Part shown: in pieces, positions 1-64,000 of the stretch
Layout of the letters: the number at the start of each line of letters is the position of its first letter
Numbering within the stretch: the first letter of the stretch is position 1
Source: Caldisericia bacterium
GTDB lineage: Bacteria > Caldisericota > Caldisericia > JAAYUI01
Direction of reading: 5' to 3'
Length of the DNA: 64,000 nucleotides
NCBI GenBank assembly: GCA_017999835.1
Contig: JAGNLA010000007.1
Location: 1 to 64,000, forward strand
The notes under the pieces: model-generated
The model's database searches: none
What the model was told of the DNA's origin: nothing
Seen by the model: only the letters and a program-made list of their open reading frames with translations
Program-made: the position numbers and the translations under genes

Positions 1-2
1 AT

Positions 3-95
3 TATGTCTGGAAGTACAATCACAGAAAAGAACCTACATCGTATCAAGTGAGATTGTTGTTGAAAATGTTGATTAACAGGAGTAATATGGTCTAA
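3..95 (+). CDS. Tail of an unidentified protein, possibly IS1595/ISXO2-like transposase (partial, runs off left edge)
   Basis: An open frame enters from the window's left edge and stops at 93-95. It reads YVWKYNHRKEP followed by a basic, leucine-rich end. A conserved Tyr-Val then aromatic/Arg-Asn-x-Arg pattern of this kind occurs near the C-terminus of IS1595/ISXO2-like transposases, so a transposase remnant is possible. Only about 30 residues are visible, which is too few for a firm assignment. The stretch is AT-rich like the decayed gene that follows and its stop overlaps that gene's likely start at 87. Confidence 0.25.
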   Translation, partial: YVWKYNHRKEPTSYQVRLLLKMLINRSNMV

Positions 96-948
96 GTTGG
101 TGGCTGAGGGTGAGAATTACCCAATAATTATCCAATCTCAGTTTGCGAATCAATTATTGAATTATGTTGTTACTCAATTTTATCATTCTTTTGTTTATTT
201 GAATGGCTTGTGCAAGAAATTGGTCAAGATTATTTGTCATTATTAAAACAACAAGGAATTGTGAATAATGACAATATTAATGAATATCTTTTCTTATTAG
301 GCAAAAGACCTAAATTTAATAAACAGAGTTTTTTAAAAAAAAATTATAAACAAAATAAATAGATCTAAAGTAAATCAAGAATTACAATCTGCGACCATTC
401 TGAACTTAAAAGATACAACAAAATTAATAATAAAGCATATTTCAAATAAAAATTTTTCATCTACAAGATTAACAAAGAATGAAGCGTTAAATGAATATTA
501 TGACGCATTTAATAGATTTGATCATTTGTCAACCGTAAGAAATTTTATCACACATGGTTCACCTTTTAGGTTAAGCCAACAAGTATTGGATAGAAGAGGT
601 GAAATTGATGATGTAAAACTAAATAATTACCTAGAAAACTTTATAGGGCAGACTTATGTGCATGTTGACGAACCAGGTATCCATCTAAATGGACATATGG
701 TATCCGAAGACGCTTGTTTAAGTTTAGCGTATGAAGTATCAAAATCTACTATAGATGTAATGAAGAAAATATTCCAAGTTTGTTACGGTGATAAACCTTA
801 TGGAGATGGTTGGAAATTGCATTGTCTTGATTATGTTGATTTATTAAGAAATTCTGGGCTAAGAGTAGGTTATTCTTTGAATTCATTATTAAAAAGAGAT
901 TTCCCTGAGAAATTTACACAATCCTCTCCTCCATCATCATCCCAATGA
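87..948 (+). pseudogene. Frameshifted HEPN-domain-like gene (probable ribonuclease-toxin-type remnant)
   Basis: A CAGGAG ribosome site (77-82) precedes ATG 87, but a continuous protein is only recovered with three frame changes. The first is next to the start (about 90), the second is in a T-rich run near 200, and the third is at the T/A homopolymers near 320. The pieces read MSKLVAEGENYP, then FEWLVQEIGQDY, then the long last frame containing RNFITHG at 538-558. R-x4-H followed by Gly is the signature of HEPN RNases of the MAE_28990/RiboL-PSP kind. The last ~10 codons are antisense to the helicase 3' end, so the natural C-terminus seems lost at a junction near 905-915. Base composition is far more AT-rich than the rest of the window. 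The HEPN call rests on one motif plus a helical, charged look. Indels could also be assembly errors. Confidence 0.5.
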
Positions 949-3184
949 GTTTTCTCGTCTTTTCCTTGGTTCCGGCTTCGGTTTCTCCTGCAGGGCCGAT
1001 GCATGCAGGGCAGCCGTCTGCGCAGCCACAACGGTCAAGCGTTTCCAGCGCCATGGCAAGCGCCTGGCTGCCAAGGTCGAAGATATGCTGCGAGAGTCCG
1101 ACTCCGCCAGCGTTTGTCTCGTAGATGAAAATCGTCGGCCTGCCAAAGTGAGGTGACTTCACCTGCACGTGGAGGCTCAGGTCGCGCGGGTCGCACATCA
1201 GCGGCAACGGCAGGATGCCGATTAGCAGGTTCCCAAGCCCCTTGAGCGCGTTGGCAAGGTCGTTCGGGCTGGACTCGTTTACAATGCGCTGGGAGACCAC
1301 AAGCCACCATGACGTTGTGTCCATCGGTCTTTCTGGCAGGCGCACCTCGCCAAAGCCCAGGTTTTCGTGCGTGTTCATCTTAATTTTTTTGAAAAGTGTT
1401 GTGATGGCAGTGACCGACACCTCACCAAAACCGGAAGAGTAGGCTGGGATGTCGTTTCTGCCAAGCTCATCAAGCACCGACAGGTTGACTTCAAGGTTGG
1501 CATCGGTGTAATAATCAACATTAACGCGTCTGACAAACGCTTTTCTGGCTTCAAAATCCAGCTTGTCGACATGGTAGCTCACACCTTCGTGGATGTAGAC
1601 TGCCTGGTCATGAACCAGCATTGGCGCGCCGAAAAGGTCGACCTCGCCAATCGTCCTGATGTTTGGCGCATCGGTGGTGTCCATGATTACGACATTTTCC
1701 TTGGCTGCGTTGCGAAGCGACACTTCATCAGCCGGATAAACCTCTGTCATCCAGAACCATTTGCCATTTGCGTGGTTTACCACGCCGTGGCTTTCGAGGT
1801 GTTCAAGGACAGGCGTAATCTCGGCTCTGCCAAACATCTCGCCGTCAACAAATGGCAGCTCGAAAGCCGCGCACTTGATGTGGCTGACCATGATGTAGAG
1901 ATTGTCAGGGTTTATAAGGCCTGACTCAGGTGGCGATGTCAGCAGGAACTTTGGGTTCTGGGCTATATATTGATCGAGAGGACTGCCTGAAAGAATAAGA
2001 ATTCCAAGGCTGGACTGCTGTTTCCTGCCTGCTCTGCCCATCTGCTGCCGCAAGGATGCGATGGTTCCAGGGTATCCGGCGACAATGGCAGCTTCGAGCC
2101 TGCCGATGTCGATGCCAAGCTCGAGGGCGTTGGTTGAAACCACACCCAGAATCCTGCCATCACGAAGACCCTTTTCGATCTCCCTGCGTTCAAGTGGCAG
2201 GTAACCACCGCGATAACCCCTGATGCTTTCAGGGCTGATGCCGTTTGACCTTGCGTCGTCCTTGAGAAGGCGAAGAATATTTTCAACGGTTGTTCTGGCT
2301 CTGGCAAAAACGATTGTCTGGATGCCGTTTTTTATGAGTTCTGTGGCAAACTTCCTTGCTTCAAACATCACAGACCTTCGAAGCCGAAGCTGTGGCTCAA
2401 CAATTGGTGGATTGTAGACCACAAGATATTTGTCGCCTCTTGGGGAGCCGTCCTCACTGATGACCGTTACGTCGTCTTCAATCAGGTTTGATGCCAGTTC
2501 ACCAGGATTTTTGATTGTGGCGCTTGACATGATAAAAACTGGGTGGGAGCCGTAAAAAGTGCAAATTCGCCTGAGTCTTCGAACGAGGTTTGCCATATGC
2601 GATCCAAAAACTCCTCGGTATTGATGGAGTTCGTCGATTACTACATATTTCAGGTTTTCAAACAGGTTTATCCATTTTGTATGCTGCGGGAGAATGGCAG
2701 AATGGAGCATGTCCGGGTTTGTAAGTATTATAGAGCCTTCGTTTCTTAATACCTGTCTGGCTGAAACTGGGGTGTCACCGTCGTAGGTGTGCATCTTGAC
2801 TGGCAAGCCTGAGGCATCGATGAGTTCCTGCAATCCAGCAGATTGGTCAGCCGAAAGTGCTTTCGTGGGGTAGAGGTACAGCGCCCGTGCAGATGGATTT
2901 TCGGCAATCTCAGAAAGCACTGGAATGTTGAAGCAGAGAGTCTTGCCTGAGGCTGTAGGGGTCGCAATGACCGTATTTTTCTTTGACAAGGCTGCCTCAA
3001 TGGCTTGTGCCTGGTGTATATATAATTCATTAATGCTCAGCTTCTCTAAAGCTGAGCGAAGATTGTGTGAAATATGATCAGGTATGGGCAGGAATGACCC
3101 GTTTTTCCCAGAAAAATGTATAATGGTTGCGTCATCTTTTGCTGATCGGTTGAAAATTTTGCTCACCAATTCTTCAATTGTCAT
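914..3184 (-). CDS. DEAD/DEAH-box helicase with C-terminal DUF1998 zinc/iron cysteine cluster (MrfA/YprA type)
   Basis: The 756-residue protein has all SF2 helicase motifs: ATPTASGKT (Walker A, ~residues 73-81), DELH box in VIDELHQYRG, SSAT, the helicase-C motif TNALELGIDIG and QQMGRAGR. The C-terminal DUF1998 region ends in the cluster CGCADGCPACIG, with four closely spaced Cys. This architecture is that of B. subtilis MrfA (YprA), a 3'-5' DNA helicase in excision repair of mitomycin-type damage. The exonuclease partner MrfB is not visible in this window. Start ATG 3184 lies only 7 nt after a -10 box, suggesting a leaderless mRNA. The 3' end converges with the decayed HEPN gene, overlapping 35 nt. 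Confidence 0.9.
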   Translation of the reverse strand: MTIEELVSKIFNRSAKDDATIIHFSGKNGSFLPIPDHISHNLRSALEKLSINELYIHQAQAIEAALSKKNTVIATPTASGKTLCFNIPVLSEIAENPSARALYLYPTKALSADQSAGLQELIDASGLPVKMHTYDGDTPVSARQVLRNEGSIILTNPDMLHSAILPQHTKWINLFENLKYVVIDELHQYRGVFGSHMANLVRRLRRICTFYGSHPVFIMSSATIKNPGELASNLIEDDVTVISEDGSPRGDKYLVVYNPPIVEPQLRLRRSVMFEARKFATELIKNGIQTIVFARARTTVENILRLLKDDARSNGISPESIRGYRGGYLPLERREIEKGLRDGRILGVVSTNALELGIDIGRLEAAIVAGYPGTIASLRQQMGRAGRKQQSSLGILILSGSPLDQYIAQNPKFLLTSPPESGLINPDNLYIMVSHIKCAAFELPFVDGEMFGRAEITPVLEHLESHGVVNHANGKWFWMTEVYPADEVSLRNAAKENVVIMDTTDAPNIRTIGEVDLFGAPMLVHDQAVYIHEGVSYHVDKLDFEARKAFVRRVNVDYYTDANLEVNLSVLDELGRNDIPAYSSGFGEVSVTAITTLFKKIKMNTHENLGFGEVRLPERPMDTTSWWLVVSQRIVNESSPNDLANALKGLGNLLIGILPLPLMCDPRDLSLHVQVKSPHFGRPTIFIYETNAGGVGLSQHIFDLGSQALAMALETLDRCGCADGCPACIGPAGETEAGTKEKTRKLIGMMMEERIV

Positions 3185-3191
3185 GAGAATT

Positions 3192-3219
3192 ATTCTAGCA
3201 ATTACAGTTGTTTAGTCAA
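3192..3219 (-). promoter_or_regulatory. Sigma-70-type promoter of the helicase gene
   Basis: On the minus strand TTGACT (3219-3214), a 16-nt spacer and TAGAAT (3197-3192) are followed by 7 nt and then ATG 3184. The expected transcription start falls at or next to the start codon, with no ribosome site between. Confidence 0.6.
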
Positions 3220-3284
3220 TTTTTACGATTTTAACTAAATCTTTCTATTCACAAACCACACTAATTATCTAAAATAACAAAATA

Positions 3285-3302
3285 GTGTTCAAAGATGAAC
3301 AC
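3285..3302. promoter_or_regulatory. 18-bp inverted repeat in the rpsA leader
   Basis: GTGTTCA-AAGA-TGAACAC has perfect 7-bp arms and a 4-nt loop, and sits 30 nt before the S1 start codon. It may be an operator or an RNA stem for autoregulation of S1. The role is inferred from position only. Confidence 0.45.
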
Positions 3303-3331
3303 GTAAAAGAATGTCGAGGTAAGGAAAACCA

Positions 3332-4657
3332 ATGTGGGAAATGGATCAGACAAATTTTGAAAACGGCACGCACGCTCAGCCGGGGCAGATGTCAGCAAGC
3401 GAACAGAGCGATCACGCTCAGATGAAATCAGCACTTGATTTCGATCTCAAGGCACTTGACCGCAATCAGCTCATCGAAGCTTTTGTAGTCAAAGTGATGG
3501 ATGACGGTCTTTTGGTCGATATCGGCCAGAAGTCAGAAGGCTTCATCCCAAGAGCAGAGATTGAAACGCACGGAGAGCCACTCTCCAAGCTCTACAAAAC
3601 AGGCGACAAGGTCTCCTGCAAAGTAGTCAAGACTTCCGATGACGAGGGTAACATTATCCTCTCAAAGAAGAGAGCGGATTTCGAACTCATCTGGGACAAG
3701 CTGGCAGAGCTCAAGGACAAGGGCGAGATCATCGAAACACAGGGAAGAAAAGCCGTCAAGGGCGGAATCCTTGTCGATGTTGGCGTAACCGCTTTCGTAC
3801 CAAGGTCCATGATTGACCTCAATCGCAATACAGATCCGGCAAAATGGGTTGGAAAACTCATGAAAGTCAGGGTTATCGAAGTAGAAAAACCAACTCGCCG
3901 TGTTGTCTGCTCACAGAAGGAAATTCTAGAGAGCGAACGTGACAGAAGGCGCAAAGAGTTCATTGACCAGCTCCAAGTCGGCGAAATATACGAAGGCACC
4001 GTTGTTGGCCTCGTCGAATTCGGCGCATTTGTAGAACTGGGTGAAGGCGTTGAAGGTCTGATCCACCTTTCAGAGCTCACATGGGGTTCAAGAAAGACTC
4101 CACAGGAAGTACTCAAAAAGAAGCAGAAAGTTAACGTAAAGGTTATCAAGAAGTCTGACGATGAAGGCAGAATCAGCCTTTCACTCCGCCAGGCTCAGCC
4201 ACATCCGTGGGATCTCGTTCCTTACAAGTACTCTGTCGGCGACGTTGTCGAAGGCACAGTGACAAGGCTGCTCAAGTTCGGTGCAGTCATCGAACTCGAA
4301 GAAGGCGTCTCAGGACTCCTCCACATCTCCCAGGTTGCACACCACAGGGTCGAGCGCATTGACACCGAAATTCACGAAGGTCAGAAGGTTCAGTGTAAAA
4401 TTATCGACATCCGTGTACCAGAAAGAAAAATCCGTCTCTCAATCAAGGCCACCCTTCCGGCACCGGAACGCCAGCCAAGATTTAGAAGACAGGAACAGAC
4501 CGAGTCCGAGGAAGACCAGTATCTGCGCGAGTTTGCCAGAGAAGGTTCAGACAGGTCAGTCCGAGTCATGTCCGAGTCAGACCTTGAGCGTGAGAACATC
4601 AACGTTTTGAAGGCTGATTACGACGATCTCGAAAAAGAGCTCGAAGAAAATAATTGA
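3332..4657 (+). CDS. rpsA: 30S ribosomal protein S1, four S1 domains
   Basis: The 441-residue protein contains four S1 RNA-binding (OB-fold) repeats, roughly residues 45-115, 128-197, 215-285 and 300-372. Each has the usual pattern of Gly-Phe-x-Val then a Gly-Leu-hydrophobic turn, for example GLIHLSEL and GLLHISQV. The N-terminal ~40 residues and the C-terminal ~65 residues are charged and low in hydrophobics. Four repeats match the shorter S1 of Firmicutes-like bacteria rather than the six of Proteobacteria. It binds mRNA during initiation on the 30S subunit. Start ATG 3332 has the purine-rich site GAGGTAAGGA upstream. A lipoprotein cyclophilin follows after 29 nt, so the two are likely cotranscribed. 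Confidence 0.93.
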   Translation: MWEMDQTNFENGTHAQPGQMSASEQSDHAQMKSALDFDLKALDRNQLIEAFVVKVMDDGLLVDIGQKSEGFIPRAEIETHGEPLSKLYKTGDKVSCKVVKTSDDEGNIILSKKRADFELIWDKLAELKDKGEIIETQGRKAVKGGILVDVGVTAFVPRSMIDLNRNTDPAKWVGKLMKVRVIEVEKPTRRVVCSQKEILESERDRRRKEFIDQLQVGEIYEGTVVGLVEFGAFVELGEGVEGLIHLSELTWGSRKTPQEVLKKKQKVNVKVIKKSDDEGRISLSLRQAQPHPWDLVPYKYSVGDVVEGTVTRLLKFGAVIELEEGVSGLLHISQVAHHRVERIDTEIHEGQKVQCKIIDIRVPERKIRLSIKATLPAPERQPRFRRQEQTESEEDQYLREFAREGSDRSVRVMSESDLERENINVLKADYDDLEKELEENN

Positions 4658-4686
4658 TTTTAGTAACAAAATTGAAAGGAACTAAA

Positions 4687-5400
4687 ATGAAAAAGTACAT
4701 ATCAATGTTTGTTGCACTTCTCCTTGTTGTTGGCATGGTAACCATTTTTGCTGCTTGCGGTGAAAAGAAGGAAGAAACTCCAGCAACCGAAACCACAACC
4801 TCAACAGAAACCACCACAACCGAAACAAAGACAGAAGAACCAAAGACCGAAGAAACCAAAGAAGAGCCAAAGGCAGAAGAAAAGGCCGAAGAAACACCGG
4901 CAACAGGCGATTTCCTTGCCACAGTGGTTTTTGAAACAAACTATGGAAACTACGAAATTGGCCTTTACAAGGACACACCGGTTGCCTCGAACAACATGAT
5001 CGAAAAGGCAAAAGCCGGTTTCTACAACAACCTTACTTTCCACCGCGTCATTTCAGATTTCATGATTCAGGGTGGAGATCCTAAAGGCGATGGCACAGGT
5101 GGCGGAAACATGCAGATGGATCCAAAGCCAGCCGGAAACACCAACAAAAAAGGCGCAATTTCAATGGCATCATCAAGCCAGACGAACCCGCTCGAGCACC
5201 AGTCAGACTGCCAATTCTTCATCAACACAGGCGACAACCTTCGCCTCGACAGCGACTACGGCTTTGTTGCATTTGGCGAAGTGACCTCTGGTTGGGAAAC
5301 AATAGAAAAAATTGCCTCAGTACCAGTAGGACCAGGCATGGAAACAACCCCGTCAGTTCCACTTGAAAAAGTCATCATCACAAAAGCCTACGTAAAATAA
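4687..5400 (+). CDS. Cyclophilin-type peptidyl-prolyl isomerase, lipoprotein (copy 1)
   Basis: This 237-residue protein has a signal peptide ending in a lipobox-like IFAAC (Cys ~22). A ~50-residue Glu/Thr/Lys-rich linker follows, then a cyclophilin domain from ~residue 78. Active-site residues equivalent to CypA Arg55, Phe60, Met61 and Gln63 are in FHRVISDFMIQGGD, and QFFIN supplies the Phe113 region. It should isomerise X-Pro bonds outside the cytoplasmic membrane, tethered by lipid. Start ATG 4687 is preferred over an in-frame upstream TTG because it has GAAAGGA upstream and begins the signal peptide. It is the first of four cyclophilin genes in a row. A strong terminator follows. Confidence 0.9.
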   Translation: MKKYISMFVALLLVVGMVTIFAACGEKKEETPATETTTSTETTTTETKTEEPKTEETKEEPKAEEKAEETPATGDFLATVVFETNYGNYEIGLYKDTPVASNNMIEKAKAGFYNNLTFHRVISDFMIQGGDPKGDGTGGGNMQMDPKPAGNTNKKGAISMASSSQTNPLEHQSDCQFFINTGDNLRLDSDYGFVAFGEVTSGWETIEKIASVPVGPGMETTPSVPLEKVIITKAYVK

Positions 5401-5413
5401 ATTGAGAAAAAGA

Positions 5414-5458
5414 CAAAAACCGCAATGACTGCTATAATGGCTGGCGTTGCGGTTTTTG
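5414..5458 (+). terminator. Rho-independent terminator after the first cyclophilin
   Basis: Arms CAAAAACCGCAA (5414-5425) and TTGCGGTTTTTG (5447-5458) pair perfectly over 12 bp and end in a T run. The long loop holds a TATAAT (5433-5438) that could serve the next gene. Confidence 0.65.
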
Positions 5459-5479
5459 CATTTTAGGAGGAACAAGAAA

Positions 5480-5968
5480 ATGGCAGAAGAAAAAGTTGTG
5501 GTTTTTGAAACCAATCATGGAACCTACGAAGTTGCACTCAACTCTGACACACCGGTTGCCACAGGCAACATGCTAAAAAAGGTTGAAGCAGGATTTTACA
5601 ACAACCTCACCTTCCATCGCGTGGTCAATGGTTTTGTCATCCAGGGTGGTGACCCGCAAGGCACAGGCATGGGTGGCGGAGAGATGAAGATGGATCCAAT
5701 CGGCAAGAACTCAAACCTCAAGGGAACAATTGCCATGGCATCCGGTTCCAGAAATAAACCGATCACCGACCAGTCTGATGCTCAGTTTTTCATCAACACA
5801 GCCGACAACGTCAGACTCGACGATTACGGTTTTGTTGCGTTCGGAAAGGTGACCAAGGGTTACGAAGTCATCGAAAAAATTGAAAATGTGAAATGCGTCA
5901 GGGGCAATGATGGAGCAATGTCTTCTCCGGTTGAAAAGGTCATAATCACAAAAGCCTGGGTCAAGTAG
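5480..5968 (+). CDS. Cyclophilin-type peptidyl-prolyl isomerase, cytoplasmic (copy 2)
   Basis: A 162-residue single-domain cyclophilin with no signal peptide, so it is probably cytoplasmic. It has FHRVVNGFVIQGGD (Arg, Phe and Gln catalytic positions kept; the usual Met is Val), AQFFINTADN and FVAFGKV. It is close in sequence to copies 1 and 3, consistent with tandem duplication and loss of the export signal. Start ATG 5480 follows a perfect AGGAGG. It ends 69 nt before copy 3. The protein is about the usual length for short bacterial PpiB. Confidence 0.92.
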   Translation: MAEEKVVVFETNHGTYEVALNSDTPVATGNMLKKVEAGFYNNLTFHRVVNGFVIQGGDPQGTGMGGGEMKMDPIGKNSNLKGTIAMASGSRNKPITDQSDAQFFINTADNVRLDDYGFVAFGKVTKGYEVIEKIENVKCVRGNDGAMSSPVEKVIITKAWVK

Positions 5969-5984
5969 GATTACCTTTTACTGC

Positions 5985-6012
5985 TTGAATTTGCAATCGT
6001 TTTGGATAATTT
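5985..6012 (+). promoter_or_regulatory. Possible promoter before cyclophilin copy 3
   Basis: TTGAAT, a 16-nt spacer and TAATTT lie 26 nt before ATG 6038. The match is only moderate. Confidence 0.3.
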
Positions 6013-6037
6013 ATCCGTAGCACATGGAGGTTTTGAT

Positions 6038-6739
6038 ATGAAGAAAACATTGGCATTCGTGTTGATGGCAACAATGATAATGGGTTTTGTTTCCTGCGGT
6101 TCGTCTGAACCAACCACGCTTGTGGGCGAATCAGCCGACAAGGTCAACAAAGTCGGCCCGGCTTTCTCTGACATCACCATCGAAAAGCAGGATGACACCG
6201 CAAACAAACCAACCGATACAACAAACCAGGAAAAACCAAAAAAAGACGATTCACTGGCAAGAACCATAGTTTTTGAAACAAACATGGGCACCTTCGAAGT
6301 TTCGCTGTTTGCTGAAACTCCAATCGCATCAGGGAACATGATCGACAAGGTCAAGTCTGGTTTCTACAACAACCTTATTTTCCATAGGGTCATTGATGGC
6401 TTTATGATTCAAGGTGGAGATCCAGACGGCACAGGAGCTGGTGGCGGTTCCATGGCATTGGATGAAATGCAAATAACTACGATGAACAAAAAAGGAACCA
6501 TCTCGATGGCTTCATCCCAGGCTGGTGTTAACCAGTCCGACTGCCAATTCTTCATCAATACGGCTGACAACACGGCTGGACTTGATCCTCAAGGATTTGT
6601 AGCTTTTGGTCAGGTAACAAAAGGCTATGACGTTGTCGATAAAATTCAAAAAGTTCCTGTTGGCCCAAATCCGGGTAATCCACAAGAAATCTCATCTCCA
6701 AAAGAAAAAGTTTACATCATCAAAGCCGATGTCAAATAA
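6038..6739 (+). CDS. Cyclophilin-type peptidyl-prolyl isomerase, lipoprotein (copy 3)
   Basis: A 233-residue protein. Its signal peptide ends in GFVSC (lipobox Cys ~20), followed by a ~50-residue polar linker and a cyclophilin domain from ~75. The catalytic stretch FHRVIDGFMIQGGD keeps Arg, Phe, Met and Gln, and CQFFINTADN and FVAFGQV are present. It should act as a lipid-anchored prolyl isomerase outside the membrane. ATG 6038 has GGAGG 8 nt upstream; an earlier in-frame TTG has no such site. Its 3' end overlaps copy 4 by 11 nt, so translation of the two is probably coupled. Confidence 0.9.
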   Translation: MKKTLAFVLMATMIMGFVSCGSSEPTTLVGESADKVNKVGPAFSDITIEKQDDTANKPTDTTNQEKPKKDDSLARTIVFETNMGTFEVSLFAETPIASGNMIDKVKSGFYNNLIFHRVIDGFMIQGGDPDGTGAGGGSMALDEMQITTMNKKGTISMASSQAGVNQSDCQFFINTADNTAGLDPQGFVAFGQVTKGYDVVDKIQKVPVGPNPGNPQEISSPKEKVYIIKADVK

Positions 6740-7325
6740 TAAACCCCTTTTTTGCATTTTGGCTTCAGTTGTTTTGCTTGCCTCGTGCAATCTGACGTCG
6801 GAATTGCAAAATGAGAAACCGGACGAGTCGCCAAAGATTGTGTTTAACACAACCGAAGGATCGTTTACGATCCAGCTATACACAAGAAACGCGCCAAAAA
6901 CATGTGCCCAATTTGTTGAGTGGTGCAAAGGCGTAAAGCAGAACGACAATAACGTCATGCCAATTTACCAGGGTTTGAACTTCTACAACATCGAACCGGA
7001 TTTTTTCATCCAGACCGGCGACCCTTTCAACACTGGAATGGGCGAGCAGAAATACATCATACCGTATGAAAAAACCTACAAAACCTCAAACCGTGGCTGT
7101 GTTTTTCTTCCAAACGGTGGAGTGGCGGTGAATTCCTCAATTTTCTGCGTTCTTTTAAAATCCAACCCAAAACTTGGCGAAAAATACACCGTTTTTGGAG
7201 AGGTCACCCAGGGACTTGAGATTTGCGATCTAATCAGCAGAGTCCCATATAATCAGAAAGAAACGCCGAATATCAAATCTCCAATAAATCCTGTTAAGAT
7301 CATTTCTGTGGACGTAAAAGAATAG
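6729..7325 (+). CDS. Divergent cyclophilin-like lipoprotein lacking the catalytic arginine (copy 4)
   Basis: A 198-residue protein starting inside the end of copy 3. The signal peptide ends in LLASC (lipobox), then a short linker leads to a cyclophilin-like domain. The active-site segment reads NFYNIEPDFFIQTGD where the paralogues read TFHRVISDFMIQGGD. The Arg55 equivalent is Asn, the Met61 equivalent is Ile, and the QFFIN segment is replaced by SIFCVLL. Isomerase activity is therefore doubtful, and a binding or chaperone role is more likely. The fold signature (GEVTQGLEI near the end) is still clear. A terminator follows at 7346. Confidence 0.8.
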   Translation: MSNNKPLFCILASVVLLASCNLTSELQNEKPDESPKIVFNTTEGSFTIQLYTRNAPKTCAQFVEWCKGVKQNDNNVMPIYQGLNFYNIEPDFFIQTGDPFNTGMGEQKYIIPYEKTYKTSNRGCVFLPNGGVAVNSSIFCVLLKSNPKLGEKYTVFGEVTQGLEICDLISRVPYNQKETPNIKSPINPVKIISVDVKE

Positions 7326-7345
7326 AAATAATCTGAACCCTTGAT

Positions 7346-7385
7346 ATGGCCAGGTTGAATAAACTCAACTCTGGCCATTTTTATT
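7346..7385 (+). terminator. Rho-independent terminator after the cyclophilin cluster
   Basis: ATGGCCAG-GTTGA pairs with TCAAC-T-CTGGCCAT around a 6-nt loop, with one bulge. It is followed by TTTTATTTT. Confidence 0.75.
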
Positions 7386-7405
7386 TTGAAAGGTTGCGCA
7401 AAGAA

Positions 7406-8176
7406 ATGAAGGCAAATGTATATTTCTTCTCAGGTTCCGGAAACACCAAACATCTGACAAATCAGCTTAGAGAACAGCTAAAGAAACTCTCTGTCGACTG
7501 TAATGTTTTTGATTTCAAAACTTCTCCTCCAACGCCAGATGACTGCGATTTTTTTGGCATCTGTTTTCCTGTGTATTGCTGGTCACCGCAGTGGTTGATT
7601 GTGCAATGGATTCGTAGTTTGCCCGATCTTGCAGGCAAAAAGTGTTTCATTTTTGAAAACTACGCAGGCCAGCCAGCAAACGCAACCAGAAGGCTCTGGC
7701 TGGAGCTTAAAAAGAAAAATGCAGATGTTGTCGCCATCGGCTCAACAATGGCTCCGGAAACCTGGACCTTTGCCCGTTCAGAAAAGCATATGCCGCTGCT
7801 GGACAAGAAGTACTTGGAAACCACAGATAAAATTGACATTCCCAGGTTTGCTCAACACATAATCAACGCGGTAGCTGGCAAAGACGCGCCAGACAAGGTG
7901 AAACCATACAAATGGTCATGGTTTGACATGATCGTTCCGTTTTATACAAAGCCAATGATGGGCATTTCGTATGGCATCAAAATTGACAGGTCAAAGTGCA
8001 TAAAATGTGGCTTATGCGTTGGCAACTGCCCATCTGGGGCATTGACAATGATTGATTATCCCGAGTACAAAAAACCGTGTGCCGCCTGTTATGGCTGCAT
8101 CAACATCTGTCCGACAGATGCCATAAATTCCTTTGGAACCAAAGGAAAAGTAAGGTATCGGAAAGTGATTGTCTGA
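7406..8176 (+). CDS. EFR1-type flavodoxin/ferredoxin fusion protein
   Basis: A 256-residue fusion. The N-terminal half is flavodoxin-like, with the phosphate-binding loop SGSGNTKH near residues 9-16. The C-terminal part has two [4Fe-4S] motifs, CIKCGLCVGNCPSG and CAACYGCINICPTD, each a Cx2Cx2Cx3C pattern. The order flavodoxin then two clusters is that of the EFR1 ferredoxin family of anaerobes, which probably shuttles electrons between FMN and iron-sulfur partners. Start ATG 7406 is chosen because the flavodoxin strand begins there; the upstream in-frame ATG lies inside a terminator. The ribosome site (AAAGG, 7389-7393) is weak and distant. No redox partner is adjacent. Confidence 0.85.
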   Translation: MKANVYFFSGSGNTKHLTNQLREQLKKLSVDCNVFDFKTSPPTPDDCDFFGICFPVYCWSPQWLIVQWIRSLPDLAGKKCFIFENYAGQPANATRRLWLELKKKNADVVAIGSTMAPETWTFARSEKHMPLLDKKYLETTDKIDIPRFAQHIINAVAGKDAPDKVKPYKWSWFDMIVPFYTKPMMGISYGIKIDRSKCIKCGLCVGNCPSGALTMIDYPEYKKPCAACYGCINICPTDAINSFGTKGKVRYRKVIV

Positions 8177-8184
8177 TTCCAATT

Positions 8185-8216
8185 AAAAAAAGGCTGGGGT
8201 TTACCCAGCCTTTTTT
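8185..8216. terminator. Bidirectional terminator
   Basis: AAAAAAGGCTGGG and CCCAGCCTTTTTT form a 13-bp stem flanked by A and T runs. It serves the convergent ferredoxin and decarboxylase genes. Confidence 0.85.
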
Positions 8217-8231
8217 ATTAGGTGCTTGAAT

Positions 8232-9686
8232 TCATTTCACAACTCGAAGCATGTTCTCGTGCAAACCTTGCACCAGAGCTCCGCTGTCGTTTACCTGTCT
8301 GATGAAATCTACAATGTTTTGGGTAACCATCTCGCCATGAATGAGTACCGGAATGCCTGGAGGATACGGTGCAACAACGTCGGCGCTGACACGACCGACA
8401 GCCTCTTCAAGTGACACCATACAGGCGTCTGCAGCGGCTGCTTTTGTTGGTAGTATCTCAAGTGGCGGAATCTCTGGCAATGGAAAGCGTTTTATCGGTC
8501 TTGAGCTGTATTTCTTCGAAGCCATCTGCTGGAGTTTTGGCACGAGTGCTTTCACGTTTTCCCATTTTGTGCCAACCGTAATAAACAGCAGGATGTTGTC
8601 CGAGTCAGAAAGCTCGATTTCAACGTTATATTCGTCGTTGAGTATTCGCTCGGCTTCCCAACCGGTCAGCCCAAGCTCGGAAACTCGGATTGTGATTTTT
8701 GTCCTGTCAAATCCAATAACACCTGATTTACCTACAACTTCCTTGCCAGGGCAGTGGAGTCCAGGGATCTTGTTGATTTCATCGCGAAGCCAGTCAGCCA
8801 TCTCCAAAGCCTGCCCCAGCCTTTCAGTTCCCTGTTCAACCATGAATCTTCGACAGGCGTCAAGGGCTGACATGAACACATAAGATGGCGATGAAGACTG
8901 AAGAACCGTCAGGTACATCATCAACCTGTCGGACGCTGCTCTTTCGGTGACAACATGGAGCCAGGATGTCTGAGTCAGGGTTGGAAGTGTTTTATGGGCA
9001 GAGTGTGTGACAAGGTCGACATCACACTCGACAGCTGAAACCGGCATGTCAGGATGGAACGGGAAATGAGCGCCGTGCGCCTCATCGACCAAAACCCTGA
9101 ATCCCTTGATGGTAGCCATTGATGAAAGCGTCTGGATGTCGGAGGCAAGACCAAAGTAGTTTGGCGTTGTCAAAAGCACGGCTTTTGCTGATGGGTGGCT
9201 TCTGATGGCGCGGCCAAGAGTATCGGTTGAAACCGAGGTGTATTCGCCAAAATCGCTGTTGTATTCCGGATGGATGTAGACCGGTTCAAGCGAACCCAAT
9301 ATTAAACCTCCAACTGTGCAGCGATGGGAGTTTCTTTGCAGAATTATCTTCTCACCAGGCAGAACTGACGAAAGCATCATGGCTTGAACGCCAACGGTTG
9401 TGCCGTTGATTAGGAACTTTGTTTCGCGAACGCCAAAGGCGTCGGCAGCAAGCTTCATTGCGTCGGCAATGACCCCTTCAGCATGATGAAGGTAGTCCAT
9501 GTGCTGAACCTCGGTCAGGTCCCAAAGAAACAGCTTTTCTCCAAACCATTCCTTAAGCGGTTCTGGAATCGCTCCTCCACGCTCATGGCCTGGCATGTGG
9601 AAAGGAAGCCTGTTTTGACCGATATAATCTATGACAGCGTCAACCAGCGGCGTCTTGCTCTGATCGTATTTGAACCTTCTCTTCAT
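8232..9686 (-). CDS. Orn/Lys/Arg decarboxylase family PLP enzyme
   Basis: A 484-residue fold-type I PLP enzyme of the Orn/Lys/Arg decarboxylase major-domain family, short Bacillus SpeA/YaaO-like form. The PLP lysine is in HSAHKTLPTLTQ, and DEAHGAH provides the Asp that contacts the pyridine nitrogen. The N-terminus has FHMPGHERGG and the C-terminal domain (~residue 390 on) is the small domain found in the family. It decarboxylates a basic amino acid, probably arginine or lysine in polyamine synthesis; the substrate cannot be read from sequence. ATG 9686 is preferred over an in-frame start at 9710 because AAAGGCAGGA lies just upstream. It overlaps the end of the CPBP gene by 47 nt. Confidence 0.88.
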   Translation of the reverse strand: MKRRFKYDQSKTPLVDAVIDYIGQNRLPFHMPGHERGGAIPEPLKEWFGEKLFLWDLTEVQHMDYLHHAEGVIADAMKLAADAFGVRETKFLINGTTVGVQAMMLSSVLPGEKIILQRNSHRCTVGGLILGSLEPVYIHPEYNSDFGEYTSVSTDTLGRAIRSHPSAKAVLLTTPNYFGLASDIQTLSSMATIKGFRVLVDEAHGAHFPFHPDMPVSAVECDVDLVTHSAHKTLPTLTQTSWLHVVTERAASDRLMMYLTVLQSSSPSYVFMSALDACRRFMVEQGTERLGQALEMADWLRDEINKIPGLHCPGKEVVGKSGVIGFDRTKITIRVSELGLTGWEAERILNDEYNVEIELSDSDNILLFITVGTKWENVKALVPKLQQMASKKYSSRPIKRFPLPEIPPLEILPTKAAAADACMVSLEEAVGRVSADVVAPYPPGIPVLIHGEMVTQNIVDFIRQVNDSGALVQGLHENMLRVVK

Positions 9687-10473
9687 CGATGTCCTGCCTT
9701 TCTGTCCCATCCATTATAGCTGAGACATTATCATTTGAAACATTTTCAGGCAAATCGTTTAGGTTTGTCGGTGATTGCGGCTTAACCTTGGAGCTTTCAA
9801 CAATGAACGCCACAAGTCCGATCGTGTTGTTGAAAATGTGTACCATTATCGGAATCCACAGCGACCCAAACCACACAAAAAGAATGGCTAAGGCTATGCC
9901 ATCGATGATTCCCGTTACAACAACTCCAGCAGAATCATAGTGGGCAAGACCAAAGACTATTGCAGTAGCTGCTATTCCAATCCAGGGGTTGAAAAATGTC
10001 AGAAACCATGCAAGCAGCAATCCCCGGAAATACAATTCCTCGCATAGTGGAGCAAGGATTCCTCCAAAAAGAACTGTAACCAAGCTTTTTTTTCGGGAAC
10101 GTGACATGGCTGTAAAATATGATGACCGTTGGTAGGAAACCAGCTTTGCTTCATCAATTCTGAAAAGCGCCTGATAGCCAAGCGCCAATCCTGCATTGAG
10201 AAGTATCAAAACGATTGCCATTCCAAGCGATGCTGGCAACCACCACCAGACAAACCTGTCTAGACCAAGCGTCTCCAGGGATACGAGCTTGAGTGGAAAA
10301 CCAAGATAAAAAATTGGAAGAGCCAACAACACCGAACCGATTGCATTAATCAATGTTTCTCTGGTCTGATTTCGGGCGGCTTTTGACTGTTTGCCAAATT
10401 TTGCAACAGCAAACATCAACCCGATGCCACAGGCAAGAATAAGTGGAAGCTGCAACCAGTCAAATATTGTCAT
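9640..10473 (-). CDS. CPBP-family intramembrane metalloprotease
   Basis: A 277-residue polytopic membrane protein with the CPBP (CAAX/ABI) motifs EELYFRG (EExxxR), FGLAHYD (FxxxH) and a final HIFNN (HxxxN/B). These supply the Glu and His residues of the buried active site. About seven to eight hydrophobic segments are visible, and the ~45-residue C-terminal tail is polar and acidic. Members cleave prenylated or other membrane substrates or peptides; the target is unknown here. Two in-frame ATGs exist. The one at 10482 lies inside a TATAAT box, so 10473 is chosen. It is followed by, and overlaps, the decarboxylase. Confidence 0.85.
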   Translation of the reverse strand: MTIFDWLQLPLILACGIGLMFAVAKFGKQSKAARNQTRETLINAIGSVLLALPIFYLGFPLKLVSLETLGLDRFVWWWLPASLGMAIVLILLNAGLALGYQALFRIDEAKLVSYQRSSYFTAMSRSRKKSLVTVLFGGILAPLCEELYFRGLLLAWFLTFFNPWIGIAATAIVFGLAHYDSAGVVVTGIIDGIALAILFVWFGSLWIPIMVHIFNNTIGLVAFIVESSKVKPQSPTNLNDLPENVSNDNVSAIMDGTERQDIDEEKVQIRSEQDAAG

Positions 10474-10480
10474 GGACAGC

Positions 10481-10486
10481 ATTATA
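10481..10486 (-). promoter_or_regulatory. -10 box of the CPBP gene
   Basis: A perfect TATAAT on the minus strand ends 7 nt before ATG 10473. A TTGACA lies only 9 nt upstream of it, too close to pair as a normal -35. The spacing again points to a leaderless transcript. Confidence 0.4.
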
Positions 10487-10625
10487 ATCAGTTTTTGTCA
10501 AAATAAAGATTAACTCCCATAATAATTATACCTACAGCAAAGATGCGAACAAGACTGTCATCAACGATTGACCAGATCCCCCCAGGCTTTAGACTCTCAA
10601 CACATTCATTTTTTTGGAGGGACAG

Positions 10626-12686
10626 GTGGAATATCCATTCACAAAAAAGGTCGATGTTGTCGATGATTATCATGGCACAAAGGTTGCCGATCCGTATCGC
10701 TGGCTGGAGGATCCGAACTCGAAAGAGACAAAGGATTGGCTTTCAGAGCAGATTTCCTTGACCAATCAATATTTCTCAAAAATCCCAATGCTTTGGAAAA
10801 TAAAAGAAATGGTGAGAAAGGCTTATGATTGCGACAGGTACGATGTTGGTGGTGTCCCAACAAAATATAAGGACATGATATTTTTTAAGAAAGCCACTGG
10901 TTTTGAACAATCACAAAAACTGTTTATCCATAATGTTACAACCGGGGAAGAGGAGTTGCTGTTTGATCCGGAAGACTACGCAAAATGCTTTGCATCAGCT
11001 TTTGTTTCCGATATTTCCGAGGATGGCAAGTATTGCATAATTGCAATCAATAAATCAGGTTCGGACTGGCATGAACTCAGGGTTATGGAAATTGCGACCA
11101 GAAAGCTGTTACCTGAAAGCATCAATTGGACAAAAGGCAATGCCAGATTTTATCAGGATGGATTCTATTATGTGGCACATGGCCAGCTGGAACAAGGCAG
11201 CCAGGTTCATGGAGAACAGGGAAACATTGTCTTGAAGTTCCATAAACTGTTTACTGACGTAGCAAACGATGAGGTAGTGCTTGGTGAACAAGACATCTTG
11301 CCTGACATTGAGGATAACAAGAGTGACACAAGCTTCATGACCGTTAGCCTTGCATGCAACAACAAATATCTTGTTGTCTCCGTCCTTCAGCTTGGTGATA
11401 GTGTTTATGTAAAAAGACTCGACAACCCAAAAGAAAAGTTTCAAAGACTGTTTTGGTTTGAACCTGGCACTGAAGCAGGATACGCAGGCTCTACACCCAA
11501 CAAGCTTATATTCAACCACAAAGGGGAAATCATTATCGTAGATCCCGAAAGTCCTGATAAAGACAATTGGGTGATTATCAACCAAGACAAGAACTTGAAC
11601 ATTTATTTTGCAGCTGCGTCAAATGGAAAGATTTTCGCCCATGTAATCCAGGCTGGTGACCTGGTCATGCACCAGTTCAACGATAACGGGCAACTGGAAC
11701 GAGTTTATCCAGCTCCAACAGGGAGCGTGTACAGCTGGTGGCCAAGCAAATTCAAAAATGACAATAAAATGCTGGTCTCAGAAGCGTTTTTTGATAAACC
11801 GACAAGGTATCATTTGCTTGACATTGAGACCGGTTCTATGGAGCTTATCAAAGAATCCAAACCTGGCGAAATTGTTTCAGATGTTCAGATCTCAAAGTCG
11901 ATGTATAAAAGCAAGGATGGAACGATGGTGCCAATTACCGTTTTCCACAAGAAAGGATTGGATATAAGCGGCAAAACACCGACCATTCTCTATGGTTACG
12001 GTGGCTATGGCCATATTGTTATTCCACAGTTCAGTGTCATGATGCAAACATTTCTTGAACTGGGTGGAGTTTACGCGATTGCTGGCATTCGGGGCGGTGG
12101 CGAGTTTGGCTACCAATGGCATCTGGCTGGTTGCAGAGGAAACAAGCAGAATTCTTTTGATGATTTCATTGCAGCAGGGGAATGGCTGATAAATCAAAAT
12201 TATACTGACAAAAAGCATTTGACCATTCTTGGTGCGTCTAATGGTGGTACGCTTGTTGGCGCCTGCATCAACCAGAGGCCCGACCTTTTTGCAGCAGCAA
12301 TTGCGATGGTTGGGCTCTACGACAAACTGAGATACCACAAGTTCAGTGTTGGCAAGGCTTTTGTCCGTGAGGGAGGGTGTGCAGACAAACCGGAAGAGTT
12401 TAAATGGCTGTACGCCTACTCGCCGATTCACAACGTTAAACCTGGAACTGAATACCCAGCGACATTGATTGTGACCAACAGCGATGACAACAGATGTCCT
12501 CCTCTGCACTCTTTCAAGTTCACCAGTGTCCTTCAGGATGCCCAGGCAAGCGACAACCCAATCCTTCTGAGATATTTCACTCAGGGAGGTCATGGACTCA
12601 AACCATTGGACAAGATGATCGAAGAGACTGCTGAAGTCCTTACGTTTGTCTTTGCAAACACCGGCTTTGAACCCAAATTTGTGTAG
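10626..12686 (+). CDS. Prolyl oligopeptidase (S9A family)
   Basis: A 686-residue cytosolic serine peptidase without signal peptide. The N-terminal motif HGTKVADPYRWLED and the seven-bladed propeller region (~70-400) precede the alpha/beta-hydrolase domain. The nucleophile is in GASNGG (Ser ~542), the Asp region in NSDDNRCP and the His in QGGHG. Family members cut after proline in oligopeptides below about 30 residues. The start is taken as GTG 10626, which has GGAGGGA 5-10 nt upstream; an upstream TTG (10614) lacks any site. It stands alone and is divergent from the CPBP gene. Confidence 0.9.
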   Translation: MEYPFTKKVDVVDDYHGTKVADPYRWLEDPNSKETKDWLSEQISLTNQYFSKIPMLWKIKEMVRKAYDCDRYDVGGVPTKYKDMIFFKKATGFEQSQKLFIHNVTTGEEELLFDPEDYAKCFASAFVSDISEDGKYCIIAINKSGSDWHELRVMEIATRKLLPESINWTKGNARFYQDGFYYVAHGQLEQGSQVHGEQGNIVLKFHKLFTDVANDEVVLGEQDILPDIEDNKSDTSFMTVSLACNNKYLVVSVLQLGDSVYVKRLDNPKEKFQRLFWFEPGTEAGYAGSTPNKLIFNHKGEIIIVDPESPDKDNWVIINQDKNLNIYFAAASNGKIFAHVIQAGDLVMHQFNDNGQLERVYPAPTGSVYSWWPSKFKNDNKMLVSEAFFDKPTRYHLLDIETGSMELIKESKPGEIVSDVQISKSMYKSKDGTMVPITVFHKKGLDISGKTPTILYGYGGYGHIVIPQFSVMMQTFLELGGVYAIAGIRGGGEFGYQWHLAGCRGNKQNSFDDFIAAGEWLINQNYTDKKHLTILGASNGGTLVGACINQRPDLFAAAIAMVGLYDKLRYHKFSVGKAFVREGGCADKPEEFKWLYAYSPIHNVKPGTEYPATLIVTNSDDNRCPPLHSFKFTSVLQDAQASDNPILLRYFTQGGHGLKPLDKMIEETAEVLTFVFANTGFEPKFV

Positions 12687-12778
12687 TAATCATTGAGAAG
12701 TTGTAACAAAAAAGCATTAATTAGATAAAAGTACAGATATGTAACCGTGACGAGTTATAACGAATAATAATTACATTG

Positions 12779-12806
12779 TTGACATCTAGTGTCATATTAC
12801 TATTAT
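12779..12806 (+). promoter_or_regulatory. Strong sigma-70-type promoter of the small membrane protein
   Basis: TTGACA, a 16-nt spacer and TATTAT are followed by 8 nt and ATG 12815. No ribosome site is present, so the message is probably leaderless. Confidence 0.65.
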
Positions 12807-12814
12807 CTGTAGTT

Positions 12815-13075
12815 ATGAAAAACAATAAAAAAATCTTCATGGTGATTGTTGTAATGCTTTTGCTGGTCTCGACTCTCGGAACAATGCTCACATTGTTGGT
12901 TCACGAGAACAAGTTCATCAGCCACCTTCATGGTGTATTCGGTGGGATAATGCTCGTTGCCGTCATAATCCATATCGTCCAGAACTGGAAATGGATTTGT
13001 GTGTGTATGTTTGACCAGAAGAAGGCCAATAGCAAAGAATGTGATATTGAACCGACAAAAGGTGAGGAACTATAG
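12815..13075 (+). CDS. Small membrane protein, DUF4405-like
   Basis: An 86-residue protein with two hydrophobic segments (~residues 6-27 and 38-57) separated by [11 protein letters not shown]. The pattern H-L-H-G then HIVQNWKWI resembles the DUF4405 fold, where paired histidines in two helices can hold heme, as in cytochrome b-like proteins. The C-terminal ~25 residues are charged. Heme binding is an inference from the spaced His residues. ATG 12815 sits at the expected transcription start. Its last codons overlap the end of thiC by 6 nt, and both genes share a palindromic terminator that encodes KGEEL at both C-termini. Confidence 0.7.
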
Positions 13076-13088
13076 CTCCTCACCTTTT
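13057..13088. terminator. Bidirectional terminator inside two overlapping coding ends
   Basis: AAAAGGTGAGGA and TCCTCACCTTTT form a 12-bp stem with an 8-nt loop that contains both stop codons. It can stop transcripts from either side. Confidence 0.75.
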
Positions 13089-14362
13089 ATGATTCTGTTC
13101 ATCGTCCGAACCGCGCAAATATTGCCGCACATTGTGCAGGTATCTTGCTCTTCAGGTTTCGAATTTTCGCGGTATTTCCTGGGTTTGTCTGGTTCAAGCG
13201 CCAACTCAAACATCCTATCCCAATCGAGATTTTTTCTGGCTGTGCTCATTTCTCTATCCCAGTCACCAGCCCCTTTGATACCTTTGGCAAGGTCGGCTGC
13301 ATGAGCAGCTATTCTTGAGGCAATGATGCCTTCTTCGAGATCTTCAAGTGTTGGAAGTCTCAGGTGTTCGGCCGGGGTTACATAGCAGAGAAAATCTGCT
13401 CCGCTTGCACCGGCAATTGCCCCGCCTATTGCGCTTGTGATGTGATCGTAGCCAGGAGCAACATCGGTGACCAGCGGTCCAAGCACATAGAATGGCGCTC
13501 CGTGGCAGAGTTTTTTCTCGAGCATAACATTGGCAGAAATTTCATTTATTTTCATATGCCCCGGACCTTCAATCATCACCTGGACTCTTTTGCTCCACGC
13601 TCTTTTTGCGAGCTCGCCAAGTGTCAAAAGCTCCTGAATTTGAAAGGCATCCGTGGCGTCGTCAATGCATCCTGGTCTCAACGCATCACCAAGACTGAGT
13701 GTGACGTCGTATTGTCGGCAGATATCCAGGACATCGTCGAACTGCTCGAAAAATGGGTTTTCTTTTCGGTTGAGTTCCATCCATACAAACAACAGCGACC
13801 CGCCTCGTGAAACTATATTTGTCAATCTCTGGTTTTTCTTGAATCTTTCAACTGCCTCCCTGTTGAGTCCTGCGTGGATGGTCATGAAATCCACACCGTC
13901 ACGAGCATGTTTTTCGACAACCGAAATGAACTCTTCAGGTTTTATGTCTGCAAGTTTTTTATCGCAAAAACCGACAGCATCATACATTGGAACGGTTCCT
14001 ACAGGTACGGTTGAAATGTTGATGAGTTTTTTCCTGAATTCCTCGGTTTTGCCAAACGCACTGAGATCCATTATTGCATCGGCTTTCAGCTCTATGGAGC
14101 GTCTGACTTTTGACATCTCGGATTCGACATCCTGGCAGTCTTTTGAAATACCAAGATTTACGTTTACTTTTGTTCTTGTCTCTCTCCCAATTGCACAGGG
14201 TTGTAGATATTTGTGATTCTTGCTGGCCGGGATGACAACCTGGCCGGTTGCTACAAGCTCCATCAGCTCACGATCTGTTATCGGTTCTTTTGAAGCGGCT
14301 GCAGACATCTGTGGTGTTATGACACCTTTGCGTGCCGCATCAATTTGTGTTGAATATTCCAT
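13070..14362 (-). CDS. thiC: Phosphomethylpyrimidine synthase ThiC
   Basis: A 430-residue radical-SAM enzyme that turns aminoimidazole ribotide into HMP phosphate for thiamine. Family landmarks are [35 protein letters not shown] and the C-terminal cluster CTMCGNIC. The cluster spacing is Cx2Cx3C, and the overall length fits the short ThiC form found in many anaerobes and archaea. It is the last gene of the thiamine operon and starts right at the stop of the HAD gene (13070-14362 versus 14363). Expression should follow the TPP riboswitch at 17300-17395. Confidence 0.96.
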
Positions 14363-15016
14363 CTATCCTTCTTCCATTTCTTTAAAACTGTAAATATATT
14401 TGTCGGCAGCAGCCTTGAGTTCTTCTATTTCATGCTCTGCAGAAAGGTCGTAAACTGCTATTGTTTTCATGCCGATGCCAGCTGCTGTCTTTATGGCGTG
14501 AAGACAGTCTTCAAACAACAGACATTCTGTTGGCAAAACACCCATTTTATCTGCGCAGGCAAGGAAGATGTCCGGTGAATCCTTGCCTTTGCCAATTTCC
14601 TTGACTGTTACAATGACATCGAACAGTTCGAGGATGCCATGCCTTGAAAGCACGGCTTTAACTAGTTTTATATCTGAAGCTGTGGCAATGGCGATTTTGA
14701 AACTACGTTTTTTTGTTTTTGTCAGGTATTGGAAAACGCCATCTTTCAGCGGGATGTCAGTTGCGTAATGTCTGTAGACCATTTCAATCCAGCAGGCGAT
14801 TATCTCATCCTCGGTCATATCCTCCAGACCGAATTGTTGTTTGTAATAAACGGCAGATTCAGTCATAGTCATATTCTTGACCACCTTGCCAAGATCGTCC
14901 GGAACGGCGATGCCGCGACTTGAGAGGAATTCAATGCCAATTCTGTCCCAGACTTGCATCGAGTCGATCATTGTGCCGTCAAGATCAAAAATAATAGCTT
15001 TTATACCGTTTTCCAC
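14363..15016 (-). CDS. HAD-superfamily phosphatase in the thiamine operon (candidate TMP phosphatase)
   Basis: A 217-residue HAD hydrolase with motif I DLDGTMIDS (nucleophile Asp ~11, acid Asp ~13), motif II IATAS, motif III Lys in GKGKDSPD, and motif IV FEDCLH. The helical cap between motifs I and II is of the beta-phosphoglucomutase/GPP type. It overlaps thiE upstream by 16 nt and abuts thiC. ThiE yields thiamine monophosphate, and the only downstream enzyme seen here is a thiamine pyrophosphokinase (49118-49744), which needs free thiamine. A TMP phosphatase role is therefore plausible but inferred; the family alone does not show the substrate. Confidence 0.8.
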   Translation of the reverse strand: MENGIKAIIFDLDGTMIDSMQVWDRIGIEFLSSRGIAVPDDLGKVVKNMTMTESAVYYKQQFGLEDMTEDEIIACWIEMVYRHYATDIPLKDGVFQYLTKTKKRSFKIAIATASDIKLVKAVLSRHGILELFDVIVTVKEIGKGKDSPDIFLACADKMGVLPTECLLFEDCLHAIKTAAGIGMKTIAVYDLSAEHEIEELKAAADKYIYSFKEMEEG

Positions 15017-15648
15017 GCTGTCACTTCCTTTGCCAGTTGTTTCATCAGTTTTGTGTGATTGACAATATCTTCGTACCCAAATATGGCTGAAACAACAGCA
15101 ATTCCATGAATTCTTGATTTCACAAGCTGCAAAGCGTTTCTTTCGTTAATGCCCCCAATGGCAACAACTGGTATGGTTATTATGTTTCTTATCTCTTCGA
15201 GGGTTTTGAAGTCGACTTTTTGCGCATCGATTTTTGTGCCTGTCGAAAATATTGTACCGACACCAACATAGTCTGCACCATCTTTTTCAGCATTCAGAGC
15301 TTGGGCAGGGGTTGAAACTGAAACGCCGATGATCTTGTCAGCGCCAAGAATTTCTCTTGCGATTTTCAGAGGCAAATCATCCTGGCCTATGTGGAGCCCG
15401 TCAGCCTTGCAAGCCAGAGCTATGTCAGCCCTGTCGTTAATAATCAGCGGCAGATTGAATTTTTGGCAGAGTTGGTGAACTTGGTTGGCAGTTTGAAGAA
15501 AATCTTTTGTGGACAAGTTTTTCTCTCGAAGCTGAATCATGGTCGAGCCGCCTGCGATAGCCTCCTCAACCGCTTCGAGAAACGGTTTTCTGCCAATAAG
15601 ACATTTGTCGGTCACGGCATAGAGTGTCAAGTCAAATTGTTTTTTCAA
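15001..15648 (-). CDS. thiE: Thiamine-phosphate synthase ThiE
   Basis: A 215-residue TIM-barrel enzyme joining HMP-PP and thiazole phosphate into thiamine monophosphate. Visible family motifs are YAVTD, MIQLREKN, LIINDRADIA, DGLHIGQDD, GVSVST, DYVGVGTIFSTGTK and the phosphate-binding VVAIGGIN. Its start overlaps the end of thiM by 17 nt and its end overlaps the HAD gene by 16 nt, so translation is tightly coupled. Length is standard. Confidence 0.96.
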   Translation of the reverse strand: MKKQFDLTLYAVTDKCLIGRKPFLEAVEEAIAGGSTMIQLREKNLSTKDFLQTANQVHQLCQKFNLPLIINDRADIALACKADGLHIGQDDLPLKIAREILGADKIIGVSVSTPAQALNAEKDGADYVGVGTIFSTGTKIDAQKVDFKTLEEIRNIITIPVVAIGGINERNALQLVKSRIHGIAVVSAIFGYEDIVNHTKLMKQLAKEVTAWKTV

Positions 15649-16465
15649 ATGTCACCTTCGAAAACCTGCACAGTTTTGACGAGTTCATGTTGGCAATTTC
15701 ATCGATGATGTGATTGCGGTATGTCGAGTTACCCTGCTTTGGTTCAAGCAGCTTTTCGTAAGCAAGTTGTCCCGCAATGCCCATTGAAGCAATGGCCGTG
15801 ATTGTTGCGCCAAAGTAATCGTTGGATGTACCGCACATGGAACCGATCAGCGAAGTACACATGCAGCCGGTGCCTGTGACTTTTGACATCAGAGGGTGTC
15901 CGTTTTCTATTAATGCCATGTTGGTGCCGTTTGTGATGATGTCAACAACACCAGTTATGGCCACGATTGCACCTGTGTTTCTTGAGAGATTGGTGGCCAT
16001 CTTTTTAAGAACTTGGGAGTCATTGCCGTCATCAACGCTTGCGTCGACTCCTCTTGTGAACCCCTCACCCTGGCTGATTACCTTGATTTCTGAAGCATTG
16101 CCTCGAATGACCGAAACTTTGCACTCGTTGAGCAAGCGAAGCGCCGTGTCAGTTCTGAGTTTTGTTGCGCCTGCACCAACTGGGTCAAGAATCACGGGAA
16201 TTTGTTTTCTGTTTGCCGTCTTTGCGGCCTTAAACATCGACTCAATGGTTCTTTTGTTCAGCGTTCCGATGTTGATGACCAATGATGACGATATCGAAAC
16301 AATTTCTTCAATTTCGTCGATTTCGTCTGACATCACAGGCGAAGCGCCAATGGCAAGAGTGATGTTTGCACAATCGTTGACCGTTACGTAGTTTGTTATG
16401 TGATGGATGAGAGGATTGGCCAGTCTTGTTTTATCGACAATCTGACCTATTTGTTCAATGTTCAT
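15632..16465 (-). CDS. thiM: Hydroxyethylthiazole kinase ThiM
   Basis: A 277-residue ribokinase-fold enzyme phosphorylating 4-methyl-5-hydroxyethylthiazole, a salvage step. Motifs include HHITNYVT near the N-terminus, SPVMSDEIDE, VILDPVGAGAT, IRGNASEI and the C-terminal catalytic GTGCMCTSLIGS with the conserved Cys. It overlaps thiD by 11 nt. Since no thiG/thiS/thiH is in the operon, thiazole supply may depend on salvage, or those genes may lie elsewhere. Confidence 0.95.
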   Translation of the reverse strand: MNIEQIGQIVDKTRLANPLIHHITNYVTVNDCANITLAIGASPVMSDEIDEIEEIVSISSSLVINIGTLNKRTIESMFKAAKTANRKQIPVILDPVGAGATKLRTDTALRLLNECKVSVIRGNASEIKVISQGEGFTRGVDASVDDGNDSQVLKKMATNLSRNTGAIVAITGVVDIITNGTNMALIENGHPLMSKVTGTGCMCTSLIGSMCGTSNDYFGATITAIASMGIAGQLAYEKLLEPKQGNSTYRNHIIDEIANMNSSKLCRFSKVTFEKTI

Positions 16466-17249
16466 TCGGCCTCCAGCTGAAATGGTTTAATGTGCGCAAT
16501 CCTTTTCCGATTTCCAATGAGCTCTTGATGGCTCGCGTGACATATTCTTTTGCTTTTGAAATTGATTCTTTCATGCCCAATCCCAAAGCAAGACTTGCCG
16601 CAATTGCTGACGAAAATGTGCAGCCGGCACCGTGAACTCTGACACCGTCAATCAAAGGCGATTCGAAAGTGTGAAAGTGTTTTCCATTGTAGAAAACATC
16701 CATGATTGAGTTATTCTCAATCCAACCTGTCGAGACAATCATCTTCGCGCCAAGATCATGGATTATTTTGATTGATCTCTTTAGGTCTTCTAGTGATTTG
16801 ATTGATGTTCCGGACAAGATGGCGGTTTCACTGATGTTTGGAGTAACAAGGCTGGCAATTGGGAAAAGGAGGTCTACCATGGCTTTCGTGACAGCGTCAC
16901 CACCAAAAGTATGACCGGATGTAGACACCAGAACGGTATCCAAAACAATGTTTTTGGCCTTGTGTATCAAAAGTGCTTTTGCGACTTCAGTTGCACAATC
17001 AACAGTTGGTATAACACCAATCTTGATAGCATGAGCTCCAATGTCGGTCATTATTGCATGAATTTGTGATGAAACCATCAATGGGTCGACATTCAAAGTT
17101 TCTGTTATCCCAAGCGTGTTTTGAGCCGTCAGAAGCGTTAATGCGGTGGTGGCGTATACACCAAAAGCAGAAAAGGTTTTTAAATCGGCTTGAACGCCAG
17201 CCCCAGCGCATGAGTCCGAGCCAGCAACGATCATCGCTTTGACAATCAT
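16455..17249 (-). CDS. thiD: Hydroxymethylpyrimidine (phosphate) kinase ThiD
   Basis: A 264-residue ribokinase-family enzyme that phosphorylates HMP and HMP-P. The N-terminal loop reads GSDSCAGAGVQADLK, where the usual text is close to GSDPSGGAGIQADLK. LDTVLVSTSGH, TPNISE and the C-terminal catalytic GAGCTFSSA are present. The first gene of the operon, it starts at ATG 17249 behind AAAGGAAGTG. A longer in-frame reading to 17384 is only the translated TPP riboswitch and is not coding. A hairpin can bury its ribosome site, giving TPP control of translation. Confidence 0.95.
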   Translation of the reverse strand: MIVKAMIVAGSDSCAGAGVQADLKTFSAFGVYATTALTLLTAQNTLGITETLNVDPLMVSSQIHAIMTDIGAHAIKIGVIPTVDCATEVAKALLIHKAKNIVLDTVLVSTSGHTFGGDAVTKAMVDLLFPIASLVTPNISETAILSGTSIKSLEDLKRSIKIIHDLGAKMIVSTGWIENNSIMDVFYNGKHFHTFESPLIDGVRVHGAGCTFSSAIAASLALGLGMKESISKAKEYVTRAIKSSLEIGKGLRTLNHFSWRPNEH

Positions 17250-17257
17250 TTCGACAT

Positions 17258-17283
17258 CACTTCCTTTCTGCCTGATGGAAGTG
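17258..17283 (-). promoter_or_regulatory. Ribosome-site-sequestering hairpin before thiD
   Basis: In the mRNA CACUUCC (17283-17277) pairs perfectly with GGAAGUG (17264-17258), which contains the thiD Shine-Dalgarno. The riboswitch core ends with GGGAAG, which could compete for CUUCC. This fits a translational on/off switch; the switching partner is inferred. Confidence 0.6.
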
Positions 17284-17299
17284 TGCCTTATTTGCTTGG

Positions 17300-17395
17300 C
17301 AATGTTGGGCAGCTTCCCTACGGCGGTACTAACCGCATCAGGTTCGGAGGGTAGGAACTGGATCCTTCTCAGCCATTGAGGCACCCCTAGCTAGA
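17300..17395 (-). promoter_or_regulatory. TPP riboswitch (THI element)
   Basis: The minus strand carries the full consensus in order: GGGGTGCC, GGCTGAGA, TACCC, GAACCTGAT, a variable hairpin, and CGTAGGGAAGC. It lies between a TATAAT box (17409-17404) and thiD. Binding of thiamine pyrophosphate should turn off the thiD-M-E-HAD-C operon. Confidence 0.96.
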
Positions 17396-17403
17396 TGGTT
17401 GTG

Positions 17404-17409
17404 ATTATA
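17404..17409 (-). promoter_or_regulatory. -10 box of the thiamine operon
   Basis: A perfect TATAAT on the minus strand places the transcript start near 17397, directly at the 5' side of the riboswitch. The -35 region is weak. Confidence 0.55.
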
Positions 17410-17580
17410 GTCTTCAAAATTGCTGCTGGATTAAGCCGGGATTATTAAGGGACAATGATGGGCGATTGATGTTAACAGCAAAACATTAAAATAACAAATC
17501 TGATATATTTTTGGCAAGTCCTCAAAACTAATGGTGTTGCTTTATTTCCAAAATGGAGTGAAACCGTTTGCCTCATGGTC

Positions 17581-17857
17581 TTCCTAAGCCTAAATGATTT
17601 CAATTACCCCAGTCTTTTATTGTGATTGATAGAGGGATTTATTTTTCGACCTCTTGGTTCCGAACCCCTAAATGATTTCCTACCAAATAATTGTTCTAGT
17701 TTTTTGTCGTGATTGATGGTCGGGACGGGCAGATGGGAAACTGCCGACCTTAAGGTCTCCGAACCCCTAAATGGTTTCCTACCAAATAATTGTTCTAGTT
17801 TTTTATCGTGATTGATGGTCGGGACGGGCAGATTCGAACTGCCGACCTCTTGGTCCC
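17581..17857 (-). repeat. Tandem copies of a tRNA-Pro 3' half plus downstream flank
   Basis: A ~99-bp unit at 17660-17758 is repeated from 17759 and runs into the intact tRNA-Pro(CGG). The first ~70 bp of the two copies differ at only about two positions. A more decayed copy occupies about 17581-17659. Each unit contains the tRNA sequence from the anticodon stem to the 3' end (the copied T loop is altered) and ~57 bp of 3' flank. This is the pattern left by duplication at, or repeated integration into, a tRNA 3' end. Confidence 0.75.
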
Positions 17858-17892
17858 GAACCAAGCGCTCTACCAAACTGAGCCACATCCCG
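17816..17892 (-). tRNA. tRNA-Pro (anticodon CGG), CCA encoded
   Basis: The minus-strand cloverleaf has acceptor CGGGATG/CGTCCCG, D arm GCTC...GAGC, anticodon stem CTTGG/CCAAG with loop TTCGGGA (anticodon CGG), and T arm GGCAG-TTCGAAT-CTGCC. A73 and a genomic CCA (17816-17818) follow. It reads CCG codons. The 3' half has been duplicated just downstream. Confidence 0.93.
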
Positions 17893-18457
17893 ACGGGTGA
17901 AAAGTTTAACAGACTGCGTTGGTTTGTAAAGAGGGCATTTTAACTTGACAAGAATAGGCGGTTGCTTGCCGGGTAACCTTTTTTTGTGTTTATCGTTGAA
18001 ATTCTAGTATCAATTGAAAATACATTGAGACAGACATGTCTTAATAAATGCAAACAAATTGCATTCTTGGTATGAAAGTGTTTTTAGCGATCCGAGTTTT
18101 GGTTATTGTAAAGTTAAGAAAAAAGAGTTCAGATTTTATCACTGTGTTTTGAATTTTCTCAATGATATCAGGTAGAAACAGTATTTCACTATGACGTTAG
18201 TGTTTGAGAAGATTTTGCTTGTCTGATCATTTATTTGTAACATATTTGCACACAATCGGTGACATAACACGACTCAGTTAAAAGTTTTATGAACTTTGCC
18301 ATCCAAACGTGGATTTATCAAAGTTGTGCATCAAAGCAAACATCATATATGCAAATCCCTATAAATGATTTGAATCAAGGTTTTGCAACCAGTTTTAGAC
18401 GGCAATACCCCGGCTAATTGTGAAAGGAGTGTTTCAAGCTTTGCTTGGAGTGGAATA
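17893..18457. other. 565-bp AT-rich spacer between two tRNA-Pro genes
   Basis: I see no protein gene, structured RNA or clear repeat here. The sequence is distinctly AT-rich. It presumably holds the promoter of the tRNA-Pro(CGG), but no box is convincing. Confidence 0.5.
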
Positions 18458-18532
18458 TCGGGACGGGCAGATTCGAACTGCCGACCTTCAGTCCCCCAGA
18501 CTGACGCGCTAACCAAACTGCGCTACGTCCCG
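18458..18532 (-). tRNA. tRNA-Pro (anticodon GGG), CCA not encoded
   Basis: The minus-strand cloverleaf has acceptor CGGGACG/CGTCCCG, D arm GCGC...GCGC, anticodon stem TCAGT/ACTGA with loop CTGGGGG (anticodon GGG), and T arm GGCAG-TTCGAAT-CTGCC identical to the other proline tRNA. After A73 the genome reads TA, so CCA must be added. Its 5' end abuts the HU terminator, leaving little room for its own promoter. Confidence 0.93.
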
Positions 18533-18537
18533 AAAAT

Positions 18538-18573
18538 AAAAAAGCCAGATTATTCTACATAATCTGGCTTTTA
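18538..18573 (-). terminator. Terminator of the der-gpsA-HU operon
   Basis: AAAAGCCAGATTAT (18540-18553) pairs over 14 bp with ATAATCTGGCTTTT (18559-18572). On the minus strand the stem is followed by TTTTTTATTTT. Confidence 0.85.
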
Positions 18574-18590
18574 AGTTCAAGAGTTACAGA

Positions 18591-18872
18591 TCACTTTCCG
18601 TTTTTGACGGCTTCTTTGAGATCTTTTCCTGGCTTGAATGCTGGAACTTTCTTTGCTGGGATGTTGAGTGGCTTTCTTGTCTTTGGGTTGACGCCCTTGC
18701 GTGATGCGCGGTTCCTGACATAGAAGCTGCCGAATGAGACGAGGAGAACCTTTTCTCCGCTCTTCATTGCGTGCTTGATTGACTCAAGAGTTGCGTCAAG
18801 CATTGCTGAACAATCTTTCTTCGAAAACTTTGTCTGTGCTGCAATTTTGTCGATGAGTTCTGGCTTTGTCAT
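18591..18872 (-). CDS. HU-family nucleoid DNA-binding protein
   Basis: A 93-residue HU/IHF-family protein, standard length. The N-terminus has MTKPELIDKIAAQTKFSKKD and LDATLESI, the core has LVSFGSFYVRNRASRKGVNP with the minor-groove arm RKGVNPKTRKPLNIPA, and it ends in VPAFKPGKDLKEAVK. It bends and compacts DNA as a dimer. A good ribosome site (AGGAGGA) lies upstream, and gpsA ends 20 nt before it, so it is the last gene of der-gpsA-HU. A terminator and then a tRNA follow. Confidence 0.95.
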   Translation of the reverse strand: MTKPELIDKIAAQTKFSKKDCSAMLDATLESIKHAMKSGEKVLLVSFGSFYVRNRASRKGVNPKTRKPLNIPAKKVPAFKPGKDLKEAVKNGK

Positions 18873-18892
18873 TAAATTCCTCCTTTTAATTT

Positions 18893-19891
18893 TTACCTTT
18901 CTTTTTTTAAATCCCTGGTCATTAGTGATTTTATCGCTAATGCAGGTGTCAAATTGCCATACACGATTTTGCTTATGGATTCTGCTATTGGAAGTTCGGT
19001 GTTGTACCTATCTGCAATTTTAAGCAATCCGTTCAGGGAGTCAAGCCCCTCAATTGCTTCTCCGCCTGATGATATGAGCGCTTTTGCTTCCTGAACTGAA
19101 AAACCTTTTCCAATCCAATATCCGAAGCCTTTGTTGCGCGACAGAGGCGAAAAACTCGTGGCAACCATATCGCCAAGACAGGACAGCCCAAAAATCGTTG
19201 ATTCATCGGCACCAAGAGCCAGAATTAATCTCCTGCTCTCTTCAATGCCACGAACAACCAGCGCAGCGATTGTGTTTGATCCGAAACCCAGACCTTCCAC
19301 TATGCCTGCTCCGATGGCAACGACGTTTTTCAAGACAGAGCCGATTTCGACTCCTTTGACGTCTGTTGTTCGGTAAACCCTGAAAGAGTCTGTTGATAGG
19401 AGTTGCTGAAGCTCCATGGCTAGGCTTTCGGATTTAGAGGCGATCACTGATGCTGCGGGGTGTCCGCTGGCAACCTCCTTGGCAAAGTTTGGGCCAGACA
19501 AAACGGCAATCCTATCAGATTCCAGATTCCAGATTCTTGAAAGAATTTCCGATGAGGTCAAGCCTTCTTTGGCTTCAATGCCTTTGGTTGCAGACAGAAC
19601 CTTCACTCGATTGTCAAGGTTGAACTCCCTTGCAGTATCTGCAAGATATTTTCCTGGTACAGCGACGATGAGTATATTTACTGACTTTGTTGCTGTCAAG
19701 GGGTCAAATTCAATTGCCACCGAATCCGGAATGGAAAATCCCGGAAAAAAGTCGGTGTTTTCACGATTTCTTGTGATATTGTCCCAGAGCGGTTTTGTGT
19801 TTGCCCATAAGACCGTTTCAACGTTTTTTGAGGCAAGAATGAGGGTTAGAGCGGTACCCCAGGCACCAGCTCCTACGACACAAACCCTCAT
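18893..19891 (-). CDS. gpsA: Glycerol-3-phosphate dehydrogenase [NAD(P)+]
   Basis: A 332-residue enzyme reducing dihydroxyacetone phosphate to sn-glycerol 3-phosphate for phospholipids. The N-terminal Rossmann motif is GAGAWGTALT, with VPGKYL and SATKGIE further on. GPNFAKEVASGHPAA and the catalytic-lysine region GSVLKNVVAIGAGI follow, then the C-terminal helical domain with LGDMVATSFSPLSRNKGFG. Its ATG overlaps the stop of der by 4 nt, so the two are translationally coupled. Confidence 0.95.
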   Translation of the reverse strand: MRVCVVGAGAWGTALTLILASKNVETVLWANTKPLWDNITRNRENTDFFPGFSIPDSVAIEFDPLTATKSVNILIVAVPGKYLADTAREFNLDNRVKVLSATKGIEAKEGLTSSEILSRIWNLESDRIAVLSGPNFAKEVASGHPAASVIASKSESLAMELQQLLSTDSFRVYRTTDVKGVEIGSVLKNVVAIGAGIVEGLGFGSNTIAALVVRGIEESRRLILALGADESTIFGLSCLGDMVATSFSPLSRNKGFGYWIGKGFSVQEAKALISSGGEAIEGLDSLNGLLKIADRYNTELPIAESISKIVYGNLTPALAIKSLMTRDLKKER

Positions 19892-21228
19892 CTACGCTCC
19901 TTTAGTCGGAATATTACTGGTGTTCCGGAGAGGTCGTTGGAAAGTCGCAGCTGGTTCTCGAGATACCTTAAATATGCAGGTGAAGCAGACTCTGGATCGT
20001 TAACAAAAAATTCATAAATCGGTGGTTTTGAGGCAACTTGCGTTCCGTAGTAGATTTTAAGCATTTTCCCCCTATGGGTCATCGGGGATTGCCTGTCTGT
20101 GGCTTCGGAGATGAATTTGTTGAATTTGCCAGTTGTGATGCGGGATGTATAGTGGTCTAGCACTGAAACGATCGTTGGGAAAAGTTTGTTTGTGTTCTTG
20201 CCTGTTAGTGCTGACATCGAGATGATTGGCGCATAGGATATGAACCTGAGTTGGTGTTCGAGATGTTCAAGCAGATCGGCACGGTTTTCGACAAGATCAA
20301 TTTTATTGAGTGCGACAATGCAGGCTTTTCCTTCATCTGCGATGAACCTTGCCAGATGTTGGTCTTCGGTGGCCACGCCAAGTGAACCGTCAATGGTCAT
20401 GATGCATAAATCTGATCGGTGTATAGCTTGTTCCGAGCGTTTTACCGTTACAAAATCCAGCTGTTCGTCGTATTTGTATTTTTTCTTGATGCCTGCCGTG
20501 TCGACCAGAACAAATTTTCTACCTTCATACTCAACCAGGGTGTCGACAGCGTCGCGCGTTGTCCCGGCTATCTCGGAAACAGTTGCTCGTTTTTCACCGA
20601 GAAGTTGGTTTAAAAGCGAGGATTTGCCAACGTTTGGTTTGCCAGCAATGGTGATTCTTGGTATCCATTCCTCTTGCGTTTCTTCACTCTCGGAAACTTG
20701 GATTTTTGTAATCTTGTTGACTATCATGTCGAGCAGATCGGCAAGATTTCTGCCGCTCATGGCTGAAAGGAAGTAGGGCTCGCCAAAACCCAGTACGTAG
20801 AAGTTGTGGTCGGAATAGTCGCGGTTGTCTGCCTTGTTGGCAACCAGAATCACTCGCTCCTTTGCGCTTTTGAGGAGTTTGGCAACATAGATGTCTTCTT
20901 TGGTTGGCCCGGTTATTGAATCTACAACAAAGACGATCAGGTCGGCCATGCCAAGGGCAAGTTCTGATTGAAGCGACACCTGGTTTTGGATGGTTCCTTC
21001 CTCAGGCGCAATGCCCCCGGTATCCATTAAGGTCAAAGGAACGCTGTTCCAGACGAAATCCTCCATGATTCTGTCTCTGGTGACACCGAATTTCTTATCG
21101 GTGATCACAAGATTTTTGCGCAGAATCCTGTTGAATATCGTTGACTTTCCGACAGAGGGTCTTCCAATGAAGGCCACAACTGGAAGGTCGGACTTGATTG
21201 TTCTGATTTGTTTGATTTCTTCACTCAT
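19888..21228 (-). CDS. der: Ribosome-assembly GTPase Der (EngA)
   Basis: A 446-residue protein with two G domains in tandem. G1 has GRPSVGKS (~21-28), DTGG and NKAD; G2 has GKPNVGKS (~195), DTAG and NKID. A C-terminal KH-like domain (~345-446) follows. Der acts in late 50S subunit maturation. ATG 21228 has no ribosome site and sits 9 nt downstream of a -10 box, so translation is probably leaderless. An in-frame GTG at 21237 lies too close to the -10 box to be used. First gene of der-gpsA-HU and divergent from gatC. Confidence 0.95.
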   Translation of the reverse strand: MSEEIKQIRTIKSDLPVVAFIGRPSVGKSTIFNRILRKNLVITDKKFGVTRDRIMEDFVWNSVPLTLMDTGGIAPEEGTIQNQVSLQSELALGMADLIVFVVDSITGPTKEDIYVAKLLKSAKERVILVANKADNRDYSDHNFYVLGFGEPYFLSAMSGRNLADLLDMIVNKITKIQVSESEETQEEWIPRITIAGKPNVGKSSLLNQLLGEKRATVSEIAGTTRDAVDTLVEYEGRKFVLVDTAGIKKKYKYDEQLDFVTVKRSEQAIHRSDLCIMTIDGSLGVATEDQHLARFIADEGKACIVALNKIDLVENRADLLEHLEHQLRFISYAPIISMSALTGKNTNKLFPTIVSVLDHYTSRITTGKFNKFISEATDRQSPMTHRGKMLKIYYGTQVASKPPIYEFFVNDPESASPAYLRYLENQLRLSNDLSGTPVIFRLKERR

Positions 21229-21237
21229 AGTAAACAC

Positions 21238-21266
21238 AAAATACGTTCAGGATTGAATTTTGTCAA
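21238..21266 (-). promoter_or_regulatory. Promoter of the der operon
   Basis: On the minus strand TTGACA (21266-21261), a 17-nt spacer and TATTTT (21243-21238) lead, after 9 nt, to ATG 21228. The -35 is a perfect consensus. Confidence 0.65.
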
Positions 21267-21296
21267 GGATTCCTGTTCAAGCAGCGGAATTTTTAA

Positions 21297-21302
21297 TATA
21301 AT
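21297..21302 (+). promoter_or_regulatory. -10 box of the gatCAB operon
   Basis: A perfect TATAAT places the transcript start at about 21309. The message would begin just before the GAGG ribosome site of gatC (ATG 21318), leaving a leader of only about 9 nt. The -35 region (about 21274) is weak. Confidence 0.5.
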
Positions 21303-21317
21303 CTTGCCGAGGTGTGT

Positions 21318-21599
21318 ATGGATTCAAAAGACATTGCACGGATTTCGAAATTGGCAAGGATTGATATTTCTGGAAGCGACAGGCTAATAGCCGACATTGA
21401 AAGGATGCTTGATGGATTCAAGCGCATCCAGGCTGAAGACCTTTCAGGATATGAACCGATGGTTCTCCCACCCCAGTGCAAACTGGCTCTCAGACAGGAT
21501 TTGCCAATTGAAGGCATAGCAAAAGAAGATGCCATCAAGCAGGCACCGACTGTTCAAAACGGATTCTACCTTGTGCCAAAGATTGTTGGTGGCAAATGA
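21318..21599 (+). CDS. gatC: Asp/Glu-tRNA amidotransferase subunit C
   Basis: A 93-residue GatC. It starts MDSKDIARISKLARIDIS and contains the conserved stretch LAPAPTVxNGFYLVPKIVG-like end, here APTVQNGFYLVPKIVG. GatC wraps around GatA and GatB and stabilises the amidotransferase that makes Gln-tRNA and/or Asn-tRNA from mischarged Glu/Asp-tRNA. Start ATG 21318 has GAGG upstream. Its stop overlaps the gatA start by 4 nt. Confidence 0.9.
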   Translation: MDSKDIARISKLARIDISGSDRLIADIERMLDGFKRIQAEDLSGYEPMVLPPQCKLALRQDLPIEGIAKEDAIKQAPTVQNGFYLVPKIVGGK

Positions 21600-22972
21600 A
21601 AATCTCCGAACTCCACGACCTTTATAAATCAAAAAAAACAACCCCAGCCCAAGCCATCCAGGATTGTAAAGATAAATTTGATATTTCTGAAAAAAACTTA
21701 AACGCCTTCATCACTCCAATGTTTGACCAGGCCATAAAAAAAGCTGGTTTGCTGGGTGAATTTGATCCTGGCAAACCTCTGTGGGGTGTGCCTGTCGCGG
21801 TTAAGGACAACATTGCCGTAAAAAATGTTCGTCTGACCTGTGGCTCAAAGATCTTAGGTGAATACAAAAGCCTGTTTTCTGCAACGGTTGTTGAAAAACT
21901 TGAACAAGCAGGCGCAATAATCGTTGGCAAAACCAATCTCGATGAGTTTGCAATGGGCAGCTCCGGTGAGTATTCAGCTTTTGGAGCAACAAAAAATCCA
22001 TTGGATAACAAACTTGTGCCCGGTGGTTCGTCTTCGGGCTCGGCTGCATCGGTTGTCGACGGTTCGGCAATGGTTTCACTTGGCTCTGACACGGGTGGCT
22101 CAGTTCGCCAGCCTGCGGCTTTCTGCGGGCTTGTTGGTGTCAGACCCACTTACGGCACGGTTTCTCGTTATGGTTTGGTGGCATTCTGTTCGTCCCTTGA
22201 CCAGATTGGGCCGATTGCAAAAACCGTCGAGGACGCAAAAATCCTTCTTTCTGTGATCTCTGGCAGGAACAGCTACGATTCAACCTCGGTTGAACCAGGG
22301 ACTTTCAAGGCATCAGGCAAAGTTATTGGCATCCCCAAAGAACTCTCTGACCTTTCCATTGATGGAGAGATACTTGAAAACCTCGAAAAATCAAAAAAGA
22401 TACTGGAATCGAAAGGTTTCACCTTCAAGGAGATTTCACTCCCAAGCATGAAGTTCTCGGTGGAAACCTACCAAATCATCACACCGGCCGAATGCAGTGC
22501 AAACCTTTCGAGGTTTGACGGTGTAAGATATGGTTTCGTTTCAAGGGATGAAAGCCTTGACAGGCAGTACTCGATGACACGGTCTCAGGGATTTGGTGAC
22601 GAGGTCAGGCGAAGGATACTGATTGGCACCTACGCCCTTTCCGAGGGCTTTTACGACGCTTTCTACATCCAAGCCACTCGTATGAGGGCAAAGATATCAA
22701 AAGAGCTTTTTGACAGCTTCAATTCGGTCTCAGCCATTTTGATGCCAACTACGCCAACCACGGCCTTCGAGTTGGGTTCAATTCAGGATCCGGTTAAAAT
22801 GCATGCTTGCGACCTGCTGACCATTCCATCAGCCCTTGCAGGTTTGCCGGCTGTGACTGTTCCATCCGGAAACGATTCAAAAAATAGGCCGATAGGCATG
22901 CAGTTTGTTGGCCAGGCTTTCTCCGAATCGATGCTTTTTGATCTTGCTTCAATCGTGCAGGAGAGTCGATGA
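21596..22972 (+). CDS. gatA: Asp/Glu-tRNA amidotransferase subunit A
   Basis: A 458-residue amidase-signature enzyme that releases ammonia from glutamine for GatB. The Ser-cisSer-Lys triad is visible: Lys in PVAVKDNI (~75), cis-Ser in PGGSSSGSAA (~148) and the nucleophile Ser in GSDTGGSVRQPA (~172). The C-terminal part has LMPTTPTTAF and LPAVTVPSG. It is a little shorter than the common ~480-490 residues, mainly at the C-terminus. ATGA overlaps couple it to gatC before and to a small membrane protein after. Confidence 0.95.
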   Translation: MKISELHDLYKSKKTTPAQAIQDCKDKFDISEKNLNAFITPMFDQAIKKAGLLGEFDPGKPLWGVPVAVKDNIAVKNVRLTCGSKILGEYKSLFSATVVEKLEQAGAIIVGKTNLDEFAMGSSGEYSAFGATKNPLDNKLVPGGSSSGSAASVVDGSAMVSLGSDTGGSVRQPAAFCGLVGVRPTYGTVSRYGLVAFCSSLDQIGPIAKTVEDAKILLSVISGRNSYDSTSVEPGTFKASGKVIGIPKELSDLSIDGEILENLEKSKKILESKGFTFKEISLPSMKFSVETYQIITPAECSANLSRFDGVRYGFVSRDESLDRQYSMTRSQGFGDEVRRRILIGTYALSEGFYDAFYIQATRMRAKISKELFDSFNSVSAILMPTTPTTAFELGSIQDPVKMHACDLLTIPSALAGLPAVTVPSGNDSKNRPIGMQFVGQAFSESMLFDLASIVQESR

Positions 22973-23313
22973 CAGATTTGAAAGAGTTTGAAGATATCGA
23001 CAAACAGATATCAGAGGCTGGCAAAAGGATTTGGGGCTATAGAAAACAATATTACCTCAACTACCCGGCAAAAAAAATCTATTCGATTGTCATTGTGGCA
23101 ATTGGTTACTTTGTTGTAATACTGGCTCCGGGTATGTGGACGCTGCTTGGAGCCATAATTGTTTTTATCGGCCTGATAATCGGTTTTTTTGCCTGGGCCG
23201 ACAACCTGCCTGACGCGCTCATCTATGGAGACAAGATTGATATGGAAAAGGAACTCATTAAAGAACTTAAAGCCCAAAAACGCGAAATCCGCAGAGGTGC
23301 CAGAAATGTCTGA
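22969..23313 (+). CDS. Small membrane protein of unknown function inside the gatCAB operon
   Basis: A 114-residue protein I do not recognise. A charged N-terminal helix (~1-30) is followed by two hydrophobic segments (~37-56 and ~59-80) and a Lys/Glu/Arg-rich C-terminal helix (~90-114), so both ends are probably cytoplasmic. It starts at an ATGA overlap with gatA behind CAGGAG and overlaps gatB by 8 nt, so it is translated as part of the amidotransferase operon. Nothing in the sequence indicates an enzymatic role. It could be an unrelated passenger or could tether something at the membrane. Confidence 0.75.
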   Translation: MTDLKEFEDIDKQISEAGKRIWGYRKQYYLNYPAKKIYSIVIVAIGYFVVILAPGMWTLLGAIIVFIGLIIGFFAWADNLPDALIYGDKIDMEKELIKELKAQKREIRRGARNV

Positions 23314-24727
23314 CCTTGTCATCGGCATAGAAGTCCACATCCAGTTGCTTTCTGCTACAAAAATGTTTTGTGGCTGCAAGAACTCGTATGGACAAGAACC
23401 AAACACAAACATCTGTCCGGTCTGTCTTGGTCTGCCGGGGGCTCTGCCAACGGTCAACAAGAATGCCTATGAAATGGGTGTCATGACAGCGCTTGCCCTC
23501 AACTGCAAGCTAAACAAGATTGCACCGTTCTACCGAAAAAACTATTTCTATCCTGACCTTCCAAAGGGGTACCAGATAACGCAATATGCAACGCCGCTTG
23601 GTTACGGAGGAAACCTCAGGATCGCAGGTGGCAAGGAAGTTCTCATCAACAGAATCCACCTTGAGGAAGACGCTGGCAAAATGTTCCACAGTGGGGACAT
23701 CACCACCTCATCAAGCTCGCTTGTGGACTACAACCGTTGTGGAGCGCCGCTTGCCGAGATTGTGACTGAACCGTGCATGTCCACTCCTGAGGAAGCCAGC
23801 AACTATCTAACCGCTTTGAGAAACCTCGTCAGACAGATAGGAGTTTGCACTGGTAACATGGAGGAAGGCGCTCTTCGCTGCGATGTTAATATATCGGTAA
23901 GAAATCCTGATGGGTCGTTTGGAACAAAGGTTGAGGTCAAGAACCTCAACTCTTTCAGGTCTGCACGGCGCGCGCTGGATTTTGAAGCCCAAAGGCAGAG
24001 GGATTTGCTAGCAAAAGGTGAAAAGGTTGAAGCCCAGACCAGACACTTCAACGAGCAAACTGGTGAGACCTCGCCTATGCGCTCCAAAGAGGAACTCAAC
24101 GACTACCGGTATTTCCCCGAACCAGATTTGCCGGCACCGGTCATCGATGATGAACTAATAAACAGAATTGCCCAAAGCATGCCTGAAACACCGGTCAAGA
24201 TGGCCGACCGTTTCAAGGAACAATACGAACTAAACGACTATGATGCAGGTGTGCTGACTTCTGACAGGTCGATAGCGGTTTTCTTTGAAAAGACAGTCAA
24301 GCATGGAGCTCCAGCCAAGAAAGCTTGCAACTGGATAACGGCTGACATTGCAGGAAAACTTGCACAGGACAACCTCTCAATCGATGACACAAAACTTACC
24401 CCCCAAAATCTGGCAAAGCTGATTATGCTGGTAGAATCTGGAACAATCACCAACCAATCAGCAAAATCAATCCTTCCAGATGTTATTGCAGGTGAGGAAC
24501 CAGAAAATTTAGCGAAAACCAGAAACCTTATGGTCATTGCCGATGAAAGCGCAATTCTTGGGATTGTTCAGGCAGTTATTGCAAAGAATCCTTCTCAAGT
24601 AGAACAATATAAAGCTGGCAAAACCAATCTCCTTGCCTTCTTTACCGGACAGTGCATGAAAGAATCCGGTGGCAAGGCTTCTGCAGATCTGGTAAAAAAA
24701 CTTCTCACAGAGGAGCTTTCCAAGTGA
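23306..24727 (+). CDS. gatB: Asp/Glu-tRNA amidotransferase subunit B
   Basis: A 473-residue kinase/amidase-coupled subunit that activates and amidates tRNA-bound Glu or Asp. Landmarks: IGIEVHIQL, CPVCLGLPGALPTVN, KNYFYPDLPKGYQITQY, HLEEDAGK, EGALRCDVNISV, KVEVKNLNSFR and TRHFNEQTGETSPMRSKE. The C-terminal helical/YqeY domain begins near residue 295. The zinc-site first Cys is in KMFCGCKN. ATG 23306 follows GAGGTG. The gene overlaps the small membrane gene and is coupled to the sigma factor by GTGA. Confidence 0.96.
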   Translation: MSDLVIGIEVHIQLLSATKMFCGCKNSYGQEPNTNICPVCLGLPGALPTVNKNAYEMGVMTALALNCKLNKIAPFYRKNYFYPDLPKGYQITQYATPLGYGGNLRIAGGKEVLINRIHLEEDAGKMFHSGDITTSSSSLVDYNRCGAPLAEIVTEPCMSTPEEASNYLTALRNLVRQIGVCTGNMEEGALRCDVNISVRNPDGSFGTKVEVKNLNSFRSARRALDFEAQRQRDLLAKGEKVEAQTRHFNEQTGETSPMRSKEELNDYRYFPEPDLPAPVIDDELINRIAQSMPETPVKMADRFKEQYELNDYDAGVLTSDRSIAVFFEKTVKHGAPAKKACNWITADIAGKLAQDNLSIDDTKLTPQNLAKLIMLVESGTITNQSAKSILPDVIAGEEPENLAKTRNLMVIADESAILGIVQAVIAKNPSQVEQYKAGKTNLLAFFTGQCMKESGGKASADLVKKLLTEELSK

Positions 24728-25275
24728 CCGATATTCAAGCTCCACAGCTCATGAAACAGATTGCCGCAGGTGACGAACTGGCCTTCAAGGAACTGTATGA
24801 CCTATTTGGCGGATACGTTTTCAAGATAGTCAATCTTTCGGTGAGAAACCCTGCAAAATCAGAAGAACTGACTCAGGAGATATTCCTTAAAATCTGGCGG
24901 TTTGCAGGCAAGTATGACTCTGAAAGACCTTTCAAGCCCTGGCTTTCAAGGCTTGTAAGCAATGAGGTCATCAGCTGGTTTAGGGTTAAAAAGGATGACT
25001 CTGAATCGCTTGAAGAGATGAGAGAAGTCGGCTTTGAACCTAGTGTTCGTGATGCTGACCCTGACGCTGGTTCGGATATCTCGTCTGCCATTGGCGAGTC
25101 TCTGGCATCTTTAACTGACAATCAGCGACAAGTCGTCGTATTAAAGTTTTACCAGGGACTCAAAATCCGAGAGGTTGCAGATGCTCTGGGAATTGGCGAA
25201 AGTGCGGTGAAGGCAAGGCTTTACACCGCTTTGGAAACCATAGCAAGACAGATGAAAGAAAAAGGTTTGACATGA
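24724..25275 (+). CDS. ECF-type RNA polymerase sigma factor
   Basis: A 183-residue sigma factor with only regions 2 and 4. Region 2 covers ~10-80 (AFKELYDLFGGYVFKI, EELTQEIFLKIWRF) and region 4 covers ~125-180 (LTDNQRQVVVLKFYQGLKIREVADALGIGESAVKARL, a helix-turn-helix). The linker is long and acidic. Translation starts at GTG 24724, overlapping the gatB stop (GTGA), with AGGAG 8 nt upstream. The anti-sigma gene starts in its stop codon, so the pair is made together and released by an envelope signal. Its presence in a gatCAB operon is unusual. Confidence 0.92.
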   Translation: MTDIQAPQLMKQIAAGDELAFKELYDLFGGYVFKIVNLSVRNPAKSEELTQEIFLKIWRFAGKYDSERPFKPWLSRLVSNEVISWFRVKKDDSESLEEMREVGFEPSVRDADPDAGSDISSAIGESLASLTDNQRQVVVLKFYQGLKIREVADALGIGESAVKARLYTALETIARQMKEKGLT

Positions 25276-27623
25276 ACTGCGATAGATTTAGAGAGATGCT
25301 TTTGGACTACATCGAGGGAACCCTCACAGGCAGGGACAAGGCTGAGTTTGATGCTCACATTGTTTCCTGTTCAGAGTGCAGGGAGCTCGTCGGGTCGTTT
25401 GGAAAACTTTCGGAATCCATCACTGACCATCTAACCGCCAAAGCTTCGAAGATAGAACCACCCGCATACCTGTGGGGCAAGATTCTTTCAAAGGTTCAAA
25501 AACAGAAAAAAGCATCGAGATTCCCAATGTTGCTCAAAGTCGGTCTCACTTTTGCCTCAGTCATCGTTGTTGTTGCAGCAGGTGTTTTCACACCAGTGTT
25601 TGGCAAGGAAGGCAACCTGCTCAATTTCATCAGCTCGAAGGTCATTGAAGGCGCAGCAAACGATTATGAACAAATGTTTACCCCAGACCTTAAAGGTCAG
25701 GTGCTAAAAGCTTATGCCGCAGACAAAATTTCCTCAGAAAGCGACATCACCCAGGATGCAATCTGGAAGATGAAAGGCGAAGGTTTCTCGCCCAAAGAGA
25801 TTGCCATTGCGACATTCATCTCGAAGAAATCAGGCAGAGACCTCGACACAGTAATTTCTGAAAGGCGTGAAGGTATCGGTTGGGGCAGAATTGCAAACAG
25901 GTCTGGCATCTCAGTGTTTTCTGTCAAAGAGATGGTAGCTCATCCAATCGAAATCGCCACTCAGGAAATTGCTGGTTCGGCGACAATAGTTCTGCCAGTG
26001 TCGGTTAGTTCGATCGAGGATGGTAAGCTTATGGTAGATTCACTCTCTGAACCCATTGAGTTTGCAGGTATACCTGTACTCGATAAAAACAACAAACCTG
26101 TCGACCTTTCCAAGATTGATACAGACGGTTTGATGATGTCATTCAACGTTGAAAATGGTGGCCTCAAGCTCTCAGGCGTCAAGCTTAATGACAGTGTTGT
26201 TGATGACCAGTCCAAATTTGCCTTTGATGGCAAGGTCGTTTCATTCGACGGTGAAAAACTGGTTTTGCAAACCGATCAGGGTAACAAGGAGATCTCGACT
26301 GTTGCTGGAGAAACGATCATGCACTCCATTACTCAAACCGGAAGTCAGGTTAGAATCTCCGGTTACATGGTTGGCAAGCGGTTCCTGGCCTGCTCGATTT
26401 CAAAACCGAGACTCAGAAAAATGCTTGGCAAGCAACAGCAGCAGGATAGCAAGGGAGAAAATCAATCCGTAAATGACCAGACTTCATCTGGACAAACGAC
26501 AAAGCAGAATAACCAGGGCAATGGAAACGGAAAATGTCAAAACGGCTCTTCAAGCGGCAACAGTTCAAACAATACCAACCAGAACCAGCTCGATACCGGC
26601 AACAATCAAACAGATAACAGCAACACAAGCAACACAAAAAACACGCATAACAATTGGGTGGCATTAAATGGCAGCCCTCTGGACACTTATCTTGTCAATT
26701 TTGACGGCCAATCAACCCTTAGCACCAAGCACGGCGACAGCTATAAGACGACAACAAACACATCGGTCTTTATCGACTTTGGTGCAAGTGGCGTCAAGCC
26801 TGTCTCACTGTCTATTCTCAATCTCCTGGCTCCTGACACTGCTATCTCGCTTATTGGAAAAGATCAAGCAGTATCGTATATAAAAATCGATAAAAAAGTT
26901 TTTACAGAAATTGATGGATGGGTAGTAAACAGAGACGGCAATCAGTGCACAGTACTTACAAAAACAGATTCCGATTTTGCAAAGAAAGTCCTTGTTATTC
27001 CGGAATGGGTTCAATCCGATGATCTCAGGATCGCCAATCGCATGGAAAACGCTTTGATTTCCGGCAATGCAATCGTGTGGAAAGGCAACGTAACGGTAAA
27101 CAAACTCAAAAAACAGGAAGGCAGAATCGATTCCATCACTCCACAGCAGATCCAGGTGAAAGGTTTGGTTATTCAGATAATTGATGGAATATCCAAGTTT
27201 AGAACCCCAAAGGGTTTGCTTGATTCGATGCCAAAAAATATCAAAATTGGCGTATCTGTTGCTGTCGATTATGTGACAATCGGCAACAAGCCAGTTGCTT
27301 TCTCAATAATGTTCCTGCAAACCGACAAAGCCGATGGAGGACCTCCTCCTGGTGGCAACAATCAGGGAGAACAACCGCCTGATGGTGGACAATCGCCGAT
27401 AAAGGTCGATTCAGTTTCAACAAAAGGAGCAAATATAATTGAGCTCAAACTGGAGAATGGCGACACAATCTGTATAAATCCAAAGATGACAAAGGTGTTC
27501 GCCATTGATGAGAATGGACAGAAGCAATCTGCAAACATTGGTGACATCAAACAAGGTGTATCAATATCCTTTAAGCTGGGCAACAAAGGACAAATGGCAG
27601 TTGAAGTGACAATCCATTCGTAA
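25272..27623 (+). CDS. Membrane-spanning zinc-type anti-sigma factor with large extracytoplasmic domain
   Basis: A 783-residue protein. Residues 1-40 form a ZAS anti-sigma domain (Cys3, His29, Cys33, Cys36 in HIVSCSEC). One membrane helix lies at ~84-108, and ~670 residues are outside. The outer part contains beta-rich segments resembling DUF5666/OB-like units, such as DGKVVSFDGEKLVL ... VRISGYMVGKRFLA. A 75-residue Asn/Gln/Ser/Thr-rich linker (~385-465) follows, then further similar units to the end. Ordinary ECF anti-sigmas have small outer domains, so this one looks built to sense or bind something on the surface. It overlaps the sigma gene by 4 nt (ATGA) and ends in a very strong terminator. 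Confidence 0.85.
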   Translation: MNCDRFREMLLDYIEGTLTGRDKAEFDAHIVSCSECRELVGSFGKLSESITDHLTAKASKIEPPAYLWGKILSKVQKQKKASRFPMLLKVGLTFASVIVVVAAGVFTPVFGKEGNLLNFISSKVIEGAANDYEQMFTPDLKGQVLKAYAADKISSESDITQDAIWKMKGEGFSPKEIAIATFISKKSGRDLDTVISERREGIGWGRIANRSGISVFSVKEMVAHPIEIATQEIAGSATIVLPVSVSSIEDGKLMVDSLSEPIEFAGIPVLDKNNKPVDLSKIDTDGLMMSFNVENGGLKLSGVKLNDSVVDDQSKFAFDGKVVSFDGEKLVLQTDQGNKEISTVAGETIMHSITQTGSQVRISGYMVGKRFLACSISKPRLRKMLGKQQQQDSKGENQSVNDQTSSGQTTKQNNQGNGNGKCQNGSSSGNSSNNTNQNQLDTGNNQTDNSNTSNTKNTHNNWVALNGSPLDTYLVNFDGQSTLSTKHGDSYKTTTNTSVFIDFGASGVKPVSLSILNLLAPDTAISLIGKDQAVSYIKIDKKVFTEIDGWVVNRDGNQCTVLTKTDSDFAKKVLVIPEWVQSDDLRIANRMENALISGNAIVWKGNVTVNKLKKQEGRIDSITPQQIQVKGLVIQIIDGISKFRTPKGLLDSMPKNIKIGVSVAVDYVTIGNKPVAFSIMFLQTDKADGGPPPGGNNQGEQPPDGGQSPIKVDSVSTKGANIIELKLENGDTICINPKMTKVFAIDENGQKQSANIGDIKQGVSISFKLGNKGQMAVEVTIHS

Positions 27624-27633
27624 AAAGCTTGGC

Positions 27634-27678
27634 ATAAAATAAAACCCCCATGAGATCCTCATGGGGGTTTTATTTTAT
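27634..27678. terminator. Bidirectional terminator, 21-bp perfect stem
   Basis: The arms 27634-27654 and 27658-27678 are fully complementary (core ACCCCCATGAG) around a 3-nt loop, with A/T flanks on both sides. It separates the anti-sigma gene from the convergent secreted-protein gene. Confidence 0.9.
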
Positions 27679-27686
27679 GGAGTTAA

Positions 27687-30600
27687 TTAGTTTGTAAGAA
27701 CCATCTTTACTGTGATTGTTTGCGTCAGCGGTTCCCAGTCGACTTTTGCCTTGAGTGATTCGGAGATGAATCTGATTGGTACAAAGGTTTTGCCATTCTT
27801 CAATTCTGGAGGGGATGTCAGATTGACCATGTTTCCGCTGACAATTGCATAATTTTTGCCGATCCAAAGGAAGATTGTTATATCATCTTTAACGATTGTG
27901 ACCATTTTTTCAAACTGATCCCAGCTGACTTTTGCGTCCAGTGCTTCAGCAATGAATCTGAATGGAACCATAGTTTTGCCTGATGTTATATATGGTGGTG
28001 AAGTTAGAACCGTTTCTTTGCCATCAATGGTGGCTTTGGTGTTTCCAATCTGCATTTTTATGATGCGTTCCTTGGCTTTGGGTGTAACGGTGAAATCACA
28101 GAAGATAGTGTTATTGCCTAGGTTTATCTCGCCATCGGATGTTATGACCATGTAAATCCTGTGGTCTCCAGGTGTAACGATTGGAGGAACGTCGAAATTG
28201 AAGTTTAAAACTTTTGACGGCGCCAGGGAATCGATTGCGACCCGTTTGAGCTGTTTGTCGCGAGAGGGGCTGTCAATATGGAATGTGACCGAGAATGGTG
28301 ATGATGGGATCTTTGAAACATTTTGGATGATCGCATATATTTTGAATTCTGTGCCTTCAGGTACTGTTGCTGGTAGAACGTTGCATGAAATAGCCTTTAA
28401 ATCCAGCGCTTCGCTCAGATCAATGGCAAAGCCTTCTCCGCCAGTCGAACCGGCAAAATTGATAATAAGAATGCCATTCTCGTATACCGAGCTGAACCGG
28501 CAAGTGGAGGTTATGGCTTTTGGTTCTCCGGGCAAGGCGATTGCAATTATCGAAGGAGCGCCTTGAGGTGCTTGGGCAAGGATGCTGATTCTTGAATCAT
28601 ACTTATTAATCCATGGCACGGCACATGTTGATGCGATTATGTTTGGGAGTTTGTCATGATTGACCGGGACATATATTGGTGCGGGGAATCTTGGCATATC
28701 CTGAGTCTGGAGATGACGGAAAGTTATAAAACCAGCTTCGATGGATTCATTTGTGGGCTGGCAGTAAATGCATGGAGTTTTCGGTAGTGGTTCGATAATG
28801 TCGGTGAAAAACCTTGGAATAGAGCTTGTCGGCTCAACAGTTGTGAGCATGAGATTTCCGGCTCCAACTTTCATGACCTTTTCCTCTTCAATCTCCCTTA
28901 TGCCTGCAAGTTTGGCAATCTCCTTGCCAAGCGTTGTCTTCGATCCCCACCATGCAAGGTCAGAAAATCTAGATTTGCCTTGGTAGACAAGCAGTGAACC
29001 ACCCTGTTTAACCCAGTCAGAAAGCAACTGGGCTTCTTCATATGATGCATGAGTGGTTGACTCATCCAGGAACGCTGTTTTTGCTGAACCGAGTTTGTTT
29101 ACGCTGCAGAGCCTGGCGTTGATTTCCTGCTCTGAAAGCTGAGAAATCCAATCGGCATGCGTATAAGTTTTATCAAGCACACTCACCCAGAGAGTGGAAT
29201 TTGTCACAATTTGAACAAACGAGCTTTGCTCCGGATTAACCGTTGATGAAAGGTAAAGTGGTTGGAAACCGTCATAAGAAGTGCTGCCGTAAAATCCACT
29301 TGTAATGACCCCTGAAATGTAGCTGCGGAGATATTCGGGGTTGTATCCGTCGGTCAGATGTGTGTAGAACTGCTGACTAATGATCTGGCCGTCCTTGAGA
29401 CCCTCAAGGAAACTATCTGTTGTCCCTGTTGCTGTTACAAGAACCCTTTCAATTCCATCAAACCGAGGCGCAGGAAGAAGCAATCCAGACGAATAAGAAG
29501 GGATTGATATTGCGAACGCCAGCCCTGTTTCTCTGGTTTTTGTCTTGGCCATGGTCACAAGCTCATTTATTTTTGCGATGGCAAACTGTCCGAGCTTGTA
29601 TGCTGCATCGTCGTCTACGTTTGGATCAGCCCATATCCTTTTTGCCCACATCTGATAGATATCGATAAAGACGGGATCGGCATAATATTGAGGCTTAATG
29701 CAGCAGTCATCAAGCAAAATTCCATAAGCACCGTCGGCTTTTGCCAACCATGCTTCAAGTGTTGTCTCAGGGGTTCTGCTCAACAATATTTCTTTGAATG
29801 GAATTACAAGGGAAGCGTTTCCGAAAAGTCGGCAGGTTTTCAGAAGATTGGGATCGGTTACATCAAGAAACTTTGCTCCTGGCTGTATCGTGCCGGTTAT
29901 TCTGGAGCAAACATCAACCCTTGTCGCACCAGTAAGCCCGAGTCCGTCTGCAAGCGCGTCGCTATTGGAGTCAAATGATGAGCCTCCAGCCCCGACAAAT
30001 CCTTCGATGTCATCATCCAAGCCGTCATTGTCCTTATCGTTTGGGAAGAAATCCAATCCATCCTTGATGGTGTCCCTGTCTGTATCGGCAAAATCCGGGT
30101 CGGTGTCAATTGCAATTTCTGCTGAAGTCGGCAGGTTGTCGTTGTCCTGGTCGCTATCAAATGACCACGAGTAAACCAGTCCAGCGCCTTTTATGGCTGT
30201 CTCACCTGAATTGTCGGCCTGGAACCAGACTACCTGGCCTTTTCTGTTTGGTTTGGACTCACCGATCATTATTGATTCGGGGTTTGAGCACCTTAGCGAG
30301 ATCATGTCGCCAAGATTGAGGGTTTTGATTGTAAAGCCATCTTCGAGTTTGGCTCCGTTGACATCGTAAGTTCCAGTTTGGAAAATTTTGCCAAACTCCG
30401 ATGTGGGGTCTATATTTGTAAGACTATAGAAGAATGATATCCTGACAAGCCTGATGTTGTTGAGCGCTTTAATGGAAAGTTTGGATTTTTCTGGATTGAT
30501 AAGAGTAAGCGGAAAGAGTTTGAGTTTTTCTTTTGTCCAGATAAGATCCAGCCTTACGCTGTCGAGTTCAACGTCACACTCGCCTTCGTTTTCGACAAGG

Positions 30601-31229
30601 CAAAAAACCTTGTCGGCCGGGGCGTCAGCCAGAGAATAGGAAATGCTTGTGCCAGCAGGAACCGATCTCCCCCCGCCACCTGGTAGAGATGATGAGCCTG
30701 GTTCAATCAGGTGGGACAGCTCTATGGCAGTGCCCGGGAAAAGTTCAAGTTGGCGAAGAATTGAAAACCTAAGCAGATAAAACGGATTCCCTGAACCAGT
30801 TGATCTGGAGAACCTGACTATGAAAGGATTGTTTGGTTTTTGTTCGATTCGTATCTGACGCCTGATGTGATCATTGATTGATCCTGCGTCAACACCGGAG
30901 TTGTAGATGGACTGCCAAAGATCGCCACCGATGGAAACCTCGATGTTGCAAGGTCCTGAGCTGTCAATATCGACAACAAAAGGTGCGGTTCCAAGCAAAG
31001 GGATTTTATACTCAAACGAACCGTTTGTAACCCTGACATTATCCTTGAGCCATGTCTCGCGTGTGTTGGACAGGACTTCTTTTTCCGATTGCGTGCCTGG
31101 AACGATTACAATGTTTGGCGATGTCTGGATGTCAATGCACTGAATTTGTTTTGGGAAAGAGAGTGGCGTAAGGCTAGATGTTATCCAAAATGCCAATGCC
31201 AGGCAGATCTTTGCCTTCGAGGAATTCAA
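27687..31229 (-). CDS. Large secreted protein: Ca2+-binding repeats, possible glycosidase-like barrel, CARDB and stalk domains
   Basis: About 1180 residues. A signal peptide (~5-28) leads to a beta-rich N-terminal region. Thrombospondin-3-type Asp-rich repeats lie at ~355-430 (DSDQDNDNLP, DTDRD, DNDGLDDD). A region at ~458-650 (GILLDDCC and YSSGLLLP) looks like an alpha/beta barrel, perhaps glycosidase-like, and a GATase1-like segment sits at ~706-780. A CARDB-like domain (~945-1048) and a C-terminal copper-amine-oxidase-N 'stalk' domain (~1056-1180, VPFRFIAEAL and VPIRFISESL) complete it. The start is probably TTG 31229 behind GGAGGAGG, which itself lies in the last codons of pgk. Catalytic function is unproven. 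Cotranscribed with gap-pgk. Confidence 0.75.
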   Translation of the reverse strand: MNSSKAKICLALAFWITSSLTPLSFPKQIQCIDIQTSPNIVIVPGTQSEKEVLSNTRETWLKDNVRVTNGSFEYKIPLLGTAPFVVDIDSSGPCNIEVSIGGDLWQSIYNSGVDAGSINDHIRRQIRIEQKPNNPFIVRFSRSTGSGNPFYLLRFSILRQLELFPGTAIELSHLIEPGSSSLPGGGGRSVPAGTSISYSLADAPADKVFCLVENEGECDVELDSVRLDLIWTKEKLKLFPLTLINPEKSKLSIKALNNIRLVRISFFYSLTNIDPTSEFGKIFQTGTYDVNGAKLEDGFTIKTLNLGDMISLRCSNPESIMIGESKPNRKGQVVWFQADNSGETAIKGAGLVYSWSFDSDQDNDNLPTSAEIAIDTDPDFADTDRDTIKDGLDFFPNDKDNDGLDDDIEGFVGAGGSSFDSNSDALADGLGLTGATRVDVCSRITGTIQPGAKFLDVTDPNLLKTCRLFGNASLVIPFKEILLSRTPETTLEAWLAKADGAYGILLDDCCIKPQYYADPVFIDIYQMWAKRIWADPNVDDDAAYKLGQFAIAKINELVTMAKTKTRETGLAFAISIPSYSSGLLLPAPRFDGIERVLVTATGTTDSFLEGLKDGQIISQQFYTHLTDGYNPEYLRSYISGVITSGFYGSTSYDGFQPLYLSSTVNPEQSSFVQIVTNSTLWVSVLDKTYTHADWISQLSEQEINARLCSVNKLGSAKTAFLDESTTHASYEEAQLLSDWVKQGGSLLVYQGKSRFSDLAWWGSKTTLGKEIAKLAGIREIEEEKVMKVGAGNLMLTTVEPTSSIPRFFTDIIEPLPKTPCIYCQPTNESIEAGFITFRHLQTQDMPRFPAPIYVPVNHDKLPNIIASTCAVPWINKYDSRISILAQAPQGAPSIIAIALPGEPKAITSTCRFSSVYENGILIINFAGSTGGEGFAIDLSEALDLKAISCNVLPATVPEGTEFKIYAIIQNVSKIPSSPFSVTFHIDSPSRDKQLKRVAIDSLAPSKVLNFNFDVPPIVTPGDHRIYMVITSDGEINLGNNTIFCDFTVTPKAKERIIKMQIGNTKATIDGKETVLTSPPYITSGKTMVPFRFIAEALDAKVSWDQFEKMVTIVKDDITIFLWIGKNYAIVSGNMVNLTSPPELKNGKTFVPIRFISESLKAKVDWEPLTQTITVKMVLTN

Positions 31230-32355
31230 GCGATGCACCTCCTCCGGTGGATACATGGGTGAAGAAATTCGTCAGGCAGAAACGGCTTGCTGCCGCTGCA
31301 GAGTCTCCACCGCCGACAACCGAGATTGGGACGTTGTGGGCGACAGCTTCCATTACTTCCTGTGTTCCATCTGCAAAAAGAGCATTTTCAAACACACCCA
31401 GTGGTCCATTCCAAAGTACCGTGTTGCACTGCTTGAGGTTTTGGGAGAACATTTCCCGAGTTTTTGGGCCGATGTCCACACCTTCAAAACCATCAGGGAT
31501 CTCAGGGCTGTCTGTAACCATGACTTTTGTTGGGCAGTGGATGTTGTCCGCTATTACATAATCAATCGGTAGCAATATTTTCTTCCCGCGCTGGAGCTGT
31601 TCGTCCATGAACTTCTTGCATGATTCGACCATGTCGGTTGCAACCCTGGATTTTCCAACCGGAATACCTTGAGACTTCAGGAAAGTGTAGGCCATTGCGC
31701 CACCGATTACCACAAGGTCGGCCTTGTCAGTGAGGTTGTAGACCGCGATTATTTTGTCAGCCAGTTTTGCTCCACCAAACACAACAGCAAACGGACGTTT
31801 TGGGTCGCCTGTGCAGTCGCCAAGGTATTTTATCTCGTTTTGGAGAAGGAAACCTGCTACGGCTGGCTTAAGGATTGATGGTACACCATAGGTGCTGGCA
31901 TGTTTTCTGTGGGAGGTGCCGAACGCGTCTGAGACGTAGATGTCGGCAAGACTGGCAAGTTGCTGGCTGAATTTATCGTCGTTGGCTTCTTCTTCGGCAT
32001 GGAAGCGGAGATTTTCAAGAAGCAAAGCCTGACCTGGGCGAAGCTCGGAAACCATCTTCTCAGCGTCTGACCCAACGCAATCCGGTGCTAACTTCACTTC
32101 TTTGCCAAGAAGCAATGAGAGTCTGTGTGCAACTGGCAGAAGGGTATATTCCATATCCCTCTTGCCTTCAGGTCGACCAAGATGGGAACAGATGACCAGC
32201 TTGGCGTTGTGGTCAAGAAGATGCTTTATTGTTGGGATAGTCCTCTTGATGCGTGTGTCGTCCGTGATCTTGCCGTCCTGGAGCGGAAAGTTGAAATCTG
32301 CGCGCAGGAGCACTCGTTTGTTGTAAACGTTTACGAACTCCACTGACTTTTTCAT
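31174..32355 (-). CDS. pgk: Phosphoglycerate kinase
   Basis: A 393-residue glycolytic kinase forming ATP and 3-phosphoglycerate from 1,3-bisphosphoglycerate. Conserved parts: RADFNFPLQDGKITDDTRI (usually RVDxNVP), HLGRP, LLENLRFHAEE, SDAFGTSHRKHAS, the hinge AVVFGGAKLADKI, LWNGPLGVFE and the C-terminal VVGGGDSAAAA and STGGGASLEFLEG. ATG 32355 follows AGGAGGTAGG; an earlier in-frame ATG is not used. It lies 1 nt after gap and its 3' end contains the ribosome site and start of the following secreted-protein gene. Confidence 0.96.
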   Translation of the reverse strand: MKKSVEFVNVYNKRVLLRADFNFPLQDGKITDDTRIKRTIPTIKHLLDHNAKLVICSHLGRPEGKRDMEYTLLPVAHRLSLLLGKEVKLAPDCVGSDAEKMVSELRPGQALLLENLRFHAEEEANDDKFSQQLASLADIYVSDAFGTSHRKHASTYGVPSILKPAVAGFLLQNEIKYLGDCTGDPKRPFAVVFGGAKLADKIIAVYNLTDKADLVVIGGAMAYTFLKSQGIPVGKSRVATDMVESCKKFMDEQLQRGKKILLPIDYVIADNIHCPTKVMVTDSPEIPDGFEGVDIGPKTREMFSQNLKQCNTVLWNGPLGVFENALFADGTQEVMEAVAHNVPISVVGGGDSAAAASRFCLTNFFTHVSTGGGASLEFLEGKDLPGIGILDNI

Positions 32356-32356
32356 C

Positions 32357-33361
32357 CTACCTCCTAGTTGCAACTATATCGATTACTTCTGATGTTCTTG
32401 AGGAATAACCCCATTCGTTGTCGTACCAGACGAGTACTTTTATCATGTTGCCACCAAGCATCATTGTCGAGAGCGCGTCAACAGTGCCAGAGTTTGGGCA
32501 ACCTATGTAGTCGCCTGAAACAAGCGGTTCGGTCGAGAATCCAAGGATGCCTTTGAGTTCGTTGTGGCTTGCCTTGTGGAGAACAGCGTTGACTTCTTCA
32601 ACTGAAGTCTGGTCTTCAACTGTGCAGACAAAGTCAGTTATTGAAACAGTTTGAGTTGGCACCCTCAGCGAGATGCCTGTCATTTTGCCTTTGAGTTCCG
32701 GGAAAATGACAGCGACTGCCTCGGCAGCGCCGGTTGTTGTTGGGATGATGTTTGTAGCAGCGTTTCTTGCTCGCCTCAAGTCTTTGTGAGGGCCGTCAAG
32801 GATTCTCTGGTCGTTTGTGTAGGAATGGACTGTGGTCATGAACCCTTTTGTTATCTTGAAGTTTTCATTGAGCACTTTGACCACAGGCGCAAGACTGTTG
32901 GTTGTGCATGATGCGTTTGAAATGATATGGTGTTTTGCAGGGTCGTAGGAGTTGCAGTTGATCCCTCTGACAACCATGATGTCAGGTTCCTTTATCGGCG
33001 CAGAAACAACTACTTTTCTCGCCCCTGCTTCAATGTGGTCTCTTGCCTCATCGGCTTTTTTAAGTTTGCCGGTTGACTCAAGGACGATGTCCACCCCAAG
33101 GTCTTTCCATGGGAGCTGTTTAAAATCCTTGACCGATAGCACTTTGGTGTGCTTGCCGCAGCAGGTGAAACCATCGCCTTTGACCTCAATATCATGACCG
33201 AAAGCGCCATAATTGCTGTCATGCCTTAAAAGGTGAACAAGCGTTTCTGTATCCGTAATGTCGTTGACCGCAACGATGTTGTGTGTTGGGAACCTGTTGC
33301 TCAGATCCTTGAACACCTGACGACCAATCCTGCCGAAACCATTAATCGCAATGTTTGCCAT
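32357..33361 (-). CDS. gap: Glyceraldehyde-3-phosphate dehydrogenase, type I
   Basis: A 334-residue enzyme. The NAD-binding motif INGFGRIGRQ is at the N-terminus, the catalytic Cys is in SNASCTTNSLAPV (~153) and the partner His in VHSYTNDQ. It ends with WYDNEWGYSSR. It oxidises glyceraldehyde 3-phosphate to 1,3-bisphosphoglycerate, feeding pgk directly downstream. ATG 33361 has GGAGG 5 nt upstream. A promoter (33379-33406) precedes it, making gap-pgk-secreted protein one transcription unit. Confidence 0.96.
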   Translation of the reverse strand: MANIAINGFGRIGRQVFKDLSNRFPTHNIVAVNDITDTETLVHLLRHDSNYGAFGHDIEVKGDGFTCCGKHTKVLSVKDFKQLPWKDLGVDIVLESTGKLKKADEARDHIEAGARKVVVSAPIKEPDIMVVRGINCNSYDPAKHHIISNASCTTNSLAPVVKVLNENFKITKGFMTTVHSYTNDQRILDGPHKDLRRARNAATNIIPTTTGAAEAVAVIFPELKGKMTGISLRVPTQTVSITDFVCTVEDQTSVEEVNAVLHKASHNELKGILGFSTEPLVSGDYIGCPNSGTVDALSTMMLGGNMIKVLVWYDNEWGYSSRTSEVIDIVATRR

Positions 33362-33378
33362 TTGGGCCTCCAAAAACT

Positions 33379-33406
33379 ATTCTATTTGCTTAGTTCGTTT
33401 TGGCAA
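33379..33406 (-). promoter_or_regulatory. Promoter of the gap-pgk operon
   Basis: On the minus strand TTGCCA (33406-33401), a 16-nt spacer and TAGAAT (33384-33379), with the ribosome site GGAGG shortly after. Confidence 0.6.
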
Positions 33407-33451
33407 GTCCGGAAAAATCATGTTCATTGACATATGGTGTTAAGTTGTTGT

Positions 33452-36400
33452 TCAATTGCAACTGACAATCTCGATTGTTTGAGGAGTTACAATGTATCCT
33501 CCTGTTCTGCTTGCAGTTAACTGTTTGTAAACAACGTTTATGCAGCTACGGACTGTGTACCTTTCGCAACTTGTATTCATTCCGGTCAATATAACTGAAT
33601 ACTTCTTTTTTGCTGTATCTTCGCAGTTGAGAGTTGGGATTTCGCCAGAGCAACTTTTTGAAACTATTTTTAAATAGAGTATGTTTTGACACTTTTGGAT
33701 TGTGGTAGACGTGGCCTTGATGTTCTTTGACGTTTGTGAAGATGTGTAGCCTGTTATTGAAACACATGCCCCAACGTTGATTTTTGAACAATCATAGGTT
33801 TTGTTCAGGTCAACTGTGTATAGCGAAGAGTAGCTGGTTCTGACATATATGATTGAGTTTTTGCAGTCAACACGTTCAACCTTGCCACTTATTTGAACCT
33901 GACGCTGGCATTCTGTTGTTTCGATCTTGTAGCATTCAATGTAGCTGCTGTTGATTACACCATAGAAAAGTATGCAGCTGCCGATTCTAGCATTTTTACA
34001 GTCGTAGGTGCTTGGGTAGAACAGTTTGAGTGTAGCGTCGTAATAATCAACCATAATAAAGCGTTGAGAGCAACCTTCTCCAATGATGGTGGCCTTATAA
34101 GGACCGCTCATCCTGCACTCTACAACAGTAATCTGCGTTACTTCAATGGAGTAAATCACTGCAACAGCAGAGTTTGATTCGCGCAGGTAACCTTTGAGGA
34201 TTATGCAGGTATTGGGTTTGAGCGTCCTGCAGCTGTAATTTTTTGGAAGATATGCCGTGTAGAATTTGTCTCCACATCTTACAATCATGTATGGCTTCTC
34301 GGAACTGCAGTTAACGTCGAAAATATAAGCATTCCATGTTTGCTGGCATTCTACGATTGTGACTGATGTTGCAGTTACCAGTTTGTTTTCGTCAATTGTA
34401 CCTTTTATGGTTACGCATGAACCTTGTTGGATGGAGCTGCAGTCAAAGCTATCCGGCAGTTTGACGCTGTAGCTTTTTCCGTCATCGGTTTTAACAGTTA
34501 TCAGTCTGGTTCTGCAACTTACACCAACAACTGTTCCAGAAAATTCGATTGGTTCTTCAGTTGAACACTTGACTTCCTCGGCCCACTGGGCAACAAGCAT
34601 GTTGTCTTCAAATGTTCCGCAAGCCTTGATGCACATGCCTGACCAGAGTTTGTTTGAGAAGTCTACCGGCAAAACGATCATTCTTTGTGCCTTGCTGTCG
34701 TTTTCGCAAACCACCCGTCTGCTGGCGCTGTCGAACTTGATAACCTTTCCCTCAAAGCATTCAAGCTGGCAATCGGAGCTTGACGAGGCAAAGTCGATTG
34801 AATAGGCGCTGTTGGAGTATTTTACGCAGAATCGGTAGCATTTGCCTACAACCAATTCTTTGCACAGGGACTGGGAGAGGTAAGCTTCTTTGGTTTTCCC
34901 ACCAAGGTTCAGGTAGACCTTGCCATTTGTGCAGTCCAGTCTGAGGACTGTTGCATTCCAGGTTATCTTCCCATCGCATGGATCAGGAATGTCCGAGCAT
35001 GAACTCTCCGGCAAGACTTCAACCTTGCCTACAATCTTTCCGGTGAGTTTTCCATTGACCGATTCCAGACAGAAGCTTATGCACTTAGCATTCTGATATG
35101 TTTTGCAATCGGATGGGGAGAGTGTGAGCGAGTATCTTTGATCTTTGGTCATGCACTTGATGAGTACTGAAGTTGATGAGCATGTTACCTCGTACACCGA
35201 GGCAGTAACTTTTTGACAGGTTTGCCCACAAGACGAAGCATCTTCTTCAACCCAAGCAGCTTCGTAGCTGCCGTCAGAGAGCTTGTCTGAAGTGGAAAGA
35301 CAGATCTTGACGCACATTCCAACCTTTAGTCTCTGGCAAAGTCCGGAATTAATGGATATGACTTGTTTGTCTGCCTGGGTGTCGACGATTGTCATGGTGC
35401 CTTTTTTGCAGTCCAGGCTTTCAATTGTTCCCCCCAGGGTTTGACCTGAGCAGACATCTTTACACTCAGACATTGAAAGGATTTCGATGTCAACGATAAT
35501 TGGTGGTAATGCTGTCGTTGCGGTTTGAGCTTTAATGCATACCTTTACGCACAGTGGAAAATGCGATGGGGCGTTCTTTTGCAGGTATTCAAGAGCTGAG
35601 TCCGAGAGTTTCACTTTCTGAAGCTGCCCACCGGCAATAAACCTTGCTGACCCTTCGTTTGTGAAATCCAACAGTTGTCCGGTCACAGTGTCTCCGTCAC
35701 AGGACCAGTTGCAAACATCATGGTCGAGTTCAGTAAAGCCCAGCACAACGAAGGTGCCATCGGGTTTATAGTAGCCGACACATTTGTAGCAAGCGCCTTC
35801 TTTGAGCTTTTGACTCCAGTTGAAAACAAGTTTTATCAGTGTTCTGCCGGTTTCAAGCTGTGCAGTACCTTTGGCAGAATCCAGTTTTCTTAGAATTCCC
35901 CTGATTGTTTCGGTTTCTGATTCATTGCAGTCTTGGTCTCGTTTTACCCTTATGTAGTCTGCAACTATTGTTGACGGCATTGTCGTCGATGTTGCATATG
36001 TTCCGCATATCTCGACGCACTTGCCAACCATGTCGTTGCTGCAATTAAAGTCTGTCTTTGAGGTGTCGATGTTCCAGATGTTTTTGCCAATGGCAACCTT
36101 TAGCGAACCTTTTTGACAAGTCTGTCCAATTATTACACCTTCAAACTTTTGACCTTTACAGTATTTCATATTCTCACAGACCGAATCTGGGGCAAAGCTG
36201 ATGTTTTCGAGTTCAAACCATTTGTTTGCCTGGTTCCACTGGAGGCAGACCTCAAAACACCCGCCGTTTGTCATCATTTCAATGAACGCCTTGTTTTCGG
36301 TATGGAACTTGATGGTTCCGTTTTCAGTCAGAATCTCGGTGAGTTGATCCGGTTGGTATTTTGAAATGGTGCCGAAAACTTTTCTGCCTGTGCAGCTACG

Positions 36401-39400
36401 ACATGATTTTCGGTCAATTTGCCTGACCCATTGAGCCACAAACATGCGGTTTGTTGCGTCCCATTCTCCACAGAATGCCACATACTCGCCAACTCTGAGC
36501 CTGTAGCACAACGTGGCATCGTACTTGACCTTGAACTCAGAATCGCCTACGCGGATAGAAAGGTAACCAGTGCTGCAGTCAAGGGATTTTATGATGCCTT
36601 TGTGGATGTTGCCTGCGCATGATGCGCACTCTTCTTGCGGCAGGAATGAAATTGAATTTGCCAGCCATACTTTGTTTTTTGAATCATAAACCAGACAAGC
36701 CCTGATACAATCGTAAAGGTTGAGTGACACTGACTTGTCGGCAAGGAGGATCTTTATTTGGATCCCATCGGTGTCTTTGATGACTGCAACGCCTGATTCG
36801 TTGTCAATCTCGGTGACAGTTGCATTGACGAGTTTTCCGCTGCACGAGCAAGTCTGACACTTCTTTGAATCCAGAATGTCCAGAATTCTTGCAGAGAACA
36901 CTCCGTTTGCATCCTGATTCAAACAGACCCTGACACACAATCCAGGCTTGAGCGTTGAGCACCTCTCGGTGTCAATGGTTGCGGTGATTATCTCGCCGTC
37001 AACGGCAAATTTTATCTTTCCGTTATCGCAATCCAGGCTTGTAATTGTTGTTTCAATAACTCTTCCATCGCAATCTGTGCTTGACTGGCAGCTGATTTCT
37101 TTGAACCAGTTGCCTTTCATGTTGCCGCTTTCATCGGTTGATACGCAAACAAGGTAGCAGTGCTGACGAGTCATTTTGCAGAAATCATCTTTGTCAAAGG
37201 TGATCTTAAGTTTTCGAGGTGTTCTGGCCTCAATGGTCAGGATTTCGGTGCCTTCTATATATTTGTTGTTGCACCAGACAGAAGTGACGTTCACTTTTAT
37301 CATTTCGTCACATTCGCCGGGGCATTCCCCATCGTCGGTTTTTTCAAAACTTACCAGCGTGTAGGGTTCGGTTGTGACATCAAGGCAAGCCTTGATGCAC
37401 ATGCCAGCCTGGATCTGCTTGCAGATGTCAACTTCTTTTGCCTTGGCTCTAAACGATGCCTCTGTGGTCTTGAGTGAAACGATGTTGTTTTGGCAATCTG
37501 TTGCCATCACTTTGGCTATAACGGTTTTGCACTCAGGTTTTGCTTCGCATTCGCCAGGGTCAAGCGCTGTTAGTTTCACAAGGATTGGAATGGTACCGGC
37601 AACGTCATAGACGCATGCCTCAACGCAATCACCCACCTTAAAATCCTTGCATGGGTCAACAGTCTTGATTGAAATCTCTATCTTGACGCCATCAGACAGC
37701 AGCACGAGCTTGCCGTCGGTTGCGCAGTCCATATCTAAAATCTTGCCCTTGATTGTCTTGTTGCATTCAAGCTGCGGTTCCGGACAAGGGATTTCTTCCA
37801 TCCAAATCAGTTTCGGACTGAACATATTGGAAGTGTCAGCACACACTTTGTAGCATCTGCCTGGAACCAGCTTGGCGCAAACGTTTTTCAGGTTGTCGCT
37901 GACTGGAAGTTCCATCGTCATGCCTGAGCCGTACGGGCTTTTGATGACATAAACTTTTATTTTGCCGTTTTTGCAGTCGGTCGAGACAACTTTTGCTGTA
38001 AAAATGTCACCTTTACATTCTTTTGGCTGTTCTGAAGGGCAGTTTGACCCATCTACGACCACAAAAGACACAAGAGTGATGTTCCCGGCAGAATCCTTTT
38101 CAATGCATGCCCTGACGCACGTCTTGATGGCAAGGTTGGCGCAAACATCCCTTGAAATCCTATAGGTTTTTTCACCTTCGTCTGTCAGCAGTTTTACAAA
38201 CTGACCACCACAATCGATGGATGTGACAAGACCTGTGACTGTCTCTCCTTGGCAAACGCTTGGGCAGTCAATCTGCTTGAAGCTTTCAAGATGGATTTGC
38301 CCGTTTTCTCTGGTAGCGCAAATTTCGTAGCACTGACCAGATTCCATCTTGCAGAAACTCTCTGAGGTGAAAGTCCCTTCAATCAGTTCTCCACGACCAA
38401 CGTTTTCAAAAACTATGCGCTTGCCTTCACAGTCAACCCTCAGCACCTTTGCCTTAAACAGCAATTGGCACTCCTGGCACTCTTCATCTGAAAGCGGTCT
38501 GACCCAGAGGGCGACGTATTTTCCGTCAACCTTTACAGCACAAACTTCAACACAGGATTGGTTTTCAAAAGATGAAGAGTCGAGACCTTCAATGCTGACT
38601 TCGACATATTTATCACCCTGGGAGACTTTCAGGATGCCAGTTTCTTTGTTTAAATCAATGATCTTGCCTTTTAAACCTTCGCCGGTGCAGACGTTGCTGT
38701 CGCAGTCAAAAGTGAAGAGGAGATTTAGGTTTGTGTCGTCAGTCACGCAAGCCCTGAAACACTGTCCACGTCTAATCTCCATGCAGGATGTTCCCTGAGG
38801 GATTTGAGATGTAAACGTGTCGCCTGACAAAGGCTTCAAGGTTACAGAGTTGTTTGTGCAATCAGGTTTTACTACGTATCCTGAAATCCATTTGCCGTTA
38901 CAGCTGTATTCCTCTTGCGATTCAGAGCATTTGACGTGTTCGACGAATTGGGCTGCAAAGTTTGCCTCAGAAGTGAACTTGCCTGTTGCCCTGACGCATT
39001 CTCCGGCAACGAGTCTTCTTATCAAGTTGTTGAGCGAATCGAGGTTGTTGCCTGCAACAACAAGCACCTTGCCTTTTTTCGACTCCATTTCAAACGATGG
39101 TTTGTCTTTATCAACTGACAGAATTTTGCCTTCGATTGATGACAGCGATGATTCCGGGCAATCAATCAACTCGACCTTGGAAACCATCAACAACGTCGGG
39201 TCGTCGGTGCTGTCGTTTCTGCCCTCTACTCGCAGGCAGTCGCCTATCATTGGTACATAACTGCCTGATGGAGAAAGGAAAATCCTTTTTTTGTCGCCAT
39301 TCCACGAAGTCAGGATGCCAATATTGGTTTCATCGGACCATTTTTCTAGCATTCCTTCAACTGTCTCTGTACACCTGTCTGGAAACATCAGCGTTATTTG

Positions 39401-40147
39401 CTTGGTATCGCCATGCCAGAAAACTGTTCCTTCGCCCAGCGAGGTGACGGGGAATCTCAAAGGAACATAGGTAAAACCTTTATAAATGAACGGTGAAATT
39501 CTTGGGTTGGTTGGGTCAATATCAACTTCTACGCCATCCACTTGGGCTTTTGATTTGCCAATCCAGAGTTTGATTGTTTTCGATTTGTAGGTTATGTCGA
39601 CTCTTTTTTCAGTTGCATCCCAACCGATCTTTCCACCGATTTCTTCGATAACATGTCGGAAGAGGAGAAACGTTCTGTTTTCTTTTACAAGCACCGGACT
39701 CTTCATGGTTTTCTGAGTTCCATTGATATAGTAGAGCGGATTGTCGACCTGGAAGACAAGAGTTAGATTGCAGGCTTTTGCAAATGTCGGAAACTGATCT
39801 TTTGGAGTAACGCACTCTTGGTTACTTTTTGCAAACTCATCTCCCTGCAAGTTGAGTGCTGAAACGCTGTAGCATTGGATTGAGTCATTGGGGGCGTCTG
39901 TATCGATATAACTGGTGCCTACGACGGTTGAGATGTTTAGAAGATAGTATTCACCATCCTCACCTGTTTTTTTATATATAAGGTATCCCTGGGAATCCTG
40001 GACATCGTCCCAGGAGAGCCTAACCATGTTGTTGCCAGGCATGACGGATAAATGGAACGTGTCCGTCTGCGCGACGTTTGTGCCAAATGGTAATGCAAAT
40101 GCTTGAACCATCAAACAGATCGTAAAGAGAGTCACCAATTTTTTCAT
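33452..40147 (-). CDS. Giant secreted protein with ~26 cysteine-rich OB-like repeats
   Basis: 2231 residues. Signal peptide ~1-27 (VTLFTICLMVQAFALPFG), a fibronectin-III-like domain (~30-118), a copper-amine-oxidase-N 'stalk' domain (~130-255), then about 26 repeats of ~75 residues to the C-terminus. Each repeat runs hydrophobic-x-G-x-V-x-x-x-D-C, two or three beta strands, then a G-x-C-h-x-x-C centre such as GQCYEIC, GKCVEIC, GMCIKAC, a strand, and a closing acidic-x-Cys. The pattern resembles DUF5666/OB-like folds decorated with disulfides. No catalytic motif is seen; binding, structural or redox/metal roles are possible. ATG 40147 has GGAGGT upstream. I know of no named family for the repeat. 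Confidence 0.8.
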   Translation of the reverse strand: MKKLVTLFTICLMVQAFALPFGTNVAQTDTFHLSVMPGNNMVRLSWDDVQDSQGYLIYKKTGEDGEYYLLNISTVVGTSYIDTDAPNDSIQCYSVSALNLQGDEFAKSNQECVTPKDQFPTFAKACNLTLVFQVDNPLYYINGTQKTMKSPVLVKENRTFLLFRHVIEEIGGKIGWDATEKRVDITYKSKTIKLWIGKSKAQVDGVEVDIDPTNPRISPFIYKGFTYVPLRFPVTSLGEGTVFWHGDTKQITLMFPDRCTETVEGMLEKWSDETNIGILTSWNGDKKRIFLSPSGSYVPMIGDCLRVEGRNDSTDDPTLLMVSKVELIDCPESSLSSIEGKILSVDKDKPSFEMESKKGKVLVVAGNNLDSLNNLIRRLVAGECVRATGKFTSEANFAAQFVEHVKCSESQEEYSCNGKWISGYVVKPDCTNNSVTLKPLSGDTFTSQIPQGTSCMEIRRGQCFRACVTDDTNLNLLFTFDCDSNVCTGEGLKGKIIDLNKETGILKVSQGDKYVEVSIEGLDSSSFENQSCVEVCAVKVDGKYVALWVRPLSDEECQECQLLFKAKVLRVDCEGKRIVFENVGRGELIEGTFTSESFCKMESGQCYEICATRENGQIHLESFKQIDCPSVCQGETVTGLVTSIDCGGQFVKLLTDEGEKTYRISRDVCANLAIKTCVRACIEKDSAGNITLVSFVVVDGSNCPSEQPKECKGDIFTAKVVSTDCKNGKIKVYVIKSPYGSGMTMELPVSDNLKNVCAKLVPGRCYKVCADTSNMFSPKLIWMEEIPCPEPQLECNKTIKGKILDMDCATDGKLVLLSDGVKIEISIKTVDPCKDFKVGDCVEACVYDVAGTIPILVKLTALDPGECEAKPECKTVIAKVMATDCQNNIVSLKTTEASFRAKAKEVDICKQIQAGMCIKACLDVTTEPYTLVSFEKTDDGECPGECDEMIKVNVTSVWCNNKYIEGTEILTIEARTPRKLKITFDKDDFCKMTRQHCYLVCVSTDESGNMKGNWFKEISCQSSTDCDGRVIETTITSLDCDNGKIKFAVDGEIITATIDTERCSTLKPGLCVRVCLNQDANGVFSARILDILDSKKCQTCSCSGKLVNATVTEIDNESGVAVIKDTDGIQIKILLADKSVSLNLYDCIRACLVYDSKNKVWLANSISFLPQEECASCAGNIHKGIIKSLDCSTGYLSIRVGDSEFKVKYDATLCYRLRVGEYVAFCGEWDATNRMFVAQWVRQIDRKSCRSCTGRKVFGTISKYQPDQLTEILTENGTIKFHTENKAFIEMMTNGGCFEVCLQWNQANKWFELENISFAPDSVCENMKYCKGQKFEGVIIGQTCQKGSLKVAIGKNIWNIDTSKTDFNCSNDMVGKCVEICGTYATSTTMPSTIVADYIRVKRDQDCNESETETIRGILRKLDSAKGTAQLETGRTLIKLVFNWSQKLKEGACYKCVGYYKPDGTFVVLGFTELDHDVCNWSCDGDTVTGQLLDFTNEGSARFIAGGQLQKVKLSDSALEYLQKNAPSHFPLCVKVCIKAQTATTALPPIIVDIEILSMSECKDVCSGQTLGGTIESLDCKKGTMTIVDTQADKQVISINSGLCQRLKVGMCVKICLSTSDKLSDGSYEAAWVEEDASSCGQTCQKVTASVYEVTCSSTSVLIKCMTKDQRYSLTLSPSDCKTYQNAKCISFCLESVNGKLTGKIVGKVEVLPESSCSDIPDPCDGKITWNATVLRLDCTNGKVYLNLGGKTKEAYLSQSLCKELVVGKCYRFCVKYSNSAYSIDFASSSSDCQLECFEGKVIKFDSASRRVVCENDSKAQRMIVLPVDFSNKLWSGMCIKACGTFEDNMLVAQWAEEVKCSTEEPIEFSGTVVGVSCRTRLITVKTDDGKSYSVKLPDSFDCSSIQQGSCVTIKGTIDENKLVTATSVTIVECQQTWNAYIFDVNCSSEKPYMIVRCGDKFYTAYLPKNYSCRTLKPNTCIILKGYLRESNSAVAVIYSIEVTQITVVECRMSGPYKATIIGEGCSQRFIMVDYYDATLKLFYPSTYDCKNARIGSCILFYGVINSSYIECYKIETTECQRQVQISGKVERVDCKNSIIYVRTSYSSLYTVDLNKTYDCSKINVGACVSITGYTSSQTSKNIKATSTTIQKCQNILYLKIVSKSCSGEIPTLNCEDTAKKKYSVILTGMNTSCERYTVRSCINVVYKQLTASRTGGYIVTPQTIEIVSCN
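33455..39381 (-). repeat. Coding repeat array, about 26 units of ~75 codons
   Basis: Units are recognisable at protein level by D-C near the start and G-x-C-x-x-x-C in the middle, but they are diverged in DNA, so the array is old. Units 3-21 mostly keep the second central Cys. Units 1-2 and 22-26 lack it, for example GECVRATG and GSCVTIKG. Confidence 0.75.
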
Positions 40148-40356
40148 TTTAACCTCCGATTCTTCTATGATAACGTTTGTGCAAAAAATGGGCAATAGCA
40201 TGAAACCAGAACAATATTCGTTCTTTTCACGAGGTTATTGACAAATGAGATTGTTTTACAAACAAAAACCGAAAATTACAGGTAGATATTTTGCTACATC
40301 GTGTAGTAACAACATTTGAAACAATCTTGCGATTTTTCAATTAATCCTGTCTTTTG

Positions 40357-40384
40357 TTTACACGCATAAGCAGGAATGTAAAAT
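40357..40384 (+). promoter_or_regulatory. Promoter of the SurA-like gene operon
   Basis: TTTACA, a 16-nt spacer and TAAAAT precede the GGAGG site and ATG 40422 by about 38 nt. Confidence 0.55.
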
Positions 40385-40421
40385 GAAGCTTTGTTAGGAA
40401 TTCTGGAGGTATTGAAACAAC

Positions 40422-42236
40422 ATGGGTAACGAGAGAAGAATTAAGATGCGCAGAAAAGAGAACTTTGAACTCAAGATCAAACGTGCAGACGGTCCAAAAC
40501 CGATGGCGCTTGGATGGAAGATTACCATTTGGACACTTGTCGGCATTCTTGTAATTTTGACAGGTTTTGGCATTTGGGCGTATTCCGGCCGCTTGATTGA
40601 AGCGTCGGTTGGATCTCAATCAATCAAAACAAAGGATCTTGAGAACAGGGTTAATGTAAATATTAGCCAACAGTACACGCAGGATCAGATCAACCAGCTT
40701 ACAAACGAGCAGAAGCAACAGCTCTACACATCTGCAAAGGAACAAACCCTTCAGCAGATGATTCAGGAAAAGCTGTTCTTCGAAGCCGCAAAGAGACAGA
40801 ACGTCAAGATCACCGACGACGAAATCACCACCGAAGCCCAGAAGATTATTGACGAGCAGATCAAGGCATCGCTCAAGCAGCAGAACCAGGATTTCAAAGA
40901 ATGGCTCAAGACCCAGGGTTATGAGGGCGACGACGCTGAAGTTAGATTCCGTGATTTTATCAAGACAAACCAGATCGACCAGATCGAACTGACAATCTAC
41001 AAGAAAAAAATCCTTGATGATCCAATTCTCAACAAGATACAGATCACAGACGAGGAAGCAAAGGCGTACTATCTTGGAGTCGGTTCAAAGAAGATCAGCC
41101 ATATTCTTATCAAGTACGATTCAAAAACAGACACACCCGAAGTTGGAAAACAGGCTCTCCAGACGATTACAGACATCAAGAAGCTCCTCGATGAAAAAAA
41201 GAAAACGTTTGCTGAACTTGCCAAGGAAAAATCACAGGACAAACAAACAGGTTCTGATGGCAAGGAAGCCGGTTCAGCTGTTAACGGTGGTGACCTTGGA
41301 TGGTACACTGTTTCAGGCGATCAGCTTACAACCCAGTCATCAAGTGGCCAGACTGCAGGATTGGTCAAGGAATTCAACGATGAAGCAATGAAACTTGATA
41401 AGGGCCAAATTTCAAACCCAGTTCAAACCCAGTATGGCTATCATCTTATCACCATCACCGACATCAAACTCAGAAATGACAATTACAACATTTCTGCAGG
41501 CGCAAGAATCGCCATAATTAAGTTCGTAACAGTTGGTCAGGCAGATGAGCAAGGCAATCCACAGCCACTTCCAGCCGAAGAACTGAAAACAAAAGAAAAA
41601 ACCGCAAACACAGTTCTTGCTGACATCAAGGCAGGCAGAGTTACATTCGAAGAAGCCGTAAAAATCAATTCAGAAGACCAGCTTACAAAAAACAACACAA
41701 ACAACCCAGGCGAAATGCCGTTCGGCAACGACAGATTCGAAAAGGATCAGGCAAAGAACAAGTTCTGGGCAACAATTGAAGATGCCCAGACACAATCACA
41801 AATGGGTTACCCGTTTGAGCCGGAAATTGTAGAAGCGGCGCTCAAGGCAAAATCGGGACAGACTCTTCCATCAGTCATGAAAACGTCAAGCGCACTTTAC
41901 ATCGTCAAGGTCATTGATGTCAGAGCAGCAAGAAAAACTAGCTTCGACGAAGTCAAAGAACTTGTAAAGAGCGACATGGAAACAACAAAGCGTAACGACG
42001 AAGCCACAAAGTGGATTACCGAAAGACAGAATGAGTATGGCATAAGGACAGGTAATGCATGGAAGAGCTTCACGTTATGGTGGGATCGTTACATCGGTTC
42101 TCCGCTCTCCGACTTTGGACTATGGGTCAAGCAGTTCATGGGCAAGGGTGGATCCTCCTCTTCATCGGCTCCAACTACTACAGTTCAACCGGGTGGAGAT
42201 ACAACAACACCGACAACCACACCAACAGACAAATAA
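40422..42236 (+). CDS. Membrane-anchored SurA/PrsA-like foldase with parvulin domain
   Basis: 604 residues. A basic N-terminus and one membrane helix (~32-54) put the rest outside. A SurA_N-like helical domain (~60-215) with many Gln/Lys/Glu residues precedes a clear parvulin (PpiC) domain at ~223-349: ISHILIKYD, FAELAKEKS, GGDLGWYT, NPVQTQYGYHLI. A second, degenerate parvulin-like unit spans ~360-520. A Pro/Thr-rich tail ends the protein. It should fold or hold exported proteins and prolyl-isomerise them. ATG 40422 has GGAGG upstream. The next gene is a shorter relative, so the two may act together. Confidence 0.88.
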   Translation: MGNERRIKMRRKENFELKIKRADGPKPMALGWKITIWTLVGILVILTGFGIWAYSGRLIEASVGSQSIKTKDLENRVNVNISQQYTQDQINQLTNEQKQQLYTSAKEQTLQQMIQEKLFFEAAKRQNVKITDDEITTEAQKIIDEQIKASLKQQNQDFKEWLKTQGYEGDDAEVRFRDFIKTNQIDQIELTIYKKKILDDPILNKIQITDEEAKAYYLGVGSKKISHILIKYDSKTDTPEVGKQALQTITDIKKLLDEKKKTFAELAKEKSQDKQTGSDGKEAGSAVNGGDLGWYTVSGDQLTTQSSSGQTAGLVKEFNDEAMKLDKGQISNPVQTQYGYHLITITDIKLRNDNYNISAGARIAIIKFVTVGQADEQGNPQPLPAEELKTKEKTANTVLADIKAGRVTFEEAVKINSEDQLTKNNTNNPGEMPFGNDRFEKDQAKNKFWATIEDAQTQSQMGYPFEPEIVEAALKAKSGQTLPSVMKTSSALYIVKVIDVRAARKTSFDEVKELVKSDMETTKRNDEATKWITERQNEYGIRTGNAWKSFTLWWDRYIGSPLSDFGLWVKQFMGKGGSSSSSAPTTTVQPGGDTTTPTTTPTDK

Positions 42237-42258
42237 ATAATCAAACAATGGAGGCCAA

Positions 42259-43461
42259 ATGGCTGTACAGAAAGTGCTAACAAAGAAGAACAAAAAAACC
42301 GGAAGCTGGACAAGCTATCTTCTGCTCCCTGGAGTTATCGTTGCAGTGGCGCTTGCAGTCCTTGTTGGCATGTTTGTTTATGTCTACAGTAAGCGTAGCG
42401 TTGCCAGGATTATCGATAATATTCCAATCACAGAAAGACAAATAGGCATTGAAATCGATAACCTTAAAAAGGAAAACTCATCTTTCAAACCACCGACCAA
42501 CGCCTCTCAGGCTGAAATAGACGAAGCTTACAAAACTGCGCGCTCTGCTGCTCTCACAAGGCGTACCAATATGGCACTCATCGAACTTGAAGCGCGTGAG
42601 AAAAAACTTGACGATGTAGCTTGGGATGAAATCCAGCAGAGAATGGACGAAGCCCTGAAATCTGCCGGCATGACCGAAGAACAGTATCTTGTAGAGTTAA
42701 ACATCTCCAGACAGGATTTCATTGATCAAACCAGAGAAATCATCATCTATGAACGCGTGACCAAAGACATCTATGCCTCGGTTAGCGAACCAACCAAAGA
42801 TAATCTGAAACAATACTTTGACAACATAAAAGACATGTATCAGATTGGCGAGACCGCAGATTTCTATATGTGCATGGTCAAAAACATGGATGATGGAAAG
42901 AAAGTTCTTGAGTCTATCGAACAGGATCAAAAAAAGGGTTTGAAACTTGAAGCTGCGATGGCGAATGCAGTAAAGAAATTCTCAACAGATGCAGACTCAA
43001 AGAAGACTGATGGGAAGATGATCGACATTCCCAAGGAATATTTCAACGAAACACCTGAAGTCGCAAACGCAATCTTTCCATCCGATAAAACCCCCCAAGA
43101 AGCGCAGCTTTCAGTTGGTATTGTCCAACCGATTATTACTCAAAAAAAGGGTGTTTACATCATTCTTCTTCTCAAGAAAAACCCACCTCAGAAACCAGAT
43201 CTCGATGGTTCTTGGAAGCTCTACAATACCGAAACAAAAACGTATGACACAATCAAGATATTCGACATGGTAAAGCAAGCATGGATGTATGATCAGGGTC
43301 AGGCGAAGGTCACAAAGCATCTCAACGATCTCTCAAACAAACACGAAGACCTCATCTATGACAGGGTTAAAGGCAATCTTCCATGGAGCGGACTCGAGAA
43401 ATTCTATCAGGGGATTCTTGGTACAACAGTGTTTAACCGCATAATGGGATGGGAAGAATAA
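42259..43461 (+). CDS. Membrane-anchored SurA-N-like chaperone, degenerate isomerase domain
   Basis: 400 residues. A basic start, one membrane helix (~20-43), a SurA_N-like helical domain (~50-190) containing LVELNISRQDFIDQTREIIIYE, then a weak parvulin-like region (~190-310). The latter lacks the HILI and GGDLGW signatures of the upstream paralogue. It is therefore more likely a holdase than an active isomerase. GGAGG precedes ATG 42259. The stop overlaps the next start (TAATG). Probably exported-protein folding alongside the 604-residue protein. Confidence 0.75.
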   Translation: MAVQKVLTKKNKKTGSWTSYLLLPGVIVAVALAVLVGMFVYVYSKRSVARIIDNIPITERQIGIEIDNLKKENSSFKPPTNASQAEIDEAYKTARSAALTRRTNMALIELEAREKKLDDVAWDEIQQRMDEALKSAGMTEEQYLVELNISRQDFIDQTREIIIYERVTKDIYASVSEPTKDNLKQYFDNIKDMYQIGETADFYMCMVKNMDDGKKVLESIEQDQKKGLKLEAAMANAVKKFSTDADSKKTDGKMIDIPKEYFNETPEVANAIFPSDKTPQEAQLSVGIVQPIITQKKGVYIILLLKKNPPQKPDLDGSWKLYNTETKTYDTIKIFDMVKQAWMYDQGQAKVTKHLNDLSNKHEDLIYDRVKGNLPWSGLEKFYQGILGTTVFNRIMGWEE

Positions 43462-43919
43462 TGAATAAAACCGTCAAGATTATCGCGACTGTTCTCGGAA
43501 TCGTTATCGGTATTGCTGCAGTATGGTTTTTCATCTATTCGGTTCCCGACATTGCCACAAAATCTGTCAGAACCTATTTCCAATCAATTATTGATGGTGA
43601 TTATAAGCCGGCATGGAATGTGATATATCCAGGCTCCGACTTTATGAAACAATGGGGCGGTGTAGCTCTCAGTTACGACAAGTTTGAAGGCGAACTTGAA
43701 AATGCTAGAAGTCGCAACACAAGACCTACCGCCTATCATATAGTTGACTACAAAACCCAACTCGACCCAAACCTCGGCATAGAAGTCCCGGTGGTCACTG
43801 TCTGGACAGAAAACATTGTCTCGGGTAACCCAAAAGATAGCGAAATAAAGGACTATTATCTGAGAAAAGATAAGGATGGAATATGGAAAATTTACAAGGG
43901 ATCAAGCCAGCAAAAATGA
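43461..43919 (+). CDS. Membrane-anchored NTF2-like protein (paralogue 1)
   Basis: 152 residues: an N-terminal membrane helix (~5-27) and an outside domain beginning VRTYFQSIIDGDYKPAWNVIYPGSDF. The pattern, a helix, G-D/K-Y-x-x-A-W, then a beta-rich half ending in GIWKIYKG, resembles the NTF2-like/DUF4878 fold. No catalytic residues are recognised. ATG 43461 overlaps the preceding stop by 1 nt and the next gene overlaps its stop (ATGA). It is clearly related to the following gene and probably arose by duplication. Confidence 0.7.
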   Translation: MNKTVKIIATVLGIVIGIAAVWFFIYSVPDIATKSVRTYFQSIIDGDYKPAWNVIYPGSDFMKQWGGVALSYDKFEGELENARSRNTRPTAYHIVDYKTQLDPNLGIEVPVVTVWTENIVSGNPKDSEIKDYYLRKDKDGIWKIYKGSSQQK

Positions 43920-44395
43920 GTTCCCAAAAGACACTCTCTGGGCCCATTACGTGGATAATTCTAATCATGTTTGTTCTGGCTCTTTTTGGATTTGTCCAAA
44001 CGTTGGCAAGCGATTCACCGGCAGTTGCTATGCGATCATTCTTTGACAAGTGTTTTGCCGGCAAGTATGAAGATGCTTGGGATATGGTCAAGAAAGGTTC
44101 CGACTACTCCCAGCAGTTCAACGACAAATATTCGGATTTTGAAACGATGTGGACAAGAACAAAAACCCATGGCACTACGTATCTCAAGGTCAGGATCGAT
44201 GGCGTCGAATTTGGATCCAAGTCAACCTCAACTCAGCAAACTGCAATTGTGGCCTATTCAATCATGACAAGGGAACAAGTAAAAGACGACAAGACTGGTA
44301 CCATATCAAACCAGATCAATGATGCCAACCTCGGTTATATCACGATGGAAAAATTGGCAGGTCAAGGTTGGAAATTGATCAGACCAAGCAGATGA
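43916..44395 (+). CDS. Membrane-anchored NTF2-like protein (paralogue 2)
   Basis: 159 residues, same layout as the gene before it: a membrane helix (~10-33), then AVAMRSFFDKCFAGKYEDAWDMVKKGSDYSQQF, which aligns with VRTYFQSIIDGDYKPAWNVIYPGSDF of paralogue 1. The end GQGWKLIRPSR matches the GIWKIYKG end. The start could instead be ATG 43883, but the ATGA coupling at 43916 is favoured. Function unknown. A terminator follows at 44431. Confidence 0.7.
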   Translation: MSSQKTLSGPITWIILIMFVLALFGFVQTLASDSPAVAMRSFFDKCFAGKYEDAWDMVKKGSDYSQQFNDKYSDFETMWTRTKTHGTTYLKVRIDGVEFGSKSTSTQQTAIVAYSIMTREQVKDDKTGTISNQINDANLGYITMEKLAGQGWKLIRPSR

Positions 44396-44430
44396 TATCA
44401 GTTTCGTCTGTGTTTGTTAGCTACTGAACA

Positions 44431-44466
44431 AAAAAAGATTGCCGGTTACGCTGGCAATCTTTTTCT
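44431..44466 (+). terminator. Rho-independent terminator of the SurA-like operon
   Basis: AAAAAGATTGCC (44432-44443) pairs with GGCAATCTTTTT (44453-44464), followed by CTTT. Confidence 0.85.
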
Positions 44467-44514
44467 TTATAAACGTAAGCGTATACTAGTCGTATTATGA
44501 GGCAGGTGGAACAG

Positions 44515-45513
44515 ATGTCCGGTAAGAAAATTGTCTTTTTGTCAATTCTGGGACTTCTAATTGCATGGGCTGCTGTGCTTATGCTTTTCGGGCAGAGAGT
44601 GACTGGTGTTGTCACCGATGCAAAATCCGGAAAACCGATCCCCGGAGCTTTTGTAAGGATCGGGGCAATTTCAACCCAAACAGACGATAAGGGCAATTTC
44701 GACAGATGGTGTTTCATGCCTTCATCGGTAAACATCACAATTGCTCATCCAGCCTATCTTCCTACCGATAAACCGATGGCAGTGTTTGATTTCGACAAGC
44801 CGTTAACAATATCGATGACTCAGGCAGGGTACGAGGAATTGCTTACAAATGCAAATATTTACCTGGAATCCCTTCATGCTTTTGTTGTCAGGACAGCAAC
44901 AGACGACATAACAAGAGAAAAAGATGGCAAGATAACCGTAAACAGAATTGAAAACGTCATCACATATACCAATGATGTCATTTCATATGCGGTTGAATCC
45001 AGCTCGAATCTGGATGACAAAATAATTGCCGATCAGGTTATCGTCGAAGGCTCCGATCCCAACGCGCCAGGTTCGATAAAGCTGCTTCCAGGAAAGCCTT
45101 CACCAACAATCTACATCAAAGAGCAGGAGATGAAAGACTGGATTAAATTCAGTGTGTTTGATCGACCTGACTTCGAAATTCCGTATACCGACAAGAACCC
45201 GAAAGGAATTCTTGCTCCTTTGACTGCTTACGGCAACAGCTCTGAGTTCGAGTTGTCTGATGCGGCTACGTTGGCCAACGACGGGCAAGCATTGATAAAA
45301 TGCAAGATGTGCTGGCCTAAGGACTCGCTCCTGAGGGGCAAATCGATTACTTATTATTTTAAAAAAGATAGTGGAAATTGGTATAGCATAGAATTTGCCG
45401 ATACTGGTGAGAATCCAATTTCAAAACCAGGGATATATTATTTTCAGCTGCTGGATGTAAGACCAAATATTGCGGTGAAGATACCAGAAAACGCAAAACC
45501 GTACAAAGAGTGA
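44515..45513 (+). CDS. Membrane-anchored protein with carboxypeptidase-regulatory-like domain
   Basis: 332 residues: one membrane helix (~5-26) and a CarboxypepD_reg-like beta domain (~28-95; VTGVVTDAKSGKPIPGAFVRIG, then TQTDDKGNF). A ~230-residue C-terminal domain I do not recognise follows. Such Ig-like domains usually mediate binding or stability outside the cell. ATG 44515 has GGCAGGTGG upstream. An in-frame ATG at 44497 lies 9 nt after a TATACT box (44482-44487) and would give a leaderless product six residues longer. cdaA follows 20 nt later. Confidence 0.7.
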   Translation: MSGKKIVFLSILGLLIAWAAVLMLFGQRVTGVVTDAKSGKPIPGAFVRIGAISTQTDDKGNFDRWCFMPSSVNITIAHPAYLPTDKPMAVFDFDKPLTISMTQAGYEELLTNANIYLESLHAFVVRTATDDITREKDGKITVNRIENVITYTNDVISYAVESSSNLDDKIIADQVIVEGSDPNAPGSIKLLPGKPSPTIYIKEQEMKDWIKFSVFDRPDFEIPYTDKNPKGILAPLTAYGNSSEFELSDAATLANDGQALIKCKMCWPKDSLLRGKSITYYFKKDSGNWYSIEFADTGENPISKPGIYYFQLLDVRPNIAVKIPENAKPYKE

Positions 45514-45533
45514 CAAGTTAGGAGATTGATAAT

Positions 45534-46430
45534 TTGCCGATAATCAACACGATAACGCAGGTTGGCAAGTCCATTGTCTGGGCATTGGTGCCCAGAATGC
45601 CTGGTGGTTTGTCACTGCCTAAAACGTTGTTTGATATCTTTGTTATCACGATAATCGTATATTTAGTCCTTAAAGTCATCCAGGCAAGCAAAGCTCTACA
45701 GCTTTTTCAGGGCTTGGTCATCTTCCTGATCGCACTGGTGGCAATCGATTACGTCAGTGGATGGCTTGGAATGATAGCGGTCAACTGGGTCGTAAGACAG
45801 ACTCTCCAGATATTGCCCCAGGCTTTGCCGGTTTTTCTGGCTGTGCTGTTTCAGCCTGAGCTCAGAAAGGCGCTTGGTTCGCTTGGAAGAAAATCGATTT
45901 TTGGCAAACCCATAGACCTGCTTGAATCAGAAGAAGTACTTAATGTTGTCAAGGCTGTATCAATGGCCACCAGCGCCATGTCTGCAAGAAAATGTGGCGC
46001 ATTGATAGCCATTGAACGCCAGGTTGGTCTGACTGATTTTGAAACCGAGTCAACAAAGCTTGATGCAATAGTCACCTCATCATTGCTTGAAAGCATTTTC
46101 TTTCCGGGTTCGGCTATGCATGATGGTGGAGTTATAATAAAAGGCGACAGAGTTTCATCAGCGCGTTGCGTCTTTCCGCTTGCAACGGATCCAACGTTGG
46201 AAACTGAAATAGGCACAAGGCACAGAGCTGCTCTTGGTTTGTCCGAAGAAACCGACGCAATCGTTATCGCTGTTTCGGAGACTACTGGCATAATTTCGAT
46301 GGCTACATCAGGATCTCTGACCCGTCACCTCTCCCCGGTCGAACTCGAGGGCCTGCTCAAATACATGCTTGCCAAACCTGAAAAAGGTTGGTTTGGCAGA
46401 CAAAAAAGGAATGGCAACCACCGTGTTTAA
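45534..46430 (+). CDS. cdaA: Diadenylate cyclase CdaA (c-di-AMP synthase)
   Basis: 298 residues. Three membrane helices in the first ~105 residues (~32-50, 57-75, 92-108) precede the DisA_N cyclase domain (~120-265). It makes c-di-AMP from two ATP. The RHR motif is intact in GTRHRAALG (~227-235). The other signature is DGG (HDGGVII, ~197-199) rather than the usual DGA. Translation starts at TTG 45534 with GGAG 9 nt upstream. cdaR overlaps its 3' end, the classic regulator pair. Confidence 0.93.
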   Translation: MPIINTITQVGKSIVWALVPRMPGGLSLPKTLFDIFVITIIVYLVLKVIQASKALQLFQGLVIFLIALVAIDYVSGWLGMIAVNWVVRQTLQILPQALPVFLAVLFQPELRKALGSLGRKSIFGKPIDLLESEEVLNVVKAVSMATSAMSARKCGALIAIERQVGLTDFETESTKLDAIVTSSLLESIFFPGSAMHDGGVIIKGDRVSSARCVFPLATDPTLETEIGTRHRAALGLSEETDAIVIAVSETTGIISMATSGSLTRHLSPVELEGLLKYMLAKPEKGWFGRQKRNGNHRV

Positions 46431-47619
46431 AGGGCTAACTTCAAATCTTGGCCAGAAGATTACGGCAGTGCTCATTGCAATGCTTCTGTGGCTTTATGTT
46501 TACACGCTCCAAGGTCCTGAGATTGTCAACACATTTACGTTGAAGGTTTCAGCACGCAACATTCCTGATAACACAAAAATCACTTCAAGTTTGGGCTATG
46601 CCAAAGTGGTGTTGAGAGGATCAAAAAAATACATGGACGAAATAACCCCGGAATCTGTCAAGGCTTACATTGACCTCCTTGGCAAGAAACCAGGTTCGTT
46701 TCAGGCTGAGTTAAGAATCGATTTTCCTGAGTCGGTCATTCTCAACAGCAAGACCCCAGAGGTTGTGACTGTAACCTTGCAACAGATTTCATCGAAGGAA
46801 CTTCCAATAACCTGGAAATTCACAAACCAATCCGAATTGTCGGTTGTGGCCAAGAATCCAATTTTTAATCCGCAGAAATTAACCATTACAGGCCCAGACT
46901 CCGAGATACAAAAATTTTCAAAGGCTCTTGTGACCATTGACATGAGTATGGTAAAAGAAGGTGGTTACAGGCTAAAACTTCCGTACAGTCTCATAGATCT
47001 TTCCGACATTTCATACACTCCTGACCAAGCAGAGACAATGGGTGTCAGTTCTGCGTTCTCAACAATTGATGTTGAGATGCAAATAGATAGGCCGATAAGA
47101 TCCAGGACCATCTCTGTCCAGGCAAAAACAACCGGAAATCTTCCTTCGGACAGACTGCTTGTCTCCCTTGAGATTGAACCTCGCAGCATCAATATCAGTG
47201 GTGATTTTGAAACGCTCAACAAAATAGGCAGGTTTATCAGCACCAATGCTATCAACCTAAATGGAATAGTGGTTGATACGGAGATGATGGTTGGCTTGAA
47301 TCTCCCCAAGGGCATAACCTCGGAGACCAAACAAGTTAAGGTGCTGGTAAAGGTCGAACAAATCGTTAGGAAAAAAATATCTGTTTCAATTGATAACATC
47401 GACAATCCTGACAATCTTGAGTACGATCTACCCTTGACGATTACAGAGGCAATTATTGAAGGCCCTGCATCGGTGATAAACGATATCTACCTTGCATCAG
47501 GTACGATCAGTCTTAAAGGTTTGGCACCGGGAACCCACACTGTTCCAGTCAAAATATCAGGCATCCCTAATGATGCAACGATATTTAAGGGAACAAATGT
47601 GGAAGTGACGATAAAATGA
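46411..47619 (+). CDS. cdaR: YbbR-domain regulator of diadenylate cyclase (CdaR)
   Basis: 402 residues: one membrane helix near the N-terminus (~16-37; ITAVLIAMLLWLYVYT) and about four extracytoplasmic YbbR repeats (~40-120, 130-205, 225-310, 325-400). Each has the V-x-x-x-P/S...V-x-x-x-G-x-x-x beta pattern, for example VVLRGSKKYMD and LTITGPDSEI. YbbR proteins modulate CdaA activity from outside the membrane. ATG 46411 is chosen over TTG 46369, although its ribosome site (AAGGA) is very close to the start. It overlaps cdaA by 20 nt and is ATGA-coupled to an amidohydrolase. Confidence 0.9.
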   Translation: MATTVFKGLTSNLGQKITAVLIAMLLWLYVYTLQGPEIVNTFTLKVSARNIPDNTKITSSLGYAKVVLRGSKKYMDEITPESVKAYIDLLGKKPGSFQAELRIDFPESVILNSKTPEVVTVTLQQISSKELPITWKFTNQSELSVVAKNPIFNPQKLTITGPDSEIQKFSKALVTIDMSMVKEGGYRLKLPYSLIDLSDISYTPDQAETMGVSSAFSTIDVEMQIDRPIRSRTISVQAKTTGNLPSDRLLVSLEIEPRSINISGDFETLNKIGRFISTNAINLNGIVVDTEMMVGLNLPKGITSETKQVKVLVKVEQIVRKKISVSIDNIDNPDNLEYDLPLTITEAIIEGPASVINDIYLASGTISLKGLAPGTHTVPVKISGIPNDATIFKGTNVEVTIK

Positions 47620-49136
47620 GTCTTCTTGTGACCGCCAGACACGTCTGGGGCAAAGAAGAACAGATTGATTCTTTACTTGTTGAGAATGGGTTAATTGTCG
47701 CAATTGGCCAAAAAACAGATCTTATGAACCATGCAAGTCGGATTGATGAATATCCGGACAGCATTATCCTCCCAGGCTTCTGTGATGCCCACCTCCATCT
47801 CGCATGGCTGGGCGAAAATCTTACTGGTTGCGACCTTCGTACATGTGTGTCTTCAAAAGATTTCATAGACACTCTCAAAAACTGGGAACAGACACATAAA
47901 AACGATAAGACAATCTGTGGTTACGGTTGGGATGAGCGTAATTGGAGCGATCCAACGAAGGTTACAGCAAAGCTTATCGATCAGGCAATTTCGGACAAGC
48001 CGGTTTTTCTGGTCAAGGTTGATGGACATTCATTTGCAGCAAACAGCGCAATGATGACAAAACTTGGCATCGACAAGGAGATGGCCGATCCTCAGGGTGG
48101 AAGATTTGATCGCCACCAGGATGGAACACCGACAGGTCTTATGTTCGATAAGGCCTCGGATGTGTATTACCGACAAGAAGGAAAACAAAGCAAGGAAAAA
48201 GAGTTCAAAGTTGCATTTGCGCATCTTCTCTCATATGGCATTACCTCTTGTAGATCATTTGGAAGCCTGGACAATTTTATAGAGCTTGGAAGAATGGCGC
48301 AGTCGCCTGAAGGGCTACCGTTGAGAGTGTGTGCTTGTATTCCCTACCAGGACATAAATTGGGTTAAGGATTTGCGGCTTCAGTCAAATCTTGGCAGTGA
48401 ATATTTTTGGGTAGGACAAATAAAGATGTTTGCCGACGGTTCCCTGGGTTCTTCCACTGCCTTGGTTTCCAGGCCATATCCTGATGGAACTTACGGGATC
48501 GAGGTTATGACTGTCAAAGAAATGGCTGAAGTGGCAAAGATTGCTCATGAGTCGAAGCTTGGCATAGCCATTCACACCATTGGTGACGTATCAGCTGAAA
48601 ATGTTGCACGAGTTATGAAAACCACCAATTACATGGACACAATTGAACATCTCCAATGTGCCTCTCAAGACACAATCAAGGAAATCGCCAGGTGCGAGAC
48701 GCCAGTAGTAACAAACCCATGTCACATTCCAATGGATGTCGAGGCTATCTCGACTCAATGGAAGGAAATCTCATATATGGCTTACCCAATTGGTTCACTT
48801 ATCAATGCTGGCGTGCCTGTTGGTTTTGGCTCTGACGCACCTGTTGCAACCGTTAATCCATTCTACGCTATTGCCTGTGCCACAACCCGAAGAGGCCAGT
48901 CAACAAAACAGATAAATCCGAGAGAGGCAATAAGTTTTTCTACGGCTTTGAAAATAGCAACCGAGAAGTCGGCAAAGATTATTGGCGGCCCCAGAAGAGG
49001 AAGGCTCGAAAATGGTTGGCTTGCCGACCTTGCAATTGCCGATGATTTTCGAGGGCTTGAGCCTTGGGATTGTGCGCATGCGAAAATCCAGGCTACTTAT
49101 GTTGGTGGAGAGGTTGCATGGCGGGCACAGCACTGA
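47616..49136 (+). CDS. Amidohydrolase family protein, YtcJ-like (Amidohydro_3)
   Basis: 506 residues. Metal-site motifs of the amidohydrolase superfamily: FCDAHLHL (~58-65), VKVDGHSFAANS, IHTIGDVSAENV and GFGSDAPVATVNPF. The fold is a TIM barrel with flanking beta-sandwich parts and no signal peptide. YtcJ-like enzymes hydrolyse N-formyl or other amide substrates; the substrate here is unknown. Its ATG overlaps the cdaR stop by 4 nt and it overlaps the next gene, thiamine pyrophosphokinase, by 19 nt, so it sits in the c-di-AMP operon. Confidence 0.85.
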   Translation: MSLLVTARHVWGKEEQIDSLLVENGLIVAIGQKTDLMNHASRIDEYPDSIILPGFCDAHLHLAWLGENLTGCDLRTCVSSKDFIDTLKNWEQTHKNDKTICGYGWDERNWSDPTKVTAKLIDQAISDKPVFLVKVDGHSFAANSAMMTKLGIDKEMADPQGGRFDRHQDGTPTGLMFDKASDVYYRQEGKQSKEKEFKVAFAHLLSYGITSCRSFGSLDNFIELGRMAQSPEGLPLRVCACIPYQDINWVKDLRLQSNLGSEYFWVGQIKMFADGSLGSSTALVSRPYPDGTYGIEVMTVKEMAEVAKIAHESKLGIAIHTIGDVSAENVARVMKTTNYMDTIEHLQCASQDTIKEIARCETPVVTNPCHIPMDVEAISTQWKEISYMAYPIGSLINAGVPVGFGSDAPVATVNPFYAIACATTRRGQSTKQINPREAISFSTALKIATEKSAKIIGGPRRGRLENGWLADLAIADDFRGLEPWDCAHAKIQATYVGGEVAWRAQH

Positions 49137-49744
49137 TAGTGCTTGCCGGTGATGTAACAAAAAAAGACTTTGAAACAGTTAGCAGTTGGAATTTAGCTGT
49201 GGCTGTGGATGCCGGAATGGCTCATTTTCTAAGCTTTGGACTCAAACCAGACATATTGCTTGGTGATTTTGATTCTATACAAAATTCGGCTCTGGAATTT
49301 GCCAAATCAAACAACATCGAAATTGTCACTCATCCTGCAAGAAAAGACAAATCAGATGGAGAGCTTGCGCTAGAATATGTCAGCCAAAATGGTTTCTCCA
49401 GGGCGATATTGCTTGGAGTAAATGGCGGCCAGAGGCCTGACCACATAGCATTCAACCTGGCGCTCTTTCATCTTGAGCAGTCACTTGGGTTGGAAATAAA
49501 GGCGATATCGCAAGGATTTGAGATTTTCTCAGTCAATGGATTCAAAAAGATTGAATCAAAACCAGATGTGAATGTTTCTGTCATGGCTTTTGAAAGTGAT
49601 ATCCATGTAAAACTTTCAGGGTTGGATTATCCTCTGGATGGATTGTTGCGACGAGGCTCAACCCTTGGGCTGAGCAACGTCGCATTGGGTGACTTCACAG
49701 TTGAAACCAGCGGCAAGGCGCTGGTTTTTGTTCAGAGATATTAA
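49118..49744 (+). CDS. thiN: Thiamine pyrophosphokinase
   Basis: 208 residues. Family motifs: VDAGMAHFLSFG, DILLGDFDSI (phosphate/Mg site), HPARKDKSDGELAL, GVNGGQRPDHIAFN and, in the C-terminal beta domain, GLLRRGSTLGLSN. It transfers pyrophosphate from ATP to thiamine, giving TPP directly. ATG 49118 follows GGAGAGG and lies inside the end of the amidohydrolase gene. With this enzyme the cell needs free thiamine, which fits the operon-borne HAD phosphatase at 14363-15016. It is not next to a TPP riboswitch. Confidence 0.88.
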   Translation: MAGTALIVLAGDVTKKDFETVSSWNLAVAVDAGMAHFLSFGLKPDILLGDFDSIQNSALEFAKSNNIEIVTHPARKDKSDGELALEYVSQNGFSRAILLGVNGGQRPDHIAFNLALFHLEQSLGLEIKAISQGFEIFSVNGFKKIESKPDVNVSVMAFESDIHVKLSGLDYPLDGLLRRGSTLGLSNVALGDFTVETSGKALVFVQRY

Positions 49745-49749
49745 AGAAA

Positions 49750-50931
49750 CTATCTACCCAGTTTTTTCCAAACTTTGGTCAGTTTTTCTATCATGAAATC
49801 GATGTCCTGCTTTGTGTGAATAGCAGTCACGTTTGCTCTCAGTCTTGCGGTGTTTGGTGGGACAGCCGGTGGAAGGATGGGCATGATGAACACGCCTTCT
49901 TCAAACAGCAGCCTGGTGGTTTCAAGCGTTGGCTCTTCCTCATGGAGGATGATTGGAACAATGGCTGTTTCAGAGTTACCAGTCTCAAATCCTGCCTGAC
50001 GGAGTGACTTGATGTAGTAGGCGATGTTTTCCTGAAGGTTGTGAAGTCTCCACTGTTCTTCCTCAAGTACATCGAAGGCGACTTTTGCAGAAGCTGCAGT
50101 TGCAGGTGTAAGTGCAGCTGAGAAAACAAACGCACGGGCATTGTAACGGATAAAATCGATGATGTCCTGTTTTGCAGCTATGTATCCGCCTGTTGCGGGG
50201 ATGGTTTTTGAAAGAGTGCCCATTTGAATGTCAATGCCGTCTTCAAGCCCGAAATGTTCCAAGATTCCGTGGCCTGTTTTTCCGAGCACACCGAGTGAGT
50301 GGGCTTCATCGACCATTAAGAGGGCATTGTACTTCTTTGCAAGCTTAATAATTTGTGGCAGTGGAGTGATGTCGCCGTCCATCGAGAATACTGAATCAAC
50401 AACGATGAATTTTCCGACTGCTGTTGATTTTTTGAGCATCGATTCGAGATCGTCCAAATCGTTGTGTTTGAATCGGCTGAACCTTGCCCTCGAGAGCAAA
50501 CAGCCGTCGTATATTGAAGCGTGGACGATGTTGTCAGCAAAAATCTCATCGCCATGACCGCAAAGGGTGGAAATTGTGGTGAGGTTTGTCACATAACCAG
50601 ACGAAAACGCGATTGCATCGTCAGTATTTTTGTACTCAGCTATGCGTTTTTCAAGTTCAACGTGGAGTGAAGTTGTTCCTGCAAGCACCCTTACGCCGTG
50701 TGTGCCTGAGCCGTATTTGTCGATAGCTTCTTTTGCTGCTTTGTCGATTTTTTCATGGCCGATAAGGCCAAGGTATGAATAGGTTGTGAAATTAAGATAA
50801 CGTTTCCCGCCAATGATTACATATTGATTGTCGTTTGCCTGGATTTCGCGAAGATAGAACTGATGGTTAGCTACATCCAGACTTCTTTTTCGATCCAAAA
50901 ATGTTTGAATTCTGTTTTCAAATCCGTTCAT
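49750..50931 (-). CDS. Alpha-oxoamine synthase family PLP enzyme (glycine C-acetyltransferase / BioF type)
   Basis: 393 residues. PLP-binding lysine in GTLSKTIPATGGY (~240), VDEAHSLGVLG with the PLP Asp and the His of the family, YGSGTHGVRVLAGT and FSSGYVTN. It condenses an acyl-CoA with an amino acid. Glycine C-acetyltransferase (2-amino-3-ketobutyrate CoA ligase) and 8-amino-7-oxononanoate synthase cannot be told apart from sequence alone. No biotin or threonine-dehydrogenase gene adjoins. AAAGGAGGT precedes ATG 50931. It converges on thiN with only 5 nt between them. Confidence 0.87.
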   Translation of the reverse strand: MNGFENRIQTFLDRKRSLDVANHQFYLREIQANDNQYVIIGGKRYLNFTTYSYLGLIGHEKIDKAAKEAIDKYGSGTHGVRVLAGTTSLHVELEKRIAEYKNTDDAIAFSSGYVTNLTTISTLCGHGDEIFADNIVHASIYDGCLLSRARFSRFKHNDLDDLESMLKKSTAVGKFIVVDSVFSMDGDITPLPQIIKLAKKYNALLMVDEAHSLGVLGKTGHGILEHFGLEDGIDIQMGTLSKTIPATGGYIAAKQDIIDFIRYNARAFVFSAALTPATAASAKVAFDVLEEEQWRLHNLQENIAYYIKSLRQAGFETGNSETAIVPIILHEEEPTLETTRLLFEEGVFIMPILPPAVPPNTARLRANVTAIHTKQDIDFMIEKLTKVWKKLGR

Positions 50932-50991
50932 ATACCTCCTTTGTCTATGTCCTTGACTTAAACACTAGGAGTGTAATGAAAAGACCGTCAA

Positions 50992-51657
50992 TTACAAGCG
51001 TATGAGTTCGACCAGAAATCTTTCCAGTTGCCATAATGGGATTTTATAAGGATAGGTTTTGGACAGCTCAAATCCTGATCTTCGCAGTTGTTTGAGCATA
51101 GATGGCAATTCTGCCACTTCATCCCTACTCTTCCACAGCAGCAACGTGCCATATTTTTTAAGATAAGGTTTAGCATAATCCAAAAGCATGGTTATGTTGC
51201 CAACAGCTCTGGCGGTGGCAACATCGAAATATCCTATAAATTCTGGGTTGTCTTTTATTATGTTTTCTGCCCTGTCATTGATGACTATTGTTTCAGTTAA
51301 TCCTAGTCTGATAATCAATTCCTTCAAAAACCCAGCTTTTTTGCCAATAGACTCGATGGCTGTAAGTTTCAGGTGAGGGAATGCAATTTTTAATGCAAAA
51401 CCAGGCAGCCCTGGACCGGAGCCGATGTCAACCAGCGATGTTATCTGGTTGAAGTCAACGGCTAGTCTTGCAGCCAGACTGTCACAAAAATGTTTTGAAA
51501 TTACTTCATCCGGATTTGTGATAGCCGTGAGATTGAATTTTTCATTTGTTTCCAGTAGGAACTTGCAGTATGTCTCAAACTGCCCTGCCTGCAAATCAGA
51601 AAGGGCGATGCCGTAAAGCATCGCCCCCTTTTTCATTTGTTCTTTGTCAAACGTCAC
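50992..51657 (-). CDS. rsmG: 16S rRNA (guanine-527-N7) methyltransferase RsmG
   Basis: 221 residues, Rossmann methyltransferase. The SAM motif is LVDIGSGPGLPGFALKI (~70-86), with NLTAITNPDEVISKHFCDSL before it and DVATARAVGNI after it. It modifies G527 of 16S rRNA; loss usually gives low-level streptomycin resistance. Its start overlaps the stop of the giant C25 peptidase by 4 nt (ATGA), an unusual coupling of a housekeeping gene to a secreted protease operon. Confidence 0.95.
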   Translation of the reverse strand: MTFDKEQMKKGAMLYGIALSDLQAGQFETYCKFLLETNEKFNLTAITNPDEVISKHFCDSLAARLAVDFNQITSLVDIGSGPGLPGFALKIAFPHLKLTAIESIGKKAGFLKELIIRLGLTETIVINDRAENIIKDNPEFIGYFDVATARAVGNITMLLDYAKPYLKKYGTLLLWKSRDEVAELPSMLKQLRRSGFELSKTYPYKIPLWQLERFLVELIRL

Positions 51658-54600
51658 TGTCTTGCGACCATCCTTATCATATCTCCATCAACAATGAGCT
51701 GGCATGAAAGGAAGGATGCTACGACGTCTATTGGTACAGTCAAACCGCCATCTTTTGTTTTTTCCACTGTCATGCCCAGGCTCACCTTGAAGGTGTCTTC
51801 GCCTAACATCAGTGTAGCATAATTCTTTCCAGCTTCAAACCCAAGCTGTCTGGTGCCGAAGTTGTAGAAAACTGTTGAGTCGTCCTTGGCTCTTGTGCCT
51901 GAGAGCGGAATGAGATCAGCAAAGTCTTTTGTCGACATGGTATAGCTGTTTTCTATCTTTGCTGGCGCTCTTGAAAGTCTGATGAGCTTTGATGCGTTTC
52001 TGGCTACAAGATTCCCTGGCACAAATGAGCAGTTTACCTGTTTGATGATGACTGGGATAACAATTTCACCTGTTCCAATCGAGCTTTCAACAGCGAGAGT
52101 GATTGATTTTGGAATCTCGCCTTTTGAAATATCAAGTGAAACTTTCACTAATCCAGCGTTGTTTTTGATAGTTTCTCCAGTGATCTTGATGTTTTTGTTT
52201 TCGCATGTGATTTTTGCTTCAAGATTGCCGGAACCTGTGTTTGTGACGGTGAACCATGTTGAGATTGTTTGTTCTGTGGAGAAACCTTCAAGAATCGGTT
52301 TCTCAGGGTAGATTGTGAGATTTGTGGAAGATTCCGTTGCGCTGACTATGAACACCCTGTCGTGGGCGTACTCAAAGATTGCTATTTTGCCGTTTTTTAC
52401 AGCCATGTCATAAGGCTGGAGCAGATCAAACGGATTCTGAGCATAGGCCTCAAGTGATGATGGTGTTGTGTAGAGTGCCTCTCTGCCAAGGTTGTTGATG
52501 AATGTTCCTTCGTGGTCGAATATGGCTATGCGGGAATTCCTGGTGTCGAGTATCCATACAAAACCTTTGCCGTCTATATTCATAATGTACGGGGTTACAA
52601 GCTTCCCTGGAGCTTTGCCATATCCACCAAACTCATAAAGGAATTCACCAGTGGTTTTGTCATAAACAAGAACCTTGGACTGAAGTTTGTCAAGCACAAA
52701 GAGCTTTGAGCCGTAAACTTCCAACGAAGAAATGCTTGAAATTTTGCCGTTGCCTGTTCCTCTTGAACCAAACTGTCTCTTAAACTCAACCTCTGTCGGA
52801 TCTTTTTCGTCGTCCAGATATGTTGAAATTGCCTTTATCGGTGTGCTTGAGAAGCTGTCTGCCATGAAAATTTCATTGTTTTCCATGTCAGTGTCATAAT
52901 CTGCGATGTAGACCGGCTCATCAGTAATGGCTGGAATTGTTCTGATAACGTTGTTTTCCTTGTCCGCGATGACAATGATGTAGCAATCGCGTCCAGTCAA
53001 AATGCCTGAACTGTAACCGCTGTCGGTCTTGAGAAGATCCATATAGCTTATTACATCGTCGTTTTTAGTTTTGAAGATAAGATTGTCAATCTTTGCTCCA
53101 AGTTGGCTGTATCTGGTCATTGCGTCTCTTGTGTAACATACCAGGTTGCCTTCCAAATCAAAAGCCAACGAATAAGGGGTAATGTTTGTTCTGTCGTATG
53201 CAACCTGCTTGATAACCGTTGAAAGCTTGAAGTCTTTACCACCACAGGCCAGCAGTGATGCAAATTTCTCATTTGGAAGATACATCACGCCTTTTGTCCA
53301 GAATTTACCATTGCTGTCGACTCTGATGTCGGACATGCCGCCTCTTGCGATAAGTCCGCCGTCATCGAGAGTGACTTTATCAATTCTGTTGAAGCTGGAA
53401 TCAAGATGTTCGATAGTAACATTGTCAAAATCGTCGGTTATCAACCAGAATGTGCCATCATTGTCACCAACAACATAGGAGGGGGCCATTGAGAAGAGAT
53501 CTTCTTCTTCGCTATCTTCGTCGGGATTGTTTTCTTTTTCTTTGAGCAGCGTTCCGGTGCTGTCATACAATCTCAGTGACCATTCACCTGAGGAGAACCA
53601 GTAGGATGCAGAGCTGAATACGAGAATATTCCCGTTTGGAAGCGTTTGTGTTGAATTTGGAGATTCGAGAATAGATTTCTCTGAATCAAGGAAGCTGAAT
53701 TTGTCTATTCTCTTTCCTGACCTGTCGTATTTGAGATAGACTCCATCACTATCGGTAAACACAACCGTGTCATTTGGGCCTGTCTGAAGTGGGATACTGT
53801 AAGTCAAACCATCATCATCAAAGTCTTCCTTCTTGATTAGCTTCCAGTTTGAATCATAGAAGCAAACAATATCGTCGAGTTTGACAACAAGGCTGTTGTC
53901 AGGGAATATAACAAAGCTTTGGCTGCCACGTTCATAATAGTCGGCTCTTGGGTGGAACAGATAGCTCCACGATGCCTCAAGGTCGTCGGATGCTGTTGAT
54001 GGGAAACCAAGACATTTTACAAACTTGCCGTCGTTTGTCCAAACTTCCAAGCCTCTTGTTGTCCAGATGGTCAGTTCTTTGCCTAACCAATAGTCAATGA
54101 CTCTCTCAACTTCTCCTTCAACTGGACCGGCCGAGATGAGCGAAGGTTTTCCATAATCAGTTTCTGATGGATAGTTTGTTGATGATTCCTGTTGTTTTGC
54201 CTGTGCTGAGATTGGGGTGTACGGCTCATTGTTTGTATCTTTTGGGAAGGTGAGCAGATAAGTCTGTGAGTCGGAGTGAATGTCTCCGCCAAAACCGAAT
54301 TTTAACAAGCCGGTAAAGGGGGCAAAGCACGAACCGTCTTTTTCGGTGATTGGCTTCTCAAGGTCAATTTCTTTTGAGAAAGAGTTAATGGAAAGTGTTG
54401 CCTTGCTTGAGTCTATCTGGCCTGAAACATTCATCGAGCCATTGCCAAATGATATATTTTTGCCATCTTTTACAAACTTGAGACCGAGCATCCCGAAGGT
54501 GTTGGTCATGTTGATGTAGGTGTTCTGGTTGATGGTGTCAGCACCCAGGTATGACGTTGAAGCAGTGTATTTGTCGTTTGCAAAAATGGATTTCTTGCCA

Positions 54601-57600
54601 ATTGTTCCTCCGATTGAGGAGACAGGCAGGAATATACAGTTAACGTCGGTTTTTGATATGGAACCATCAGCTTTTTTGAGTGTTATTGTCAGAGGACTTG
54701 GTGCAGGAGTCATGTAAAGGGCGAATCGGCCTTTGCCGTCTGAACGTGTAATCCTTCCACCTGCCATGACCATTGAGTCTGGGGAGGTTGCTCCGGAAAG
54801 CACAAAAGGTTTGTCCGGGAGGATGTCTCCGTCTTTAATGCTGAGGTCTGAGAACGGTTTCTCTGACTGTTGGTCAACTTTTGTTTCAAACACTCTGATT
54901 CGCAATGTTGCCTTGTTGTCTGCTGTGTTTACATCCCCCTCTGCCTTCACAGTAGCTGTGTAGGTGAGAATGCCTGGTGTTGTCTGCGATGGAATGTCAA
55001 ACTCGATAGTCTTGCTTGACATCTTTTCGAGCGAGTCAATCTTTTGTGAAGCGTTAAGTTGCTCGACATCGACATCGAGTCCTGTGAGTTTGGTGTTACC
55101 GATGTTTTTTACTGTAACTTGAAGTTTTGCAGATTGCCCTACAGAAATCCTTCCTGGATCTGAATTCATACCCTCAAGGGTCAGCGATGCATCGGGCTGT
55201 GGCCTGAGGTTATATGTAGCGAGATTGAACAGGAGCTGCATGTCTTTGTCGGTTTCGAACTTTGGAAGGTATGAGAAGAATATGTGTTTGGTGTTTGCAG
55301 CTACGATGTTTTTACCATCATCAGATTTTGCAAGTATCTGTGCGCCTTTTGCGTTGCTTTCCCACGTTCCTTCAATTGGTGTGTTGCAGGCGGCAGTGTT
55401 GATTGAGATGGTGTCACCTTCGAGTTTTGAAAAAACGGCGTGATCCTTGTTTGCAATCTTGACTGTTGCCTGGCCGCACACTTCGTTGTCGTAGTCGATC
55501 TGGTCAGAGAAGCCAAATGCTTCAGCAAGCGTTGAGTATGCCGGTCCGTTTGAGGATGTGCCAAGACATCCAAGACCGACAATTGTGCCACCACTTGCCT
55601 GGAATTCTCCGAGAGCCTTGACAAGCGTTGAAGAATACGGATTGCCAAATCCAGGCGATGCCACAATCAGCGTGTCAACGCCGAGATTTTTGAAATTTTC
55701 ATACTTTGCCCCGAAAACAAGATCCCAGTAAGAATCTGAACCTATTTTTGCTATTTCAGCTGGAACCGATGAGTTCTGTTTAGTCATTTCTTCATATTTT
55801 TCTGTGTTGAAAATTTTGTCAGCTTTTGACCTGTTGAACAGATATGAAATCATGATGCCGGCCTTTGCGGTGTCGCCGTTTGTTATGTTGAGGTCTTTCT
55901 CGAATGTGTTGTCCTTTGGATATTGTTCTTTTTCGTCTGCTTTGACCTCGAATTTTATTTTGTGTTTGCTGATATCCATTCCGTCCATGAAGAAGGTCAT
56001 TGGTCGATATTCAAAAGTGTCCAAAGATTTGATTTTTCTTGTTTCAACAATTTTGTCATCGAGAAGGAATGACACTTCTACGTTATTGACCTTCTTGATT
56101 CCATCGTTGTTGACATCTATCAAGAATCTGAGTTTCTCATTTGGTTTCCTGGTATAGAATGTTGTTTTGTTTGTTATGGAGATATCGGTATTGGCGCTTC
56201 CGAGATAATAGAACCAAACCTCAGATTTGTTTGGCAGATCAATTCTTGCATGCCAGAGAGTTTTTGTTTTTGGCTTGTGTGTAACTGAATATTGCTTTTC
56301 TCCGACCTGCTTAAATTCTGTCTTTTCGACGATCTTGTTGTCGTCATCAAGATCAATAACCCTTAGGCTTCCGACTTTGAGGTCGGTTTTCATGTTGATG
56401 GTGTTTGCGTCAATGTAGGACAGGATTGGTATGCTTACCATACCCTTGGTCATTGGGCAACCCTTGAATTCAATTTCAGGCTGTCTGTGTGGCGAACCCT
56501 CTGGTGTTGAAGGGAGCTTGATTGTAGGATCGCCGAAGAAAACAAAGCAGTAAGTTGTTTTCCCTGACGAAAACCATCCACGTTCCGAACCGGTGTATTT
56601 TGTAAAGGCATTGACCATTATCTGGCCGAGAGTGTCAGACCAGTTGTGGTAGGCGTTAATGACTTCCTTGGCACATCTGTCAATTTCCGAGAAAGGTTCG
56701 GTTTTTACAACACCTGATTCGACAGACCAGTTTACGCCTGCGTAATTAAGCCTTGTTCCGCCAAAATAGGCAATTGGTCCGCCTGGTGAGACCATACATG
56801 CTTGACCGAATGAAAGACCTTTTGAGTTTGGATATTTGTCGAGCTTGTAGTTGACCACGTCTGCGTCGTACATGCCATTGAGACAGGCAACGCTGACAAG
56901 GATTGGCAATTTTGCTCTTTTTGGGAGCGCCATGACGTCGTCGGATGTTATCTTGCCTGGCTCGGTGATAATTGCATCTCCACTGCCGTGTGAATCGACA
57001 TAAACGAAACCAACTTCGTCTGCAAAGGCTTTTTTCATTGGTTCGGTTTCAAATTTCTTGTCAGTCATGTAGTACTTGTTGACTTTGAAATTGTCCACCA
57101 GACCGTCGTCAACGAGACTTTGGCAGGCCAGTTCACCTTCGAATCCACCAGAGAACGGGTCACCGCCGCAGAGGTTGATCGAGTGGAACCAGTCAGCGCT
57201 CAGAGCCTTTCTGTAGTCAATTATTTTGCTGACCACAGTTTCTGCTTCCTGTGTGTTTCTGACGGGTAGTCTGCCGACGGCAAAGTCAGGAACGAAATCG
57301 AGGTCGGGTGAAGAATAATAAAGGTCTGACGGTACATATCTGTCAACTTTCATGTATGTATAGCCGTTAATGTAATAGAATGATGGCGGTACGAGTGTGC
57401 CATCGCCAAGAATTGTTATATAGCCGATTTTTCCAACCTGAGTAAGAAGATATGACCTGATCCTTTTTACAAAGTCGTAGTCATAGTTTTTCATGTATTC
57501 TTTGTCTGACTTGGAGAAATTGGCTGGGCCCCTATCTTCAGGTTCTTCTTTCTGTGGCTCGTATTTCCCTTTCAAATTTTCTATTTCGACGACCTCAACC

Positions 57601-58289
57601 TGATAGCCTGAATCTTTCTGGGATTTTGCAAGTTTATCGGCCTGTGTTTTGAGTTTGCTTGATGTCAAGATGATCGCTTTGCTCATCGTTTCGTCATCGC
57701 TGCCAAAGCTCTTGACTGAAGCCTGGGATTCAAGTTCAACCTGGATTTCAAGTTCAGTTGCGATTGACATTGATTTTGTATCATAGTCGAGAATGATAGG
57801 ATTGATTCTGATTGTGGCAAAATTACCATTCATTCCTGATTCGGTTTTGAAGTTGCCTAGATTTGCTGGGTATAGACCCGTGGGAGTCTGGTTTTTAAGC
57901 TCTGCCAATGGCTGTTCTTGCCAGATTTTTGGCTGGTAGTCGTTTAGCTCGGGCATTGGTCTTTTGACAAAATTGCAGCTTGCAATCCTGACTGATTGAG
58001 CAGCGTAGCCTTCTGGAATCTGAATCCTCATCGGAGCATATGGAATTTGAGGTTTTCCAATGTCGCATGTTTGTTCAAAACCTTCCAATACAAGTTTCCC
58101 CTGAAAAACTGAGAGACTGGATGGGTTAATAGTCAGTCTTTGACTGATCGATCTTGTGAAGGTTCGCCCCAACAAAAAATCACCTGTAGGTACGGGACAT
58201 GATGGTTTCTGTGCTGCAAGACCAAATCCTGCCGGAATCACAGATAAAGCAAATACAAAAACGAGTGCTAACAGCGTGAATTTTTTCAT
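51654..58289 (-). CDS. Giant secreted C25 (gingipain-like) cysteine peptidase with CARDB, propeller and stalk domains
   Basis: 2211 residues. Signal peptide ~1-25, propeptide-like region to ~195, C25 catalytic domain ~200-600 with His434 in VDSHGSG and Cys469 in SVACLNG. Then beta-sandwich domains (~720-800), a class-I GATase-like fold (~815-1010), a CARDB-like domain (~1040-1130), a stalk-like region (~1200-1370), repeated NHL/propeller blades (~1390-1950) and a final stalk domain (~2090-2211). Gingipain relatives act as surface proteases or as sortases of type IX systems, but no T9SS C-terminal domain is seen. Ribosome site AGGAGGAG precedes ATG 58289. Part of the GAF-kinase-propeller operon. 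Confidence 0.82.
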   Translation of the reverse strand: MKKFTLLALVFVFALSVIPAGFGLAAQKPSCPVPTGDFLLGRTFTRSISQRLTINPSSLSVFQGKLVLEGFEQTCDIGKPQIPYAPMRIQIPEGYAAQSVRIASCNFVKRPMPELNDYQPKIWQEQPLAELKNQTPTGLYPANLGNFKTESGMNGNFATIRINPIILDYDTKSMSIATELEIQVELESQASVKSFGSDDETMSKAIILTSSKLKTQADKLAKSQKDSGYQVEVVEIENLKGKYEPQKEEPEDRGPANFSKSDKEYMKNYDYDFVKRIRSYLLTQVGKIGYITILGDGTLVPPSFYYINGYTYMKVDRYVPSDLYYSSPDLDFVPDFAVGRLPVRNTQEAETVVSKIIDYRKALSADWFHSINLCGGDPFSGGFEGELACQSLVDDGLVDNFKVNKYYMTDKKFETEPMKKAFADEVGFVYVDSHGSGDAIITEPGKITSDDVMALPKRAKLPILVSVACLNGMYDADVVNYKLDKYPNSKGLSFGQACMVSPGGPIAYFGGTRLNYAGVNWSVESGVVKTEPFSEIDRCAKEVINAYHNWSDTLGQIMVNAFTKYTGSERGWFSSGKTTYCFVFFGDPTIKLPSTPEGSPHRQPEIEFKGCPMTKGMVSIPILSYIDANTINMKTDLKVGSLRVIDLDDDNKIVEKTEFKQVGEKQYSVTHKPKTKTLWHARIDLPNKSEVWFYYLGSANTDISITNKTTFYTRKPNEKLRFLIDVNNDGIKKVNNVEVSFLLDDKIVETRKIKSLDTFEYRPMTFFMDGMDISKHKIKFEVKADEKEQYPKDNTFEKDLNITNGDTAKAGIMISYLFNRSKADKIFNTEKYEEMTKQNSSVPAEIAKIGSDSYWDLVFGAKYENFKNLGVDTLIVASPGFGNPYSSTLVKALGEFQASGGTIVGLGCLGTSSNGPAYSTLAEAFGFSDQIDYDNEVCGQATVKIANKDHAVFSKLEGDTISINTAACNTPIEGTWESNAKGAQILAKSDDGKNIVAANTKHIFFSYLPKFETDKDMQLLFNLATYNLRPQPDASLTLEGMNSDPGRISVGQSAKLQVTVKNIGNTKLTGLDVDVEQLNASQKIDSLEKMSSKTIEFDIPSQTTPGILTYTATVKAEGDVNTADNKATLRIRVFETKVDQQSEKPFSDLSIKDGDILPDKPFVLSGATSPDSMVMAGGRITRSDGKGRFALYMTPAPSPLTITLKKADGSISKTDVNCIFLPVSSIGGTIGKKSIFANDKYTASTSYLGADTINQNTYINMTNTFGMLGLKFVKDGKNISFGNGSMNVSGQIDSSKATLSINSFSKEIDLEKPITEKDGSCFAPFTGLLKFGFGGDIHSDSQTYLLTFPKDTNNEPYTPISAQAKQQESSTNYPSETDYGKPSLISAGPVEGEVERVIDYWLGKELTIWTTRGLEVWTNDGKFVKCLGFPSTASDDLEASWSYLFHPRADYYERGSQSFVIFPDNSLVVKLDDIVCFYDSNWKLIKKEDFDDDGLTYSIPLQTGPNDTVVFTDSDGVYLKYDRSGKRIDKFSFLDSEKSILESPNSTQTLPNGNILVFSSASYWFSSGEWSLRLYDSTGTLLKEKENNPDEDSEEEDLFSMAPSYVVGDNDGTFWLITDDFDNVTIEHLDSSFNRIDKVTLDDGGLIARGGMSDIRVDSNGKFWTKGVMYLPNEKFASLLACGGKDFKLSTVIKQVAYDRTNITPYSLAFDLEGNLVCYTRDAMTRYSQLGAKIDNLIFKTKNDDVISYMDLLKTDSGYSSGILTGRDCYIIVIADKENNVIRTIPAITDEPVYIADYDTDMENNEIFMADSFSSTPIKAISTYLDDEKDPTEVEFKRQFGSRGTGNGKISSISSLEVYGSKLFVLDKLQSKVLVYDKTTGEFLYEFGGYGKAPGKLVTPYIMNIDGKGFVWILDTRNSRIAIFDHEGTFINNLGREALYTTPSSLEAYAQNPFDLLQPYDMAVKNGKIAIFEYAHDRVFIVSATESSTNLTIYPEKPILEGFSTEQTISTWFTVTNTGSGNLEAKITCENKNIKITGETIKNNAGLVKVSLDISKGEIPKSITLAVESSIGTGEIVIPVIIKQVNCSFVPGNLVARNASKLIRLSRAPAKIENSYTMSTKDFADLIPLSGTRAKDDSTVFYNFGTRQLGFEAGKNYATLMLGEDTFKVSLGMTVEKTKDGGLTVPIDVVASFLSCQLIVDGDMIRMVARQ

Positions 58290-58312
58290 TCTCCTCCTAT
58301 TTCCAAAAAAAA

Positions 58313-60640
58313 TTATGGCAGGTAGACTAACCTGATTTTTTTGGTTGCCTTATCCCAGTATACCTCGCAGTCAAGAATGTCAGTAAAAAAAGACAGAGGC
58401 AAGCAAGGTTTACCCGACTTGAGTTCAGGGGCTGGTTTCATTGATAGCGACGAAGTTTGATCGTCTCTTTGCATGGTTACGGATTCTGAGCCGATTTCGC
58501 ATACAACCCAAATATTCTTTCTGGGGAAGTTAACGGAAACATATCCTGAATCAAATTCTGCCGCTCCACCGAAGCTGGATGTGATAAACTGAAGAGGGAT
58601 CATTGTTGAACCGTCTTTGATGTACGGTGCAGTCGGCATATCAATTTTTTTCCCGTTAACCGTGATTGTTTTGACACCGACCTGGAATCCAACATCCATT
58701 TGTTGAGGCATTGATTCAGGAATCTTGAGGACGCATGGGATGACAAATCTGCCGGCATTGCTTTCCAGAACAAGATTCTCCATGTAGGTCATGTTTGGGA
58801 TAAAGTGCAGAGTTTTCGCCTTCACTTTGACGATGACCTCGTCCCCTTTGACAATTCTGGTTGAAAGACTGATCCATTTTGGAATTTGGGTGAAATAGCC
58901 CTCAAGGCTGTCTCCTCCAATGTTTTGAATCACAATTTCCTGGTCTTCTTCTGAATCCTGCAAAACGTATTTGAAATCAACAATCTCAGGGTTGATTTTG
59001 ATTTTTGGCGACTCGAGAAGCATTTCTTTTGGGAATCTCACAAGCCTCATGGCCATCATGTCCAGCGTATATATCCACTGACCAAATCTGGCAATGGCAA
59101 CTGGATATGTGAAAGAGTCGAGATTCGAATCATATGCAATCTTTTCATTGGAAGGTTTATGGGCAGTGAACGGACCATCATCCTTGCCAAATGATCTGAG
59201 AATTTTCCCGGAGTGGTCAACAAGAATAACCGAAGACTCGCAGCAAACAATGATTCTATGTTCAGAGAGCATGATGCAGTCGGTTGGAGAGTCGTTGAGA
59301 GTCATTGAATTTGTCAGCTTGCCTGTGGAATCGAAGATCATAATCCTGGAGTCATAGAAATCGGTTACGGCAAAATGAGTGCCAATGGAGCTGATGGATG
59401 TCGGTTTGTTCCATGTTTGTTTCTCAAGGACAGTGTCGATTTTTTCTGAGCCATTGTACCGGAGTACCGAGTCTTTTTTCAGGACAAGAATTGTCCCATT
59501 TGGCTCAAAATCTGTGTCGATAGCGTCTGCTTCCGGTATTTCAAAAGCCTTTTCTCCGACCCTTGTGGTCAGAAGAACAGTTTTGTCATTGACAATCGAA
59601 ACAAGGTCTTTTGAAATGGCAATTTTACTGGTCGGCAAATTTTGGTCAATCTTGTAAAGCGGATTGCCTTTCTGGTCGATGACCCTGATGGTTCCGTTGC
59701 CGGAGTCGCTGATGAAAATTCTACCGTTTTCATCAATTGCAAAACCGGATGGCAGACAGAGCTTTTCGGGATCATGCTCAAGCTTGACGGTCACTTTTCC
59801 GGTCTCGTCCAGCTGGAGTAGCTCATGTGTGTCGGTTGAAGAAACAAGCGCCTTCCCGTTGTCAATGGCAATCGAACTGTATCTGCCTGTTGCAGTCTTT
59901 GGGGCAAAACTCATCGTTTTTGATGGGATCCCGCCAAAGGTGTAAATTTTTACTTGATTATCGTCAAGGATGTAGAGTTTTTGAGTATAATCGGATGTCA
60001 GGCACATGGGATTTTTGAATGGGCCGATAGTTTTTATCTTGGCCATTGCACCGGACAGAATGAGAACTGATTTTGTTTCCTGCTCAAGCAAAAAATACCC
60101 ATCATTTGCAGGTACAATTGCCATGGGGGATTTGAAATTATCAATGATTTTGTATGGCTCAAGCGAGCTTTCGAGAATAAAGATTTTGCCAATATCTGGG
60201 TCACAGACGTAGATTTTGCCACGAGTGTCCACGCTCAATCCACAAGGGTTCTTCAGCTCAACGTCCTTAAATCTCGTTATGTTCTTTTTAAAATTACCCG
60301 ATAGGTCAAAGACTTTGAGCATACCAACATCTGATACCAAGATATAATCTTTTATAACAAGGATGTCGGATGGATCGATGAAGGTTTCTTCAGTGAAACC
60401 GTAACCGCCGAATTTGAATTTCAGTTTGAAATCCTTTGAGAAACAAAAGATTTCGTTGGTGCCGTGGCAGTATAAATAGACATTTCCAGACTTGTCAGTG
60501 CTGACGCTACCAGGCTCCACAACCGATTCCAAAGGCTGGCCACCAAGCAGTAGTTCGGCTTGGTTGTCCTGCGAACGCATTGGCGCCGTTTGAAGGCTCA
60601 ATGCCAATGCGACTAGAATCAACAAGCTTTTCTTGATCAT
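58313..60640 (-). CDS. Secreted NHL-propeller protein with C-terminal stalk domain
   Basis: 775 residues. Signal peptide ~1-23, then NHL/six-bladed-propeller repeats (~30-515) with recurring blades such as LSVDTRGKIYVCDPDIGKI and FAIDENGRIFISDSGNGTIRV. A beta-sandwich (~545-640) and a copper-amine-oxidase-N stalk domain (~650-775; STMIPLQFITSS, KPCLPLSFFTDI) follow. Propellers usually bind ligands or proteins. Its start overlaps the stop of the kinase gene (ATGA), and the giant peptidase begins 23 nt after its stop. The propeller blades resemble those of the peptidase, suggesting shared ligands or assembly. Confidence 0.82.
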   Translation of the reverse strand: MIKKSLLILVALALSLQTAPMRSQDNQAELLLGGQPLESVVEPGSVSTDKSGNVYLYCHGTNEIFCFSKDFKLKFKFGGYGFTEETFIDPSDILVIKDYILVSDVGMLKVFDLSGNFKKNITRFKDVELKNPCGLSVDTRGKIYVCDPDIGKIFILESSLEPYKIIDNFKSPMAIVPANDGYFLLEQETKSVLILSGAMAKIKTIGPFKNPMCLTSDYTQKLYILDDNQVKIYTFGGIPSKTMSFAPKTATGRYSSIAIDNGKALVSSTDTHELLQLDETGKVTVKLEHDPEKLCLPSGFAIDENGRIFISDSGNGTIRVIDQKGNPLYKIDQNLPTSKIAISKDLVSIVNDKTVLLTTRVGEKAFEIPEADAIDTDFEPNGTILVLKKDSVLRYNGSEKIDTVLEKQTWNKPTSISSIGTHFAVTDFYDSRIMIFDSTGKLTNSMTLNDSPTDCIMLSEHRIIVCCESSVILVDHSGKILRSFGKDDGPFTAHKPSNEKIAYDSNLDSFTYPVAIARFGQWIYTLDMMAMRLVRFPKEMLLESPKIKINPEIVDFKYVLQDSEEDQEIVIQNIGGDSLEGYFTQIPKWISLSTRIVKGDEVIVKVKAKTLHFIPNMTYMENLVLESNAGRFVIPCVLKIPESMPQQMDVGFQVGVKTITVNGKKIDMPTAPYIKDGSTMIPLQFITSSFGGAAEFDSGYVSVNFPRKNIWVVCEIGSESVTMQRDDQTSSLSMKPAPELKSGKPCLPLSFFTDILDCEVYWDKATKKIRLVYLP

Positions 60641-62523
60641 TTCCTGAATGTCACCGATATCTTTGCAGTCTTGCCGGCCACGACGGATGTTGAGGTTTTG
60701 TAAACCGGGAGACTTGATGATGGCGCTTTGTACCCTGGAGCGACAATTTCAATCTGGTAGGTTCCCGGCGTTTTTTTGAGTGTCACTGAACCTGTTCCAA
60801 CCTGAACACCGTTGACTTTGATATTGGCTGTTGGTACGTTGCAGCTGATTGAAAGAGTGCCTTCTGCTGGTGTGACCGGTTTTTGTGTACTGTCCTGGTT
60901 ACTTGGTTTGCTGGTAGTGTTGCTGGAAGTATTGCTTGAGGATGTGTTACCGCTGCTGGTAGTTTGATTGGAAGGCTTGGTGGGGGTGACGGCTGTTTCG
61001 ATTTTTCCAGTCTCGGAGAATGTCAGGCTAAGGCTGATGACTACAGGTTCACCTTGGTCTGGTGTGAGTGTAATAAAACCTTTGTAGGATTTGCCTGGTT
61101 GGATTTTATTCGGGTTTATCGATATTGGAATGGCTTTTGAAACGTTCTGCTCAAGAGTCATGCTCTCAGAATCAACCGAAACCCAGTCAGCGCTGATTTC
61201 TTTTTTGACAATGAGCTTGTACTGACCGACATTTTTAATTTTTATTTCCTGAGGACCTGGGATTTTCTCAACTTTTCCCCATGCAATATTTTTTGATGTC
61301 AGGAGCGAAAGCTTGCCTGGTTTTTGAAGATTTATTGTTTCAAGCGGAAGAAGTTCGCCTGATTTTATCTCTATTTGTTTTGTGTTTGAGACATAGCCAT
61401 CGAGTTGCAATTCTAGATCGTAAGCACCCGGAGGAAGATCCTCAACAGGTTTGTTAGTTACGCCGTATGATTTGAATTCAGTTTCGGATATGCCTTTGAG
61501 TCTGATCTGGGCACCGGCCGGGTTGGACGTAATAGACACTGAACCTGGTTTTGGTTTGAGCATTTGCCAGCCGAAGAGGAAGCCACCGACAAGGATGGCT
61601 ATCGTTCCAATGATAATTGCGACTTTGGCGATATTGCGTTTGACTCTCGGATTTGATCTGGGGACTTTTTTGGCTTTAACGGCTCCCTGTTTGTGTCCAC
61701 CAAATTTGGCTGCCAGTATCGAGAGGGCTGAAAGTAGTTCTGCACAGTTCTGATAGCGATCATCAGGGTTTTTAGCCATCATGTGTCCAATGACATCAAT
61801 AATGTCCTGAGGCACGTCTTTCCTGAGATTGTTGAGCGGGAACGGTTCCTTGGTAATGTGCATGTTGAGAACGCCCCATGGGGTGTCCGATTCGAACGGG
61901 ACTTCGCCAGCAAGCATCTCGTAGAACACAACGCCAAGCGAATAGAAATCTGTTCTGCCGTCAACCTTTAGCCCCTGAGCCTGCTCGGGTGACATATACT
62001 CAGGAGTGCCGATGAAGCTGCCGGTTGTGGTCATGGTGGCAAAATCTCTGGACTTTGCGATACCAAAGTCCATTATTTTGACTTGACCGGTAGGGGTTAT
62101 CATCAGGTTCTGACTCTTTATGTCTCGATGAGCGATGATGCCTGATTTGTAAGCTCTGTCTAGAGCCTTTACCGACTGAATCATATAGCTTATAGCTTCA
62201 GACAAAGGAAGCGGGCCTGTTTGTTCAATGTGTGAAGTAAGAGTTTTGCCCTCGATGAATTCCATCACCATGAAATAGGTCTGGCCTTCGTTTCCAAAGT
62301 CCATGACCGCACAGATATTTTCATGTTGGAGTTTCATTGCAGACTCAGCTTCGCGCTTGAAACGTTCGATGTAATCTGCGCCTTGAGTGTACTGTTCCCT
62401 GAGAATTTTTAAGGCGACAATCTGACCCTTTGTGATGTCACGGGCAAGATAGACTTCAGCCATTCCGCCGCCGCCGACCTTGTCATAAATCTTGTACTTG
62501 CCGCCTAGCGTTCTTCCAATCAT
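60637..62523 (-). CDS. Transmembrane Ser/Thr protein kinase with extracytoplasmic PEGA domains
   Basis: 628 residues. Hanks-type kinase ~8-270: Gly loop GGGGMAEVY, Lys39 in VALKIL, catalytic HRDIKSQN (Asp134), DFG (152-154) and APE-equivalent GTPEYMSPEQ. A juxtamembrane basic segment, a membrane helix (~300-322), a PEGA domain (~326-395), a beta domain (~400-505), a Ser/Thr/Asn-rich linker (~512-552) and a second PEGA domain (~555-628) follow. It is not the PASTA type. All catalytic residues are present. It is coupled by ATGA to the propeller gene and overlaps the TPR-GAF gene by 4 nt, so it probably relays an envelope signal. Confidence 0.93.
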   Translation of the reverse strand: MIGRTLGGKYKIYDKVGGGGMAEVYLARDITKGQIVALKILREQYTQGADYIERFKREAESAMKLQHENICAVMDFGNEGQTYFMVMEFIEGKTLTSHIEQTGPLPLSEAISYMIQSVKALDRAYKSGIIAHRDIKSQNLMITPTGQVKIMDFGIAKSRDFATMTTTGSFIGTPEYMSPEQAQGLKVDGRTDFYSLGVVFYEMLAGEVPFESDTPWGVLNMHITKEPFPLNNLRKDVPQDIIDVIGHMMAKNPDDRYQNCAELLSALSILAAKFGGHKQGAVKAKKVPRSNPRVKRNIAKVAIIIGTIAILVGGFLFGWQMLKPKPGSVSITSNPAGAQIRLKGISETEFKSYGVTNKPVEDLPPGAYDLELQLDGYVSNTKQIEIKSGELLPLETINLQKPGKLSLLTSKNIAWGKVEKIPGPQEIKIKNVGQYKLIVKKEISADWVSVDSESMTLEQNVSKAIPISINPNKIQPGKSYKGFITLTPDQGEPVVISLSLTFSETGKIETAVTPTKPSNQTTSSGNTSSSNTSSNTTSKPSNQDSTQKPVTPAEGTLSISCNVPTANIKVNGVQVGTGSVTLKKTPGTYQIEIVAPGYKAPSSSLPVYKTSTSVVAGKTAKISVTFRK

Positions 62524-64000
62524 TGTGGTTTGACCTGATTCTCGGACCCAAAGAGTTCCTCAACAGACATTTTTATTGCCTGGACGTTACCTTTTGCTTT
62601 CCTGACCAGGTTTTGCAGCTCGTTTGGTTCCATATGGTTTTTTTCTATTGTACTCAATGTTTCAAAAAGTTCTTTAAACGGAGTTTCAATTTCCATGTTC
62701 ACAAGACTTTGAAGCTGTTTTCTCTGTTTTATCTGTTCGCGCAAGTGTTTGTTTTCATCCTGCAAGACGCCCTGGGAGTTGATTTGCTGGTGAAGCCTTG
62801 CAGAATTGACTGCAAAGGCGGCGTGTGAGCAAAGAGCCTCGAAGAATTCAGCGTTCTTCTTTGAAAAATAGAATGTTGGCACCTGGGAGTCAACATAGAT
62901 CAACCCCAAAATATTTTCGCCAATCTTCATCGGCCCACACATGATGGATCTCAGAGAGAGTCCTACAATCGAGTCTCTTGCCTTGAACTTGTCGTCTGAG
63001 GCTGTGTCGGTTATCGAAACCAGTTTTTTCGTTTCTAGCACTGAGTCGGTGACGGATTTTGAAAATGCAAATTCTTCCTGCCTGAGACTTTCTTTGTTTT
63101 TATTTCTTCCAGTGGCAAAAGTCAGCTTGCCAGGGCTTTGAGCCATCATGATGAGGCCGCGTTCGGCTCCGGATACTTTTACGGCCATATCGGCAATCAT
63201 TGGCAACAGCTCACCTATGTCGTTTACCTGACCGAGAGCCTTGCTTATTTCAAGGAGCATGCGCAGATTTCTGTAGTCCTCGCCGTATTTGCCTATCTCT
63301 TTATCGATGGCCATTTCGGCAGTTCTGATGCGCTTTATCTCTCTTGGGGCATTCTCTTCCTCAAAGAAAAGCCTTGCCTCCGCAAGTTTTGACAGAGCTC
63401 TAAAAGATTCGCCTTGTTTGACAAACAGATCGGCAAGCTCGATTTTGAGGTTGTTTGCTTCGCGCTGCATGCCGCGCTCTTCAAAAAACTGCAAGGTTTT
63501 TATGTAGAAATCCTCGGCTTTGTCCCATTTTTCCTGGAACATTGCGATGGCTCCCTGTAGTTTGTTTGCTACAGCTTTTTGATGGGGTTCAAAGGTTGAT
63601 TCGGAAAGGTCATTGAGGAGTTTGGCGTATTTCTTGGCCTTTTCCATGTCGTTTCTGGTAAGCCATATTCTGCCCAAAGATTCGAAAGTCTTTGCTAGAT
63701 ATGGGAAATCATTGAGTTCTGAAAGAATTTTCTCGGCACGCTCAAGGTTGACAAGTGCCTGCTCGGGCATGTTGTTATCGTAGTTATAATCACCGATATA
63801 AGCCAAGGCACGGCCGATTGTAAGGTTGTCACTGGCTTCATCGGCAATTCGCCTGGTTTTTTCAACAATATTGAACGCCTCCCTGGACTGACCTTTTGAA
63901 TCAAGAATCATGGCAAGCTCGAACATTGCCTTTGACTGGCTTTTTTTGTTGCCAAGTTTGATTTCGGCCTTGACCCACGCTGAAGTGTTGTTGAGCGCTG
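62520..64000 (-). CDS. TPR and GAF domain signalling protein (partial, N-terminus beyond right edge)
   Basis: The frame is open to the window edge at 64000, so the start is missing; at least ~492 residues are visible. The N-terminal half is made of TPR-like helical pairs (ALAYIGDYNYDNNMPEQALVNLERAEKIL and more). A GAF domain (~245-385) with GPMKIGENILGLIYVDS follows, and the C-terminal ~75 residues look coiled-coil (Gln/Lys/Glu heptads). No output enzyme domain is seen. The gene overlaps the kinase start by 4 nt and probably acts in the same pathway, as substrate or regulator of the kinase. Confidence 0.82.
   Translation of the reverse strand, partial: ALNNTSAWVKAEIKLGNKKSQSKAMFELAMILDSKGQSREAFNIVEKTRRIADEASDNLTIGRALAYIGDYNYDNNMPEQALVNLERAEKILSELNDFPYLAKTFESLGRIWLTRNDMEKAKKYAKLLNDLSESTFEPHQKAVANKLQGAIAMFQEKWDKAEDFYIKTLQFFEERGMQREANNLKIELADLFVKQGESFRALSKLAEARLFFEEENAPREIKRIRTAEMAIDKEIGKYGEDYRNLRMLLEISKALGQVNDIGELLPMIADMAVKVSGAERGLIMMAQSPGKLTFATGRNKNKESLRQEEFAFSKSVTDSVLETKKLVSITDTASDDKFKARDSIVGLSLRSIMCGPMKIGENILGLIYVDSQVPTFYFSKKNAEFFEALCSHAAFAVNSARLHQQINSQGVLQDENKHLREQIKQRKQLQSLVNMEIETPFKELFETLSTIEKNHMEPNELQNLVRKAKGNVQAIKMSVEELFGSENQVKPQ

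Follow-up and report, generated by a model that had tools for sequence, protein, structure and literature searches.

An exported Caldisericia protein with 26 tandem OB-fold units and paired cysteines, a probable disulfide-stapled chain remotely related to DUF5666

CusF and SilF, the periplasmic Cu/Ag chaperones, are small exported five-stranded OB barrels with His/Met/Trp metal ligands. The NTR, C345C and TIMP domains of animals are OB barrels with several disulfides and, to our knowledge, do not occur in bacterial tandem arrays. The Cu_amine_oxidN1 ('stalk') domain (PF07833) is known from Desulfotomaculum reducens surface proteins (PMC4137172), and a self-assembly domain of the Viridibacillus arvi S-layer (PDB 9FS9) has been placed at a lattice symmetry axis (PMC11410804). 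Among obligate anaerobes, a tendency to keep Cys out of exported proteins has been reported (PMC12453122). Chains of disulfide-stapled OB folds like the one proposed here were not described in the literature that we searched.

The window, i.e., the whole stretch of 64,000 nucleotides analyzed, corresponds to contig C17 in a Caldisericia assembly of 1.89 Mb (92.75% complete). Its gene P0001 (33452..40147, minus strand) is translated from 40147 to 33452 into 2231 residues plus stop, in agreement with the originally predicted ORF. A ribosome-binding site GGAGG was read from the sequence at 40153..40157 (minus strand), five bases before the ATG at 40147; hence this start was preferred over the longest-ORF start at 40201. 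Downstream of P0001 lie genes named from their sequences as GAPDH and phosphoglycerate kinase (PGK) (31174..33373, minus strand), and on the other side a divergent pair of SurA-like/PPIC foldase genes (40422..43461, plus strand; Pfam SurA_N_3 and Rotamase) in a neighborhood conserved by synteny. In the sister genus, the syntenic orthologue (P0008) also lies between SurA-like foldase genes and GAPDH–PGK, with the order array–GAPDH–PGK kept. Two sister-genus orthologues from two species are under purifying selection (dN ~0.035, dS ~0.258, dN/dS ~0.14) and have kept 70 of 70 Cys. Judged by the syntenic orthologue, the dN/dS value and the Cys conservation, P0001 is a real, conserved gene.

Three further large proteins are encoded in the window. 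A 1189-aa exported protein with CARDB and a C-terminal Cu_amine_oxidN1 domain (27687-31256, minus strand) adjoins PGK and has a similar neighbor in the sister genus. A 2211-aa exported protein (51654-58289, minus strand) includes a C25 peptidase domain of the gingipain type along with CARDB and a beta-propeller region, and a 783-aa protein (25272-27623, plus strand) has an N-terminal zf-HC2 zinc finger of the anti-sigma type, followed by a long remainder without a Pfam match. The host assembly and the genomes with syntenic orthologues, titled Caldisericia or Caldisericales, belong to one family. Two of the latter have 'SlDig' in the isolate name, which we read as sludge digester, and from its group and habitat the host Caldisericota lineage is probably anaerobic.

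The architecture of P0001 is of the export type, and on its sequence P0001 is an exported protein. Inspection of the sequence predicts a signal peptide at about residues 1–26 (MKKLVTLFTICLMVQAFALPFGTNVA; 40070..40147, minus strand), followed by an Fn3-like domain (residues ~29–116; 39800..40063, minus strand) and a Cu_amine_oxidN1 domain (residues 140–252; 39392..39730, minus strand) that passes the Pfam cut-off clearly (E 1e-20, 74.1 bits vs. 24.2). The Fn3-like domain was detected with the profile A6, built from six paralogues, which matches the Fn3 structures 3mpc (E 2.6e-10) and 5g56, a carbohydrate-binding protein (E 8.6e-9); none of the Pfam Fn3 models passes on this fibronectin-like region of the original prediction. 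The remainder, residues 259–2230 (33458..39373, minus strand), was resolved by unit tiling, profile and models into exactly 26 units of 75.8 residues on average (sd 4.1), every one of which closes with Cys. P0001 holds 135 Cys (6.1%), 130 of them after residue 270, compared with 0–2.4% in the other window ORFs tested. The secretion, the stalk domain, the ~26 Cys-rich units of ~75 residues with a closing Cys and the more than one hundred cysteines of the original prediction were all borne out, and its proposed D-C and G-x-C-x-x-x-C motif was seen in part: D-C occurs in 18 of the 26 units, as does a Cys four residues after G-x-C, so neither is universal. Neither SLH nor LPXTG was noticed by eye in P0001, and no SLH match was obtained in Pfam.

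A profile search with the units, suggested as a check of the prediction, recovered 26/26 of them with i-Evalues of 3e-11 or better, the profile having been built from these same units; independent support came from ~24 units in one paralogue, 7 in another and 12–22 in sister-species proteins. All Pfam and NCBIfam families stay below their cut-offs on the units, and sequence searches of Pfam, NCBIfam and PDB returned no covering family, just weak S1/OB matches. The claim that no named domain covers the units thus stood at the level of family cut-offs, but it had missed their fold and a remote kinship, both described below.

Six Cys positions (a to f, in three pairs a–e, b–c and d–f) recur in the units. 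Units 1–2 (38927..39373, minus strand) have mainly the d–f pair, units 3–21 (34565..38926, minus strand) mostly all six Cys, with units 4, 12, 14, 16, 17 and 21 devoid of both b and c, and units 22–26 (33458..34564, minus strand) the four-Cys form (b–c, d–f) devoid of both a and e. Otherwise the units have strongly diverged, being 10–33% identical to a reference unit and differing in their loops; the conserved columns besides Cys are a Gly two residues before Cys d and mainly hydrophobic positions. Such divergence, together with the variation of unit number between genomes, would fit an adhesin or multivalent binding array, in which each OB bead would use the face at which OB folds usually bind to hold a carbohydrate, peptide or particle, and the diverged units would give breadth or avidity. 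This possibility is also favored by the general character of the parts: ligand binding is typical of OB barrels, and many extracellular binders have Fn3 heads. Column conservation, however, did not bring out any clear polar or aromatic surface site shared by the units. An adhesin built in the same way is the strongest rival of the structural chain favored here, and we regard it as rather unlikely.

The fold of the units was approached with AlphaFold2. Unit 11 modeled alone (36857..37087, minus strand; 92-row alignment) reached a mean pLDDT of 89.7, with strands at 9–19, 24–29 and 32–37, a short helix at 43–45 and strands at 51–58 and 64–72. The prediction of consecutive units, another suggested check, gave for units 5–7 (37784..38476, minus strand) a confident model (mean pLDDT 91.5) of three separate barrels, but of a known fold; at a pTM of 0.54 their relative orientation is not fixed and a rigid fiber is unsupported. 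Both models follow the OB order strand 1-2-3-helix-4-5. Their best structural matches in the PDB were CusF/SilF (Z 10.9–10.0, rmsd 2.0–2.3 Å over 72–75 residues; top match Z 10.9, 2.0 Å, 75 residues), and the other top matches were mostly OB folds, including RPA, RuvA and SSB. The sister-genus paralogue P0012, searched as a whole protein, matches the Pfam OB family tRNA_anti-codon (E 5.8e-16, 58.6 vs. 27 bits), with no single stretch passing that cut-off by itself. That the units are five-stranded OB barrels is well supported by these high-confidence predictions, and on the models P0001 represents a new variant of the OB fold and not a new fold.

The three-unit model also aligns with the C-terminal domain of complement C3b (Z 7.5, 2.5 Å, 78 residues), and the gene for a large C25 peptidase lies at a distance of 11 kb, so that an inhibitor or receptor-like module may be imagined, with the OB units used like animal NTR, TIMP or C345C domains, e.g., in protease inhibition. 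We consider this highly improbable: Pfam gave no NTR or TIMP match, a Z below 8 may mean just a shared arrangement, and 26 copies would be unusual.

The evidence for disulfides comes from the way in which the cysteines vary. Over 102 units of six proteins, Cys b and c were both present in 77 units and both missing in 25, with no discordant case (102/102). The a–e pair was concordant in 97/102 units (5 discordant), and d–f, with 15 discordant units, some of which are due to clipped unit ends, was weaker. In P0001 alone, 26/26 units have either both or neither of b and c (p 6.4e-7), and a and e are concordant in 25/26 (p 5.8e-6) or 24/26 (p 9.3e-5), depending on how Cys 259 of unit 1 is treated, as Ca or not; these p-values ignore the kinship among units. 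In a tree of the units built with the Cys columns left out, b and c change ~16 times each, always together, and control pairs need 30–31 joint changes. Gain and loss in pairs suggests the signature of disulfides as opposed to metal sites or haem, with the d–f assignment being weaker as it was reached partly by elimination.

On the models, the b–c staple would link Cys at the end of strand 1 and the beginning of the helix, the d–f staple Cys at the beginning of strand 4 and the C-terminus, and the a–e staple Cys in the N-terminal tail and midway along strand 4. The barrel end at which strands 1 and 5 finish appears to be also the one at which the helix and strand 4 begin, which would suit the b–c and d–f bonds. 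From these patterns the P0001 cysteines are probably oxidized.

In a sulfidic anaerobe, ~134 reduced thiols per chain could instead bind soft metals or sulfur, or keep a reserve of thiols at the surface. The closeness of the models to the Cu/Ag chaperones CusF and SilF, the very high Cys content and the failure to find a recognized disulfide-forming enzyme are in favor of such a metal- or electron-handling array. The cysteines, however, change in pairs and not as 3- or 4-ligand sites, and P0001 has too few His (10) and Met (39) among its 2231 residues for a CusF-like His/Met/Trp site in each unit. The metal option of the original prediction is thereby weakened, and we find it improbable. Its haem/electron option did not survive, P0001 having no CxxCH haem motif and only 10 His; a haem wire of the multihaem c-type cytochrome kind was rejected on the absence of CxxCH.

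The ancestry of the units was traced through their paralogues. DUF5666 (PF18914) reaches 24.3 bits on P0001, below its gathering cut-off of 27, and matches 1 of the 26 single units (E 0.0088); hhalign of the P0001 units alone against DUF5666 gave a non-significant 1.4%. A bridge is provided by P0013, encoded in the same genome (contig C8). Its 15 units have the b–c pair only or lack Cys pairs, and one of them passes the DUF5666 Pfam cut-off (28.7 bits). In profile comparisons, the P0001 units matched the P0013 units at 96.0%, the P0013 units matched canonical DUF5666, taken from other families within the class, at 97.7% (E 1.5e-12) and the pooled units matched DUF5666 at 80.7%, against 2.1% or less for the controls (Cu_amine_oxidN1, Ig-like and a reversed profile). 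P0005 (2260 aa, contig C26) takes an intermediate place, its units having anywhere from zero to six Cys. By these comparisons the P0001 units appear to be remote kin of DUF5666, connected via P0013/P0005 only, and we do not claim family membership.

The paralogues of this one genome form a ladder of 2-, 4- and 6-Cys units. One small domain may have been armed with Cys pairs in steps (2, 4, then 6), though change along the ladder could have gone either way. Another paralogue, P0002 (L022 3679-8349), has at residues ~305–980 eight copies of a different Cys-rich module (G-C-A-x-x-C ... C-C), followed by seven OB units; the idea that this module is a further OB unit was unsupported (hhalign 11% or less).

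The units were present in five Caldisericia genomes, all of one family. Outside this family, a search of the phylum (54 genomes) gave one weak single match at the 1e-5 limit, and 392 genomes of two other phyla gave no unit match, which by itself proves little. Genome scans with whole P0001 produced no matches, and those with the sister-genus orthologues picked up four Caldisericia/Caldisericales genomes. At the same syntenic place the array comprises 6, 13–14 or 26 units. When P0001 units (U) were paired with those of the 13–14-unit sister orthologue (V), U1 and U3–U7 corresponded to V1 and V3–V7 and U21–U25 roughly to V8–V12, with U8–U20 left without a one-to-one partner; the sequences are compatible both with a gain of U8–U20 in P0001 and with their loss in the sister orthologue. 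Two other sister species have only six units at the syntenic place, then another gene. As read from these comparisons, array length is labile and the head is conserved. The genes that follow the six-unit arrays (L051 7785-12781 and L056 5129-9074) are extra Cys-containing genes, probably for PQQ-like propellers, with a Cu_amine_oxidN1-like match.

VKOR, DsbB and Thioredoxin_4 were not found in 5/5 genomes of the family, nor was DsbA (PF01323) in the window genome, the only one searched for it; control genomes gave matches. The failure to find a recognized oxidation enzyme counts against the disulfide reading of the P0001 cysteines. At locus L094 (791-2845) of the window genome, three adjacent envelope-type thioredoxin genes, two of whose products have a lipobox-like Cys, are followed by a DsbD_TM/CcdA-like gene; from its sequence this is a candidate disulfide-exchange operon. 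CcdA systems are usually reductive. If this probable anaerobe, with no recognizable DsbA, DsbB or VKOR, builds part of its envelope from exported proteins with >130 disulfide-forming Cys, it would need an unrecognized oxidative-folding route, a possibility that we raise tentatively and hold to be rather unlikely, for instance a CcdA–thioredoxin relay run in the oxidizing direction with sulfur compounds as electron acceptor.

Other Cys-rich exported proteins occur in these genomes. Two adjacent genes at L025 (109-4680 and 5031-8717) encode exported proteins with 4.4% and 7.2% Cys, apparently made of Cys-rich Ig-like (CARDB/NEW3-like) repeats plus Cu_amine_oxidN1, a second Cys-rich repeat type. 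Among Cu_amine_oxidN1 proteins, 5/10 had an even Cys number, i.e., no signal of an even-Cys bias in this small sample.

Altogether, P0001 is probably best read as an exported beads-on-a-string protein, a disulfide-armored OB chain that would serve as a surface fiber or coat, the architecture being well supported and the role inferred. Behind a head of Fn3-like and Cu_amine_oxidN1 domains would come a tandem row of 26 small OB barrels, all derived from a DUF5666-like ancestor and each holding up to three intradomain disulfides. The host genome of 1.9 Mb has ~70 Cu_amine_oxidN1 loci in many architectures; given this abundance and the occurrence of the domain in surface proteins elsewhere, it is taken as a general surface module, which suggests an attachment function in this lineage. 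The head would thus hold P0001 at the envelope, and the array would form an extended protease- and heat-resistant structural fiber or coat with a length tuned by unit gain and loss. Likely helpers in folding and disulfide exchange would be the neighboring exported SurA-like foldases and the membrane CcdA/thioredoxin operon elsewhere in the genome. The structural role of the array rests on analogy; of the options in the original prediction, the disulfide-braced fiber fits best.

A fold and a probable disulfide map can now be given to a giant protein covered by no family model, with the Cys ladder, the variation of array length and the missing oxidation enzymes as the main points of interest. 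A Cys-rich exported protein is surprising in a probable anaerobe in which the usual enzymes of disulfide formation were not found, and runs contrary to the Cys exclusion reported for obligate anaerobes (PMC12453122), which makes P0001 a concrete test case for disulfide formation in such cells. Long disulfide-stapled OB chains may also offer stable scaffolds.

Set beside the known systems, P0001 shares PF07833 with the 'stalk' surface proteins, and its OB array lies outside that family. The S-layer domain 9FS9 shows a partial likeness (Foldseek E ~0.009, TM ~0.5), but at an alignment rmsd of 4.3–5.6 Å the same fold as in the P0001 units is not established. The likeness to NTR/C345C/TIMP domains is structural only, with the C3b C-terminal domain at Z 7.5 and no sequence relation found in Pfam. 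CusF and SilF are likewise small exported five-stranded OB barrels; unlike P0001, to which they are 12–17% identical, they are single domains with no disulfide array, and their His/Met/Trp ligands have no corresponding conserved column in the P0001 units. DUF5666 resembles these units in its length of ~60–75 residues, its G-x-V start and the 'L..G..V.V.G' before the last strands, whereas the P0001 units fall below its cut-off, have no 'T.I..NGK' loop, are strung into an array of 26 and in most cases contain paired Cys, four to six of them.
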